Positions 1 through 64,000 of a DNA stretch of 64,000 nucleotides are shown here, one piece after another (the first letter of the stretch is position 1; each line of letters begins with the position of its first letter). The notes below the pieces were generated by a model. That model was not told the DNA's origin. It was given only the letters and a program-made list of their open reading frames with translations, and did no database searches. Source of the DNA: Panopea generosa (taxonomy: Eukaryota > Mollusca > Bivalvia > Adapedonta > Hiatellidae); the NCBI GenBank assembly GCA_029582155.1, contig CM055905.1:3523920-3587919 (forward strand), in the 5' to 3' direction. A program made the translations under genes and the position numbers.

Positions 1-1737
1 TGTCATTTTGATATTGACCATCTCAGATATAATATTAAAGGTATGTTGTCATTATTGCTTAGCTTATGAACATTATACTGTCATTTTGATATTGACCATC
101 CCAGATATAATATTAAAGGCATGTTGTCCTTATTGCTTAGCTTATATACATTATAAAGTCATTTTGAAATTGACCATCCCAGATAAAACATTTATGAAAT
201 GGTGTCCTTATTTCTTAGCTTATATACATTATAATGTCATTTTGATATTGACGATCCCAGATATAATATTAAAGATATGTCGTCCTCATTGCTTAGTTTA
301 TATACATAATAATGTCATTTTGATATTGACTGTTCCAGATAGAACATTTATGGTATGCTGTTCTTATTTCCTAGTTTATATACATTAAAATGTCATTTTG
401 ATATTGACCATCCAAGATAGAATATGTAAGGTATGTTGTCATGATGGTTTAGCTTATATACATTATAATGTGATTTTGATATTAACCATCCCAGATATAA
501 TATTAAAGGTATGTTGTCCTTATTGCTTAGTTTATATACATTATTATGTCATTTTGATATTGACTATCCTAGATAGAACATTTATGACATGTTGTCCTTA
601 TTTCTTAGCTTATTAATATTATTATGTCATTTTGATATTGGCCATCCCAGATAGAACATTTAAGGTATGTTTTCCTTATTTCTTAGCTTATATAAATTAT
701 TATGTCATTTTGAAATTGGCCATCCCAGATAGAACATTTATGAAATGTTGTCCTTATTGCTTAACTTCTATACATTATAATGTCATTTTGTTACTGACGA
801 TCCCAAATAGAACATGTATGGTATGTTGTTCTTATTACTTAGTTTATATACAGTATAATGTCATTTTGATATTGCCCATCCCAGATAGAACATTTATGAA
901 ATGGTGTCCTTATTGCTTAGTTTATATACATTATAATGTCATTTTGATATTGACGATCCCAGATAGAACATTTATGAAATGTTGTTCTTTTTTCCTAGTT
1001 TATATACATTATAATGTCATTTTGATATTGACGATCCCAGATAGGATATTTATTGTATGTTGTTCTTATTTCCTTGTTTATATATATTATAATGTCATTT
1101 TGATATTGATCATCCCAGATAGAACATTTATGACACGTTGTCCTTATTTCTTAGCTTATAGATATTATAATATCATTTTGATATTGACCATCCCAGATTA
1201 AACATTTATGGTATTTATGACATGTTGTCCTTATTTCTTAGCTTATAGATTTTATAATGTCATTTTGATATTATCCATCCCAGATGGAACATTTATGACA
1301 TGTTGTCCTTATTTCTTAGCTTATAGATATTATAATGTCATTTTGGTATTACCGTCCCAGATAGAACATTTATGGTATGTTGTCCTTATTTCTTATCGTA
1401 TATACATTATAACGTCATTTTGATATTAACCATCCCAGATAGAACATTTATGGAATGTTGTCCTTATTGCTTATCTTATATACATTATAACGTCATTTTG
1501 ATATTAACCATCCCAGATAGAACATATATGGTATGTTGTCTTTATTTGTTAGCTTATATATATTATAACGTCATTTTGAAATTGACCATCCCAGATAGAA
1601 CATTTATGGTATGTTATCCTTATTGCTTAGCTGAAATACATTATAATGTCATTTTGATATTGACCATCCCCTTAAGAACATTTATGGTCATTCAAGTTAA
1701 ATTGATGAAATCATTTTTTTGTGTGTTACCACCTTTC
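1..1737. repeat. 78-bp minisatellite, about 22 copies
   Basis: Tandem array with a 78-bp unit, recognisable by the repeated core 'tgtcattttgatattgacc' and 'cttagcttatatacattat'. It runs in from the left edge and ends at a poly-T stretch near 1710-1737. The unit is a multiple of 3 and its consensus has no stop in one plus frame, giving open stretches of up to 189 codons with a hydrophobic 26-residue repeat (ILILTIPD...CCPY..LAYIHY). Stops at several points and the lack of a start or splice context argue against a real protein. Confidence 0.95.
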
Positions 1738-1768
1738 TAAGTCGAAGGCAAAACCCTGCTGATGTTAA

Positions 1769-2654
1769 AATGATCAAGCTTTGCAGTCCTGATTACTGCC
1801 GCAATGATCATACGCGACACGGACTACTTTTATCGATGTGATCAAGCTTTGCAGTCCTAATTACTGCCGCAATGATCATAAGCGAGACGGACTACTTTTG
1901 TCGATGTGATCAAGCTTTGCAGTCCTGATTACAGCCGCAATGATCATACGCGACAAGGACTACTTTTGTCGATGAGATCAAGCTTTGCAGTCCTGATTAC
2001 AGCCACAATGATCATACGCGAGACGGACTACTTTTGTCGATGTGATCAAGCTTTGCAGTCCTGATTACAGCCACAATGATCATATGCGACGCGAACTACT
2101 TTTGTCGATATAATCAAGCTTTGCAGTCCTGATTACTGCCGCAATGATCATATGCGACAAGGACTACTTTTGTTGATGAGATCAAGCTTTGCAGTCCTGA
2201 TTACAGCCACAATGATCATACGCGAGACGGACTACTTTTGTCGATGTGATCAAGCTTTGCAGTCCTGATTACAGCCACAATGATCATACGCGACACGGAC
2301 TACTTTTGTCGATGTGATCAAGCTTTGCAGTCCTGATTACTGCCACAATGATCATTCGCGACATGGACTTCTTTTGTCGATGAGATCAAGCTTTGCAGTC
2401 CTGATAACAGCCACACTGATCATACGCGAAATGGACTACTTTTGTCGATGTGATCAAGCTTTGCAGTCCTGATTACTGCCGCAATGATCATAAGCGACAC
2501 GGACTATTTTTGTCGATGTGATCAAGCTTTGCAGTCCTGCTTACTGCCGCAATGATCATACGCAACACGGACTATTTTTGTCGATGAGATCAAGCTTTGC
2601 AGTCCTGATTACAGCCACAATGATCATACGCGACATTGACTGTTTCTTATTCAT
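1769..2654. repeat. 68-bp minisatellite, 13 copies
   Basis: Units begin at 1771, 1839, 1907 and every 68 bp to 2587. Each carries 'tgatcaagctttgcagtcc' and a second 'tgatca' palindrome about 40 bp further on. Copies differ by a few substitutions. It lies directly after the 78-bp array but shares no sequence with it. Confidence 0.95.
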
Positions 2655-2951
2655 CGAATTTGTATTTTGTTTATGGAAGAATCCAAAATATAAAAATATG
2701 TGAACACTGTATAATGTCATTGATCAAAATTTTGCATAAAATTAACCAAACGCTACAATAAAATTATTCAAATCAGGAAGGCGTATGAATACTAACTAAT
2801 ACCCGACTAGCATAACCTTCGGTGCTTTGATTCATTTTATTTTTTTAATGGACAAGAATCCAAATCAAATTACACTGAAATCACATATATATTTTAATAA
2901 CTTAGTTTATATTGTTTTGCAGATGTGCTATTTGTAACCATTGCAATTTTT

Positions 2952-3195
2952 TTTTAAATTGGGTTTAACGCTTTTTTCATCATATTTCAAGTTAAATATG
3001 GCCTATCCAGTTTTACTGGTGGAGGAAGACTTCAGACTGAGTCAGAGTGAGTAGAACCACCGTCTTTCCACATGTATTGGAACTTTTCTCACATAAAGTA
3101 TTTGGAGCGAGCTGGACTCGAACCTACGACCTTAGCGGTGAGAGGTAAATTATCTTGAGACGGCGCGTTAGACAACTCGGCCCTGGAGGACACTC
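2952..3195 (-). mobile_element. SINE family A copy (tRNA-derived)
   Basis: Read on the minus strand it starts with a tRNA-Leu-like head: a D-arm-like 'gccgagttgtctaacgcg', a long variable region and the B-box 'ggttcgagtcc'. A body follows that ends in 'ttaaacccaattt'. The same body occurs at 51731-51975 on the plus strand, and its 3' part at 3520-3625. Confidence 0.8.
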
Positions 3196-3519
3196 TCATT
3201 GCCAAATTAAGCTTTGATTTTCCAGTATTACTGTTATTTCATCATTAGATACAAGTTGGATATAAGAAATATAAATAAACACGGTTTCATTTGTTTTATT
3301 GTCTTAAAAACAGTTAAAATAGGTAAGTCAACAACAGATCTTTCAATCTTTAAGTTCGCGTTTTCTTGTATCAGATGACATAAGCAAAAAGGGAACACAA
3401 CAATTAACCGAGTCACTGGTATTATTTATGTTATCAAGCTAAATAATACACAGTTCAAACATAATGTATTATATATGTTTTAGTTAGTCTAATTATATAT
3501 ATATTTAAATTTTCTGAAT
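3196..3519. other. no feature seen
   Basis: AT-rich sequence. A 60-codon minus-strand open stretch (3234-3416) has no recognisable motif. Confidence 0.6.
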
Positions 3520-3625
3520 TGGGTTTAAGGCCATTTCAACACATTTCAAGTTATATCTGGCAAATTGAGTTGTATTGGTGGAGTAAGACCTCATAATGAA
3601 TCTGAGTAGAACATATGCCCATTAT
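3520..3625 (-). mobile_element. SINE family A, 3' fragment
   Basis: Shares 'gggtttaaggccatttcaacacatttcaagtta'-type sequence (in short blocks) and the 'ggtggagtaagacctca' block with the copies at 2952 and 51731. The tRNA-like head is missing, as expected of a truncated insertion. Confidence 0.65.
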
Positions 3626-3689
3626 GCAATATGTATGTACCACTATAAATATAACTAGGGAGTTACATGTAACATTTCTAATATATACT

Positions 3690-3960
3690 CCTGAAGTTAT
3701 CAATAAAACGGTACCGCCCAAAAATGGTATGGTTTATCCACGGTGTTCCGTTGGAGAGGGCCGTCATACGATGGTGAAAACTCGAAATAATTATCACTAT
3801 CATAGTATCGTTGTTTCGACGTTTCACGATCGTAGTTCCGACTTCTAATCATCGTAGTTTCGACATTTCGTTGTTTCGACTTTTCCCATCGTTGTACCGT
3901 AGTTTCGACTTTACTGAAAATAATAACAATGCCACGATGGCCCCACAATTGCACCGTATT
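3690..3960. repeat. degenerate short repeat, 'tcgtagtttcgac' core
   Basis: The block 'gttgtttcgacgtttc', 'gtagttccgacttc', 'gtagtttcgacatttc', 'gttgtttcgacttttc', 'gtagtttcgacttt' recurs every 15-30 bp between about 3805 and 3915. It is open on both strands by chance. Origin not recognised. Confidence 0.6.
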
Positions 3961-4632
3961 TTTCTCATTGCTTTCATCGAAAAAATTAAATTTTCACACC
4001 ATCACTTTTATTTTCAGCACCATCACAAGATTTGTAAAATTGTATAACATAATTTCATAATGGATGTGACATACTCATATATTTATTACACATCTTTATT
4101 ACACGTCTATATATATTTTTTTATTTTGTATATACAATAACTGTTATAATCCTACTCGTATGAATTAATATATACATCCCTGACGACATTAATTTCAGGG
4201 AGCATGTTGGCATTTCACTTTTGTTTTAAGATTATAATAGTTCTATATGTTCCTTTCCTTGTATTTAACTACAGGCTTTCAGTCACACTAAAATAGACCG
4301 ATCACCTCACTTCCTCTTTCTCATTGGTCAATATCGGTCACATTCACTTAATGTTACTGCACCTACAAGTACAAACTTATTATGACGTCATTTTCTGTTT
4401 TCCGATGTTACTGGATGATCGTTTTTTTGGCATATCGATAGGAAGAAAAATAAATCGATTTTATTTTTCCACTTAAAGCAGTATTACCACATTTTCCATG
4501 CTATATTAGTAGGGATTTATGACACATGCAAAGGAACCCAAGTCATCAAAGCATGTTTTAAACAATCAGAAACAAAAGTTTAAAGGGTGTAGGGTGTTTT
4601 CTGTTGAGTTGAAAATATACGTCCTAATTTAC
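3961..4632. other. no gene seen; probable intron or 3' flank of the CCP gene
   Basis: AT-rich sequence with no recognisable open frame or repeat. It lies just downstream (minus strand) of the last CCP exon I can identify. Confidence 0.5.
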
Positions 4633-4830
4633 CAGTTTTAGGACATCTCACAAACTTGGGCTTCCAAACTCCGTTGAGACAGGTTGACAGTCGGATCGGT
4701 CGGTGTGTCGCCGCCCGACATGTTTGTGTAATCCGCTGCGGATGGAATACCCTGCCTTTCGCTAGCTTGCCAGTTCTTGCGTACTTGAATATGGAAGGAA
4801 TATTGTCACTTGTGGGTAATAAACAGATCG
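4633..4830 (-). CDS. CCP module exon (most 3' identified)
   Basis: The acceptor follows a strong pyrimidine tract ending in 'tttttttgcag' type sequence; the donor is 'actg|gtaaat'. The 198-bp exon starts and ends in phase 1. The encoded module has four cysteines: ICLLPTS, QTCRAA, STCLNGVWKP and VRCPKTG. The expected Trp (NGVW) lies between Cys3 and Cys4. The module is typical in length (about 65 residues). Confidence 0.8.
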
Positions 4831-7800
4831 CTGCAAAAAACAAACACAGTATGCTGTCAGGTGGGACTGGAAGCGTACAAGTTTCGATATAACAACGCTC
4901 CTCTGGAATTAAAATGGGATCTAAAATAGCTCCCATACGTGTGGGTTCATTTACTGTATTTATTAATGAGTTTGTATCGAATCTGGTACGCTTCCAGTCC
5001 CACCTGACATAGGTGATCATAGTGCCACATATAAAACTTTGCCTTTTTCTTACAATTTACAGCCAACTTATACTCGCACAACATGGCTATATAAAAAAGC
5101 CAATTTTAACTAATTGAATGACCTCATATCAGACTATGACTGGAGCTATATTTTAAGTGGAACTGTAAATGATGCCTGTAATAGTTTTACAGATACCTAT
5201 TAAGTACTTGTCAAAAGATGCATACCACCCAAAACGGTTACTGTATGCCCCAATGAAAACCTTGGTATGACTCCACTATTAGAACATATTCAAAAATAAG
5301 AGATCGACTGAAATCCAAAGCATTAATATCAGGAAATCCATGTGACTGGAGTAAAAATAAACAGTCTAAAAATAAAGTTAATAATTTGAAAAAAACAAGT
5401 AAAAAAACTCTTTAACATCCTAGATCTTACTCTAACTGATTTGCAATTCAATGACAAAAGAGGTTTCTGGAAAGTTTTAAGACACTTTGTTAAAAATAAT
5501 GACACCTCTAGTAATATACCATCATTATGTCGTGCCACAACGACAGATGAAACTGAGTTCTTTCTAACTGATAATGAAAAAGCTGACTGTTTGAATTCCT
5601 ACTTTGCATATATCTCGTGTATCAATGAAGACAATATTAATCTTCCCCCAGTTCTATTGAAAACTCATAATGTTCTTGATAACGTCATGGTAACGGAAAC
5701 AGAAGTAGAAGGTGTAATTCTCTCAATGAATCTCCAAATAAGGCAAGTGGGCCAGATATTATAAGGCATAAAATGTTAAAAGGAGTTACCAAATCAGTAC
5801 ATAAACCATTAACATTATTATTTAATCGCTCTCTATCAGAAAGTATTTTTCGAGATAGATGGACAGCAAATGTAATTCCTGTATTTAAAAAAGGAGATAA
5901 ATCCATGGTTAGTTATAGACCAGTGTCATTATTAAGCTGCACTGGAAATTTACTAGAAAGATTAGTGTTCAAATATTTGTATACTTTTTTAATTAACAAT
6001 AATTTATTATATAAATATCAATCGGGTTTTTTTACCAAACCACTCGACAAATTTTCAACTCATTGATATATATCATCATATTTGCCAATCATTTGACAGT
6101 TAACAGCATTCCTGTATGATATTTTGTGATATTTCTAAAGCATTTGATAGAGTCTGGCACAAAGGTTTATCATTTAATCTAAAAGAAAATGAGGTAAATG
6201 GCAAATGCTCAGTTGGATTAATAACTATCTTAGTGACAGAAATCAAAGCGTGGTGATTCAAATGTGTAACTCTGATCTCAAATCTATATCGACAGGTGTT
6301 CCTCAAGGCTGTGTATTTGGACCCTTACTGTTTCTTATTTTCGCCAATGACATAACAGAATCATTGTTAAGTTTAACAAGATTGTATGCGGATGACAGTT
6401 TACTTTTCTGTTCAGCCGCAACTCTTCAAGATATAGAAGGGATTATCAATCATGATTTGAAAATGATCTCTAATAGTGCCAGTCAGTGGCTAATAAAGCT
6501 ATGCTATTTACTTTTAATCAATGATAGGATTTGCCTAAACTTATGTTTAATAACACCCCAGTCACTTTTGTCAATATTCACAAACATCTTGGATTAACCT
6601 TAAATAACACTGGTAAATAAGATACTCATATAGAAAATATTAAAAAATCAGCATCTAAAGTGTTAGGATTAATTAAAATTTACCCTTAGTAGAAATGCCC
6701 TAAACAAATTGACTTATCATATTTTGGACCCCTTTTTGAATATTCATCAATTGTTTGGGATGGATGCCCAAATCATATTGCTGAATCACTTGAAAAAAAT
6801 ACAAAATGAAGCAGCAAAAATTATAACCGGATTAACAAGATCAGTTTCTTTACAAAATCTTTATACAGAGTGTGGATGGGTTTCTCTCAAAGAAAGGCGA
6901 AAGCAATAAAAACTAATGTCCATGTACAAAGCCACAAATAATATGGTCCTTTCCTATATAGGCGACTTGATTCCTCCATTGATTCGCAACACTACTAATT
7001 ATCAATTAAGATATTCGGACAATGAAGCAACTCCTTGCCGCAGAACTGAAATAAGTAGGCAATCGTGTATACTTCTTCGATAGCATTGTGGAACAAGTTA
7101 GACCCAGTAGTAAGACCGATAGACTCAAGTTTATTTGCCTTCAAAAACAATATAAGAATGTCACCTAAAAAATATATATATGTATTCAAACCATTTAAAA
7201 CTAATCCCTGTACTTGTGGATATTTGACTGAAGATGCTGAGCACTACTTTTTTAAATGTGACTTATATGTAGCTTCAAGAATTGAATTATATAGCTCATT
7301 TAGAGCATTCCATCCAATAGGTTTAGGTTAATATTATATGGCAACTCTAATCTTGTATACGATGAAAATACTAAAATATTTAAAGCTGTACAACAGTTTA
7401 TTAAATCTTCAAAAAGATTTGAATCTGAGTACTAATTAAGAAATCCATCATAAAAAGCATTGTTATATCCAATACGATAAAAACAACTTTCTATAACGAT
7501 TGACAAACATTCATAATCAATATTGATATATATCTAAAATATGTAAACAGTTACTTTAATGACGTCAACGCAGATCATGTCGGGTTTACCTTTTTTATTG
7601 TGTTACAAGTCTGCATAGTGTCTAAATGCATCTATTGCATTCCTATTCCTTTTCCAGTCTTCTATTTTTTTAACCTTATAAGAACTAAATGGAATTGATA
7701 TTACTGGGTTTTTTTAAGAAATATTTTTTTTCTATTATTTCAATTGGTATTACCTAATGGATAAGTGTGTACAAACTGTGGTAAATATATTTTCATATTG

Positions 7801-10800
7801 TATTAACTTTAACCCTTTATCATGTTTTATGCCAAGTCATGTTTAATCTCAATTATTTGAAATATTTTAGGTGAAGGGCCGTAACTAATGTTGTGAGAAC
7901 TTGTGGCCCAACCAATTATAAATGCAATAAAATATGATTAAACTATTAAACTTAAAATTATTAAAAAGAAAGTTGAACATAAATGTTTGCGTGATATCGT
8001 AATAATCACAATTGATTCCCCTTTTCGTCTTTTATTCGACAAATCCTATAAATACGTTTGGCAGTCCAAACGTGTTGATACTGTTGCACTACGAGTGGAA
8101 CCAGGCATGAATAAGAAAGCATATGCGATGTATAATGATAATGTTACTTGGTTCCGCTCGAAAATTTATGGAAATCGGTCGTACGAGATATAAAAACGCA
8201 ACACAGGGTTTAGAAAGGATTTACTAAGAAAAGAAAAATGTGACACCAATGTAAGAGATACACTCAAGAGATATGACGAAAGAACACAGGAAGCGATATA
8301 AAAACGCAACACAGGGTTTAGAAAGGATTTACTTGGGGAAAAAAATGTTACACCAATGTAGGAGGGACACTCAAGAGATATGAAAAAAGAACACAGGAAG
8401 AGATATAAAAACGCAACACAGGGTTTAGAAAGGATTTACTTGGAAAAGCAAAATGAGACACCAATGTAGGAGGTACACTCAAGAGATATGAAAAAAGAAC
8501 ACAGGAAGAGATATAAAAACGCAACACAGGGTTTAGAAAGGATTTACTTGGAAAAGAAAAATGTGACACCAATGTAGGAGGTACACTCAAGAGATATGAA
8601 AAAAGAACACAGGAAGAGATATAAAAACGCAACACAGGGTTTAGAAAGGATTTACTTGGAAAAGAAAAAACTGTGACACCAATGAAGGAGGTACACTCAA
8701 GAGATATAAAAAAAGAACAAAGGAAGAGATATAAAAACGCAACACAGGGTTAAGAAAGGATTTACTTGGAAAAGAAAAATGTGACACCAATGTAGGAGGT
8801 ACACTCAAGAGATATGAAAAAAGAACACAGGAAAAGATATAAAAACGCAACACAGGGTTTAGAAAGGATTTACTTGGAAAAGAAAAATGTGACACCAATG
8901 TAGGAGGTACACTCAAGAGATATGAAAAAAAGAACACAGGAAGAGATATAAAAACGCAACACAGGGTTTAGAAAGGATTTACTTTGAAAAGAAAAATGTG
9001 ACACCAATGTAGAAGGTACACTCAAGAGATATGAAAAAAGAACACAGGAAGAGATATAAAAACGCAACACAGGGTTTAGAAAAAATTTACTTGGAAAAGA
9101 AAAATGTGACACCAATGTAGAAGGTACACTCAAGAGATATGAAAAAGAACACAGGAAGAGATATAAAAACGCAACACAGGGTTTAGAAAGGATTTACTTG
9201 GAAAAGAAAAATGTGACACCAATGTAGTAGGTACACTCAAGAGATATGAAAAAAGAACACAGGAAGAGATATAAAAACGCAACACAGAGTCTAGAAAGGA
9301 TTTACTTGGAAAAGAAAAATGTGACACCAATGTAGGAGGTACATTCAAGAGATATGAAAAAAGAACACAGAAGGAGATATAAAAACGAAACACAGGGTTT
9401 AGAAAGGATTTACTTGGAAAAGAAAAATGTGACACCAATGTAGGAGGTACCAAATCATTCAGTAAAATCTCAAGTTACATCACAGACAATTATTACTGTA
9501 GGATTTGGGTATATAAACGCGTTCAAAATTGTTGTTTTCATATCCCTTTCTGTGTTGCGTTTTCATTTCTCTTTCTGTGTGGCGTTTTCATATCTCTTGA
9601 GTGTATTTTAAAACTGTGTTGCCACTAATATATACTGCCAGCTTTACTTTGTCGTTATAGCATTTGTTTTGGTGAAATATGCATGTTACTCGTTTATGAC
9701 AATGCAGTCTCGTACAGTATTTTCTATTAGGACTATAATCATCTCCCGTAGTTTCAAGACTCGACTCCCTGTGGGTTTTTTTCTTTTTCTTTCAAAAACT
9801 TGAAAAATGCTGAATACGTCTTTACAACTCCCAAAATGCTACTGTGTGACAAATATACCAATGGCAGATTACTCGTAGGCAATTCAGAAATAAATTTATA
9901 AAATTAGTAATAATACATTTTAAGGGCCTTGTTCTTAATGCATTTTGATAGCTCTTTGTGTAGAAAACCCGGTTCTATAAAAAACGGCTTTAAGCAGACT
10001 TATAATATAGTATTTATAGTACATTGCTTGTAAACATACCTCTGCAAACTGGAAGCATCGGGTCCCATCTCCCTTGGTAACACTTCGCGGACTTAACACC
10101 CAAATACGGAGCTGTTCTTCCGCGACATGAAATAGTGACAGAGATTCCGTGGACAAAATCGGTATTCTGGGGCAGGGTGTCATTGTTTACTACATAGGTC
10201 TCGTCAATAGCTGGGCACAAATCTGTAAAAGAAAAACAGCAGTAACTGTTGTATTGCTCTATTTTAGTCAAAGCACATTTGATTAGAATTAGTCTCGGTA
10301 TTCAAGATTAGTTTTTTCACCACTTAGTTCAAGGGTTAGATCATAACTGGGTTCAAATATAATAAATGTAATAATTTACCCAGCCCTGAAAAATATTTGT
10401 GGTTTAACTAGGATCCACCCAATAGGGTTTATTTATATTATTCATTTATATATTCTCCAAATGTCTTCTGCAAGTAAATAAACTTAAAATTCAATATATC
10501 TCATTTGCTACTATACGTTGGCAGAGGTGAAAAACACCATTACAAAATACAAACAAATGAAAACTGACATTGTTTTTTTTCTATTTTTTTTTAAAATAAA
10601 TGCAATCTGACACAAGAACGTTCTATGTTTGGTTTTTATATTTCTATGTAGTTCATGGTTGATTCTTTTGCCAAAATAGGTATTTCCTGTTTCGATACCG
10701 TGTATAATATCCGTATCTATTTCAATTGTAGCTAATTATGTAGGTGATGTGTATGAGTGTTTTTGGACGGACTGCTATATATGTCATGTTATATTGTTTG

Positions 10801-13294
10801 GGTAAGTTTGGCCTTTTGTACTTGTAGGCAATTTATTATTCAGTATGGATTTTATTTTTCAATCTGTATTGAACGGTTATTACATGCTATGCTGGGTCTG
10901 CAGTCTGATTAATATTTGGTAAGAGATTATGGCGCTCTGCAAAGTTTACTTATCTAGGTTTGATCATTTTTACATTACTATACGTAGACCCGGTGTAAGT
11001 GATGTAGGTCTGTATGATGCTGGGTTGTGGTTAAATTTGTCTATTTCAAGTATAGGTATTATAACAGCTTCATTCCAATTTTCTGGTGGGGGAATTTGTT
11101 CATGATTAATTGAATAGTTCAAGTATATTAAGTATATGCCTGTACCGTAATTCATAGCTCTTTAATTCTTATAAAACTCTGACGTCATTCAACTTTCAAC
11201 GAAGCAACTGACCAATCAACGTGCACAAAACGCATTGATTAGCTCCAGTCTATACTTACATGGTATACACTCCGGTTCTCCGTCTATCCAAGTCCCGTTC
11301 TCACAAGTGAATACTTTGCGATGTCCCTCCATTGCATACCCATTTTTACATTTTACTTCGAACGTCAAAGGATATGATGCAAGCTGTTTTGTCACTTTAC
11401 CATTTGCAACAGGTAGATTCCGGCAACGTTTAAGTTCTTCGACAGGTATATCTGGCGGTGGGATAAACGTCTTATAGTTTTAACGAGTAAGGATGTCAAA
11501 TCAACTTTTCGCACGAGAGGCGTAGTTAAGAGTATGATTTGCTGACATGTTTTCGAGAGGCGATACAGGTTAACATAATTAGTTCAATAACTAAACATTT
11601 ATTTGCTATCTTGATTGTTTAGCAACACCTTTTAAACGAAATATACTGTTCCCACTTCTTCTCTCCCTTTAGATGTGGAGGCGGGATTGTGTTAACTGCA
11701 TGTGTATAATAACTATATCGATAAAACTAAAGCAGATATACAACTACTGACAGTAGATTTTGTTTATGTTAATTTGGTTCTGTTGAAACATATGGCATTG
11801 CTTTTAAATGACGAGCTCTAACACCATTCATTACGGTTCTCTCTTGCATTCACAAACAACACGGATGAAAATAATCAAAGCATTGAGAGTACTGATAGCA
11901 AGATTTGATAAACTTTCATGCGCCTTCTTAACTTAACTGATATTATTGTAGAGTTTTGTTTATGTTAAACTACATTCGTAAAATGATATGATACAATGAT
12001 CACATTATTCTTTTAACGTTTGATTTGTAAGATACATGAGCAAATGAAATTCGACGAATTAAAAGTAGTCTCTGTCGCGTATGACCAATTTAGCGGTGAT
12101 CAAGACTGCACAGATTGATTATGCCAGCTTATTAGCAGGGCTATGCCTTTCGTACTGTATTAATGGTGGCGGCTTTAACAGCAAAATCTCGATGAAATAA
12201 ACTAACAATATAAGATGAATGACTAGACAAAAATACTAAAGAAATATAAAAGTATATAACTAAACAAGACAAGAATGAATAAAGATAATAGTTTTATTGT
12301 ATGTGTGTTGTCATACACAAGTATGGTTCCGATGTATTGCATGTCTTGCCAACAAGTTAGTATCAGAAATGTAAGGTACATACTTTCTGCATCTTATGTG
12401 AGAGTCGTGCCAAAGTACCGTATATGGAACATTATTTTTGTATGAAGTTCATATGTGGCATTCTGCCTACATATTATATGGTAAAATCATAGAATATGAA
12501 AACAATGCTTATTTACCAACGCAATCAAAATCAACGTCTGACCATCGACCATTCCGACAGATGCGTTTGGCACTTCCTACTAGAATGTTGTTGTTGGAAC
12601 ATCTGTACGTCACTTCCTTTCCATGGGGGTAAGTTATCGAGCCACCTACTCTTTCAGACGGTATTGCGCCCGCTACATTCAACAAACCATTGCATCGTTT
12701 GTAATCTAAAATTTGTCATTAGTATTAGTTAATTAAGCTTGAGTTAATCAATATCAAAAGAATACGAGAAAGGCGAGAAAGAAACAAAGATAATGAAATA
12801 GCATGTGTGTTATTTTCTTATAAATTTAATTCAAAATTATTTGAATTTTTATTAAGTTTATTTGTTTTGCTTAACCATTGCACAAGACTGAATGTCAACA
12901 AAAGAAAGGGAGGTAATTGGTCTTTAGGGTCATGTTCAATATATTATTTACAAGTATGTTATGTCTGTTACTCTGCTCGATTTGTGGCAATTACTAAACA
13001 ATAAACCTGATTATAACCATCGTTTTTCCTCAAAGGAGCCGGCAATTTTTTATTTGACCGCGACGGGCACGATCACCGGACCTTAGTCAGAGGCACTTTA
13101 TTTGAAAATAACATTTTCAGGTAAATGGCCACATAAGACCGAATCCATAAAACAAATAAAAATTCAAATCAATTTGTTGTGAACACGATACCTGTCTGAG
13201 AGTGTAAATTGCCATCGTGTCAGCTAGATAAACGAATATTAAGTACTACCCTTTTCTACTAGTTAGTAATTCCATGTAGACAGAGACTAGGAGT

Positions 13295-13337
<43 letters not shown>

Positions 13338-16300
13338 TAAAATGAAAATCTTACCGATACAATTTGGGAGCGCAGGTCGCCATCTTCCATATACACAGAC
13401 ACTGCTTGAGTACCTCATTATTGCATCGTGAAGTCGATCTTTCTTGCAGAATATAATAATTGACTTTCGATAGGACACGCGCTGACCACGTTCTAAGTCA
13501 CGTGTATCGAATCCATGCCGTAAACGATAAACAGATCGGTTGTACCTGTCGTCACGTGGTATGTAGCAGTCCTTGGACGCTGTCGTAAAATAGGAAAAAG
13601 TAACTGTTGAATTGATTATAGTATAGCCCGCGCTATAAATGGTATTTTATGCAATATATGAGGGACGAGTTGCGGTAATCTGGCAGTTAGCAAACTAAAA
13701 AATCAGAGGCTCCTGGTTCGATTTCCAGAGGGGTCGGGTCATGCCCAGCTGTAACAAACAAACTGTCTCGTACAGACAAGGTGATGTGAAAATATGCCAT
13801 AAAAATGCTAAAGAGCAGTCAGCCCGTGTGAAGAAAGCCGTACCATTTGCACATAGAGCATCTCATTAAAAATGTTAAATCTGCGATTCGAATCTCCGTA
13901 AGTATTCCTCAGAGAATAGGAAATGCGGCATTTTGCCAGAGTGAATTTTTAACTTGAACACGAATTCGAACACGAAGTAGAATAATGAAAGAAAGAATGA
14001 AATCAAAGTCATTACCAAGTCTGCGGAGTGTACGGAAAGAGGAAAAGTGGTATGTCTAAAATGGTTGACAAATATACGTTACTTGCCAGAATAGTCAGAC
14101 TTTCCTTAGAACATTTTATTTTAGATTTGTTTCTTGATCTTTACTTGATATTTTTTTGTGATTTACATCGTACACATGCAGTGTTACTTCAAGTTTTACT
14201 GTGAAAACGGGGGTAGAGCGAGGGTGGCTGCAACCGTTAACCAGTTTTAATCTCCCCAGTGGCTTATTTTGCTACTGGCCATTCTAAGGTAATAATCCAT
14301 GTTGTCACATATTCTCTATGATTATTGTTCTAATTATAATTATTCAATGTCAATTTCAACATGTGTATTTTATTGGTATGGACAGTGTTCATTCACCGAA
14401 ATATAAGTTGATTTTACGATCTTGCAATTTGATTTATAAATAAATTATGATTGATTGATTAATTGAATGTTTAGAGTCATTTTTATGCCATCGAGGCTAA
14501 CAGACGATCAGCTAACCTAACCACTGTTTCCTGAGATTACCCAGTACTCGAGCACACCCCATCTCCGCAAGTAACTGATAACTGTCCCACTTGAATCAGT
14601 GGTGAGAGACGAATGATAATGAGACACAATGTCGTTTATCAATCATCACGGAGACTGCTGCCGGGCAATAAACTATGAAAATGACTATATAATCTCGATT
14701 GTGAAGCAGTACGTAATATAAAGTTATACGTAAAGTGACAAATTTATTCGATGTACTCATATTGTGTATTTATTATAATCTTCTCAAGATTGAAATGTTT
14801 CATGTAACAAGTGTAAATCCTTTTTATAAGCCAACTGAATGTAAAGGGCGATGGCCATTGTAAATGTTTATACCTAATAAGGAATTGACAATTACAAATA
14901 TTATGTATATTGGTTATGTTTATGCGGCTACAGAAGCCGTGTCCTCCGAATGCTAGGTACCTTGGTGGTCATATATTAGCTCATTGGCTGGTGAGACTTT
15001 TTAATCAGCAATTCACTTCCTTAACTTAAAATTTCTTTCTTTGGGTTAACTTCATTAATACAATATCCCCATTCAATGCAATTCAATGGAATGCAGGTAA
15101 ATTCTATCCATGGCCAATTCCGTTTAAGTGAAAGTGTTGGATATAGACATGCTAATGTCCCCAAACACAATATCCCCATCCAATGTAATTCCATGGAATG
15201 TAGGAAAATTCTATCCGTGGCCAAGTCCGGTTAAGTGAAAATGTTGGGTTTAGACATGCTAATGTCACAAACACAACACCCCCAATCCAATGCAATTCCA
15301 TGAAATGTAGGAAAATTCTATCCATGGCCAATTCCGTTTAAGTGTAAGTGTTGGATATAGACATGCTAATGTCCCAAACACAACATCCCCATCCAATGTA
15401 ATTCCATGGAATGTAGGAAAATTCAATCCGTGGCCAAGTCCGGTTAAGTGAAAATGTTGAGTTTAGATATTCTAATGTTACAAACACAACATCCCCATCG
15501 AATGCAATTCCATGAAATGCAGGTAAATTCTATCCGTGGCCAAGTCCGTTTAAGTGAAAGTGTTGGGTTTAGACATTCAAATTTCACAAACACAACATCC
15601 CCATCTTATGCCTTCCAATGAAATGCAGGTAAAGTCGACCTGTGGGTGGTCAAGTCCGGTTAATTGAAAGTGTTAGGTTTGGACATGATATTCGTGATAA
15701 CAAACATAAAATTAACAGAATTCAGGCATTTAGTTATATAAGATTCGCCCATCCAAATTACAAATAGAACTTCTACTGCCAGTCACAAGTACGGTTTTAT
15801 TCTATTTGTTTGCACATTGATTACGCTTCATCAGTATTTACATTTGTTCCTTTTTTCATATTCATTCAATTTATATAACTTTGAAATAAATTTCTTGAGA
15901 TGTTATTTTTATTTTGTCTTTTGGTTGAGTTGGGTTTTTCCAAGTTTTTGTTTAAATTGTCGACATCTTTCTTATAACATTTTGACAGTATTGTTAGACG
16001 GCCAAACGTAATTTTATAGCCAACTTACGTTTTATTCAAGGCACAATATAATTCATATTTTCTCTACATGAATACATAAACTGTCTTAACCACACACAGA
16101 TTCCCGAGAGCGACATATACATTTCACACTCAAGAGGCATCCGATTTAGATCAACTGCATTTCGTATAGGAATGAAAAGCATTTGTAGCTTGTCGGAGCT
16201 AAAAGTAACTTTTACAGCATTTCGTATAAGAATGAAAAGCATTTGTAGCTTGGCGGAGCTAAAGGTAACGTTTACTGCATTTCATACCAGAATGAAAAGC

Positions 16301-19300
16301 ATTTGTAGCTTGGCGGAGCTAAAGGTAACGTTTACAGCATTTCATATCAGAATGAAAATCATTTGTAGCTGGGCGACGCTAAAAGTAACTTTTACAGCAT
16401 TTCATATCAGAATGAAAAGCATTTGTAGCTGGGCGGAGTTAAAAGTAACTTTTATAACATTTCATATTAGAATGAAAATCATTTGTAGCTTGGCGGAGCT
16501 AAAAGTAACTTTTACAGCATTTTATATCAGAATGAAAAGCATTTGTAGCTGGGCGGAGCTAAAGGTAACGTTTACTGAATTTCATATCAGAATGAAAAGC
16601 ATTTGCACTTGGGCGGAGTTAAAAGTAACTTTTACTGCATTTCATATCAGAATGAAAATCATTTGTAGCTTGGCGGAGCTAAAAGTAACTTTTACAGCAT
16701 TTCATATCAGAATGAAAAGCATTTGTAGCTGGGCGGAGCTAAAGGTAACGTTTACAGCATTTCATACCAGAATGAAAAGCATTTGTAGATTGGCGGAGTT
16801 AAAAGTAACTTTTACAACATTTCATATCAGAATGAAAAGCATTTGTAGCTAAGCGGAGCTAAAAGTAACTTTAACAGCATTTCATATCAGAATGAAAAGC
16901 ATTTGTAGCTTGGCGGAATTAAAAGTAACTTGTACAGCATTTCATATCAGAATGAAAAGCATGTGTAGCTGGGTGGAGCTAAAAGTAACTTTTACAGCAT
17001 TTCATATCAGAATGAAAGGCATTTGTAGCTGGGCGGAGCTAAAAGTAACTTTTACAGCATTTCATATCAGAATGAAAATCATTTGTAGCTTGGCGGAGCT
17101 AAAAGTAACTTTTACAGCATTTCATATCAGAATGAAAAGCATTTGTAGCTGGGCGGAGCTAAAGGTAACGTTTACAGCATTTCATATAAGAATGAAAAGC
17201 ATTTGTAGCTGGGCGGACCTAAAAGTAACTTTTACAGCATTTCATATCAGAATGAAAATCATTTGTAGCTGGGCGGAGCCAAAAGTAACTTTTACAGCAT
17301 TTCATATCAGAATGAAAATCATTTGTAGCTTGGCGGAGTTAAAAGTAACTTTTACAACATTTCATATCAGAATGAAAAGCATTTGTAGCTGGGCGGAGCT
17401 AAAAGTAACTTTTACAGAATTTCATATCAGAATGAAAAGTATTTGTAGCTCGGCGGAGCTAAAGGTAACGTTTACTGCATTTCATATCAGAATGAAAAGC
17501 ATTTGTAGCTGGGCGGAGTTAAAAGTAACTTTTACAACATTTCATATCAAAATGAAAATCATTTGTAGCTTGGCGGAGCTAAAAGTAACTTTTACAGCAT
17601 TTCATATCAGAATGAGAAGCATTTGTAGCTGGGCGGAGATAAAAGTAACGTTTACTGCATTTCATATCAGAATGAAAAGCATTTGTAGCTGGGCGGAGTT
17701 AAAAGTAACTTTTACAACATTTCATATCAGAATGAAAATCATTTGTAGCTGGGCGGAGCTAAAAGTAACTTTTGCAGCATTTCATATCAGAATGAAAAGC
17801 ATTTGTAGCTTGGCGGAGCTAAAAGTAACGTTTACTGCATTTCATACCGGAATAAAAAGCATTGGTAGCTTGGCGGAGCTAAAAGTAACGTTTACAGCAT
17901 TTCATTTCAGAATGAAAAGCATTTGTAGCTGGGCGGAGCTAAAAGTAACTTTTACAGCATTCCATATCAGAATGAAAAGCATTTGTAGCTTGGCGGAGCT
18001 AAAAGTAACTTTTACAGCATTTCATATCAGCATAAAAAGCATTTGTAGCTGGGCGGAGCTAAAGGTAACGTTTACTGCATTTCCTATAGGAATGAAAAGC
18101 ATTTGTAGCTGGGCGGAGCTAAAGGTAACGTTTACAGCATTTTATATAAGAATGAAAAGCATTTGTTGCTGGGCGGAGCTAAAAGTAACTTTTACAGCAT
18201 TTCATATCAGAATGAAAATCATTTGTAGCTTGGCGGAGCTAAAAGAAACGTTTGCAGCATTTCATATCAGAATGAAAATCATTTGTAGCTGTGCGGAGCT
18301 AAAGGTAACTTTTACTGCATTTCATATCAAAATGAAAAGTATTTGTAGCTGGGCGGAGTTAAAGGTAACTTTTACAGCATTTAATATCAGAATGAAAAGC
18401 ATTTGTAGCTGGGCGGAGCAAAAGGTAACTTTCACTGCATTTCATATCAGAATGAAAAGCATTTGTAGCTGGGCGGAGCTAAAGGTAACTTTTACAGCAT
18501 TTCATATCAGAATGAAAATTATTTGTAGCTGGGCGGAGCTAAAGGTAACGTTTACAGCATTTCATATCAGAATGAAAAGCATTTGTAGCTGGGCGGAGCT
18601 AAAGGTAATGTTTACTGCATTTCATATCAGAATGAAAAGCATTTGAAGCTTGGCGGAGCTAAAGGTACCGTTTATAGCATTTCATATCAGAATGAAAATC
18701 TTCTGTAGCTAGGCGGAGTTAAAAGTAACTTTTACAGCATTTCATATCAGAAAGAAAATCATTTGTAGCTTGGTGGAGCTAAAGGTAACGTTTACTGCAT
18801 TTCATACCAGAATGAAAAGCATTTGTAGCTTGGCGGAGCTAAAAGTAACTTTTATAGCATTTCATATCAGAATGAAAACCATTTGTAGCTGGGCGGAGCT
18901 AAAAGTAACGTTTACTGCATTTCATATCAGAATGAAAAGCATTTGTAGCTTGGCGGAGCTAAAAGTAACGTTGACAGCATTTCATATCAGAATGAAAATC
19001 ATTTGTAGCTGGGCGGAGCTAAAAGTAACTTTTACAGCATTTCATATCAGAATGAAAAGCATTTGTAGCTGGGCGGAGCTAAAAGTAACGTTTACAGCAT
19101 TTCATATCAGAATGAAAATCATTTGTAGCCTGGCGGAGCTAAAAGTAACTTTTACAGCATTTCATATCAAAATGAAAAGCATTTGTAGCTGGGCGAAGCT
19201 AAAGGTAACGTTTACTGCATTTCATATCAGAATGAAAAGCATTTGTAGCTGGGCGGAGTTGAAAGTAACTTTTACAGCATTTCATATCAGAATGAAAATC

Positions 19301-22300
19301 ATTTGTAGCTTGGCAGAGCTAAAAGTAACGTTTGCAGCATTTCATTTCAGAATGAAAAGCATTTGTAGCTGGGCGGAGCTAAAGGTAACGTTTACACCAT
19401 TTCATATCAGAATGGAAATCATTTGTAGCTTGGCGGAGCTAAAAGTAACTTTTACAGCATTTCATATCAGAATGAAAAGCATTTGTATCTTGGCGGACCT
19501 AAAAGTTACTTTTACTGTATTTAATATTAGAATGAAAATCATTTGTAGCTGGGCGGAGCTAACAGTAACTTTTACAGCATTTCATATCAGAATGAAAAGC
19601 ATTTGTAGCTGGGCGGAGCTAAAATTAACTTTTACAGCATTTCATATCAGAATGAAAAGCATTTGTAGCTTGGCGGAGCTAAAAGTAACTTTTACAGCAT
19701 TTCATATCAGAATGAAAATCATTTAGCATTTCGTATAAGAATGAAAAGCATTTGTAGCTGGGCGGAGCTAAAGGTAACGTTTACTGCATTTCATATCAGA
19801 ATGAAAATCATTTGTAGCTGTGCGGAGCTAAAAGTAACTTTTACAGCATTTCATATCAGAATGAAAATCATTTAGCATTTCGTATAAGAATAAAAAGCTT
19901 TTGTAGCTGGGCGGAGCTTAAGGTAACGTTTACTGCATTTCATATCAGAATGAAAATCATTTGTAGCTGGGCGGAGCTAAAAGTAACTTTTACAACATTT
20001 TATATCCTAATGAAAAGCATTTGTAGCTGGGCGGAGCTAAAAGTAACGTTTAATTTGCTACCTGTTCGACCTTTGGCGCTAAAAAATCCCTCACGTGGCG
20101 TTTGTTTTCAAGTTGCCTTAAACGTTAGTTGTTCCCACCACAGTATTACATGTATAATCAGCATTTTAATATCAAAATGAAGAAAGCAATATTATATTCC
20201 GATTTAAAATAATAGGACTAGTTTTATTTTTCTTCTTTTATTTCAGAACGTTACCTAGCATTGATTTATATAAGAATATCATGTGTTGAAAGGTCATTAT
20301 TTCGTTTATATTTTATCAAAGTACTTATTCATTGTTTTTAGCGGCCATCAATCTCTATCCACTACGCTACCGTTCCGTTCAGTAGTTTTGAAAATGACCA
20401 CAGAATATGTAATGCTGGTATTACAGTTTAAGTCAGTTTTGTCTCCATGATTAAGAATTGATGGATCGAATCGCATCGTTGTCACTGGTCAGATTGATTA
20501 CATGTTATTACCCTACAAAATATAATTTGTTGAACGGACCAGCTCATCCAAATTGGTTCGTTAAATTCCAATGTCGGGATAGTCACCTTTGAGCACGTTG
20601 ATTGGTCAATTGCTTCAACTGAAAGTTTGGATGACGTCACAGGTTATAAGCATTCAGTTGCTTTGAATTGTGGGACAGACATAGAATTCCCTGCCTTTTC
20701 AATGAATATTAATTGACCTGATTCGAGTTTTATCAGGTTCTGATATATTATATTAAAATGTATTACTCTGCAAAATAAAAACACTACCACGGATTAATGC
20801 AAAACTGTTTCCATTCATCTGATTCCATTGTTGTTGTATGGTGTTAAGCGTCGCTTTCAACCATTTTTCAGTCATATCGCGACGGTGTCTATTTAATTTA
20901 GAACATTACACTGAGGTATCATGCCGCAGACACATGGTATGATACCAGTCACATTATATTGACACCGGGCCGACCAGTCCTAGAATTTTCCTCTATATGC
21001 TGAGCATCAAGCAAGAAATTCTTTGGTATGACCCAGTCGGGGATCGAACCCACGACCTACCGTAAGCGAAGCGGACACTCTACTACTAGACCACACTGCG
21101 GTATTTGATACCATTGTAAACATAGAGCTTAGAACCTGCTGTAGATATTTATAAGTCGACCGTGCGACCTGTCGACTCTACTTCGGATTTTGGAAGTAGT
21201 AACTGGAGCGATGTAATAAATGGAGCAGTAATGTTTTGATTGATCGATTGATTGATTGATCGATTGATTGTTTCTTTGATTGATTGAACATTAAGCATCA
21301 TTTTAATGCCATCGCGGGCAAACAGAGGTTTCCTGGAATCCTGAAAGGTTAACCAGTACTAGAGCACACCCCAATCTCCGCAAGAAACTGATAACTTCTC
21401 CACTTGAATCAGCGGTTAGAGACGAATGATAATGAGACACAATGTCGTATATCAATCATCACGGAGACTGTTGCCAGGCGGGGACTCGAACTCACGACCC
21501 TGGTTATGTTTTGAATGAGTGAAAAACATATAATAATTGTTACTATGATTTACATACGTTTTTCACATGCTGATAATGACAATGGATTGATGCTATAAAT
21601 TAGCTAAAGCATAACATTATGGTTTGTTATAATAGTTTGCTTGTTTCAGTATTGGAAAGACATAATGACAGGCCCTTGTGTGTTTGGTTGCCGATTATTA
21701 GAACACGATTTATATGTATAGATATGGAAAATAAGATCGCTGGTATCTTCATAATAAGCGAATACATAGTCTGTAGGACGGACCCAGCATTCCCGATTGG
21801 GTCCGTTAAATAGCAATTTTGGGAAAGCCACGTTTGAGCACGTTGATTGGTCAGTTTTAGCTGAACATGTGACTTCACAGTTTAGCAAGCGTTCAACTTC
21901 TATGAATTGTGGGACAGGCATAGAATTCCCTACTTTTTCATTGGTGGTTCATTCTGGGATAGACTAACCAAGTACATGTAATTATCTAGTTTGCAATGTT
22001 GGTTTACAAGGCAGGCAGCATCTAGCCTGTTTACATCAATGCTGTATAATTGTTCAATCTTACAATGGTGTGAACTATGCTTTGCATTAATATTTTCTTA
22101 TTTTTTGCTGTCATTTGGATGTTGACATTGCTATGGAATGTAAAAGTGGTGTGAGAAATGAATACTTGAACCCAGTAATATCAGATAAACATGTGAACAA
22201 GGCCTACCACATAATGTCATATCCGGCAGACGAATGTTTTGTATTCCACTTGAAATTTACTTTCACACTAACCCTAATTATCTCCAATATTGAAGAGTTA

Positions 22301-25300
22301 CATCTTAACTTCTATTTTCTGCCATATCCGGTATGCATATTACACATGAACTTGATGACTAAACCCATTCAGACCGCAGCGTGATCTAGTGATAGAGCGT
22401 CCACCTCGCATGTGTAAGGTTTTGGGTTCGATCTCTGATCGGGTCATTTCAAAGACTTTAAAAATGATACTAGAAGCTTCCTCGCTTGACGCTCAACATT
22501 GAGAGGAAAGTTCTAGGTCTGGTCGGCCCGGTGTCAGTATAATGTGGTTGGGTATCATACCATGTGTCTGCGGCATGATATTCCAGTGTGACAGCGCTCA
22601 GAATACTGTCGCCAGCAGACACCGTCACGATATGACTAAAAAAGTGTTGAAAGCGACACTAAAAACCATACAACAACAACTACAACAACTAAACCCATCC
22701 GAACAGTTGCAACTTGCGATATCAGCTTATATGAGAAATTGCGACGTATATTAACATGGTAGCGAACCTACACGATCTTATGCTATGGAGTGGTGTAAAT
22801 AATTGCAACGGCGTATTTTTGTAAATGACACCATTCCATACTATTGTTGTTCTAATGAGAACAATATGCAATTGTATTTTTCACAAAAGAAATACGAGTT
22901 TGATCACTTGACATCACCGATAGTCTCCATACACAGATGGCGTTCGACTTTGTCTCGCCTACTTAAATGTAACTGAGGACTTTTCCTACGATATTTAAAC
23001 AACTCCATAGCATTAAGTCACGTGGGGTCGCCAACGTGATTAAAGATGTTTACTCTTTTCATACACACTAAAGTGTTTGGAATTTAAAGGGACACACTAA
23101 CATGTTCTTGCATTTAAAAACGAACAATAACAAGTGTGGAATTAAAGCGACATGCCGCAATTTTGAATTATTTCTGGATAAATATATATATTTACTCGGA
23201 CATGATGAAAAAAGTTAAAACATAACAATTTGTAAACAGACCTTTTTTCAGTCTGAGAGGCAAATTAAGTGTAAGTTTTTATTAACATTCGCGCTTTGAA
23301 CTGGTCATGTTGATGAGCAGTTCCGAGAGCTCTGCTATACTGAATTACGAGTATATCCATTTTCATTAATTTCCAAGCTTGATTTCATATTTTTATTGGA
23401 TTCAAAATTAATATTGATTTGTATTTTAAAGGTGTTTTGCACTTATTTCCAAACCTAGCGTTACACGGCTACTTAAAAAAATGGTAATGTTTAATATAAA
23501 AACATAATTTCTTAGATATAAAAATTCATATAGAACATCTAGGAAATAGTTAATTCCATATTTGATTATTGTCGTGTATAACTTTAATATGTTTTTCCTG
23601 ACGATTTTTGTCAATATGACAGTGACATAGAATGTTTAATGTTACTGTAGAGTCACCACCTGTAGGTCTGTGTCTACGAGGTAATTCAAGTGTACGTACT
23701 GAGAGAAAAAGAAGACAGAAGACAACAAAGCTCGCCTATGGGATAAAACTCACCACCTGTACAAAGATTGAGATAAGAGGCAAACACCAAAATTGAAACG
23801 CAGCTAAACGCAAAAATTTAACCCGAGTGTCTACAGACGACGCCGACGACGACGCCGGTGACATTGCAATAGCTCTCCTGGACATTCGTCCCGGCGAGCT
23901 AAAAAGGGTTATTGTTGTTTATTTTGAAGCTTTATCCATAATTGTGTTAATGTTTTCATAGATTGTTCTAAGGAAGTAATTTCCTGAAATTTTCGGAAGG
24001 CACTTACTATCGAATTCCAGAAGACTTGTCTGTCTAATTCAGTTTAGAATAGCCTTAAATTCGGATAGCTTTCGTACTTATATACATAAGAGCATGTAGC
24101 TATAGCGCTATAACAATTAAAATGCTGGTTATAGTATTATATACCATATTGCAGAAAAAAAACACGAAAAACAACTGTATCAAAACAAAGCTATATGTCG
24201 TGCTGATGATGATAAGATAATAATAATGATAACAACAATAATGATAACAACAATAATGATAATAAATAAACAAAACTGAAGGGAGTAATATCGTGCAGGA
24301 CACGCATAACCTTTTTCAAATAAGTTTACCGCCATTTTTCATCATATTGCAGGTTTTGCATGTATATACATGCAACTTCCAGTTGTTTGATATAGGAATA
24401 ATTCCGAATGAATAACCACAGGAAACTGCAAACTCTCACATTAAATTCGTTTGAATTGAATTAGACTCGAACCCTCGACTTTGGCCCACTTGGCGATTGA
24501 GGACCTTTATAGATAGCGGACGTTTCTCTATCTTACCTATCATCCGCAAAAGGAATGCATTATGGGTAGTAAATATTTTATGGTGCAATTACCGCGGCAA
24601 TACGTTTGATCAGATTACGGAAACCAATTTGTAAAATTTAGATGGTATGAACGGCGCGTCTAACTGACATATCTGGTATATGATAATTATATGGCACATG
24701 GTGCAAGTTCTCTGAATAACGGGGTTTAGAAACAGTTGGATATATCCTGTTTACGTTTTATACGTGTGTAAGTCAGTGATAGATTACAAATGGCACATGG
24801 TAATTTTTCCCTTCGAACGTTTTCTGAAAACTACATATCTACATAAAACAAATTAAAAATTAGAATACTGCAATGTGTGTGGGTGTTTGTGAGGGTGTTT
24901 GGGAATGGGGGTTTGGTTGGTGTGTGTGCAGAGCCGTAATTTCGGATATGGGGCGAGGCATAAATATACTGAACTGAACAGCTTACCCGCCACCTGATAT
25001 TGTATGTACCTGATATTTTATGTATTTTCTCATAAATATCAAAGACATTTCCTTGAAATTTGGAAAAAAAACGCGAACATGTAAAATCAATACATAAAAG
25101 TATATTTATGTCGTATAGCGCTTGTACGATATTCTGAATATACTACGTCACTTTTAATGCGGTCATATGCTCAAAATAGTACAAACCGTCACGTGACCAA
25201 ATTTCGGACAAACAATGGCAGCCAGTGACGCGTTTACCGTTATCACACTTAAAAAAAATGATGTTCCCGGGGCTAAATTCGTTGATGAATCGATTGAAAA

Positions 25301-28300
25301 TCACTCAACACTCAGATAATGAGGTGGCTTGAATGCAGAGGACTTCCTAAAACTGGTGATCGAAGCAAGTTGCTGAAAAGGTGAGAATGATATCCACGCC
25401 GTAATCATAAACAATCGCTGTTTTCTGTATTCGCCAATAGAGATTTATATTGTGTATTTGCGCATGTAAATGACTGATTATAAATATATTTCGAATTTAA
25501 CATTATACAGAGAGTCTTTGGAACATTGATTTGTGCAAAACTAGAGGTGTAACAGCTCTTCAGTCTAGCTCGGAGCTCGTAGTAGCTTATTAAAATACCC
25601 CACCCACATGTGCTTATATGTAGTTTATTGTTAGTAAATTATCTAATCCTTGAATTTGAGAACAAGCGATTAAAATAGAGCTCTTCTGCACACTTTCTTA
25701 ACATTATGACTCCCAAATTGTTTATCAAATACATAATTATGTTCTCATGGAAGTAAATTAATAATTTACTCCTGTATATTTTCATAGTACACAGTTGCAT
25801 TGAAGCGTGTTCAAAACAGTGAAGAATTAAATACAAAAAATGTTGTGGTGTCTTGGAAGAGCTAATCAATTTAACAGTATGTTGATGCCTTTACTTGAGT
25901 TTAAGTATGACGAATATGAAATTGATACTGGTCGTGAAACTTTACTTAAAAAACAGTCCGACATACTGTTGGACAGCTTAAAAATTAAACATGACAGTAA
26001 TTTTTACCCTGTTGAGGTTTTAGAAAACGAGGGTGACGAACAATGGTTTAACCAGGGTGACGAACAATGGTTTAACCAGGGTGACGAACAATGGTTTAAC
26101 CAGAGTGACGAAGAATGGTTTAACCAGCGTGACGAAGAATGGTTTAACCGGGGTGACGAAAAATGGTTTAACCAGCGTGACGAAGAATGGTTTAACCAGC
26201 ATGACGAAGAATGGTTTAACCAGCGTAGACTACGCATAACCGCATCACATTGTAAAAAAGTGGCTAATTTTAAGTCTGTGTCTGCTATTTCTAACTTTTT
26301 AAAAGGCAAACTTTGGAATACAGACATGTAACTTCAAGTGCTATGGCATATGGTATTTCCAATTAAGTCATAGCTAGGCAATCATACCAAGCTTCCCAAG
26401 ATTGTTCTATGCTAAAGGTCATTAAACCTGGCTTCTGGGTTTGTAGTGCTTACACAGAGCTAGGGGCTAGCCCAGATGGCCTTATTTTGGACCTAAATGA
26501 ACCAACTCGATATGATGTATTGGAAATAAAATGTCCCAAAGTACTTGAAGGCAAAACAATTTCAAATTTTAAAGATGTACTGTCACAAAAACAGGTCAAG
26601 CAGTTCCCTTTAGAACATCTTCCTTCAGGAGAGATAGTATTGAAAACCTGTCATGCATACTATTATCAAATTCAAATGCAAATGGGAGTCATGGGTCTCA
26701 AATACTGCGATTTTGTAGTTTGGTCTTGCAAAAAGCTGTTTGTAAAATGTGTGCGATTTGATGAGGATTTTTGGGCGACTTTGAAGGAGAAACTTGTTAA
26801 ATTTCATCACTTTTACATGTGCCCAGATTATTTTTGAAATGAGAATTCCCCGTGAACTGCCACCCTATCAAATGTAATATATACATTGTTATATACTTCT
26901 GTATGTATATGTCATGTTGCATATACATATACATTTAACAGAATAAATATCTATTCTGACAAATTATATGTTCAATATCTTGGAGCAGCCAAAATATATT
27001 ATTTCCTAATGAATTTATCTCATATTCGAGCATATTTAAGCAAAAAAATGAGGGCGTAGATTTATTGTACTCTGAAGAAAAAATCACCTTTAATAACAAA
27101 ATAAAACAAGTAGCATATAGTTACATAATTTATTTTTTATATAATTGATAATGTCAATAGTATGGACAAAATATAAACCTCGAGGCGCTGACAACTTGTA
27201 ACATGTGTAAATCATACAATAAGATCAGGGTCGACACTGTTTGCTTCTTAGACCAAAAACTTTCAGTAACACCCTTTAACCAGAAATAGAAAAATCCTGA
27301 ATTATTATTCTTAGGATAGAACAGTACATTATATTAAATCAACATTTTAAAGGTTAAAAGGAAATAGTTAAAAGTAATTGAGATTGAACTTTCGAAATAA
27401 ATGCAAATAAAGGCACTGAAATTATTATTAACAATAGATAGGAAATATTATTATGACCCTTTATTTTGTTAAAACTGCGCTATGGTAAACACTTATTGTT
27501 CAACCTTAATTTCGACCACCCACGATGTGTTTTATTATGCAAATAGGGCGTCCAAGTTAGATAGACTGTCTAGACATCTATATGCTAATGAATCAAAGTC
27601 GTTCATGACAAAATTGATCACGAGATTCATGTCTAGACATCTATATGCTAATGAAACATAAGAGTTCATGACAAAATTGAGCATGTGATCCATGTTTATA
27701 CAGTCTTCGTTATTCATTCTTGAACACTTATTCCTGATATAATAATCTTTGATTTGATATAAATGAAATTCAATATAATCGTAGGGTTTTTTTTTTGCGA
27801 TATTATTTCATACAAAATTTTAAAATTCTAGGCTGTTTGTTTGGATAGATATCAGGGTCGAATTATTGTAAACGTTTAAAGTCTATCCGGAAAAAACAGT
27901 CATACATACTGCGTAAAAACACATTTGACAGTGTTTTTTTTTGTTTTTTTTTGTTTTTTTCAAAAAGTTATTTTGCTTGAGTTGAAAATTACTTCCATGC
28001 ATTGAAACAAACATAACAAATAAAATATACTTTTAATATTTCGTATTAGTCATAGATTTTAATGTGATTGTTACAATGCTAAACTGTTAGTGAATATTTA
28101 ATTGTTTTAATATGTATTAAATGGAAACATGTTAATGACAACACTATACTCAGATATTTTATTGCTTTTAATGTGTATTACAGCACTAAACTTGAATATT
28201 GAATTGTTTTAAATAATGTTATCTGTGTAGGACGTGCGATAAGGATTTGATATGTCGATAATTTCCTGGAATAATGAAGGTCAGAAGAATTGTTTACCGG

Positions 28301-31300
28301 AAGCTTGTTTTGTAAATAACTTAGATTAAGTTTTCTGTAGCGAAACATGGCAATGCAAAAAGGATATGTTTATACTAATAGAATGTTGAGAAAAAACTAG
28401 AAGATGTTTAAGGGGTCATGGTGGTATCTGTCTTTTTATTAGAAACTGTGTTGCTTATCATATAACTATTCTCGAGTGTGATAAAAATTGGTTTATTTGG
28501 GTCAGGTTAGACAAGTTTTTTTCTGTTTAAATGTTTGTGTATATATGTAAAAATGCATATCAATATTAAATACAAACATTTTAGAAAATATGGTAGTAAT
28601 AGTAAAAATTATGGTGGTAATAGAAATTATAGTGAGAGTGAATAACATGGCTGGTTGTCTTGTTATTTACATATGATTAATTATAATATAATCACAAATA
28701 TTATCTAATTAGGTGTTTCCATTAAGCATCTGTTCTCGCATTTAAAATGCGCTGATACAATATGATGCAAGTTTGTTTAAGACAGACTTTTTGTTTGACT
28801 GTAGAAGATTAATGAATTTGAATATACTAGGTTTATTGATATAATAGTTTGGAATATATTGCTTGCGCAGATCATTATAATGAGGACAGATTAAAATAAA
28901 GTGATATTCATCTTCTGTATCGTTTTTGTTATAAAGCACACATTTCCTTTCATTTCTAACTATATTCCTGTGACGTCCGGTTTCTATGTACAAACAATGA
29001 GATGACAATCTTATTTTGGCAATAATGTGTCTATGTTTTTTGTTGTTCAGTTTTATCAAGTAGTCTGATATTTGGTAAGTATGTTTAATATTTCTGTACA
29101 AAGACACCGAAGTGTGGATTAAAATAGTTTCTTGCCAATGATTTATATGAATATCTCTTAATCTATTCCTTAACAATTGTATGAACAAGTTTACAATAAC
29201 TGATTCCGAATGCATCCATATTTCTGCAAAGCTGCTTTGGCACAATAAATTTCGCACTTTCGAAGACCAGTTTTTAACATTCTGTTTTATTTTAAATTTC
29301 TTGTCTCTGTACATTTTTAATGGTGTTTAAAACATAATTTCGGCTTTTTTTTTCTTTATGTAAATTGAGCCAATATTTTATTATTCGTATACACCTTTCA
29401 ATATACAGTGGGAATCTACCAGTTTCTGAGTATAAAGATAAACTATTTGTAGACATTTTTACATCAAGCGTCCATTTACAGAATTTTCTTGGCACCCTTT
29501 CCAGCTGCTCTGATTTATCAAAACCCCATATTTCGCAACCATAATTCAAGATAGATAGAACGTATGAGTCAAATAGGTTAAACATTATATTGATATGTAT
29601 TTCATATGTTTTTGTTACGCTAAGCAAGATACTCATTGTCCGCAAGGCTTTACCAGATAGAGTGCTCACGTTATTAATAAATGACCAATTTCTGACCCGG
29701 AATATGTCCATTTATCATTTTTACTTAACACCCCGCCCTTTCGAAATACAACGATTTTAGTTTTTTCTGTATTAACTGTTAAATTCCATTTGTGGCAATA
29801 TATTTCTAGATTATTAAGTGACGTTTGTAATCCCTTTTTTGTTTCTGAACATAACACTGCATCATAAGCAAACATCAAAAGATAAATAGATAGCTGATCA
29901 AGTGTTATTCCTATATCGGTGTACAGGCATAGTACCACCATTGCAAAAAGGAAGTGCTTCCGTGGGGTAGTCGCATAATGGCGGTTATAAATAATCCTCG
30001 TTTCTTCTTCTTTAAAAATGCAATTTCCTTATTTTAATGCTCATGTTTTTATTCGAATGGCATAATTGATGTATTTTGAACATTTTGATAGCATTGTCAT
30101 GTTTGAATTGTGAATTTAGAAAAAAAAAATGATGCTTGGAAATTGGGGTATGAATACATGATTTCAGAAGTCTACTTTCACTTTGTCAACAGTGTACACA
30201 TTGAGCAGAAAATAAATCTCTTATATGACACATGACCCCTACTTTTCTCATCATATTTTGATATTGCTGAGGTTGACAAACAGTAAAATGTAAGTTTCAC
30301 TCGTTTAATTTGGGTCTCTATGAATGACAAGCCTTCAAACTTTTATTATTTACTATAGAATAAAGAACAAAAATCACCTACATCTGTACACATTAGGGAT
30401 AATCCGTGGTTCACGGGCGGTTGCATACATCACGCCAGATGCGAACTAAATCGTGCAAATAAACGTTATCGCCAATTGAGGACACATAAAAATTCCTGTT
30501 TGATTATAAATAAACGCTGTTATTATTGAAAAATGTCAAACGTATTTTATAAAGCTTAATACACGTATGTAAATAATCAGCCGGGTTTACATACTGCTGC
30601 TCATAGTGATCCCAATAAATTTTGAGACTTAAAACGCAAATATAGAAAACAAAAGTTGTCAAAAGACAACAAAGCTCGTCTATGGGATAAAACTCACCAG
30701 CCATGCAAAGATTGAGATTGGAAGCAAACACCAAAACTTAAATGCAACTAAACGCAAAAGTTTAACCTGGGTGTATACAGACGACGCCGACGCCGGGGTC
30801 ATGGCAATAGCTCTCCTGGACATTCGTCCTGGCGAGCTAAACAATGTAAAAAGAATAGTATCACTGTTGATAATTATTAGGGCATTATGCTTACTAGTAT
30901 CTTCTCTAAAAAAATGCTCACAGTTGTAAGACACCCGTGCACGTAATTTTGTCGAAAACAATAAGACTTTAACAGAATGCCAATTTGGCTTCAGACAAAA
31001 AAAGCGCTGTTGATTGTATTTTTGTGTTGCAGTCGTTGATAAATATAATTTGTTGATTATGAAAAGGCATTTGATATGGTTAATGCAATGGAATATGATT
31101 TACACTGTTGCATTATAATATGTCAATATCAATATTTTGAAATCTATGTACAGCTCTGTTAAGATATGCGTTAGGGTTAACGGTAACATTACTAACTATT
31201 TCGATAGCTATATGGGTGTGAGAAATCCTATCTCCACTTTAATTCATAGTGTTTATTTATGACATAGAAAAAACATTTATAAGATGTAAATGTCGATCTG

Positions 31301-32650
31301 ACTTAATGGACGAGCTGAAAACGTGTATGTTATTTTTTGCTGATAACACAGTTTTGTTTTTTATATTCTTCACATGGTTTGAGAAGTCTGTTAAATTAAC
31401 TTCATACATATTGTTCTATTGGAATATGACTGTAAATACTAGTAAAACAGCTGCCATAGTATTTGAACTGAAAACAAGACGAGAATACTTACATGTATTT
31501 TACGCCATATAGAGTCAGAGGTTGTTAACACGTTTCGTTACTTAGGTGTCGTGTTATCATCAAGTGGCAAGTTTTATATTAGCCAAAAAAACATTATCAG
31601 ACCAAGTTCTACGTGCTTTGTTTACATTAAATACAGTGTTTGATGCTATTCCCCTTGGCGTAAGTTAAAAGTTTAAACTGATACCATGGTCAAACCAATT
31701 TTAAACTATGGGTGTGAAATATGGGGATTCCATAAAGCTACAGATATCGATAGAGTTTATTTAAAATTTCATGAACAAATTAGGTATGTCAGATCTATCA
31801 AACTATTTATGCTACAATATACGGTGAACGAGGTAAAGTCCCGTTAGAAGTTATACGTAAGGAGAGAATCCTTAAATGGTGGCAAAAATTGTATATTGTC
31901 ATGAATTTTTGATTAATAAATAGTTTATTGGCAATAAAACTACGTTTTTTAAAGGTTCTTTGGCCTTAAATGTTAAATCATTATTGAATCAACTTCGTTT
32001 TAGCTATTTATGGGATGGCATGTATATTATCAAACTTCAAATCATCAAAGTAATTGAACGATTGTGTGATCAGTTTTATCAAAAATTGTATTCATTACTG
32101 AATAACATGCCTAAACTTACATACATTACGTATGGATATGAAACTGATATTGGTATAGAAAAAACCATGCCATGTATTAAAATTAATAATCACCGAATTG
32201 CACTCACAGGATTATGTTATTCCGCTCACAAACATGCCATTTAAGAGGGTCGTTATAGAAATATAGATAGATCAGATAGAAAATGTATATATTGTCAGAT
32301 GAATGTAGCGGAAGACGAATATATTTTGTTATGGTTTGTCCTTTCTATAGAAATATTAGAACGGATTGTCTCCCAAACTTTTATTGTTAAGCTCTAAACA
32401 AGCTGGTGTAATATGTAAACTTACAAAATATATTTACTTAGACATATTATACGTATGATAATAGTACTTTATTGATAATTTATCAGATAAATGTTTTAAA
32501 AGTTAATTTTAAACAAATTGTTTTTTATACTCTGGCCTATGACATCATATTGCTTCCAAAATGGCATTGCTCGCTAGTGTGATTACAATAAGTTGTCACT
32601 GGCGAGACACTTTCTGCGGCCAGGGTACAAATGTACAACTTTATTCATGT

Positions 32651-32694
<44 letters not shown>

Positions 32695-34548
32695 AATTAA
32701 ATTTAATTAATTAATTTATCTATTTTGATGAATTACTTATAATTATGGTAGGTTTATATTGTACATTATTTGATTATATCATGCTCTACTAACATTTGTT
32801 GTAACCGCCGCCTATAAATATGTCATTGAGACGAAATGTATGTTCATTGGCCACAATAAACTATTGATTGGTTGATTGACAAGATAATAACAGTACTATG
32901 CTTGAATATTTATTTACTTGTGTGGCGGTAACTTTGACGTGTACATCATTGCATATTTAAGGAATATTTAATTATTTCAATGTGTGACAGTTAACTGAAT
33001 ATCACTATAACGTGTATCCACTTTACTGTAAATGAATATTTAATTGTTTTAATGTGTGATAACTTGTGCATCACCACGATGTTAATATATCTCCAATTGT
33101 TTTATTGTGTGGAAGTAACGTATGTACCACTTCACTGTTAATGAATATTAATTGTTTTAATGTTTGGTAGTGACTTGTATACCAATTCACCTTTAATGAA
33201 TATTTAATTATTTTAATGTGTGATATTAACGTATGTACCACTACACTGTTAATGACTATTTAATTGTTTTAATGTGTGGTAGAACTGTGTGTATCAATTC
33301 ACTGTAAATGAATATTTAACTGTTTTAATGTGTGGTAGTAACATGTGTACCAATTCACTATTAATGAATATTTAATTGTTTTAAAGTGCGGTAGTAACGT
33401 GTGTACCACTACACTGTTAATGAATATGTAATTGTTTTAATGTGGGACATTGCCGTGTTTATCACTACACTGTTAATGAATATTTAATTGTTTTTTTGTG
33501 TGGTAGAAACACTTGTACCACTTCACTGTAAATGAATATTTAATTGTTTTAATGTTTGGCAGTAACTTGTGTACCAATTCACTTATGATGAATATTTAAT
33601 TGTTTTAATGTGTGATAGTAACGTGTGTACCACTACACTGTTAATGAATATTTAATTGTTTAAATGTGGGACATTACCGTGCATATCACTACACTGTAAA
33701 TGAATATTTAATTTTTAAATGTGGGACATTACCGTGCATATATCACTACACTGTTAATGAATATTTAATCGTTGTAATGTGTTATTGTTGAACGTGTATA
33801 CTTCTGCACTGTTTATGCATATTTAATTGTTTTAATGTTTGATGTTGACATGACATATTGGATTAATACGCTTTAATTGGATATTTAATGTTGTTTTTAA
33901 AGTAATGGCTTGTTGCCACTTTTAGGTAATATTTGATTAAATGTGCAATGGCAAGCAACGTTTACACAGTTTATAAATATTTAACTATTTTAATGAGTGA
34001 TAGAAACGTGTATATCGCTTCACTGTTTATAAATATCAAACTGTTTTAATGTGTGATACAAACATGTATATCACTATATTTTCATGAATATTTAAAATGT
34101 GTAAAGGTTATATAACGGTATTGTAATTGAATATACACTTTAAGGGCGGTAATGCAGTAAACATGGTGCAAGATGCTCACACCAGAGGTCGCGGGTTCGA
34201 TCCCAGGCTAAACTAAAAGGTCTCTTCACAACAACACTATATATTTATATACTACCAGGGGAACGAACGCAAGAGTAATTCATGTAAACTCTTAGCTTTC
34301 GCAAATCGAACTAAACAAACTATTGCAAAATAAACTAAAAACTGAATTGAGCGTATGCTTGCTTGCTTGGTATATCCCCCAGTATATCCGTATAATATAT
34401 ATCAAGTGGCATATAGAAACACAGCGGCGAGAGAGATACAAAGAGACAGTCAGTCAGACAGAGAAAGGAAACAAAACGAGAATGAGAGACAGACAGACAG
34501 TAAGACAGAGAAAGGCAACACAACGAGAGAGAAAGATGAAGAGAGAGA

Positions 34549-34611
<63 letters not shown>

Positions 34612-34768
34612 TCAGGCAGAGAAAGGAACAAAACGAGAGGAAGATATATACAACTAGAATGAAAGCGTATTACATACCTCTTCTGACGTATGATGGCGAT
34701 CTCCAAGCTGTTACGGAGACAACACACAGTGTCACAATCAATGACAGGTACACGGTCCCAAACTGCAT
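4633..34768 (-). CDS. secreted multi-CCP (sushi) domain protein, six exons identified, partial
   Basis: Minus-strand spliced gene inferred from a signal-peptide exon (34678-34768) and five CCP exons (13355-13579, 12517-12705, 11260-11451, 10040-10222, 4633-4830). Each CCP exon encodes one module with four cysteines and a Trp between Cys3 and Cys4, the pattern of the CCP/sushi fold, which mediates extracellular protein binding in complement-like proteins, selectins and receptors. Each is flanked by AG and GT and has symmetric phase 1 ends, the rule for shuffled extracellular modules, and the signal exon also ends in phase 1. The gene is at least 30 kb because its introns hold LINEs, SINEs and minisatellites. 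No transmembrane segment or terminal exon was found, so it probably continues beyond base 1. Linking the signal exon to the CCP exons across a 21-kb intron is inference; two genes are possible. The natural ligand is unknown. Confidence 0.7.
4857..5008. repeat. 23-bp perfect inverted repeat with 106-bp loop
   Basis: The block 'gtcaggtgggactggaagcg' plus 'tac' at 4857-4879 is matched in reverse complement at 4986-5008. It lies 27 bp beyond the CCP exon acceptor (in the intron) and just before the LINE at 5040. It could be the ends of a small MITE. Confidence 0.75.
5040..7434 (+). mobile_element. decayed non-LTR retrotransposon (LINE), RT region
   Basis: Degenerate LINE ORF2 with many frameshifts and stops, read across all three plus frames. 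The endonuclease-RT linker begins near 5070 (TTWLYKKANFN, then LISDYDW). RT blocks follow: VIPVFKKGDK and YRPVSLLSCTGNLLERLVFK near 5870-5970, a FDRVWHKGL block near 6145, GVPQGCVFGPLLFLIFANDI near 6295 (the 'GVPQGSxLGP' motif of RT) and the catalytic LYADDSLLF near 6385. A zinc-knuckle-like CxC...H...C segment (CTCGYLTEDAEHYFFKC) lies near 7210, and the ORF end FKAVQQFIKSSKRFESEY at 7380-7434. The 5' endonuclease is absent, so this copy is 5'-truncated. The block order fits the Jockey/CR1-like group, but the clade is not settled. It lies in an intron of the CCP gene, in the opposite orientation. Confidence 0.9.
7435..8185. other. LINE 3' flank, AT-rich; no gene seen
   Basis: Probable LINE 3' UTR to about 7940. 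A 68-codon plus-strand open stretch (7987-8193) reads into the next tandem repeat and has no recognisable domain. Confidence 0.5.
8186..9452. repeat. 108-bp minisatellite, about 11.7 copies
   Basis: Each unit carries 'gatataaaaacgcaacacag' and 'tacactcaagagatatgaaa'; unit starts are spaced by 108 bp (8401, 8509 and so on). Single-base indels occur in some copies. The minus strand has repeated 36-residue open frames that are by-products of the stop-free unit. Confidence 0.95.
9535..9606. repeat. inverted fragments of the 108-bp unit
   Basis: 'tttctgtgttgcgttttcat', 'ctttctgtgtggcgttttca' and 'tatctcttgagtgta' are reverse complements of parts of the 108-bp unit. They lie about 85 bp beyond the array in inverted orientation. 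Confidence 0.75.
9607..10039. other. intron of the CCP gene, no feature seen
   Basis: AT-rich non-coding sequence. Confidence 0.5.
10040..10222 (-). CDS. CCP module exon
   Basis: 183-bp exon, phase 1 at both ends, acceptor 'tcttttacag', donor 'gcagag|gtatgt'. It encodes a complete CCP module: DLCPAIDETY at the start, TISCRGR, the typical SAKCYQGRWDPMLP motif before Cys4, and VCRG at the end. This is the clearest CCP module of the set. Confidence 0.9.
10223..10975. other. intron of the CCP gene, no feature seen
   Basis: AT-rich non-coding sequence without a recognised repeat. Confidence 0.5.
10976..11140 (-). mobile_element. LINE RT relic
   Basis: The minus strand encodes IPPPENWNEAVIIPILE followed by ASYRPTSLTP, which matches the RT palm block 'W..A.I.PI.K.....YRPISLT'. 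Only about 50 codons survive. Confidence 0.7.
11183..11235 (+). repeat. short fragment of dispersed repeat M1
   Basis: Shares 'tgacgtcattcaactttcaa', then 'gaccaatcaacgtgcac', with the M1 copies at 20530 (reverse complement), 21770 and 45035. Confidence 0.55.
11260..11451 (-). CDS. CCP module exon
   Basis: 192-bp exon, phase 1 at both ends. I chose the acceptor 'atcccaccgccag' because it gives phase 1; an acceptor 19 bp further upstream would give phase 0. The module has RCRNLPVANG, VKCKNGYAMEG, FTCENGTWIDG and ECIP: four cysteines plus the Trp. Donor 'ccat|gtaagt'. Confidence 0.88.
11452..12516. other. intron of the CCP gene, no feature seen
   Basis: AT-rich non-coding sequence; no further CCP module seen on the minus strand. 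Confidence 0.5.
12517..12705 (-). CDS. CCP module exon
   Basis: 189-bp exon, phase 1 at both ends, donor 'gttg|gtaaat'. It encodes RCNGLLNVAG, VTYRCSNNNILVGS, RICRNGRWSD and FDCVG: four cysteines and the Trp, in CCP order. Confidence 0.88.
12706..13294. other. intron of the CCP gene, no feature seen
   Basis: Non-coding; the 65-codon plus-strand open stretch at 12807-13004 has no motif. Confidence 0.5.
13295..13336. repeat. (GACA)n microsatellite
   Basis: About ten copies of the tetranucleotide 'gaca/caga' just beyond the donor of the CCP exon at 13355. Confidence 0.95.
13355..13579 (-). CDS. CCP module exon (most 5' of the five)
   Basis: 225-bp exon, phase 1 at both ends, acceptor 'ttttacgacag', donor 'tcg|gtaaga'. 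It encodes SKDCYIPRDD, a long insert before RVSYRKSIIIFC, then SVCVYGRWRPALPNC: four cysteines and GRW. It is about 10 residues longer than the other modules. A (GACA)n microsatellite sits 18 bp beyond its donor. Confidence 0.85.
13580..14439. other. non-coding; tRNA-like B-box near 13710
   Basis: The segment 13680-13745 has a B-box-like 'ggttcgatttcc' and may be the head of another SINE, but no second copy is seen. The rest has no feature. Confidence 0.4.
14440..14675 (-). mobile_element. SINE family B copy, head-truncated
   Basis: Shares with 21236-21512 and 36085-36445 a 'gattgattgatt' tail, the block 'atgccatcgaggctaacag', 'gtactcgagcacacc' and 'gagacacaatgtcg'. The copy ends at 'gctgccgggca', without the tRNA-like head seen in the other copies. 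Confidence 0.75.
14676..15049. other. no feature seen
   Basis: Non-coding AT-rich sequence. Confidence 0.5.
15050..15690. repeat. 106-107-bp minisatellite, six copies, dimeric
   Basis: Units start at about 15062, 15169, 15275, 15382, 15488 and 15594. Two subtypes alternate. Units 1 and 3 carry 'ccatggccaattccgtttaa' and 'ttggatatagacatgc'. Units 2 and 4 carry 'ccgtggccaagtccggttaa' and a 'gttgggtttagacat' or similar block. The real repeating unit is therefore a 213-bp dimer. Confidence 0.9.
15691..16149. other. no feature seen
   Basis: AT-rich sequence between two tandem arrays. Confidence 0.5.
16150..20055. repeat. 60-bp satellite-like array, about 65 copies
   Basis: The unit is exactly 60 bp. 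Its core blocks are 'gcatttgtagctgggcggag' and 'gcatttcatatcagaatgaa'. Register is kept without any indel from 16172 to 19724. After that, two units are truncated by about 45 bp (19725 and 19870). Recurrent variants (aaaagc/aaaatc, gctggg/gcttgg, aactttt/aacgttt) are shuffled among copies. The consensus has no stop in one frame, giving open stretches of 226, 584 and 318 codons with a 20-residue period (MKSICSWAELKVTFTAFHIR). Scattered TAA, TGA and TAG units (16850, 18645, 18708) and the lack of splice or promoter context suggest a non-coding array. Confidence 0.95.
20056..20529. other. no feature seen
   Basis: Non-coding flank of the 60-bp array. Confidence 0.5.
20530..20712 (-). mobile_element. 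dispersed repeat M1, copy 1
   Basis: The reverse complement matches the copies at 21770-21965 and 45035-45258: 'ctgtcccacaattca', 'gtgacgtca', 'gaccaatcaacgtgctcaaa' and a following 'aacgaacc/aacggaccc' block. It has no coding capacity and no clear terminal repeats. Probably a non-autonomous element. Confidence 0.7.
20825..21108 (-). mobile_element. SINE family C copy
   Basis: The reverse complement matches 22375-22690: a tRNA-like head with B-box 'gggttcgatccc' near 21040-21110, the block 'tggtatcataccatgtgtct'-like in the middle, and a 3' tail of 'caacaacaa' type near 20825. Confidence 0.85.
21236..21512 (-). mobile_element. SINE family B copy
   Basis: The minus-strand head 'gggtcgtgagttcgagtcc' (B-box) is at 21480-21512. 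The body is shared with 14440 and 36085. It ends in a (TCAA)n tail at 21236-21290. Confidence 0.85.
21770..21965 (-). mobile_element. dispersed repeat M1, copy 2
   Basis: Reverse complement runs from 'agtctatcccagaatg' through 'atgcctgtcccacaattca' and 'gaccaatcaacgtgctcaaa' to 'ttaacggacccaatcggga'. The same order is seen at 45035-45258. Confidence 0.75.
21966..22374. other. no feature seen
   Basis: Non-coding. An 89-codon plus-strand stretch (22115-22384) runs into SINE C and has no motif. Confidence 0.5.
22375..22690 (+). mobile_element. SINE family C copy
   Basis: tRNA-derived head with A-box-like 'gtgatctagtgatagagcg' and B-box 'gggttcgatctctgatc', a body shared with 20825-21108, and a 3' tail of 'caacaacaactacaacaac'. 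Confidence 0.88.
22691..23694. other. no gene or recognised repeat seen
   Basis: AT-rich. The 62-codon minus-strand stretch at 23426-23614 has no motif. Confidence 0.5.
23695..23912 (+). mobile_element. dispersed repeat D, copy 1
   Basis: Shares with 30655-30850 'gctcgcctatgggataaaac', 'acgacgccgacgacgacgcc' and 'caatagctctcctggacatt', ending in 'ggcgagctaaa'. I recall similar 3' ends in bivalve repeats; unverified. Confidence 0.75.
23913..24324. other. non-coding; (AACAATAATGAT)n microsatellite at 24205-24268
   Basis: Simple repeat built of 'gataacaacaataat' units; nothing else seen. Confidence 0.6.
24325..24500 (-). mobile_element. diverged SINE, possibly family A
   Basis: Minus-strand B-box-like 'agtcgagggttcgagtct' and the 3' block 'catcatattgcagg' resemble SINE A, but the middle does not align by eye. 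Confidence 0.35.
24501..25214. other. no feature seen; possible 5' flank of the YqaJ gene
   Basis: Non-coding, with a G/T-rich stretch at 24870-24930. Confidence 0.4.
25215..26838 (+). pseudogene. SAP + YqaJ-type nuclease gene, broken
   Basis: Two exon-like parts. The first (25215-25380, start ATG at 25215) encodes MAASDAFTVITLKKN and then, after a frameshift and stop near 25308, IMRWLECRGLPKTGDRSKLL, the helix-turn pattern of a SAP DNA-binding motif; it ends at a good donor 'aaaag|gtgaga'. The second (about 25840-26838) encodes a YqaJ exonuclease domain: RRLRITAS block at 26223, GASPDGLI at 26470 (catalytic Asp), EIKCP at 26520 (catalytic Glu and Lys) and YYYQIQMQM with FVVWS at 26660-26730. 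It is split by a one-base frameshift near 26328 and a TAA near 26363; upstream, a 24-bp unit has been amplified (see separate entry). YqaJ proteins in animals are usually multi-copy and often tied to transposable elements. Two independent frameshifts and two stops make this copy non-functional. Confidence 0.85.
26030..26223 (+). repeat. 24-bp coding minisatellite, eight copies (GDEQWFNQ)
   Basis: Eight tandem 24-bp units encode GDEQWFNQ, SDEEWFNQ, RDEEWFNR, GDEKWFNQ and similar. The last unit runs straight into RRLRITAS. YqaJ proteins typically have one 'W...R..RITAS' block here, so the repeat is an amplification of the conserved motif itself. All three plus frames and the minus strand stay open. 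Confidence 0.9.
26839..27570. other. no feature seen
   Basis: AT-rich flank of the YqaJ pseudogene. Confidence 0.5.
27571..27696. repeat. 63-bp direct duplication
   Basis: Two copies starting at 27571 and 27634 with 'tagacatctatatgctaatg' and 'gttcatgacaaaattga'. Confidence 0.85.
27697..28741. other. AT-rich; weak similarity to the 56-bp repeat at 28085-28215
   Basis: 'gaatatttaattgttttaat' and related blocks at 28085-28215 recall the array at 32885-34110. No gene is seen. Confidence 0.45.
28742..29955 (-). mobile_element. LINE, 3' half of ORF2, decayed
   Basis: Minus-strand frames encode, in order, FAYDAVLCSETKKGLQ (a decayed F-ADD catalytic block, one Asp changed to Tyr), LTVNTEKTKIVVF, YVLSILNYGCEIWGFDK, a long alpha-helical connection region and a terminal Cys/His region (CVLYNKNDTEDEYHFILIC) typical of LINE C termini. 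There are frameshifts at about 29670 and 29300. The element is 5'-truncated inside the RT domain. Confidence 0.88.
29956..30362. other. no feature seen
   Basis: Spacer between two head-to-head LINE fragments. Confidence 0.5.
30363..32420 (+). mobile_element. LINE, heavily decayed, with nested insertion
   Basis: Same family as the LINE at 28742: NMTVNTSKTAAIVFE near 31420, ILNYGCEIWGFHK near 31705, and a terminal CIYCQMNVAEDEYI near 32295. Linker-like residues NPWFTGGC...RYRQL at 30400-30480 precede the RT. RT blocks around 31000-31360 are recognisable as GFRQ, EKAFDMVNA and FADNTVLFF. Frames change many times. Repeat D sits inside it at 30655-30850. Confidence 0.8.
30655..30850 (+). mobile_element. 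dispersed repeat D, copy 2, inside a LINE
   Basis: Matches 23695-23912 from 'agacaacaaagctcg' to 'ctggcgagctaaa', with a 9-bp shorter GAC-rich run. It interrupts the LINE between its linker and RT region. Confidence 0.78.
32421..32884. other. non-coding; (CA)n at 32649-32692
   Basis: About 22 CA dinucleotides. No other feature seen. Confidence 0.7.
32885..34110. repeat. 56-bp degenerate minisatellite, about 21 copies
   Basis: Units built of 'tgaatatttaattgttttaa' and 'gtgtaccactacactgttaa'-like blocks with variable spacing and substitutions, so it is older than most arrays in the window. Confidence 0.85.
34111..34677. other. intron 1 of the CCP gene; tRNA-like B-box at 34188 and (GA)n at 34540-34610
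   Basis: 'gcgggttcgatcccaggct' near 34190 is a pol III B-box, probably a SINE relic. The GA/GACA tract at 34430-34610 makes the plus strand look open (ORF at 34323-35021), which is an artefact. Confidence 0.6.
34678..34768 (-). CDS. signal-peptide first exon, probably of the CCP gene
   Basis: The minus-strand ATG at 34766-34768 opens a 30-codon exon that begins MQFGTVYLSLIVTLCVVSV and is followed by TAWRSPSYVRR. It has a short polar start, a hydrophobic core of about 12 residues and a VTA-like cleavage site: a textbook secretory signal. The exon ends at the donor 'agaag|gtatgt' region in phase 1 (GT at 34676-34677), the phase of all five CCP exons on the same strand. A (GA)n tract lies in the following intron. 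No other minus-strand first exon for the CCP gene is visible, so I assign it there by inference. It could instead start an unrelated secreted protein. Confidence 0.6.
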
Positions 34769-35834
34769 TTCACACCATATATTTAAATCCACGTATATCG
34801 GGGGAAACCAAAATGTAAGTTCTTCCAATTTCTTCTCTTTCGTGTGTATTATTTTTTCTATAGGCCCAATCCAATTTAAAATATTATGCACAAACTACTT
34901 GGCGGTTACTCACAACTACTTGACATCAACTAATAGACTGGCAGTATGTTTATATAGCACACAGCTAGTCATGATTCAACTATTTTTAACACAACAAACC
35001 ACGGGACGGGTAAAGAGATAACGTAGCAATTTTAATAATTACGTCACTCAGACATGTTTTGGATGCTGTGCGGAAAGATTAAATTACGTATCAGTGAGTT
35101 ATTAAATAGGCACAATCTGTTCCTATCTTGTACTTGATTGCGTCCACAGTGACGTTGTGTAAGTCATAATGTACTGTTTGATAAAGTAAAAGATAAACAC
35201 AGGGGCTTGGGGAGTGGATAATAACACTTAATTGGGGGAGGGCAGGTCCCCAAGCGTATATATTATAACAGTTAATATTATTAACAACGGTTTTTGGTTT
35301 GTATTTAATAAATCTATAAACTTTACCATAAAAAGAAAAAAAAATTGTATTCTTTGTGTAATTGTAAGACCTTATATCCGCCTATATTTTTCAAAATCGT
35401 CTAATATAAGTGTTGGTGAAATGTTGGTGAACAGCACTCCAGTTCTAGAAAATTATTCGGTGGTAGTAGATTATATTAAACAGATTCATAAAAAAATCTA
35501 TCTGCTTCCTCCGCGTCAGTCAAGTGTATCGTTTTTGTAAAGTATTAAAACATATAATAATAGAAGCTTAAATCGTGTCATGATCGCTGTAAATATATTT
35601 AGAATTGCCCACGCAAACAGATCGGCTGACTGTTTGTCGATTGAATTGTTGACATTTGTGTCAGAGCGAGTGGGTGTAACAAAAATTTGAAGATGTGGCG
35701 ATATGAACGGAAGCAAATCGACTAATCCCTCAACGTTACTTATGTTTTGGTTGAGGATATTAATATAACAATAAACAATATGTAATAGTTAGTTTTAACA
35801 TATTTTATTACCATATTAACATATATTACATTAA
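34769..35834. other. 5' flank of the signal-peptide exon; no other feature seen
   Basis: No TATA box can be assigned with confidence. A 102-codon plus stretch at 35232-35540 has no motif. Confidence 0.45.
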
Positions 35835-35836
35835 TA

Positions 35837-36003
35837 CAGTCAAACCTGCGTAAGCGGTCACCTCTATTAAGCAGCCACTTGTCTTAAGCAGCCACATTTG
35901 CTGTTTCCGATTAATGTGCTTTAGAAGCAAATTAACCTGTATTAAGTAACAACCTGTTTGAAAATGCCTTCTCTTGACTGGCTGCCTAATACAGGTTTGA
36001 CTG
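35837..36003. mobile_element. 167-bp MITE with TA target duplication
   Basis: Inverted ends 'cagtcaaacctg' and 'caggtttgactg' are flanked by TA on both sides (35835-35836 and 36004-36005). The inside has 'cttaagcagccac' repeats. The TA duplication fits Tc1/mariner-type transposition. A related copy lies at 39222-39400. Confidence 0.85.
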
Positions 36004-36084
36004 TATAGGAATTGTGAGTCATATACGATAATAGGTCAAATAGTCTGATCACAAGTTCTCTCAACATAAGATACGGCTATTACC

Positions 36085-36094
36085 TTAAAAAGTC

Positions 36095-36146
<52 letters not shown>

Positions 36147-36445
36147 TTTAGCGTCATGTTTATGCCATCGAGGGCTAACAGACGATCAGTTAAACTTACC
36201 ACTGTTTCCTGGGATCTAAGAGGTTAATCAATACTCGAGCACAACTTAATTGAGAGGATTAGTACTCGAGCACAACTCATCTCTACAGGTAACTGATAAC
36301 TTTTCCACTTGAATCAGCGGTGAGAGACGAATGATTATGAGACACAATGTCGTTCATCAATCATCACGAAGACTGTTGCCGGGCGGGGATTCAAACTTAA
36401 TAGTCAGACGCGTAACCGACTGAGCTAATCGGGCCCGGCCTTAGA
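36085..36445 (-). mobile_element. SINE family B copy, longest
   Basis: (TCAA)n tail at 36089-36145, body as at 14440 and 21236, tRNA-like head with 'gattagctcagtcggttac' on the minus strand near 36415-36440. Carries a short internal duplication around 36225-36285 ('tactcgagcacaact' twice). Confidence 0.85.
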
Positions 36446-37158
36446 AGGTAATAAAATCATCTAATGCCTAACATTTAGTCGAGCCTTAAATGAAGTAAAC
36501 TGTATCAAATAAATATGACACTCGGTTTTATTGGATCTATTCTTCAGGGGCAAGGGAACCTACAACGTCTCCTATAACCATTAGTACTTACCTAGGCTGT
36601 ATTATATTTTCGGACAATACTCACCGAGTTCCGCAATTCAAAGGAAGCAGGATTCAAAAATAGCTGGGGGAGTGGGGGTATTATTATTTATTTCAAAGGC
36701 GGTTACCCTGATGCCAATACTTCTGGAAACAGACAGCCATTTGTATGAAATTATTTTGATTTTATTTTATAAATTTCAGTGGTCGTTGTTTATTAGGTCA
36801 TGACAAATCTGACTTGTGGTTATAAATGTTTTTGAAGTATTTCGTAATGCGTTTATAATTACACCATGGAACTGTTTTCCATACTTTGTTTCTTCCTTAG
36901 ATCATTGTTTTAATTCTCTTTTAGACTGTGATGTATAACCAACTTTGGGTATAACAGAGTCAAGATTAACAGCAACTGCCTGATTGTTACTTAGTTGGTA
37001 AATGTTGTTTCACTCTGTAACAGAGATCTTGACAATGTGATATTATTGATGTAGAAGTCGCTTAAAACATAGAATGTACATGGTTTATGTATTAATGTTA
37101 TGTTTAACTGTAAATATGTTTATACTATGATGAGACTTTAATAAAATATGTATTTTAC
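36446..37158. other. no feature seen
   Basis: Non-coding AT-rich sequence between the CCP first exon and the next candidate gene. Confidence 0.5.
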
Positions 37159-37765
37159 TTTGTATGCCTAGTATATGGTAGTGATTGTGTTTGTATTGCC
37201 TATGTCCTTTGTATGCCTAGTCTATGGTAGTGATTGTGTTTGTATTGCCTATTTCCTTTGTATGCCTAGTCTATGGTAGTGATTGTGTTTGTATTGCCTA
37301 TGTCCTTTGTATACCTAGTCTATGGTAGTGATTGTGTTTGTATTGCCTATGTCCTTTGTATGCCTAGTATATGGTAGTGATTGTGTTTGTATTGCCTATG
37401 TCCTTTGTATGCCTAGTCTATGGTAGTGATTGTGTTTGTATTGCCTATGTCCTTTGTATGTCTAGTCTATGGTGTGATTGTGTTTGTATTGCCTATGTCC
37501 TTTTTATGCCTAGTCTATGGTAGTGATTGTGTTTGTATTGCCTATGTCCTTTGTATGCCTAGTCTATGGTAGTGATTGTGTTTGTATTGCCTATGTCCTT
37601 TTTATGTCTAGTCTATGGTAGTGATTGTGTTTGTATTGCCTATGTCCTTTGTATGTCTAGTCTATGGTAGTGATTGTGTTTGTATTGCCTATGTCTTTTG
37701 TATGTCTAGTCTATGGTAGTGACTGTGTTTGTATTGCCTATGTCCTTTGTATGTCTAGTTTTTGT
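37159..37765. repeat. 49-bp minisatellite, about 12 copies
   Basis: Unit 'tttgtatgcctagtctatgg' plus 'tagtgattgtgtttgtattg' plus 'cctatgtcc'. Copies are over 95 percent alike by eye, so the array is young. Confidence 0.95.
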
Positions 37766-38375
37766 CTATTTTTACGACACTCTCAATAAATTACATCTAT
37801 TTAAATGTACCTAATGTGCAGAGAATAGACATACTTCAAACCGATGAAAAGTTTATTTTCATTTGGAAACACTGAGATTTAACCTTAATGGATGCATATA
37901 AGTTATTTTCTTAACACAACATGATTAAGATACACTAACTAACGTGACAGTTATTACAGTGATATTATTGTGGTTATTCTTGATTTTAAGGGAAATTTAA
38001 CTGATTTTATTTATATACGCATTCATCGTTATTAAGTGTAATGATTGTCTACCTTGATCGCGTATTGAACATACAGCATTATTATAATCTGTATTTTCTT
38101 CCACTTTTCGCAGGATTACGAAAGATTTCTCAGAATATGTTTCATAGTCACTCGTTAATTATTATTTTAAAACAGTTTAATCGAGTAATATTGGATCAGC
38201 GAGACAATCCTTACATTAGTAAATTGGAAAATATATTAATAATACTACATGTATGTAATTAGAAAATTGCCCACATTCATGGGAATTTAGAGGTCATATA
38301 AAATGAGTGACGACCTTTCAGGTATACAGCGTAAACAGGTCCAAAAATAGAGATGTAAACTTGTTTTATGGATTT
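37766..38375. other. no feature seen
   Basis: A 73-codon plus stretch at 38041-38262 has no recognisable motif. Confidence 0.45.
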
Positions 38376-39025
38376 ACGGTACAAGCCATATTTCGGTTTA
38401 TCACTCCAATAAGGTAAAGCAATGTTTCTGTTTATCACTCCAATAAGGTACTAGCCATGTTTCGGTTTAACCACTCCAATAAGGTACAGCAATGCTACTG
38501 TTTATCACTCCAATACGGTAATAGTCATGTTTCGGTATATCAATCCAATGAGGTACTTGTCATGTTTCGGTTTTTAACTCAATTAAGGTTCTAGTCATGT
38601 TTCAGTTTATCATTCCAATAAGGTACTAGGCATGTTTCGGTTTATCACTCCAATAAGGTACTAGCCATGTTTCGGTTTATAACTCCATAAAGGTACTTGC
38701 CATGTTTCGGTTTATCACTCAAATAAGGTACTAGCCACGTTTTGGTTTATCACTCCAATAATGTACTAGCACTGTTTCGGTTTAATCTCTCCAATAAGGT
38801 TCTAGTCACGATTTGGTTTGTCATTCCAAAAAGGTACTAGCCATGTTTCGGTTTATCATTCCAATAAGGTACAGCCATGCTTCTGTTTATCACTCCAATA
38901 AGGTACTAATCATGTTTCGGTTGATCACTCCAATAAGTTACTAGCCATGTTTCGGTTTATCACTCCAATAGTGTACTAGCCATGTTTTGGTTTAATAGCT
39001 CTAACAAAGACTAGCCATGTTTGAC
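38376..39025. repeat. 35-bp minisatellite, about 18 copies
   Basis: Unit 'ggtactagccatgtttcggt' plus 'ttatcactccaataa', with substitutions and small indels. Confidence 0.92.
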
Positions 39026-39221
39026 CACTCCTAAAGCTAGCATGTGTAGGTATATCTTGTCAAAAAATCGTGTATTTAACAAGCAGTGAACCAAGCAAAA
39101 CAAACGCATTAAACAAAGTTTGGTTTTCGTAAATTTATCGCAATAAATTCATTAAGACATAAGAAACGCAGTGAACTTATCAAACAAAACATCAAGTCAA
39201 CTTTCGTTTGGATCTAATATG

Positions 39222-39400
39222 CAGTGAAATCTGTCTTAAGCAGCCAGTCAATGGATTGAGCAAAATTAACCTTTTAAGACAGGTTGTTAAGTATTACATG
39301 TTAATTTGCTCTTAAAGCATAGAAATGGAAAACAGAAAATGTGGATGCTTAAGACAAGTGGCAGCTTAATGAAAGTGGTCATTTATACAGGCTTTACTGT
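39222..39400. mobile_element. diverged MITE copy (cf. 35837)
   Basis: Ends 'cagtgaaatctg' and 'caggctttactg', with 'cttaagcagcc' and 'ttaatttgctctta' blocks inside, match the 35837 element in inverted orientation. Confidence 0.75.
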
Positions 39401-39671
39401 ATTAGGCAGACGTTTTGCAATAGGTGACTGGTAGTTAAACTGGATGTTCCTACCGTTTCACAAATACCTTGTAACAAGTCTACAAAAATTTCTTTATCAA
39501 CATCCGGATCCTGTAATTATCACAAGTACCGGTTTTATGAATATGTCGTATCCTGTTTCGAGCGCATGATTACTTTTGCCACAGTTGATCGCTGTGGTCA
39601 AGTTTATATTGTAATTTGTTCATCAGTGTGTTATACTGTGAGGGATTGGAGGTTGTTCAGATTCCAAAAAT

Positions 39672-39722
39672 ATGATGTGGTTATCACGGCCTATGTGTTG
39701 GCTGCTGGGGCTACTCATAACG
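39672..39722 (+). CDS. candidate signal-peptide first exon
   Basis: ATG at 39672 (or 39675) opens MMWLSRPMCWLLGLLIT, a short basic start followed by a hydrophobic run, and ends at a consensus donor 'acg|gtaagt' in phase 0. This looks like a secretory first exon. The nearest phase-0 plus-strand acceptor exon I can see is at 52529-52654, which would make a protein of about 58 residues, but other exons may lie in the 12.8-kb intron that holds the foldback elements, minisatellites and a LINE. No homology is recognised. It could also be a chance open stretch. Confidence 0.4.
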
Positions 39723-40282
39723 GTAAGTGTTAGCTTTGTTTTTAGAAGACGGCTTACATGACTTATAACATAGCATAGGTCTCACTACACAGTTGAATCT
39801 TGTTCTTTGTTCTATATAGGTAGTGTCTAGGTGTCCACGGTAAAAAAGTTCCGCATGGAAGTTGTTTTTTTTTTTTTTCATAGCAGGAATGTATCCCCAA
39901 ATAAAAATTCACAATAACTGGTAGGTTGACCAGCTTGGTTTTTAAAAGGGTGCAGTGATACCCTAAGATGTTTGTTTTTTTAAAAGAAAGTCCTCAAATG
40001 CTCATAGATATATGCATATGCTGATATCTAATAAAAGTCACTTTTTGAATACCAGTGATGTCTTAATGCAATAAATGCTATATCAAATTTTACTCTACTC
40101 ATCTGCATTAAGAAATCACAACCATTCTGAACCATTCTGAAAAACTTTTTAAACGTAAGAACCGTGTTACCTAGGGGGAAGGGGCATAACTGTATAGTGA
40201 TTCGTTAATACGCCTAACATTTAGTCGTGTCGGCTGCCACTTTGTGGGAACCGGGGTTAGAATCGTGTTGGTCGCGGGGAAT
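39723..40282. other. no feature seen; probable intron
   Basis: Contains only a poly-T run near 39865. Confidence 0.45.
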
Positions 40283-42001
40283 CACGTGTGTTAGGGTCAC
40301 ATATGTAACTAAAAGGACACATATGTAACTAAAAGGACACATATGTAACTAAAAGGACACATATGTAACTAAAAGGGCATGTTTGTAACTATTTAGAAAA
40401 AAAACGACAAAGTACAAATGTAACGAAAATCCTATATGTAACTGAAACAGGCATATATGTAACTACTACCATACCATATTTTTTACGAACAACATGTAAC
40501 ATCGCTATCGCGGTGTTTATCCAGCGAAAATTGTGTATGGCGTCGTTTTAAGAAAATACCAGTTAGCACATGCATTTTTTATATATTATGTTATCTTTAT
40601 CATTTAATAAGAAAGGAATACTGAGTTATATACGGAGGCGCCCTACTTATGACTTTAAAACTCCCAATTAGTAGACGCTTATCCCTAATTAGGACACTTT
40701 AAAGTCTTAAATAAAAAAAAACTTAGTCCTTATAAGGATATTTTAAAGTTTTAAATAAATTGGAAGTCTTCAATAAAATAACTAAGTCCTAATTAGTTTT
40801 TCTGATAGACTATAATGAATTGGCACCGTACGCTCCCGTAGTTGTGTATAATTTGCACCCAGTTGAACCACTTGAAACACTGAGTGATTTCCCTTTGTTT
40901 TGTATATATCGTTTGTACATTGTTTCAAAGGAACCACTGAAATTGATATTGTATATTATAAAGACTATATTTTAATAAAAACGTGAAAATTACTCATCCG
41001 CGTCGATTTTGGGCTAAATGCTTGATTTGTACGTGCAGCTCGAGCCTGTGCGTTAGTTATAGTAACTGTATAAAGAAAAAGCATAAAAAACATCACTATA
41101 AAAGTGCATAAGACAGCAGCTGAAATCGGAAATGTTCAATATTTCCTTGAAGCATGGCCACCAGTTCATCAGATAGGTAAACATCGGTTTAGAATAATTT
41201 TTTCTGCTTTTTATTCTAAATATTAATCAAATCCATAATATGTGCAATATTTCAATTATGTTGCAAAATCGCAAAACACTTTCTGCTCCAATTTACGTGA
41301 AGTCATGACGTACCTTTTAGAACCTAGAACACATGTCCAATTCGAAAATATTAAGGATCAAATTGTCGAGATTAATTATATTTTAAGCCGAAAAATAAAG
41401 GATTAAAGTTATTTCCTGAGATACCAATATGCCAGCGAATACAAAGTGCACTTCAAGTCAAGCATATTGCTTCAACAAGCGAATATTTAAGTAATTTTAA
41501 CCTTAATAGGGTCGTTTTTGGATATTTTCATGGTTTAATAATTACCTCTAGTACACGTCTTACTATGCACTTAAACTACATATTTCATACTAATGTTTAA
41601 GAAATTTTAGCATGTTGTCCAGATCACAACCTAAGACAACACTGTGAATTACGAAAAATATTGAGTGTCGGGTTAGCTCTTTTACACAAGATTAACAATA
41701 TCAGTATTTACAACATATATTGGAGACTATCACAACTACATATTACAATCGCAAAGTATAGTGCACACAGTAAAATGCATGTTCTTCGTCAAAAATCCAG
41801 CATGTTTCGTGATAGTTACATATATGTCCGTTTCAGTACCATATAAGATTTTGGTTACATTTGTGTCCGATTTGTTACATTTGTTCCCTGTCTTCTTTTG
41901 TCGTCTTTTTCTAAATAGTTACAAATGTTCCTTTTTAGTTACATATGTGTCATTTAAGTTACATATGTGCTTCAGTTACGTATGTGACCCCAACACACGT
42001 G
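40283..42001. mobile_element. 1.7-kb foldback element with long terminal inverted repeats
   Basis: The left arm (40283-40475) and right arm (41802-42001) are reverse complements: 'cacgtgtgttagggtcacat' against 'gtgaccccaacacacgtg'. Each arm contains several tandem copies of an 'acatatgtaactaaaaggac'-like 20-bp motif. The left arm has four perfect copies, the right arm fewer. The interior (40476-41801) has no open frame over 110 codons. Long inverted repeats with internal tandem repeats are the hallmark of foldback-type DNA elements. I see no clear target-site duplication. Confidence 0.8.
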
Positions 42002-42124
42002 GTCATCATTACATCATGTTTTGCAGTGAATACTTTTCGTATACCTTGTCAATTTTGTGTGTGACTATTCTGATATTAATATTGATAGTCTAATACATTT
42101 AAATATATATATATATATATATAT

Positions 42125-42209
42125 AAAGGGAGATAATTAAATTCACAACAACGGAATTTACGATTTTTGGGATCATTTTAGATGCTCATTCACAATGCAT
42201 GATATATAT
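42125..42209 (+). repeat. extra partial copy of the palindromic element's inner end
   Basis: 'aaagggagataattaaattc' through 'cattcacaatgcatgatata' duplicates 42542-42622 in direct orientation, and its reverse complement is at 42648-42729. Confidence 0.9.
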
Positions 42210-42215
42210 ATATAT

Positions 42216-43049
42216 GGAGATAATTATTTGTGAATAACCAAGACATAAATGTACAGACCAGACTACGGCGAGTGCGCCTAGCTACAATGCAAACCATAGA
42301 TACAATATCAAGGCCTCTGCCAAACCAATAAACTTGGTGTCGACCATGACTTATATACTATGGAATTACATGCAACACATCTGGATAGTGTGGACAAATT
42401 TACATACATGAAGTGATAGCTTTATATGAGTATGATCCAGTTAAGGATTCATGACTACTCACATGCTATATAAAGGACAGATTTATAAACCCGTTGGATC
42501 ATATATATAGATACAGTGAATTCATATATATTTAATTTCATAAAGGGAGATAATTAAATTCACAACAACGGAATTGACGATTTTTGGGATCATTTTAGAT
42601 GCTCATTCACAATGCATGATATATTCACAAATAATTATCTCCATATATATATCATGCATTGTGAATGAGCATCTAAAATGATCCCAAAAATCGTAAATTC
42701 CGTTGTTGTGAATTTAATTATCTCCCTTTATGAAATTAAATATATATGAATTCACTGTATCTATATGATCCAACGTGTTTATAAATCTGTCCTTTATATA
42801 GCATGTGAGTAGTCATGAATCCTTAATTGGATCATACTCATATAAAGCTATCACTTCATGTATGTAAATTTGTCCACACTGTCCAGATGTGTTGCATGTA
42901 GTTCCATAGTATATAAGTCATGGTCGACACCAAATTTATTGGTTTGGCAGAGGCCTTGATATTGTATCTATGGTTTGCATTGTAGCTAGGCGCACTCGCC
43001 GTAGTCTGGTCTGTACATTTATGTCTTGGTTATTCACAAAAAAATATCT

Positions 43050-43055
<6 letters not shown>
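42216..43055. mobile_element. near-perfect palindrome, arms of about 405 bp
   Basis: The left arm (42216-42622) and right arm (42648-43055) are reverse complements with only a few percent mismatch, separated by about 25 bp. The spacer contains 'ttcacaaataattatctcc', the exact complement of the left outer end 'ggagataattatttgtgaa'. A single element could therefore be 42216-42642 with 19-bp terminal inverted repeats, followed by an inverted second copy lacking that end. The outer sides are (TA)n runs. There is no coding capacity. Confidence 0.88.
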
Positions 43056-43088
<33 letters not shown>

Positions 43089-45034
43089 GTCAACATTTGC
43101 CAGTACTCCTTTACAAGGCATATAATCATTATTAAACTCCAATACTGAAGAGTTACACATGGTAAAAAAGCAACATAAAATTATATAAAACAAATATAAA
43201 GTACAGTTCAATACAATACATAAATAATGTAACACTCGCTTTCACACCCGAACACACAAACGCGCTTGCACTAATCAAAAGTAATGTAAAAATAAAAAAA
43301 AACGACATAAGCATCGAGCGTTTGAGGAGAAAATAGTAGTAAAAAAGAACTTAAAAATTATCAAGGACTCGTCATTCAATCTATCATACGATGGAAATAC
43401 TTTATAATAATCTTTAAACATTTTACTGTTAATTGACGTATGCCAGCACATAGATGAGTTTTTTTTACTTTTCATGTTTTAACAGATGTATTAACTTGTT
43501 AAAAACAGCCGACCGACGATGTGTGTAGATTTCATTCCACAATGCCTCGTGCAAATCTTTATTGGTTATACATTAAAAAAAATGTACTGCTGGCTAGTTT
43601 ACAACTGCACCATGCTTAACACAATACTGAAAATAAGAAATGCGAGAGTACAAAGTACTAAATAGCTTCATGGTTCCCTGACATTCACCCACAAGCAATG
43701 GTTGCCTTTTACTCAACAGCAAGAGCACTGACGGAGAAAACACGTCAGTAACGGCAATACATGCAATAAGTTGGGGATCTTCTAGCATGGCTATTTGACA
43801 AACATTGGTTTCGTGTAATAGGAAACTTCCATCCTGTAGGGCTATAGCCTAAGTTTGATTTTGCAGGAGGCACAATCTCAACTTTGCTGGGGATGTCTGA
43901 GGGTATGCACCAACGAAAAGATAGTTAGCTCCCGGCATGCATTTCCTACATTTTTCTGATATTTCAGAGATATGTTAAGCCGTTCAAATCTATCTATAAC
44001 ACAAACTGCATTTTATACAATTACACAATTTACACTATGAACGTCAATACATTTTGGTAGCTTTTTAGACCCGACATAACAGTACATACAAACTCTTAGT
44101 AATACACTATAAGACAAGTATTTGCTGGGTATTACGATACATTCATACTGATAATATTATATGTGAAGGATATGTTATATTTTTGCAAGAGTATTTCATA
44201 TTTTGGGGATAATTTTATTTATTTTACAAAAACACTTAAAAACCTTCAAAAATTCGTCAAGAGGTTAGTGCCTCTGTTTGCCTGAATGTGGCTACAACCC
44301 TGTCCTGTAAAAAATTATTGTATATATTTGGAAGACGATATTTTGCCAATACTCTATAGATATCAGGAATCAATTCACGTTTATGATATGTGTGTTCGTA
44401 TATGTATGTATTTCTTGTAAAATATCATAACATTAAGTTCCATTTGACCATATTATCATATCACTTATGTCCACTATCCCGCATGCCAGTTACCTTTCGT
44501 CTTACATTTTCGATTTCGGTAAGACAAAAGTATAAAACGGTCGAATGCTGTAAAATATGTTAAATAATATTTCACCCATTAGTTACTTGTCTTGCACTAT
44601 TACGATTTGATTTTATTTTCGGTAAGGCATATATTACAATTGAGGTGTTATAACATAATCTAGATAAATATATTTGGTCTGAAAATTATTGCAATGTAAC
44701 ACAAATAAGATTATATACCAAGTCATTGTCCGACAAGGGAGTCTCCATGATTATCAGAGCTTCAAATGAATAATTCTTTGAAATATTTTTATCATAATTA
44801 CATAGTATATATTTGTTAGTTAATTTAGTTTTTATATAGATAATCACCTTGTGAAAAGCAATTAACATGTAGATCTACATGTGATACCTTATACAACACT
44901 GAATTGAATTGAATATTTAAAAATGCTAGACAAATGTGATACAAAAATGTACATGTTGTGAATTTTTACCATTATGGTCCTACGTATGTCATTTTACTTT
45001 TCCAGTTTTCATATGTGTTCGTTTAACAGACACA
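43056..45034. other. non-coding; two unrecognised minus-strand open stretches
   Basis: Minus-strand stretches 43275-43475 and 43594-43788 lie in series and could be relics of one coding sequence, but no domain is recognised. (TA)n at 43053-43085. The rest is AT-rich. Confidence 0.45.
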
Positions 45035-45258
45035 TATACTAAACACGTAGTCTATCCCAGAACCTGATGTTTTCCGAGTCAAGTCTATTAACCACAATCA
45101 AAAAGCAGGACCTTTTATGCCTGTCCCACAATTCATAGCAGTTGAACGATCACTAGACTGTGACGTCACCAAACTTTTAGTTAAAACAACTGATCAATCA
45201 AAGTGCTCAAATGTTGATTTCCCAACAATGCTTTTTAATGGACCCAATCGAGAAAGAG
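45035..45258 (+). mobile_element. dispersed repeat M1, copy 3
   Basis: 'gtctatcccagaacctgatg', 'tgcctgtcccacaattca', 'gtgacgtcacc' and 'aatggacccaatcgagaa' follow in the same order as in copy 2. The 77-codon stretch inside (45117-45350) only reflects the repeat. Confidence 0.75.
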
Positions 45259-45824
45259 CTGTAACACACACAAAAAAAAAACCCAAAAAAAACAATAACA
45301 AATTATTCAAATATTGCACTGTCTCAGATTCTTTTGTCTATTTATCATAAATCGATTAAGTTTTAAAACGACATGCACTATCAAAACATAATTCGTGATT
45401 TGAAGTGATTGTTTAAAAATATATAAAGAATGTATCTCTTTGTTTTGATTGTTCTTCATAACTTGTCATACGTTGGCTTCTAATAAATAAAACAATCTAA
45501 CTCGTTCATTGTTTCTTAAAATAGTAAGTTTTTATACTAACAAACATTTCTATGCAAGTCGTTAGACATAATTGCTTTTCTATGAAAGTCATTGTTCAAA
45601 TTACCAATATAAGTGTTTTGTTCTTTAAGAGGTGAAAAGTAATCACTATTGTACTTTTCCACTTAATAGTTTTCCTCAATTGTAATTGACTCTTGATAGT
45701 TACATGTACAAGATGTCGTAGTTATAAAGTATCGAGGCGTAAAGTACAACTACCGGCTTTTTATTAACTTGAGTTATTTCAAAGGCTAGTTATTTATATT
45801 TCTACGGATATTTACTATAGTTAT
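45259..45824. other. no feature seen
   Basis: AT-rich non-coding sequence. Confidence 0.5.
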
Positions 45825-46435
45825 GTCTATGCCTATTAATAGTTATTTATTTGGCTATTAACACAAATTATTTCTATGCCTATGTATTCCAACTATTCCT
45901 ACAGCTATGTATTCCAATTGTTTATATAACTATGTATTCCAATTAATTCTATGGCTATTTTCTCCAATTAATTCTATAGCTATTTTTATGGCTATTTACT
46001 CCAATTATTTCTATGGCTATTTTCTCCAATTATTTATATGGCTATTTTTATGGCTATTTACTCCAATTATTTTATAGCTATTTTATGGCACTTTACTTAA
46101 TTTATTTCTATGACCATTTATTCCAATGATTTCTATGGCTATTTGCTCCAATTATTTCTAAGGCTATTTTATGGCTATTTACTCCAATTATTTCTATAGC
46201 TAGTTTTGTGACTATTTACTCCAATTATTTCTTTTGCTATTTACTCTACTTATTTCACTATGGCTATTTACTCTGATTATTTCGTCTTCTTAATACAGTG
46301 CAGGGCTCCTCTGGCGCAAAATCGCATACTTCTGTGACTATTTATTCTAGATATTTCAGTACATGGCTATTTACTCTAGTTATTTTTTGGATATTTAATC
46401 TAGCCAGCTCTACTATGGCTATTTATTATAGTTGT
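45825..46435. repeat. degenerate minisatellite, about 25-bp unit
   Basis: Repeats of 'tttctatggctatttactcc' plus 'aatta', with many substitutions and length variants. Confidence 0.8.
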
Positions 46436-47410
46436 TTCTTTCGATAAGTGTATTTTATGTAATGTAACATACGTGTATAAAATATTAAAGATGTAATTAG
46501 TTTGTACTAATTATATAAGCGCGACTGCGAAGAAAGTTCAAATCTTTGTATATGCATTGATTGTGAAATAGTGGCTGATTGTCAATTTTTGGCGACTGCG
46601 TAAAAACGATGAAACATGTCGTTGTTCCCCTACTACATGTTTCAACATCACACATAACTAACACATAAAGCAGGACTTTCTATATATATTTATTTCTTAC
46701 ATGATTACAGCTGAATTTTAAACTTTAATAAATTCTATTAACACATATGCACGCTTCTAAACATAGTTCAAACACGTCCCCCATTTTAGTATAACAGTTC
46801 CTATTTAAAAACCCATGAAATATATAGTTTAATTATATTATGTTACTCTCAAATCTTTTGAGTATTTGTTAAATCGGTTTTGTTATCTAAAAGAGGATAA
46901 TCTTTTTTTCAAACATTGAAAAATAAAGTATATAAATTTAGGAAATGGACTAAAATGACGAGCTAAGTAAACTTTATTGAATATCTCAAATACTGACTCT
47001 TAGGATCGTTAATCTATGGATTTACAAATATTTTTATCATTTTCCTTTGTCTAATCAGTGAAAGTTCACACCTTTCCTACTAGGGTGAAGCTGGAGTATT
47101 ATTTACATCGCCCCAGGTCATGGCTGTTATGGTGCTCACCACGGTCTTGAGTTAATAAGCGTTAACCAGATGTGACGACACGAAAAAGTTCACACTTAAC
47201 ACAATTTTACCGGAAATGTGCATTTTGCGCATTCGATAATTGCCAGATAAATTACATTTAGCATGTCAAGAGGATTGTCGAGCAAACATTGCTAATTGGG
47301 TGTTCATACCAGGTGGAATTTGTTACATGAACTATTGATACTGAACTTACACTAGTGATAATTTCAGATAATACTGAGACCAAAGTCCCATTTGTACATA
47401 GCAAGAGCCA
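46436..47410. other. no feature seen
   Basis: AT-rich non-coding sequence. Confidence 0.5.
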
Positions 47411-47990
47411 ATGGATGCCGATGTTAGTAATTGTATTGACCGAGAGGCTTCGACATTTACTGACGAACAGCTGAATCATCTAAATACCCTATATCGCGAG
47501 TTCCCAACGTCAGTGTTCATTGGAATGGTCCGACAGATCTATGGGGAATGTGATGTAAAACTGGATAGCGCCTAGTCGATCTATTCGAACTGGTTAAGCA
47601 TATACCAGGTAAACCATACAAAGATATTGAAATGAGAACAAAGTATTAAAACCAGGAAAGGTAAGCTTATATCAGATAAGCTTGGACGTGATATCCACAC
47701 TCTCTGGTCTCTGCCATCAAAGATGACGATTCAAACAGTCGATATGAAAGAGCTTATGAGTAAACGGAAATCTACCACTTGCTCAGTCTCGGTGCCGACT
47801 GAAGACCCGAATGTTGTGTCTCACTCAACTCCTGCCATGCTGAAGACTCGGCATTTTACAAGACTCAGTTTTTACTTTGAAAAATGAAATGCTTAATTTA
47901 AAGCACAACTATTCTGCCAACGAATCGGCTCGCACAGAGCAAATCATAGAACTTAAACAAACTGTAATTAGTGTGAAGAATGACTAAGCG
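47411..47990 (+). pseudogene. degenerate coding relic with coiled-coil end
   Basis: An ATG at 47411 opens about 54 codons (MDADVSNCIDREASTFTDEQ onwards) to a TAG near 47573. Coding-like sequence resumes in shifted frames: KLGRDIHTLWSLPSKMTIQ near 47685 and, after another shift near 47850, SVFTLKNEMLNLKHNY and IIELKQTVISVKND, a heptad-like helix. This could be ORF1 of a LINE or a host-gene fragment; I do not recognise the family. Its last codons run into the 25-bp array at 47994. Confidence 0.5.
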
Positions 47991-47993
47991 GAA

Positions 47994-49012
47994 CCAAAAC
48001 AAGATATTAATCAGTTTACCAAAACAGGATATTAGATCGGTGAGCCAAAACAAGATATTAATCGGTTAACCAAAACAAGATATTAGATCAGTTAGTCAAA
48101 ACAAGATATTAGATTGGTAAGCCATAACAATATATTAGATCGGTTGGCCAAAACAAGATATTAGATTGGTTTGCTAAAACAAGATATCAATCGGTTAACC
48201 AAAATAAGATAGTAATCAGTTAACCAAAACAAGATACTAGAGCAGTTTAGCCACAACAAGATATTAATCGGCTAGCTAAAACAAGATATTAATCGGTTAG
48301 CCAAAACAAGATATTAATCAGTCTGCCAAAACAAGATATTGATCGGTTAACCAAAACAAGATATTAGATTGGTTAGCCAAAACAAGAAATTAGATCAGTT
48401 GGCCAAATCAAGATATTAATCAGTTAACCAAAACAAGATAGTAATCAGTTAACCAAAACAAGATACTAGATCGGTTAGCCAAAACAAGATATCAATCGGT
48501 TAGCCAAAAAAATATATTAATTGGTTAGCCAAAACAAGATATTAGATTGGTTAACCAAAACAAGATATTAATTGGTTAGCCAAAACAAGATATTAATCAG
48601 TTAGCCAAAACAAGATATTAATCGGTTAGCCAAAACAAGATATCAGATCAGTTAGCCAAATTAAGATATTAATCGGTTAACCAAAACAAGATATAAGATC
48701 AATTAGCCAAAACAAGATATTAATCAGTTAGCCAAAACAAGATATAAGATCAGTTAGCCAAAACAAGATAGTAATCAGTTAACCAAAACAAGATTTTAGA
48801 TTAGTTGGCCAAAAAAAGATATTAATCGGTTAGCCAAAACAAGATGTTAATCGGTTAGCCAAAACAAGATATTAATCAGTTAGCCAAAACAAGATATTAA
48901 TCAGTTTACCAAAACAGGATATTAGATCAGATAGCCAAAACAAGATATTAATCGGTTAGCCAAAACAAGATATTAATCAGTTAGCCAAAACAAGGTATAA
49001 GATCAGTTGGCC
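47994..49012. repeat. 25/26-bp minisatellite, about 40 copies
   Basis: Unit 'aaaacaagatattaatcggt' plus 'tagcc', with a 26-bp variant carrying 'attagatcgg'. The array begins directly at the end of the degenerate ORF and ends in a (CA)n tract. Confidence 0.95.
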
Positions 49013-49066
49013 AAACACACACACACACACACATACACACACACACACACATACACACACACACGC
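49013..49066. repeat. (CA)n microsatellite
   Basis: CA runs interrupted by two 'atac' variants. On the minus strand it lies 3' of the LINE at 49139 and could be its tail. Confidence 0.9.
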
Positions 49067-49138
49067 TTGCAACAATTTATGTTTACATGATTTCATTTTC
49101 ATTCTATATCCTCTTGTATCCTAGGAAATTAATACATA

Positions 49139-50865
49139 TTATGTCATAATATTGTGGACCGTCTTCAAGAAAGTTTTGTAGCATTTCACCCTAGTTTTAT
49201 CATCTATGTTAAAGGAGACAAACCCACTGAACATTTCGAGTAGTTGTAATTCCGGTGTATAAGCACACAATTTTGCATAATTTTCCGGGCCCAACAATCG
49301 TGACAGGTTAACCCATAACTTAGACCGTATATAGTCTTTATGATTGCAAAACAAAATTATATGAAGTGCAATATTTTCAGTTGCTAGGTTACAAGTTTTA
49401 CATATTTCTTCATATCTTTTAGAAAAGAATTTAGAGAACAGTATGAATGCTGAAGAGCATTGTATTTTGCATATTTTAAATTCTTGACTAAATTTCCACA
49501 GAGTACATGGTTCGTATTTTGAATGAACAAGCAAAAATTGGCTTAAGGTAGCGTCGCATAAGAGTCTGTTTCTCCAATCAAACTCTACCGTTTTATGGAT
49601 TTCGATTTTTATCGATTTTTTCCATATATTTTGAGAAGGGAATTCTCCGGTTTTTGAATAGTCTGTTAGATACTTGGTTAAGCCGTACCGACCTAATAAT
49701 CTATATATATCAGGCATGAATCCTTTCATTTTTAGGGGTATGGAAAAGCATGATGTAAGTCTACGGGAAAATACTTGTTTAATTTTGAATTTTGAGTTAA
49801 GCCGACACAATTGCCCGAGTAACAGTAATTTTCTTTTGTCAATAATATGTTTAATAGGGTAAATACCAAGACAGCTTAAGGCAATATCTGTTCTTGATCC
49901 TGTCGGTATATTTTGGATACGCTTAACGCACTGCCGATGAGCTCGTTCTAGGGGACATAACTGATTGTCTGTGAGATCATTCCACAGTTCACTCCCATAT
50001 AGTGCTTTGGGAAGAACAACCGATTCAAATATACGCTTCGATGTTAGGGCGTGTACACCATTTCTATAAATTCCACAGTCAGCAATACTGAAAAATGTTT
50101 TTCTTAATTTAATACAACTTTCTTTTATGTTTTCATTTAATGATAGGGATTTGTGGCATGGTACCCCTAGATGTAGATAGCTATCCGTTTCTGCAACTTC
50201 ATCATTGCCTAGTTTCCATTTGCGTTGTGTGTGCACTTTTTCATTAAAAACAACGACTTAGCATTTACTGGCATCGTATATGTATCGTTCGTTTTGTGAA
50301 TTCACATAACACAATTTGAGGAGGCTGTCTAGTCCGCGTTTGACGTTTGAAATAACTACCATGTCATCTGCTGAAGTTGGACATCCACAACGTATATCAT
50401 ATATCTTAAAACAATATTCACTTTTTTCAATTTCGTACATCAGGTGATTAATGAATACGAGATAGAGATAGGGACTAAGACACTGGCCCTGGCGGGTTCC
50501 TTGTAATATGGGAAACCAGTCCGATGTATAGCCTTGTGACTTTACACAACTAGAGCATTCTACGAAAAATGATGCAATCGACTAGAAAAGTGAAATATCG
50601 ATGCCAGTTTTAAATAATTTAAGTAGCAACAGGGAAATCCATGCCCGATCGAACGCTTGTTTTGCGTCTAAGAAACAGGTGTAGATTTGTGAATTGTTCT
50701 CATCTGCATAGTTTATGCATTCACGTAACATATATGATGTCATGAGACAGTTAACATTTTTCTGAAAACCTCCTTGCGAGGGATTAAAGCTCAATTTTCC
50801 ATCCTTTTCAATCAGCTGAATTAGGATTTTTTCATAAAGTTTTAATATGTATGAACACAATGAGA
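49139..50865 (-). mobile_element. LINE, 5'-truncated, 365-codon intact C-terminal frame
   Basis: Minus-strand RT: GGFQKNVNCLMTSYML and CFLDAKQAFDRAW at 50640-50770, GTRQGQCLSPYLYLVFIN near 50480-50530, the catalytic SADDMVVISNVKRGLDSLL at 50310-50380, then a 365-codon frame (49139-50236) with YLHLGVPCHKSLSLNENI, VVLPKALYGSELWNDL and a C-terminal Cys/His region (CKTCNLATENIALHIILFC). The frame changes at about 50250 and 50580. It differs in family from the LINEs at 28742 and 30363. The insertion ends near 50865, next to a 38-bp array. Confidence 0.9.
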
Positions 50866-50884
50866 TGACATGTTATATCGCAAA

Positions 50885-51600
50885 TTGTCATATTATGGCC
50901 ATTTGGTACTATTGTAAATCGTTATCATAATTACGGCCATTTGATACTATTATAAATCGTTATCATTATTACGGCCATTTGGTACTTTTGTAAAACGTTC
51001 TCATAATTACGGCCATTTGGTACTATTGTAAATCGCTATCATTATTACGGCCATTTGGTACTATTGTAAATCGTTATTATTACGGCCATTTGTTACTACT
51101 GTAAATCGTTAGCATAATTACGGCCATAATTACGGTCATTTGGTACTACTGTATATCGTTAGCACAATTACGGTCATTTGGTACTACTGTAAATCGTTAT
51201 CACAATTACGGTCATTTGGTACTACTGTAAATCGTTATCACAATTACCGTCATCTGTTACTACTGTAAATCGTTAGCACAATTACGGTCATCTGGTACTA
51301 CTGTAAATCGTTATCATAATTACGGTCATCTGCTACTTCTGTAAATCGTTATCATAATTACGGTCATTTGGTACTACTGTAAATCGTTATCATAATTACG
51401 GTCATTTGGTACTACTTTGGTACTACTGTTAATCGTTTTCATAATTACGGTCATTTGGTACTATTGTAAATCGTTATCATAATAACCGTCATTTGGTACT
51501 ACTGTAAATCGTTATCATAATTACGGTCATTTGATACTACTGTAAATCGTTATCATAATTACGGTTATTTGGTACTATTGCAAATTGTCGTGAGAATTAC
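50885..51600. repeat. 38-bp minisatellite, about 19 copies
   Basis: Unit 'ggtactactgtaaatcgtta' plus 'tcataattacggtcattt'. Two sequence classes ('ggccattt' early, 'ggtcattt' late) form blocks along the array. Confidence 0.95.
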
Positions 51601-51730
51601 GCTATTTTGTAACAATTTCAAATTATCATTATATTAAGACCTCTTTGTTATACTTTCATAAAGTCATAAGGTTTATGCTTCTTTGTTATTATTGAACTTG
51701 TCAGATTAACGGCGATTTGTCATTCATGCA

Positions 51731-51975
51731 AAAGGGTCCTCCGTTGTCGAGTGGTCTAAGGCGCCATCTCAATATCATTTACCTCTCACCGCCAAGGTCG
51801 AAGGTTTGAGTCTTGCTCGCTCTAAAAACTTTATGTGAGAAAGTTTGCCAGTTACTTGCGGAATGACGGTGGTTCTACTCAGTCTGAGGTCTTCCTCCGC
51901 CAGTAAAACTGGATATGTCATATATAACCTTTAATGTGTTGAAAATAGCATTAAACCCCATTCAAAATAAAGCAT
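51731..51975 (+). mobile_element. SINE family A copy
   Basis: tRNA-Leu-like head: 'tgtcgagtggtctaaggcgc' D arm, a long variable arm and a 'gaaggtttgagtc' B-box. A body follows with 'ggtggttctactcagtctga', ending in 'aaaccccattcaaaataaa'. Confidence 0.85.
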
Positions 51976-52528
51976 GCATGCACAAAGTCAGAGGAACTAT
52001 TCCCCTTTGTTACTAGTGCAATTTTTCATCAAACGTCGGCAGAATTACATCCCTTTGTTATTTTAGCTTATTGTCGTAAGACTTTTCAGCAGTTGAAGTC
52101 TCTTTGTTACTTTTCCAAACTGACGTGAAAAATAAAACACTTTGCTATTGCAAATTGTTGTCAGAATTTCGCCCGTTTGTAATTCTGACAAACACAGTCG
52201 ATTCAAATTTGAATGCAAATGAGATACGGTCACTGCAATTTGATATAAAGGTATAGATGTATAGATATTGTGGTATATAGTAGATAAATCGTGCCTGGCG
52301 TTTTAACATATGCCTCTAAACCTGCACCCCCGCTCCAACCCCCCCCCCCCCCTCCCCCCAAAATCAATAATAAGATACAAGTTTATGTTTACAACGATTC
52401 TCGGGTGAATAAAAATACCATGTAGTCCTCTTTGTTACCATTGCAAATTGCGCCCCCTTTGTTATACTGGCAAATTTGTCATAAGAATAACGTCTCTTCG
52501 TTACTATGCAAAATTCTTTATCTTGCAG
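51976..52528. other. no gene seen; C-rich run at 52330-52360
   Basis: Non-coding, with a polycytosine tract near 52345. Probable intron before the exon at 52529. Confidence 0.5.
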
Positions 52529-52654
52529 TTCCAGGTAGAGAAGAATGTTAACGCAGCAATCGACGATATGATGTTACAGGCGGAACAAGACTATGAAAAT
52601 GGTAACTTATCACACACAATCTCGCGAAATCTCACAGCCATTTTACATGAGTAA
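52529..52654 (+). CDS. terminal exon, short acidic protein
   Basis: The acceptor 'tttatcttgcag' is followed by a 41-codon open frame in phase 0 (FQVEKNVNAAIDDMMLQAEQ onwards), then TAA and a poly(A) signal 102 bp later. The peptide is acidic and helical, with no recognised domain. It fits in phase with the signal-like exon at 39672-39722, but the join is inference and exons may be missing between them. Confidence 0.5.
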   Translation, partial: FQVEKNVNAAIDDMMLQAEQDYENGNLSHTISRNLTAILHE

Positions 52655-52755
52655 AATCATAAATACGAAAAAATAACTGTTCATATAATGAATACTTACT
52701 TGTTCGAGTTCACGTTTATCATGTGTTTAAACTGTATTATGGCCTATGTTACTTA

Positions 52756-52761
52756 AATAAA
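52756..52761 (+). terminator. poly(A) signal AATAAA
   Basis: Canonical hexamer 102 bp after the stop of the 52529 exon. Confidence 0.5.
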
Positions 52762-53348
52762 ATATGTTGTCTATTTTATATAACTTGCTTTAAACAAGAA
52801 ATGGAATCATGGCTCTGTTGGACTAGTTTTGACAGATGTTCAAACAGCTATTCAATATTTACACATATTAAGCGTATGACCATAATGATGATATAAGACG
52901 CCATTTTTGTAAATTATATAAGAATAATATTTGATATGCTCAGTCAATTTCATAAATACAATACAACAGTTAAGTAAAAAACTGTTGTTATGGGGGTCAT
53001 TTATATCGGATACCCTTTTGTTCATGTTCCCTGAAGTTCAGGATTCGAGTCCAGCTCAGTCCAAAAACTTAGCTAGTACTGATGATGGTAATGCACCTGA
53101 CATTATTTTGCCCGCCCGGGGGGGGCGGCGGGCATACACGGGGCTTTAGACAGAACACCATTCCTGAAAGGCGGGAATTTAACAAACTTATTGAATCCGG
53201 GTCCCGGGAAATAGACTTTGGCCGGTTTTTACATCCCGGGGATCGGGAATTTCGACGCCACAAAATAAAAAAGGGGAGTAACCGCGAAAAGTCGAAAGAC
53301 GACGGCGATATTTTTATTCGTGTTTTTCTAGCAGCAGACAGCGCATGC
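52762..53348. other. intergenic; probable promoter and 5' UTR of the SAM/DDE-like gene
   Basis: GC-rich patch at 53105-53135 (a G8 run between CCCGCCC and GGCGG). An open frame runs from 53082 into the first coding exon, but no start upstream of 53349 is supported. Confidence 0.4.
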
Positions 53349-54594
53349 ATGATGGATGACATATCGAGTTTTTCTGTCGAGAAAATTGTGGGATGGGGCG
53401 AGAAGATTGCCCCAGAAATAGGAAGAATATTCAAAGGTATACAGGGATTGTATTCTCCATTTATTTTCACCTATACCCAGACAGTATGCATGGGGCCGAG
53501 CGGTTTTCATGTTTGTCATCTGTTTTCGCGAATTAGACCCATTTTAATATTTTGCGAGTCTGAGAGGCGTCACATGAAACTCACTATATGTCGTATTAAT
53601 AATACTAAATCCACAAAAGAACGTTCACTATACCTGTAGAATATAAACGATTACAGCAGAAAACTTCTAAAAATAAGCATTCAACTTTCATGCTTTCAAA
53701 AATATTTGACTGAAACTTTGTATGGATATTCTTTGGGACTACCCCACAGGGCCTCCCCTGGCATTCGCAATTTCGCCAAATAGGAAAGATTTTGAAATGT
53801 GGTGAAAAAAATACTCAAATGTCAACAAGAGTTTAGTGATTTCAGCTATTATTTCAATGTGTTGGCTGAGAATTCATGAAAATGACAAAATTTGGCAAAC
53901 AATGTTCAAAAGCCAGGGGAAGCACTGCGGCCCTACTCACTTTCAAGGCCGATAATTCTGAATGCAAATAAATTTATTATTTTTAGAATTATATGAATTT
54001 TAAAAACTTTTTATTGCTTATATTTTTTATTTTTTTATCTGTTTTATTCATCTATAATACTGTTTAACTGGATTATTTATTTATTTGTATATTCATGGGT
54101 TAAAGTTTTCAGGACTGGTCCTGAACTTCAGGATTTCAGAAATAGCCATTTTTAGCTCTTGTTGTATACATATATATAGCATGAATTTGTATCTGGTGAA
54201 ATCATTAGTTAGTTGAAAGTTCAAGCTTTTCAAAAGTATAAATATCAATAATTTAAAGAATAAAGATACAGTTTGTCTTTTTTATTTGTGTAACATAAAA
54301 TACTGGTACTGGTCAATTTTGACTTGTGTTCCAATTCATTATGATTTAGCCTTTGAAACCCTGGTTTTGTCACACTCGGTGGTGCATCTTGTTTTGGAAT
54401 GTTCTGGTTTAAGACTTAAAGCTTAACTAAACTCCTTTTAACAGCATTTATGTGTGTGTGTCTTTCCAGAGAATGACATAGATGGCCAAGGACTACTGGC
54501 TGTAGTAGCTGATGACACATTGTTCAAGGAATTAGTTCCGAAAATCGTTCTTAGAGCCAAGTTGAAGCAACAGTTAAACGTCACTGAACAGCAG
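53349..54594 (+). CDS. exons 1-2: SAM-like domain
   Basis: Exon 1 (53349-53436, ATG at 53349 or 53352) and exon 2 (54470-54594) join in phase 1. They encode FSVEKIVGWGEKIAPEIGRI, then an IDGQGLLAVV block and LFKELVPKIVLRAKLKQQL. This is the five-helix SAM signature: a Trp in helix 1, a Phe, 'IDG..LL' and a final 'lG...R.kl...l' helix. SAM domains mediate protein oligomerisation or RNA binding. The acceptor is 'tgtctttccag'; the donor is 'cagcag|gtgagg'. Confidence is good for the exons and moderate for the fold. Confidence 0.75.
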
Positions 54595-57500
54595 GTGAGG
54601 ATCATTATCAGTGAGCATTAAAAGGTTTTAAGCTCAACTATTCGAAGAAAAGATAGAGGTATTGTCATACCCTTATCAAATACTGGTTTGTATATTCAAA
54701 TTTATTGTTTAAACACATAAGACAGGTTAGAATGAAACCTTCATTATGAAGGTTGATTCCTGTCTCCTCCATGTTGAATTACAAGACCTAGTTACCTCTC
54801 TGGGACACAGATTTTGACAGTTGTCAAGATTTCAGCTGCAAAGAATCAGTGTATATTTAAACTATAATATATACCAAAGATCAAGTCCTTCTTGTGCCAA
54901 CTTTGGGACAGTTTGAATCACACAAATCTTATTCTGGGACATTTACAGCAATATAAACGGGGCTGTCTATAGTTTTTCTAATACCTTTAAAGACTTCAAT
55001 AGCTTTTGGATATGCAGGTAGAAATTTTTTACCTGTCCAAGCTTTCATGACTGTGAGAGATGTTTTTGTCTTCCAGAAATGTCAAGAGGCTGGCACAACA
55101 TGCTCTACAGACCAGACTGTGAAGCAGAAACAGTACCAAAAACTTGTCGTAAAGGATGGGAAATGGCAATTTGAAACTGTTCAGATTTCGGTAATTATTA
55201 AATAGCTTTATGATTGCCCATTAATGAAATGAAATGTAGAATACATGTATATTAAGAGATATTTGAAGAAAGTGAAGATTTATTGTCTTCACCCAGCTGA
55301 ATATGGGTCATTATTTGGGTACATAATTAAGAGAGTTACCAAGTAGAGTATTATAATAAATAAGATACAGTGTACAAGACTCCCAAAAAGCCTTGGCTCC
55401 AGTGACCTTTTTAGAGTACTATAAGTACTATAGTATAGTATAGTGCAGTATAGTATACTAGCATGATAAAAAAGTTATAACTTTGATATTTGTGAATTGA
55501 TGTCATTAATATTTTGACACAACAACCCTTTGGGCAAGACCTTTTAAATTACATAATGATCTGTTACCTTGACATCTAATTGACATTGACCTTTAAGGTC
55601 AAATTCTAAAAAAAATGTGATAAATTGCCATTACATTGTTGTAACTTGAAATTATGATTATCTGTCACATTTTAACACATTAACCTTTTGGACAAGATTT
55701 CATTGGCACTCAGTTACATGACCTGGACCCCCCAAATGACCTTAACTTTGAAGATTAAATAAGATCAGATAATAACTTAATTTTTTCCAGGGTTATGTCA
55801 TGTTACAAATGTTTTTTTTTCGTGCAAAAGCTTTACATAGATACAGACAGCTGTAACATTATTGGGCATACTTCGGGGGCATTTGTCACCCTAGTGACAG
55901 CTCTTGTTAAACATTATTAAACTGAGACCATGGGGACTGAGAATTTGAGAAAAGCCCAGCTTGCTGTCCTTGGGCAGCTCTTGTTTGTTAACATTGTCAT
56001 CGAAAGCCGGGTCCAGTTAGCTCAGTCAGTAGAGTGTTAGACTGTTAATCTCTGATTCGTGAGTTCGAGCCCCAGCCCGGCCACATAACTTATGTGGGGA
56101 TTGGTCATGAAAGAATTTGATTACATCTTTTGAAAGATAAATTCAATTGGGTTCTATGACAATTAGTTTCGACTTCCAGAGACGTTTCAATTTTTTCTGG
56201 GTCGTAAGTGGGGTTGGGATATTCTTAGTCACCTTGTCCATAATGTAAAGTTACAGTGTCAAGGCTTTGTCTAATTGTTTGTAGGTTTGTTATTAGTGAT
56301 AAAACTACATTACTAGCACCTGTGTACTACATTAGTATCTACTGTCTTAGCACTAGTAATCTATAGAATCATGCATACAACTTAGGTGAGCCGAGCGGGT
56401 ATAATGTGGTCTTGTTCCTATTTTTTCAGATACCAGACGTTAAGAAGACTGTTGAGGAATTGGCGCAGATATTTAAACCAAAACCAGGTATCACACCATG
56501 GCAGTTGGCAGTGAATGAAGCAGCAAGTCAGCTAGTAGGAAATGACCCATCATTATTACAGGACCGACAATCACTTTTTTCAAGAGCACGAGAAGAAGCT
56601 GCGCTGACCTATGACTTCAAGAAAGGAAAATCAAGAAGTGTTCAAATGGCAAAAACATCTCAGCAACACAACAATAACCAATCTGATGGAAGTCAGAAAC
56701 ATGCTCCACATACAAACAGTGATTTAAGAAATATGAGAATTAAACAGTTAAAGGAAGAAATAGAATTCCAAGACCATGAAACAATTAAACTAAAAAAGAA
56801 CATAACAAGATGTGAAGCTGTCATGGATCATGAAAGATGTTTGTCGTTAAGAAAGGAAATACAGAGAATTAGTTCTGAGAAAAATTTAAAGCAGTTAGAG
56901 CTTCATGAGCTTGAGAGAAGCAATTACAAGAGCAACTGGTACTTTAAGAATAGAGCAGGGAAAAGCAGTACTACATGTAGTAAAAGCATTAAAAAGACAA
57001 AGAAAGAACAAAACAGGTGTGAAAAGAACAAACGGGAGATATCTTCTTTCTTCAAAAGCTCTAGTGATAGTGGAAGTGTTGATGAAGAATCAGCCAAGAG
57101 CATCACTGATGAAATGGCGACAGATAGTACACCTGCCAAGAGCGTCACTGATGAAATGGTGACAAACCGCATACCCACCAAGAGCGTCACTGATGAAATG
57201 GCAACAAACCCTGATGAAATGGCGACAGGCAGCACACCCCCCAAGAGTGTCACTGATGAAATGGCAACAGACAGCATACCGCCCAAGAGCGTCACTGATG
57301 GATTGGTGACAGACAGCATAACCCCCAAGAGTGTCACTGATGGATTGGTGACAGACAGCATAACCCCCAAGAATGTCACTGATGAAATGGCGACAGACAT
57401 CATACCCCCCAAGAGTGTCACTGATGGATTGGTGACAGACAGCATAACCCCCAAGAGCGTCACTGATGAAATGGCAACAAACCCTGATGAAATGGCGACA

Positions 57501-60500
57501 GGCAGCACACCCCCCAAGAGTGTCACTGATGAAATGGCAACAGACAGCATACCGCCCAAGAGCGTCATTGATGGATTGGTGACAGACAGCATAACCCCAA
57601 AGAGTGTCACTGGTGGATTGGTGACAGACAGCATAACCCCCAAAAATGTCACTGATGAAATGGCGACAGACATCATACCCCCCAAGAGTGTCACTGATGG
57701 ATTGGTGACAGACAGCATACCCCCCAAGAGTGTCACTGATGGATTGGTGACAGACAGCATACCCCCCAAGAGTGTCACTGATAGATTGGTGACAGACAGC
57801 ATACCGCCAAAGAGTGTCAATGATGGATTGGTGACAGACAGCATACCCCCCAAGAGTGTCACTGATGGATTGGTGACAGACAGCATAACCCCCAAGAGTG
57901 TCACTGATGGATTGGTGACAGATAACACACACCCCAAGAGTGTCACTGATGAAATGGTGACAGACAATACTCACCCCGAGAGTGTCACTGATGAAATGGC
58001 AACAGACAGCGCTCTCGCAAGCACACATTTTCATTGAAGCCCCTTCTCACTTGTAATGACATGGAGGGGCTTAAAAAATACTTACAGAGTGTGAAAGGGT
58101 TGTCAAAATACACTGAAAATAATGGTGTTACATTTTCTGTTTTAATAAATATGGATCTGTCTGATTATGTAAAAGTTTCAGAAGATATTTGTTCAACAAA
58201 TCATAAAAAAACATGCATGAAGTGTAAATGCAAGATACAGTTGTGTGACGTTATTTTAAGAAATTACTTTGTTGATCTTAAAAGTGCATTTAGAATTTTA
58301 AGTCCAGATTCACATATGAAAAATTACAGAATTCCAAAGGCAAAACGTTTGGTATTACAGTTGCCTCTTGTTAACATTAAGTTGAGCTTTGGAGAAAATA
58401 AAACAAATTTTGTTTTCAGTAATAGTGCAAATGTTACATTATGCAAGGCATTGTTAGCAACTAAATTCGAAGGAAGTGGTGTACAAATTTCAAAAATGAG
58501 TAAAGAAAAATTCCGAAACTTCACTAAGATGGCTAGGTCAGATGATGAGAGAGAGAGACTAACTTGTTTATTAAGTGAAGCTAGTGGACTTGGGTCAAAG
58601 CAGATGAAGATGATGTATGGTGTGAGCAATTTAAATAGTAGGAAACATAGAATGGATGAAGCAACTCGTGAAACAGAAGAAATATGGGCAGGGGTTGAAC
58701 TGTTGGCTAACCTTCAAGTGAATATTTTGAAAGGGTTCGGTGTTGGGTCGTTGGAATCTGAAGAGTCTGATATTGATAGCACAGATGAAGAAACCGACCT
58801 TACCTTTTGTGAAAAAGTACATGTACCTACATATAGCTGTGAAGCAAATGCAAACACTGAGTGTTCAGATGTAAGTGTTGACAATGTTGGTGAAAGTAAT
58901 GAAATGAACGTAAGTCATCAGTATGATTTATTTAAAGAAGTATGCTCAGAAGCACCTTATATGAATCCACATCAATTAATTGATCTTTTGCAAGAGTCTT
59001 AATTAAACTGGTTTGCTTTTGCAAGAGCATTAGAGTGCAACCTTGTTCTTGACAAAGAACAGTTAAATCAACTTCTTCTTGACTTTGCTGGTATGTTGCC
59101 TTCGCTTGGTTTGAATGAGTGTGAAGAAAAACTGATAGAGCAGAGCCGTCAAGCATTTCTTCTGGTCGACAGATTGAAAGAAAGAGAAAATGACATTGAA
59201 ACAATTAATACAGAAATCATTCACTCCGACAGCGAGAATGAAGTTACAGTGAATGAAATGGCAAATATTCATCAACTACTTGATGAAACTGGGAAAAGGG
59301 CAATCGAGAAGAAAGCTCTATCAATTCGTCGTAAAGCAAGAGCTAAAGCAAACAAACTGATAACTGAAAAGCGCCTATTGAAGAGAAAAATGGGGAAAAA
59401 GTGCAGCAAAATTATAAGAGAGTTCCCAGATATTGGACATAGAATGGAAGCTTTTGTTAAAGACTGTAATGTGGGAGCTGATGCATGGAGAAGAACTGGG
59501 GTTCTTACTTTTGATGGTAATCAGAAAAAAACTGTGAAACCAAAGGTAACATATAAACGCATACAAGAACACCTTGAGCAAACTTACAACAGGAAGTTCA
59601 GCTACGGAACAGTTGTTCAGCTGTGTGTGGCTCGCAATCGAAGACATATGTCTGCCAAACGGTATAAAGGTGCAGCAGCAATTACAACTCGTAGAGCCAG
59701 AAAAGGGTTTGAAGTGAAATATAATCCAGATCACCACTGGTCTTGTGGTTTTTACCGTGGTCTAGACATATTACAGTACACTGATGGACGAGGAAAAACT
59801 AATCTTAATAGAGATGACTGTTCTGTGTTCAGATTAGATGCTATGACCTCAAGTCAGCATCCATTACCATGTGTAAGTGGATCAGCTCCATTGACAACAA
59901 AAACGGACTACACTAACAAGTACCCCTCAAACCTTCAGACAACATCTTACAACTTCACAGGGTCTGAAACAACTAATGAAGTATGTGCTGGAATAGTTAA
60001 AGCACAACCTGTACATTCCAAAAATCCTGCACAGCACTATGCAGACTTGTGCTTCCTGGAGACAGTGGACAATGTATCTATTTCTCATGCATTGAAAGGA
60101 TCAGTAGAATGTGTAAGAGTTGATGGAGGTGTGGATGAAGGGCCCGGTCACGAAGAAGTACAGCTATTCTGGACAAAAAGACATCTAGAAAAACCAACAC
60201 GCATGCAGTTGGTTACTAGTCGGGACAGGGGAAATAGCAATTTGAATCGTGTTGAACTGCAGAATGGAATGGAAGGGCGTGCCAGAAGTGGCTTGTTTAT
60301 TCCATCAACACTGAATGGGTCTAATATGGATACAGCAACTGGAATGATAGACAATGAAATGTTGACAAAAAACCTAAATTGTGCTATAGATGTTTACATC
60401 AATTATGTCAATAATGCTCCTTGTGCAAAAACAACAATTCAGCTTTTCAAAGGACCGGATAGTTCAATGGAACAAAGAATAAGACATGTCTTTAAAAAGT

Positions 60501-63500
60501 GGAAAAAAGGAACAATAGCTGAAAAGGAGAGGCTAAAGGTGGAAAATAAGGAGCTTCTAGATGAAGTTGTCATGTTATGGGATTTGAGAAGTAGACATCT
60601 ACAGAGTCATGGTCCAAGAAAATACGTCTTTCATCTTGTGTGCTGCTATCAAGATGGCTGCATCCACCCATTGTGTAGACGAGGCAGACCAGATGACAAT
60701 GACATGGTAATCCAATTTTATTATTTTAAGAGGCTAAAACACTTTGAAATCATCTATATCGAAATAACTTCAAACAGATATTCGCTACTGTTGGCAAGTT
60801 TTCCTGAAAAACTTGCTGACTGAAATGACAGTCATGCAAACAATTTAAAAGTTACATTGCACTGCACGGAATTATTAGGACTTTCTTTATGCTTATTGCA
60901 TTGATGATTGCATTAAACTTAAATTTCTTATAATAGTGCCTGCTTTTTAGTGTATGCTGTGGTTTCCTGGTGGACCACCTCTCACCTTCCTGCCTTTCCC
61001 GGTGCCTGATGGGGACAAAAGACCAGGAAGCTGTCCTGACCATGAGCACTGCGGTGGTCACTTTCTCCCACCAAGTCAAGTCGTTGAAAGAAGGCTTAAG
61101 GTATGATGTACATATTCACATGATTTTAATAACTGGGCTGGTTTCGAGGAAAGTGGATGTATTATCTGATACCTTTAATAGCCCTGACTCCTGCTTTATT
61201 GTGCGAAAACTTCCAACATTTTCATACAAGGGCATTATACCAGCAATGTTAATACAACACTTGTTTTGGCGAAAGATTTGTGTGGTTTTATCTGTCCATA
61301 AGAAGGAATGTGTCTCATCTGGTCTTTGTCAAAAGTGAATCTACTTTGTGATAATTTTAACCTTTAACTACTACATGTACAATGTAGTATAATACTAGTA
61401 TAATATTAATATACCTGCACATTTGTGTGTACATCAATGATTTCAGTCATCACTAGTATGATTTCCTCTTGACATAGCTCATTTTAGTGGTCTTATCAAT
61501 TTGTTATCTCATTTTGATTATAGGGAGTCGAACTGCCGCCCTCTGACGCTTTACAGAAAGCACATTCAGATGGCAGTACAGATGCTGGAGTACTGAGTGT
61601 TGAGTGTACTTTACCAGTGGAAGAGGTTTGCATTGACCACTTTAGCCAATAAATTGTTAAAATTTGTTCTTAGGAAGATTTTAGATGGTTAATCAGGTCT
61701 CAGATGAGCGCTCCAGAGCACTCTTGTTGTTCTTAAACAAGCTTCACATGATTTTGCAGCCATATATTACCAACATTGTTTTTTGTCAGTTACTGTTTCA
61801 ATTGCTTGTGGTAACGAGGCTGTGAATCTTTGCTATCGTTCTCATCTTCAGTGGTCTTGTCTTGCTTTACGGTCATGACTTGCTATAATTAAAACTAAAT
61901 TGAATCTGCAGAAAATATGTTTAGGCTTTGTTCCAATCTGATAAATGTGAATGTATTAAAATGTTGATTTATATTTAAACAGGTGAACATTTGGTTGGAT
62001 CATCTGACGAGTGTTGCTGCCAACCGAAAAAGGGGCAAGGCAAAGGCAGCCGAGACACGGTATTCGAAAAAGGTATTTGGGCACATTATGAGTGGAATTT
62101 TGTAAATGATTGCCTCAACATTAAATTAGTATGAGGCCAAAAAATCTCTTTTTTTTCTGAAAGCCATACAAAACATAAGGGGTATTGCACTTCTGTGGTC
62201 TAAATGTGTGTATTTTATCATTGACATGGTGGGGAATCATTGACATGGTGACCATGTAACATGGTATCTTAAAGTCCCATTATGCATTTGAAAACTTTAT
62301 TTGAAATGAAAGAGTATTCACTCCAATGACATCCAGTAAAATTCTGATGTAAAAATTTGCATTGGATTTCTTGAAGACATGAAAGAAAATATTCGAAATA
62401 CACTATAAATATATTGCACTAATGTAAGCGCAAGTGTAATAATTGGAGGTATGTTTGGATGAAAAAATAATTTCTGAAGGAAAGTAATGCGAAAATGAGC
62501 CATTTTCTTCCATAAGAGGATGAGTATGATCTGTTTATTCAGTAATTGAAATTTTACTCACAAATGCATTATGTTCCTTTAAACTTAAAATTGGTGGATT
62601 CTCCTGAAAAAGTACAATGCTGTTTATAATGTCACTGGTGGCTACTGAAAGTCCTGTCAGTTACGCATACTCTGCATACTCTCAACAAAATACTTTCTGT
62701 TAAACAAAAGATATTGACAAAAATTCTCACGTGGACACCTGAATCTGACAGATTATCAATTGCTGCGATACCATGTCATGTGGTCTCAATATCATGTGAT
62801 TCCCCACCATGATTGCAAGATTAGTTTGATAGACTACTAGCAGATTTTTGAGAAAATAATGTGTTTTCAACAAGAACAAAAAACAAAATTCAGTACCATT
62901 TTTGTTCCAATAGAATTAAAAACAACCTATTGTTTTATCTATCAAAATATATGTTGGAAATCTTTGTTAAGTTGTGCTACCAAATTATTAATTATTAAAC
63001 AATCCAGGCTCAAGCTCCTATCCAGGCTCAAGCTCCTATCCAGGCTCAAGCTCCTATCAAGGCTCAAGCTCCTATCCAGGCTCAAGCTCCTATCCAGGCT
63101 CAAGCTCCTATCAAGGCTCAAGCTCCTATCCAGGCTCAAGCTCCTATCCAGGCTCCGGCTCCTATCCAGGCTCTTGAGGAGAGTGCACCAGATTGTGAGT
63201 TTTTTTTGTAGCTTTGTGTTCATGGTGAGCTATGATTGTCCAATCTTCATGTAACTTGGTCAGAATGTATGGCTGAAATCTCGGCCAAGTTCAAAGCTGG
63301 GTCATGTTGGGTCAAAAACTATGTCACAAGGTCAGATGTTAGAAAAAGAATGTGAACACATTAGAGGCCACACTTTTGGCCCATTCTTCATGAAACTTAG
63401 TGTAAATGTTCATCTCTATGAAATCTAGATCATGTTCGAAATTGGGTCATGAGGGGTCAAAAGTCTCTAGGTCAAATCTTAGAACATTTTTGGTCCAATT

Positions 63501-63632
63501 TAAATGAAACTTAGTCAAGTTTGAAACCTTAAAGATTATAAAATTCACTCTATTTCAGGTATAAATGTGGAAGTGTCCAGGTTTGGCCGCAGGAGGAGGA
63601 AGAATGTCCTTTTTAGTGACTTTTTGTGTTAA
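53349..63632 (+). CDS. SAM-coiled coil-DDE-like multi-exon gene, frame broken
   Basis: A gene of nine exons: 53349-53436, 54470-54594, 55077-55190, 56430-60706 (contains the breaks), 60951-61100, 61524-61625, 61983-62072, 63008-63194 and 63559-63632. All introns are GT/AG and all phases agree. The domain order is a SAM-like N terminus, a linker, a conserved helical region, a coiled coil, a PIP-box-like motif, a 42-bp coding minisatellite, a large conserved region with D, D, E spaced as in DDE transposases, a Cys/His cluster and a basic C terminus. The order suggests a transposase-derived protein, perhaps a nuclear DNA-binding protein. I recall uncharacterised, often multi-copy invertebrate proteins with the same C-terminal motifs (WFPGGPPL, VNIWLDHL..V..NRKRG). 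This copy carries a frame change at 58028-58037 and a TAA at 59000-59002, so it is probably decaying. No terminal inverted repeats are evident. Confidence 0.75.
54595..55076. other. intron 2, no feature seen
   Basis: AT-rich intron sequence. Confidence 0.6.
55077..55190 (+). CDS. exon 3: linker of the SAM/DDE-like gene
   Basis: 38 codons, phase 0 at both ends (acceptor 'gtcttccag', donor 'tttcg|gtaatt'). Encodes KCQEAGTTCSTDQTVKQKQY and VVKDGKWQFETVQIS. No domain recognised. Confidence 0.7.
55560..55920. repeat. dispersed intronic repeat
   Basis: 'tgacctttaaggtcaaattc' and 'ttcgggggcatttgtcaccc' followed by 'tagtgacagctcttg' look like a dispersed repeat that I recall from molluscs. There is only one clear copy in this window. 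Confidence 0.4.
56006..56083 (+). mobile_element. tRNA-derived sequence in intron 3
   Basis: Starts 'gccgggtccagttagctcag' and ends in a B-box 'gagttcgagcccc' and 'agcccggcc'. The anticodon arm reads GTT (Asn-like), but the acceptor and anticodon stems pair poorly, so it is more likely a SINE head than a functional tRNA. Confidence 0.5.
56430..58037 (+). CDS. exon 4, part 1: conserved helices, coiled coil, PIP-like motif, repeat region
   Basis: Acceptor 'ttttttcag', phase 0. Opens with IPDVKKTVEELAQIFKPKPG and a helical PWQLAVNEAASQLV region. A coiled coil follows at about 56720-56930 (LKEEIEFQDHETIKLKKN, LRKEIQRISSEKNLKQLELH). A basic stretch leads to KREISSFFK at 57030-57056. The minisatellite of 14-codon units follows (57090-58010). 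The frame ends at TGA (58035-58037). A frame shifted by -1 continues into the next coding block, so the stop looks like a mutation or an indel at the TTTT run 58028-58031. Confidence 0.8.
   Translation: MPDVKKTVEELAQIFKPKPGITPWQLAVNEAASQLVGNDPSLLQDRQSLFSRAREEAALTYDFKKGKSRSVQMAKTSQQHNNNQSDGSQKHAPHTNSDLRNMRIKQLKEEIEFQDHETIKLKKNITRCEAVMDHERCLSLRKEIQRISSEKNLKQLELHELERSNYKSNWYFKNRAGKSSTTCSKSIKKTKKEQNRCEKNKREISSFFKSSSDSGSVDEESAKSITDEMATDSTPAKSVTDEMVTNRIPTKSVTDEMATNPDEMATGSTPPKSVTDEMATDSIPPKSVTDGLVTDSITPKSVTDGLVTDSITPKNVTDEMATDIIPPKSVTDGLVTDSITPKSVTDEMATNPDEMATGSTPPKSVTDEMATDSIPPKSVIDGLVTDSITPKSVTGGLVTDSITPKNVTDEMATDIIPPKSVTDGLVTDSIPPKSVTDGLVTDSIPPKSVTDRLVTDSIPPKSVNDGLVTDSIPPKSVTDGLVTDSITPKSVTDGLVTDNTHPKSVTDEMVTDNTHPESVTDEMATDSALASTHFH
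57090..58010 (+). repeat. 42-bp coding minisatellite, about 21 units
   Basis: Units encode SVTDEMATDSIPPK and variants (SVTDGLVTDSITPK, NVTDEMATDIIPPK). Two units carry the 21-bp insert ATNPDEM. A block of six units (long, short, DGLV, DGLV, NV, DGLV) occurs twice in succession, about 273 bp apart, a segmental duplication within the array. The minus strand is open too (347 and 314 codons), a by-product. Confidence 0.95.
57995..59002 (+). CDS. exon 4, part 2: conserved region, -1 frame
   Basis: Open in the -1 frame from 57995; conserved-looking sequence starts KHTFSLKPLLTCNDMEGLKKY near 58019 and continues through CMKCKCKIQLCDVILRNYF, a Cys-rich turn, and a basic region with ERLTCLLSEASGLGSKQMKM. 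It ends NPHQLIDLLQES at a TAA (59000-59002), after which the same frame continues directly as LNWFAFARALECNLVL. The stop is probably a single-base change. The region is upstream of the DDE-like block and may be its DNA-binding or helix-rich N-terminal part; no named domain is recognised. Confidence 0.7.
   Translation, partial: NGNRQRSRKHTFSLKPLLTCNDMEGLKKYLQSVKGLSKYTENNGVTFSVLINMDLSDYVKVSEDICSTNHKKTCMKCKCKIQLCDVILRNYFVDLKSAFRILSPDSHMKNYRIPKAKRLVLQLPLVNIKLSFGENKTNFVFSNSANVTLCKALLATKFEGSGVQISKMSKEKFRNFTKMARSDDERERLTCLLSEASGLGSKQMKMMYGVSNLNSRKHRMDEATRETEEIWAGVELLANLQVNILKGFGVGSLESEESDIDSTDEETDLTFCEKVHVPTYSCEANANTECSDVSVDNVGESNEMNVSHQYDLFKEVCSEAPYMNPHQLIDLLQES
59003..60706 (+). CDS. exon 4, part 3: DDE-like catalytic region
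   Basis: Same frame as the part before the TAA; the first internal ATG is at 59093. A highly basic helical region (KALSIRRKARAKANKLITEK near 59310) and a helical TYKRIQEHLEQTYNRKFSYG region, perhaps a helix-turn-helix, come first. The acidic residues are D in FRLDAMTSS (59837), D in VRVDGGVDEGP (60122) and E in NLNRVELQNG (60254), spaced 94 and 43 residues apart. The last block resembles 'SPDLNPIE' of the IS630/Tc1/mariner group. Further conserved-looking pieces: RSGLFIPSTLNGS and a terminal VCCYQDGCIHPLCRRGRP Cys/His cluster. The donor is 'acatg|gtaatc'. Catalytic role is inferred from spacing only. Confidence 0.75.
60951..61100 (+). CDS. exon 5: WFPGGPPL motif and Cys/His cluster
   Basis: Acceptor 'tgctttttag', phase 0, donor 'cttaag|gtatga'. 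Encodes CMLWFPGGPPLTFLPFPVP and then CPDHEHCGGHFLPP, which with the CCYQDGCIHPLC of exon 4 forms a likely zinc-binding cluster. I recall the WFPGGPPL pattern from uncharacterised invertebrate proteins. Confidence 0.8.
61101..61523. other. intron 5, no feature seen
   Basis: AT-rich; nothing recognised. Confidence 0.6.
61524..61625 (+). CDS. exon 6
   Basis: 34 codons, phase 0. Encodes GVELPPSDALQKAHSDGST and VECTLPVEE. The donor is weak ('gag|gtttgc'). Assigned by frame and by continuity with exon 7. Confidence 0.65.
61626..61982. other. intron 6, no feature seen
   Basis: AT-rich; nothing recognised. Confidence 0.6.
61983..62072 (+). CDS. exon 7: VNIWLDHL motif, basic
   Basis: 30 codons, phase 0, acceptor 'tttaaacag', donor 'aaaaag|gtattt'. 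Encodes VNIWLDHLTSVAANRKRGKA and KAAETRYSKK: an amphipathic helix and then a basic tail. Confidence 0.8.
62073..63007. other. intron 7, no gene seen
   Basis: Contains 'cattgacatggtggggaatc' near 62220 and its near complement 'gtgattccccaccatgat' near 62797, an inverted repeat of about 15-20 bp enclosing some 560 bp. A small non-autonomous element is possible. Confidence 0.5.
63008..63170 (+). repeat. 18-bp coding minisatellite, nine copies
   Basis: 'gctcaagctcctatccag' in tandem, with 'atcaag' in units 3 and 6 and a C in the last unit. Units 1-3 and 4-6 are the same three-unit block repeated. Confidence 0.92.
63008..63194 (+). CDS. exon 8: AQAPIQ repeat
   Basis: Acceptor 'aaacaatccag' (weak), phase 0; donor 'gatt|gtgagt', phase 1. 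Nine 18-bp units encode AQAPIQ (two read AQAPIK, the last APAPIQ), followed by ALEESAPD. The exon is in frame with exon 7 and exon 9 only in this reading; the other open frames (plus and minus, 93-131 codons) are by-products. Both short proline-rich and repetitive, so it may be a linker. Confidence 0.75.
63195..63558 (-). repeat. dispersed repeat in intron 8
   Basis: Blocks 'gaggccacacttttggccca', 'cttcatgaaacttagtgtaa' and 'gggtcaaaagtctctaggtc' repeat within the element (about 63215-63540). I recall this family as common in bivalves. A second piece starts at 63680. Orientation is not determined with certainty. Confidence 0.6.
63559..63632 (+). CDS. exon 9: terminal exon
   Basis: Acceptor 'ctatttcag', phase 1 in. 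Encodes INVEVSRFGRRRRKNVLFSD and ends at TAA (63630-63632). The basic RRRRK stretch could be a nuclear localisation signal. AATAAA follows at 63645. Confidence 0.8.
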
Positions 63633-63644
63633 ATTTATTGTTAA

Positions 63645-63650
63645 AATAAA
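63645..63650 (+). terminator. poly(A) signal AATAAA
   Basis: Hexamer 13 bp after the terminal stop of the SAM/DDE-like gene; the surroundings are AT-rich. Confidence 0.6.
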
Positions 63651-63679
63651 ATAAGAAGTTTAATAAGTGTTGTAACTTT

Positions 63680-64000
63680 TTAACTCACCTGAGCACAAAG
63701 CTATTGTGATCGGTCAATGTCTGTCTTCGCAAGTCTGGTGTCCTCAACTTTTAGTGTTAGCACTCTAAGAGGCCACAGATATGGTTCAATCGTAATTAAA
63801 CTTGGTCAGCATGCTTACCATCCCTATAGAAACTGGGTCATGTGGAGTCAGAAACTAGGTTACTGGGTTTATTTTGTAGCTAAACTATTCTAGGAAAATA
63901 AGAGCTTATACGATCATTTGTGCGTCTGTGTCCGCATTGGTTAAAGTTTTTTAAAAGTCTTATACATTCTATACTATCAAAGATATTCAACTTAAACTAG
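63680..64000. repeat. dispersed repeat, 3' flank of the SAM/DDE-like gene
   Basis: Begins 'ttaactcacctgagcacaaa' and shares 'gaggccac', 'aaacttggtcagcatg' and 'gggtcatgtggagtca' with the intron-8 repeat. Runs to the right edge. Confidence 0.65.

Follow-up and report, generated by a model that had tools for sequence, protein, structure and literature searches.

In the 64-kb stretch of DNA that was analysed (the window), a series of coding segments lies on one strand, separated by GT...AG introns whose phase is consistent within each of two reading frames (Table 1). The frame of ORF1 (exons 1-4) is closed by a TGA at 58035-58037, and ORF2 occupies a different frame that is open from 57995 and whose first ATG, at 58061, was used as its start. 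Open frames of 556, 335 and 606 codons exceed the longest one (279 codons) obtained in 1000 Markov-1 simulations of 56430-60706. An earlier note had described nine consistently phased exons of a single gene; the coding segments, their introns and their phasing within each frame are borne out, but the TGA interrupts the one continuous gene. The possibility that such a gene had been scarred by two random lesions was half rejected, given that the in-frame TAA of ORF2 (59000-59002) is private to the window's copy, being a sense codon in the other 10, whereas the stretch with the TGA of ORF1 was found in 11 of the 11 copies read. The best reading of these frames is that two separate proteins, ORF1 and ORF2, would be encoded.

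Table 1. Features of the element in and next to the window.
Feature	Position	Strand	Basis or remark
Target site duplication on the left, 3 bp (TAA)	53089..53091		partner at 64493-64495, outside window
Whole transposon, part inside window	53092..64000	+	alignment of 10 other copies
Left terminal inverted repeat	53092..53133	+	42 bp; both ends aligned
ORF1 exon 1, start of SAM-like segment	53349..53436	+	splice sites, phase
ORF1 exon 2, remainder of SAM-like segment	54470..54594	+	splice sites, phase
ORF1 exon 3	55077..55190	+	splice sites, phase
ORF1 exon 4: NCD2-like domain, presumed coiled coil (by eye), minisatellite, stop	56430..58037	+	
NAB-type NCD2 domain	56490..56633	+	homologous to one exon of host NAB-like gene
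42-bp (14-residue) in-frame minisatellite, ORF1 exon 4	57094..58010	+	
ORF2 main exon: HTH-like segment and D-95-D-44-E block	58061..60706	+	start codon assumed
Segment with best Pfam match HTH_Tnp_Tc3_2	59516..59700	+	E 0.044, below cut-off
First acid of proposed triad, D279	59837..59839	+	
Second acid of proposed triad, D374	60122..60124	+	
Third acid of proposed triad, E418	60254..60256	+	within GNSNLNRVE
ORF2 exon, second half of Cys/His cluster	60951..61100	+	splice sites, phase
ORF2 exon	61524..61625	+	splice sites, phase
ORF2 exon	61983..62072	+	splice sites, phase
ORF2 exon with 18-bp in-frame minisatellite	63008..63194	+	splice sites, phase
ORF2 last exon and stop	63559..63632	+	splice sites, phase
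Right terminal inverted repeat	64452-64492, outside window		~41 bp; both ends aligned

The extent of 53349-63632 initially given to the gene proved too narrow, the whole transposon spanning 53092-64492 (11,401 bp, ~11.4 kb) with its right end beyond the window. The alignments of 10 other copies stop at or near these two positions unless an end has been lost or an insertion is carried, and most of the long ones show 96-99.6% identity, minisatellite included (lowest, 94.3%). Alignment of both ends reveals terminal inverted repeats (TIRs) and the termini TGCACC; an inverted-repeat search confined to the window did not pick up this pair because the right end lies outside it. Matching 3-bp target duplications flank all 10 copies having both ends: read on the + strand of the contigs they are TTA in five, TAA in three, TAT in one and TTT in one, so that eight of the 10 are TWA. 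At the genome level, a probe from ORF2 (60000-60400) detected 11 copies with 99-100% identity, spread over nine contigs, and a search with a TIR 26-mer allowing up to 2 mismatches gave 22 matches, corresponding to 10 complete pairs and two single ends, which brings the total to 12 copies; the reversed 26-mer, used as a control, had no match in the genome. Since two of the copies (C5b and C5c) share their flanks, these 12 represent about 11 independent insertions. This copy count had been called for in the earlier note, whose proposal of a transposon gene is now established by the copies, the TIRs and the target duplications. The element is young and has been recently mobile, and it displays the TIRs, fixed-length duplications and dispersed copies by which TIR class II elements are recognized.

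With regard to ORF2, the D, D and E codons that had been singled out do share one frame, with D-95-D-44-E spacing (residue numbers counted from 59003), and a Cys/His cluster lies C-terminal to this block. The match to HTH_Tnp_Tc3_2 is not significant at 0.044, because four of 10 scrambled controls (nine shuffles and one reversal) gave unrelated matches at 0.06-0.086. ORF2 is probably a DDE-type transposase; as neither of two AlphaFold models built without relatives was usable (pLDDT 33 and 29), its RNase H fold is inferred. The profile search proposed as a check matched the ORF2 core to no transposase family in Pfam (limit E<=10, HMMER filters dropping most weak matches), and the same applied to NCBIfam, PHROGs and PDB chains. 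No diverged relative was found in viral contigs searched with a 569-residue query, a 78-residue core and sequence patterns, in prokaryote contigs searched with the 78-residue core as sole protein query, or in phages. Two bacterial contigs retrieved by pattern were discarded as chance by their E values: the best were 0.92 for ORF1 and 0.006 for ORF2, the latter around the searched motif itself, in one (L001), and 1.3 for ORF2 in the other (L002). Rfam gave no match, the motif strings are absent from the full-text literature searched, and the titles and abstract beginnings searched describe no element of this kind.

The catalytic core of the IS630-Tc1-mariner group ends in an LN-x-[IV]-E-like motif. 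The NLNRVE of ORF2 resembles this end, pogo/Fot elements included, and the best ORF2 match, non-significant, is to a Tc3-type HTH. Judged by eye and from the spacing, the likeness to IS630/Tc1/mariner pointed out earlier is still plausible, but Pfam, PDB sequences and a profile comparison with ISAzo13-like proteins do not corroborate it, and in contrast to Tc1/mariner the duplication is not TA (3 bp in 10 of 10 copies) and no DDE family was matched. The termini of EnSpm/CACTA elements are CACTA/CACTG, which sets that group apart from the present element.

Another possibility, to which we give somewhat less than an even chance, is that the element belongs to one of the named superfamilies that make 3-bp duplications (PIF/Harbinger, Zator or TAA-type pogo/Fot) but has diverged too far to be recognized by Pfam. 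PIF/Harbinger elements, in the excerpt available, are characterized by TWA duplications and mostly by two ORFs, one with an HTH and a DDE domain and the other accessory (PMC4482050), and the 3-bp, largely TWA duplications and the two ORFs found here are reminiscent of them. However, ORF2 has no Harbinger-type DDE match in Pfam at E<=10 (most weak matches being dropped by the HMMER filters), the accessory ORF1 combines SAM-like and NCD2 parts with no Pfam match to Myb/SANT, and the element is 11.4 kb long with introns. Duplications of 3 bp are likewise reported for Zator (PMC10045372, in part), and excerpts of PMC7386202 give TAA for most Fot elements. The Zator/ISAzo13 (TP36) group also has, as judged by eye, a similar D-D-E spacing and a G-S-N-[KR]-[IV]-E core end: three ISAzo13-like proteins (L033-L035) carry GTSKWN[KR]IE, a motif that was part of the pattern by which they were retrieved, where ORF2 has GNSNLNRVE, and in L035 the spacings are about +93 and +43 residues, counted by eye, against +95 and +44 in ORF2. 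These proteins are the three near-full ones from four contigs retrieved by motif (the fourth, L032, has a short frame and was left out), and their profile comparison with ORF2 yielded a probability of 0.2% with a misplaced alignment. Nor is PF07592 matched by ORF2, the distance from Zator being judged here through ISAzo13-like proteins and not Zator proteins themselves. PF07592 has no match in the host genome either, a blank that is no proof of absence because 14 control genomes were equally blank. Kolobok, with its TTAA duplication and a C/DxxH between the second D and the E (PMC9587614, in part), does not fit the 3-bp duplications, and by eye there is no C/DxxH between D374 and E418.

At the level of ORF1, the only Pfam matches were to NCD2 and, below the cut-off, to SHIRT (E 3.8). 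The NCD2 match (PF04905) reaches E 2e-06 and 28.3 bits against a cut-off of 25 on a 75-residue piece, and its score falls as the query grows, to 26.1 bits on 329 residues and 23.7, below the cut-off, on the whole of exon 4; in a genome search with PF04905 one copy of the element scores 26.9. The domain also aligns with the NAB1 structure 2yuf (E 0.0036) and, over 46 columns, has 45.7% identity with an exon of a NAB-like gene in the host, with which it shares the module VNEAAxQL...LL..R..LF..AR. Unlike in NAB co-repressors, this module lies within a transposon ORF, and no other NAB family was matched. It was probably acquired long ago from an exon of a host NAB gene. Exon 4 varies in length among copies. 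As for the SAM-like N terminus proposed for exons 1-2, a home-made SAM profile scores it above all but 13 of 20,000 shuffles, but the match is weak (E 3.8) and Pfam gives no SAM match at E<=10.

The proposed N-terminal fusion of SAM to the transposase is not supported, as the SAM-like segment is read in one frame and the D-D-E block in another, with a stop between them in the window's copy, and the stop-bearing stretch occurs in every copy read. A doubtful alternative keeps one gene and one protein by splicing the first exons of ORF1 past exon 4, or past its minisatellite, into ORF2, which would produce a SAM-DDE fusion, exon 4 then providing an alternative end. Exon 3 does end in phase 0, an acceptor-like TACTTACAG ending at ~58087 would enter ORF2 in phase 0, and only 23 bp separate the ORF1 stop from the assumed ORF2 ATG on the same strand. 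Against such splicing, exon 4 keeps an open frame all the way from the acceptor to the end of the repeat in the window's copy, and in copy C7 the frame runs to the same end. In our judgement it is very probable that the greater part of a young cut-and-paste DNA transposon with two genes, a DDE-type ORF2 and an accessory ORF1, lies in the window; it is not assigned to a superfamily. In this transposon, ORF2 would bind the inverted ends, cut the element out and join it to staggered 3-bp TWA targets. ORF1, with its SAM-like segment, NAB-type NCD2 module, helical region and repeat tail, would act as an accessory protein, probably helping with assembly on chromatin or with regulation of the element. 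More tentatively, and with the odds against it, the element may represent a superfamily that has yet to be named, made up of large animal DNA transposons with introns and TWA duplications, in which the accessory protein would use a module captured from an exon of a host NAB co-repressor to control chromatin or silencing at the element's own copies. What began as an ambiguous gene prediction is now a mobile element whose ends, target preference and copies are defined, and which bears a domain homologous to an exon of a transcriptional co-repressor. If its transposase falls outside all named superfamilies, the DDE catalogue would be extended, and surveys based on profiles of listed superfamilies, such as the one covering 17 of them according to an excerpt of PMC10294476, could miss it.

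The copies themselves also speak about the state of the element. Over 10 copies, coding segments differ from the window's copy by 0.62% on average and non-coding segments by 0.63%, and N/S is approximately neutral, amino-acid sites not being depleted of changes. Since exons differ as much as introns and N/S is close to neutral, no protein constraint is seen among copies. A host gene or a domesticated, non-mobile transposase, which the many introns and the host-type NCD2 module might suggest, can practically be dismissed in view of the 12 TIR-bearing copies, the duplications in all two-ended copies and this neutral divergence. The main exon of ORF2 is free of stops over the codons read (780; 755 in C7) in three of 11 copies, none of them the window's, and a 942-codon ORF2 frame runs without a stop in the query segment in two of 11. 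The frame of ORF1 exon 4 is kept to its end in two of the 10 copies that could be followed (C4 was left out). The D, D and E codons are unchanged in 10, 11 and 11 of the 11 copies, the window's included, the first being deleted in C19; this invariance says little because the copies are about 99% identical. Exons that diverge like introns among copies are what is expected after insertion.

The element at 53092-64492, whose right end lies beyond the window, is a real, young DNA transposon. In a search of the 1.47-Gb assembly (39 contigs), the 60000-60400 stretch was found at least 11 times, with 99-100% identity, on nine contigs. The window was lengthened by one fetched stretch, and both arms of the 10 other copies were aligned to it; similarity began at ~53092 and stopped at ~64492, except in copies missing an end or carrying insertions. 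The termini are ~41-bp inverted repeats starting TGCACCTG, and the terminal 26-mer (up to 2 mismatches) has 22 matches in the genome against 0 for the reversed control. These matches mark 10 copies with both ends and two with one end only, raising the copy number from the lower bound of 11 given by the ORF2 stretch to 12; copies with both ends measure 10.9-19.0 kb, and no short copies appear among the 26-mer matches. The flanking 3 bp are identical on both sides in 10/10 copies with both ends (TTA in 5, TAA in 3, TAT and TTT in 1 each). The earlier note's proposal of a transposon gene is thus borne out by multiple copies, inverted ends and target duplications. On average, the window's copy differs from the 10 others by 0.62% in coding segments and by 0.63% in non-coding ones, which indicates that the element spread recently. 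Two copies on one contig, C5b and C5c (G000:C5:32.09 Mb and 32.41 Mb, G000 being this genome), have flanking DNA in common and probably derive from one insertion, the shared flanks pointing to a host segment that was duplicated once the element was in place. The twelfth copy (L043, G000:C6:78573600-78581600) retains the ORF1 exon; its intron 1 is interrupted by 4.9 kb of inserted DNA, and no match to ORF2 was obtained in it.

Coding segments and the two frames of the element (window positions)
Segment	Position	Remarks
ORF1 exon 1	53349-53436	GT...AG intron after
ORF1 exon 2	54470-54594	GT...AG introns
ORF1 exon 3	55077-55190	GT...AG introns
ORF1 exon 4	from 56430	frame ends at TGA 58035-58037
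ORF2 main exon	up to 60706	frame open from 57995
ORF2 exon	60951-61100	GT...AG introns
ORF2 exon	61524-61625	GT...AG introns
ORF2 exon	61983-62072	GT...AG introns
ORF2 exon	63008-63194	GT...AG introns
ORF2 last exon	63559-63632	

The earlier note had described a single gene of nine consistently phased exons fusing a SAM-like N terminus to a D-D-E block. Its coding segments are present, separated by GT...AG introns, and the long open frames exceed those of 1000 simulations. The acidic codons, D at 59837, D at 60122 and E at 60254, are read in a single frame with spacings of 95 and 44 residues. Intron phase is consistent inside each of two frames, but the TGA closes the exon 4 frame and the D-D-E block lies in a different one. 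The SAM-like part and the D-D-E block belong to separate frames in the window's copy, this TGA-bearing stretch occurs in 11/11 copies, and the fusion is not supported. A tRNA-Asn(GTT)-like stretch in intron 3 (56010-56084), either a SINE head or a tRNA pseudogene, was reported by ARAGORN under the relaxed setting only; it is located in 11/11 element copies read and identical over 80 bp in 8/11, the window's included.

The reading of ORF2 as a D-D-E transposase is suggested by the position and spacing of the acidic residues, by a likeness between GNSNLNRVE and the way ITm and ISAzo13 cores end, and by its being the only other long non-repeat frame in a mobile element with inverted ends and 3-bp duplications (two frames of 348 and 318 codons on the reverse strand fall within minisatellite, and the remaining three have at most 129 codons). 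The resemblance to a transposase core end, noticed earlier for NLNRVE, holds by eye but not in a profile comparison with ISAzo13 proteins. The proposed profile search of the translated exons assigned ORF2 to no Pfam transposase family, and nothing beyond chance level was found in Pfam, NCBIfam or PHROGs; its HTH-like segment scores best in Pfam with the Tc3 transposase HTH (E 0.044), a level that scrambled controls come close to. The core has no PDB sequence match, the whole exon gives unrelated PDB matches only (E 0.08 or worse), and two AlphaFold predictions made without relatives yielded no usable fold. Relatives were absent from viral contigs, prokaryote contigs and phages within reach of those searches, and its own genome returned element copies only (E <= 1e-5). 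Bacterial-contig matches to the motif pattern were judged chance. Similar proteins may occur in other invertebrates. By comparison with Pfam, NCBIfam and PHROGs, the putative transposase is assigned to no superfamily, and it may already bear a Repbase name.

In ORF1, exon 4 residues 21-68 match Pfam NCD2 (NAB conserved region 2; E 2e-06, 28.3 bits, cut-off 25), the score being 26.1 bits with a longer piece and 23.7, under the cut-off, with the whole exon. The NAB1 structure 2yuf also matches (E 0.0036; VNEAAxQL, LL, R, LF and AR in common), and three designed proteins outscore it in total through summed weak repeats. A search of the genome with the NCD2 family returned one element copy and, on contig C1, two neighbouring parts of a NAB-like gene, the weaker with a TAG within the matched stretch; 14 control genomes gave nothing. 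ORF1 and the C1 exon are 45.7% identical over 46 columns (E 1.7e-07, search of two loci); by eye, the CAG of a putative acceptor opens the matching stretch, and a putative GT donor lies within one codon of its end. The simplest inference is that the NCD2 module came down from a NAB gene exon. In the host gene (L047 and L048, fetched stretches at G000:C1:52.64 Mb), NCD2 is apparently spread over two exons. The SAM-like stretch has no Pfam match; against a six-sequence SAM profile only 13/20,000 shuffles score higher (E 3.8). A putative coiled coil was judged by eye.

Over 780 codons of the ORF2 main exon (755 in C7), 3/11 copies (C14, C7 and C5b) have no stops, 5/11, the window's among them, have one or two, and in 3/11 (C19, C16 and C8) a shifted frame or a deletion has left dozens. 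The TAA at 59000-59002 is exclusive to the window's copy among the 11, and the whole-genome search gave C5b and C14 a 942-codon frame, stop-free in the query segment. ORF1 exon 4 is traceable in 10/11 copies; its usual end is reached in the window's copy and C7, and an earlier stop cuts the other 8, in 5 before the repeat. Amino-acid-changing and silent differences among copies stand in the proportion expected without selection.

NCD2 of NAB proteins acts in repression. Insertions carry inverted ends and 3-bp duplications; ORF2 would bind the element ends, then cut and join by DDE chemistry at TWA targets, and ORF1 would be an accessory protein that oligomerises and contacts host chromatin via its NAB-like part. 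Nearest in lifestyle is PIF/Harbinger, with TWA duplications and mostly two ORFs (PMC4482050), whereas the element has no detected Harbinger DDE family or Myb/SANT match. Zator shares the 3-bp duplications (PMC10045372), but ORF2 gave no match to PF07592. Tc1/mariner and Kolobok do not fit the 3-bp duplications.

Elsewhere in the window, a 60-bp satellite of ~59 units (16157-19724) has very long open frames, and many other minisatellites are present. By eye, two frames at 25831-26837, one with an in-frame 24-bp repeat, resemble YqaJ-type recombinase, and frames at 5390-6597, 28742-30028 and 49139-50257 resemble pieces of non-LTR retrotransposon reverse transcriptase.
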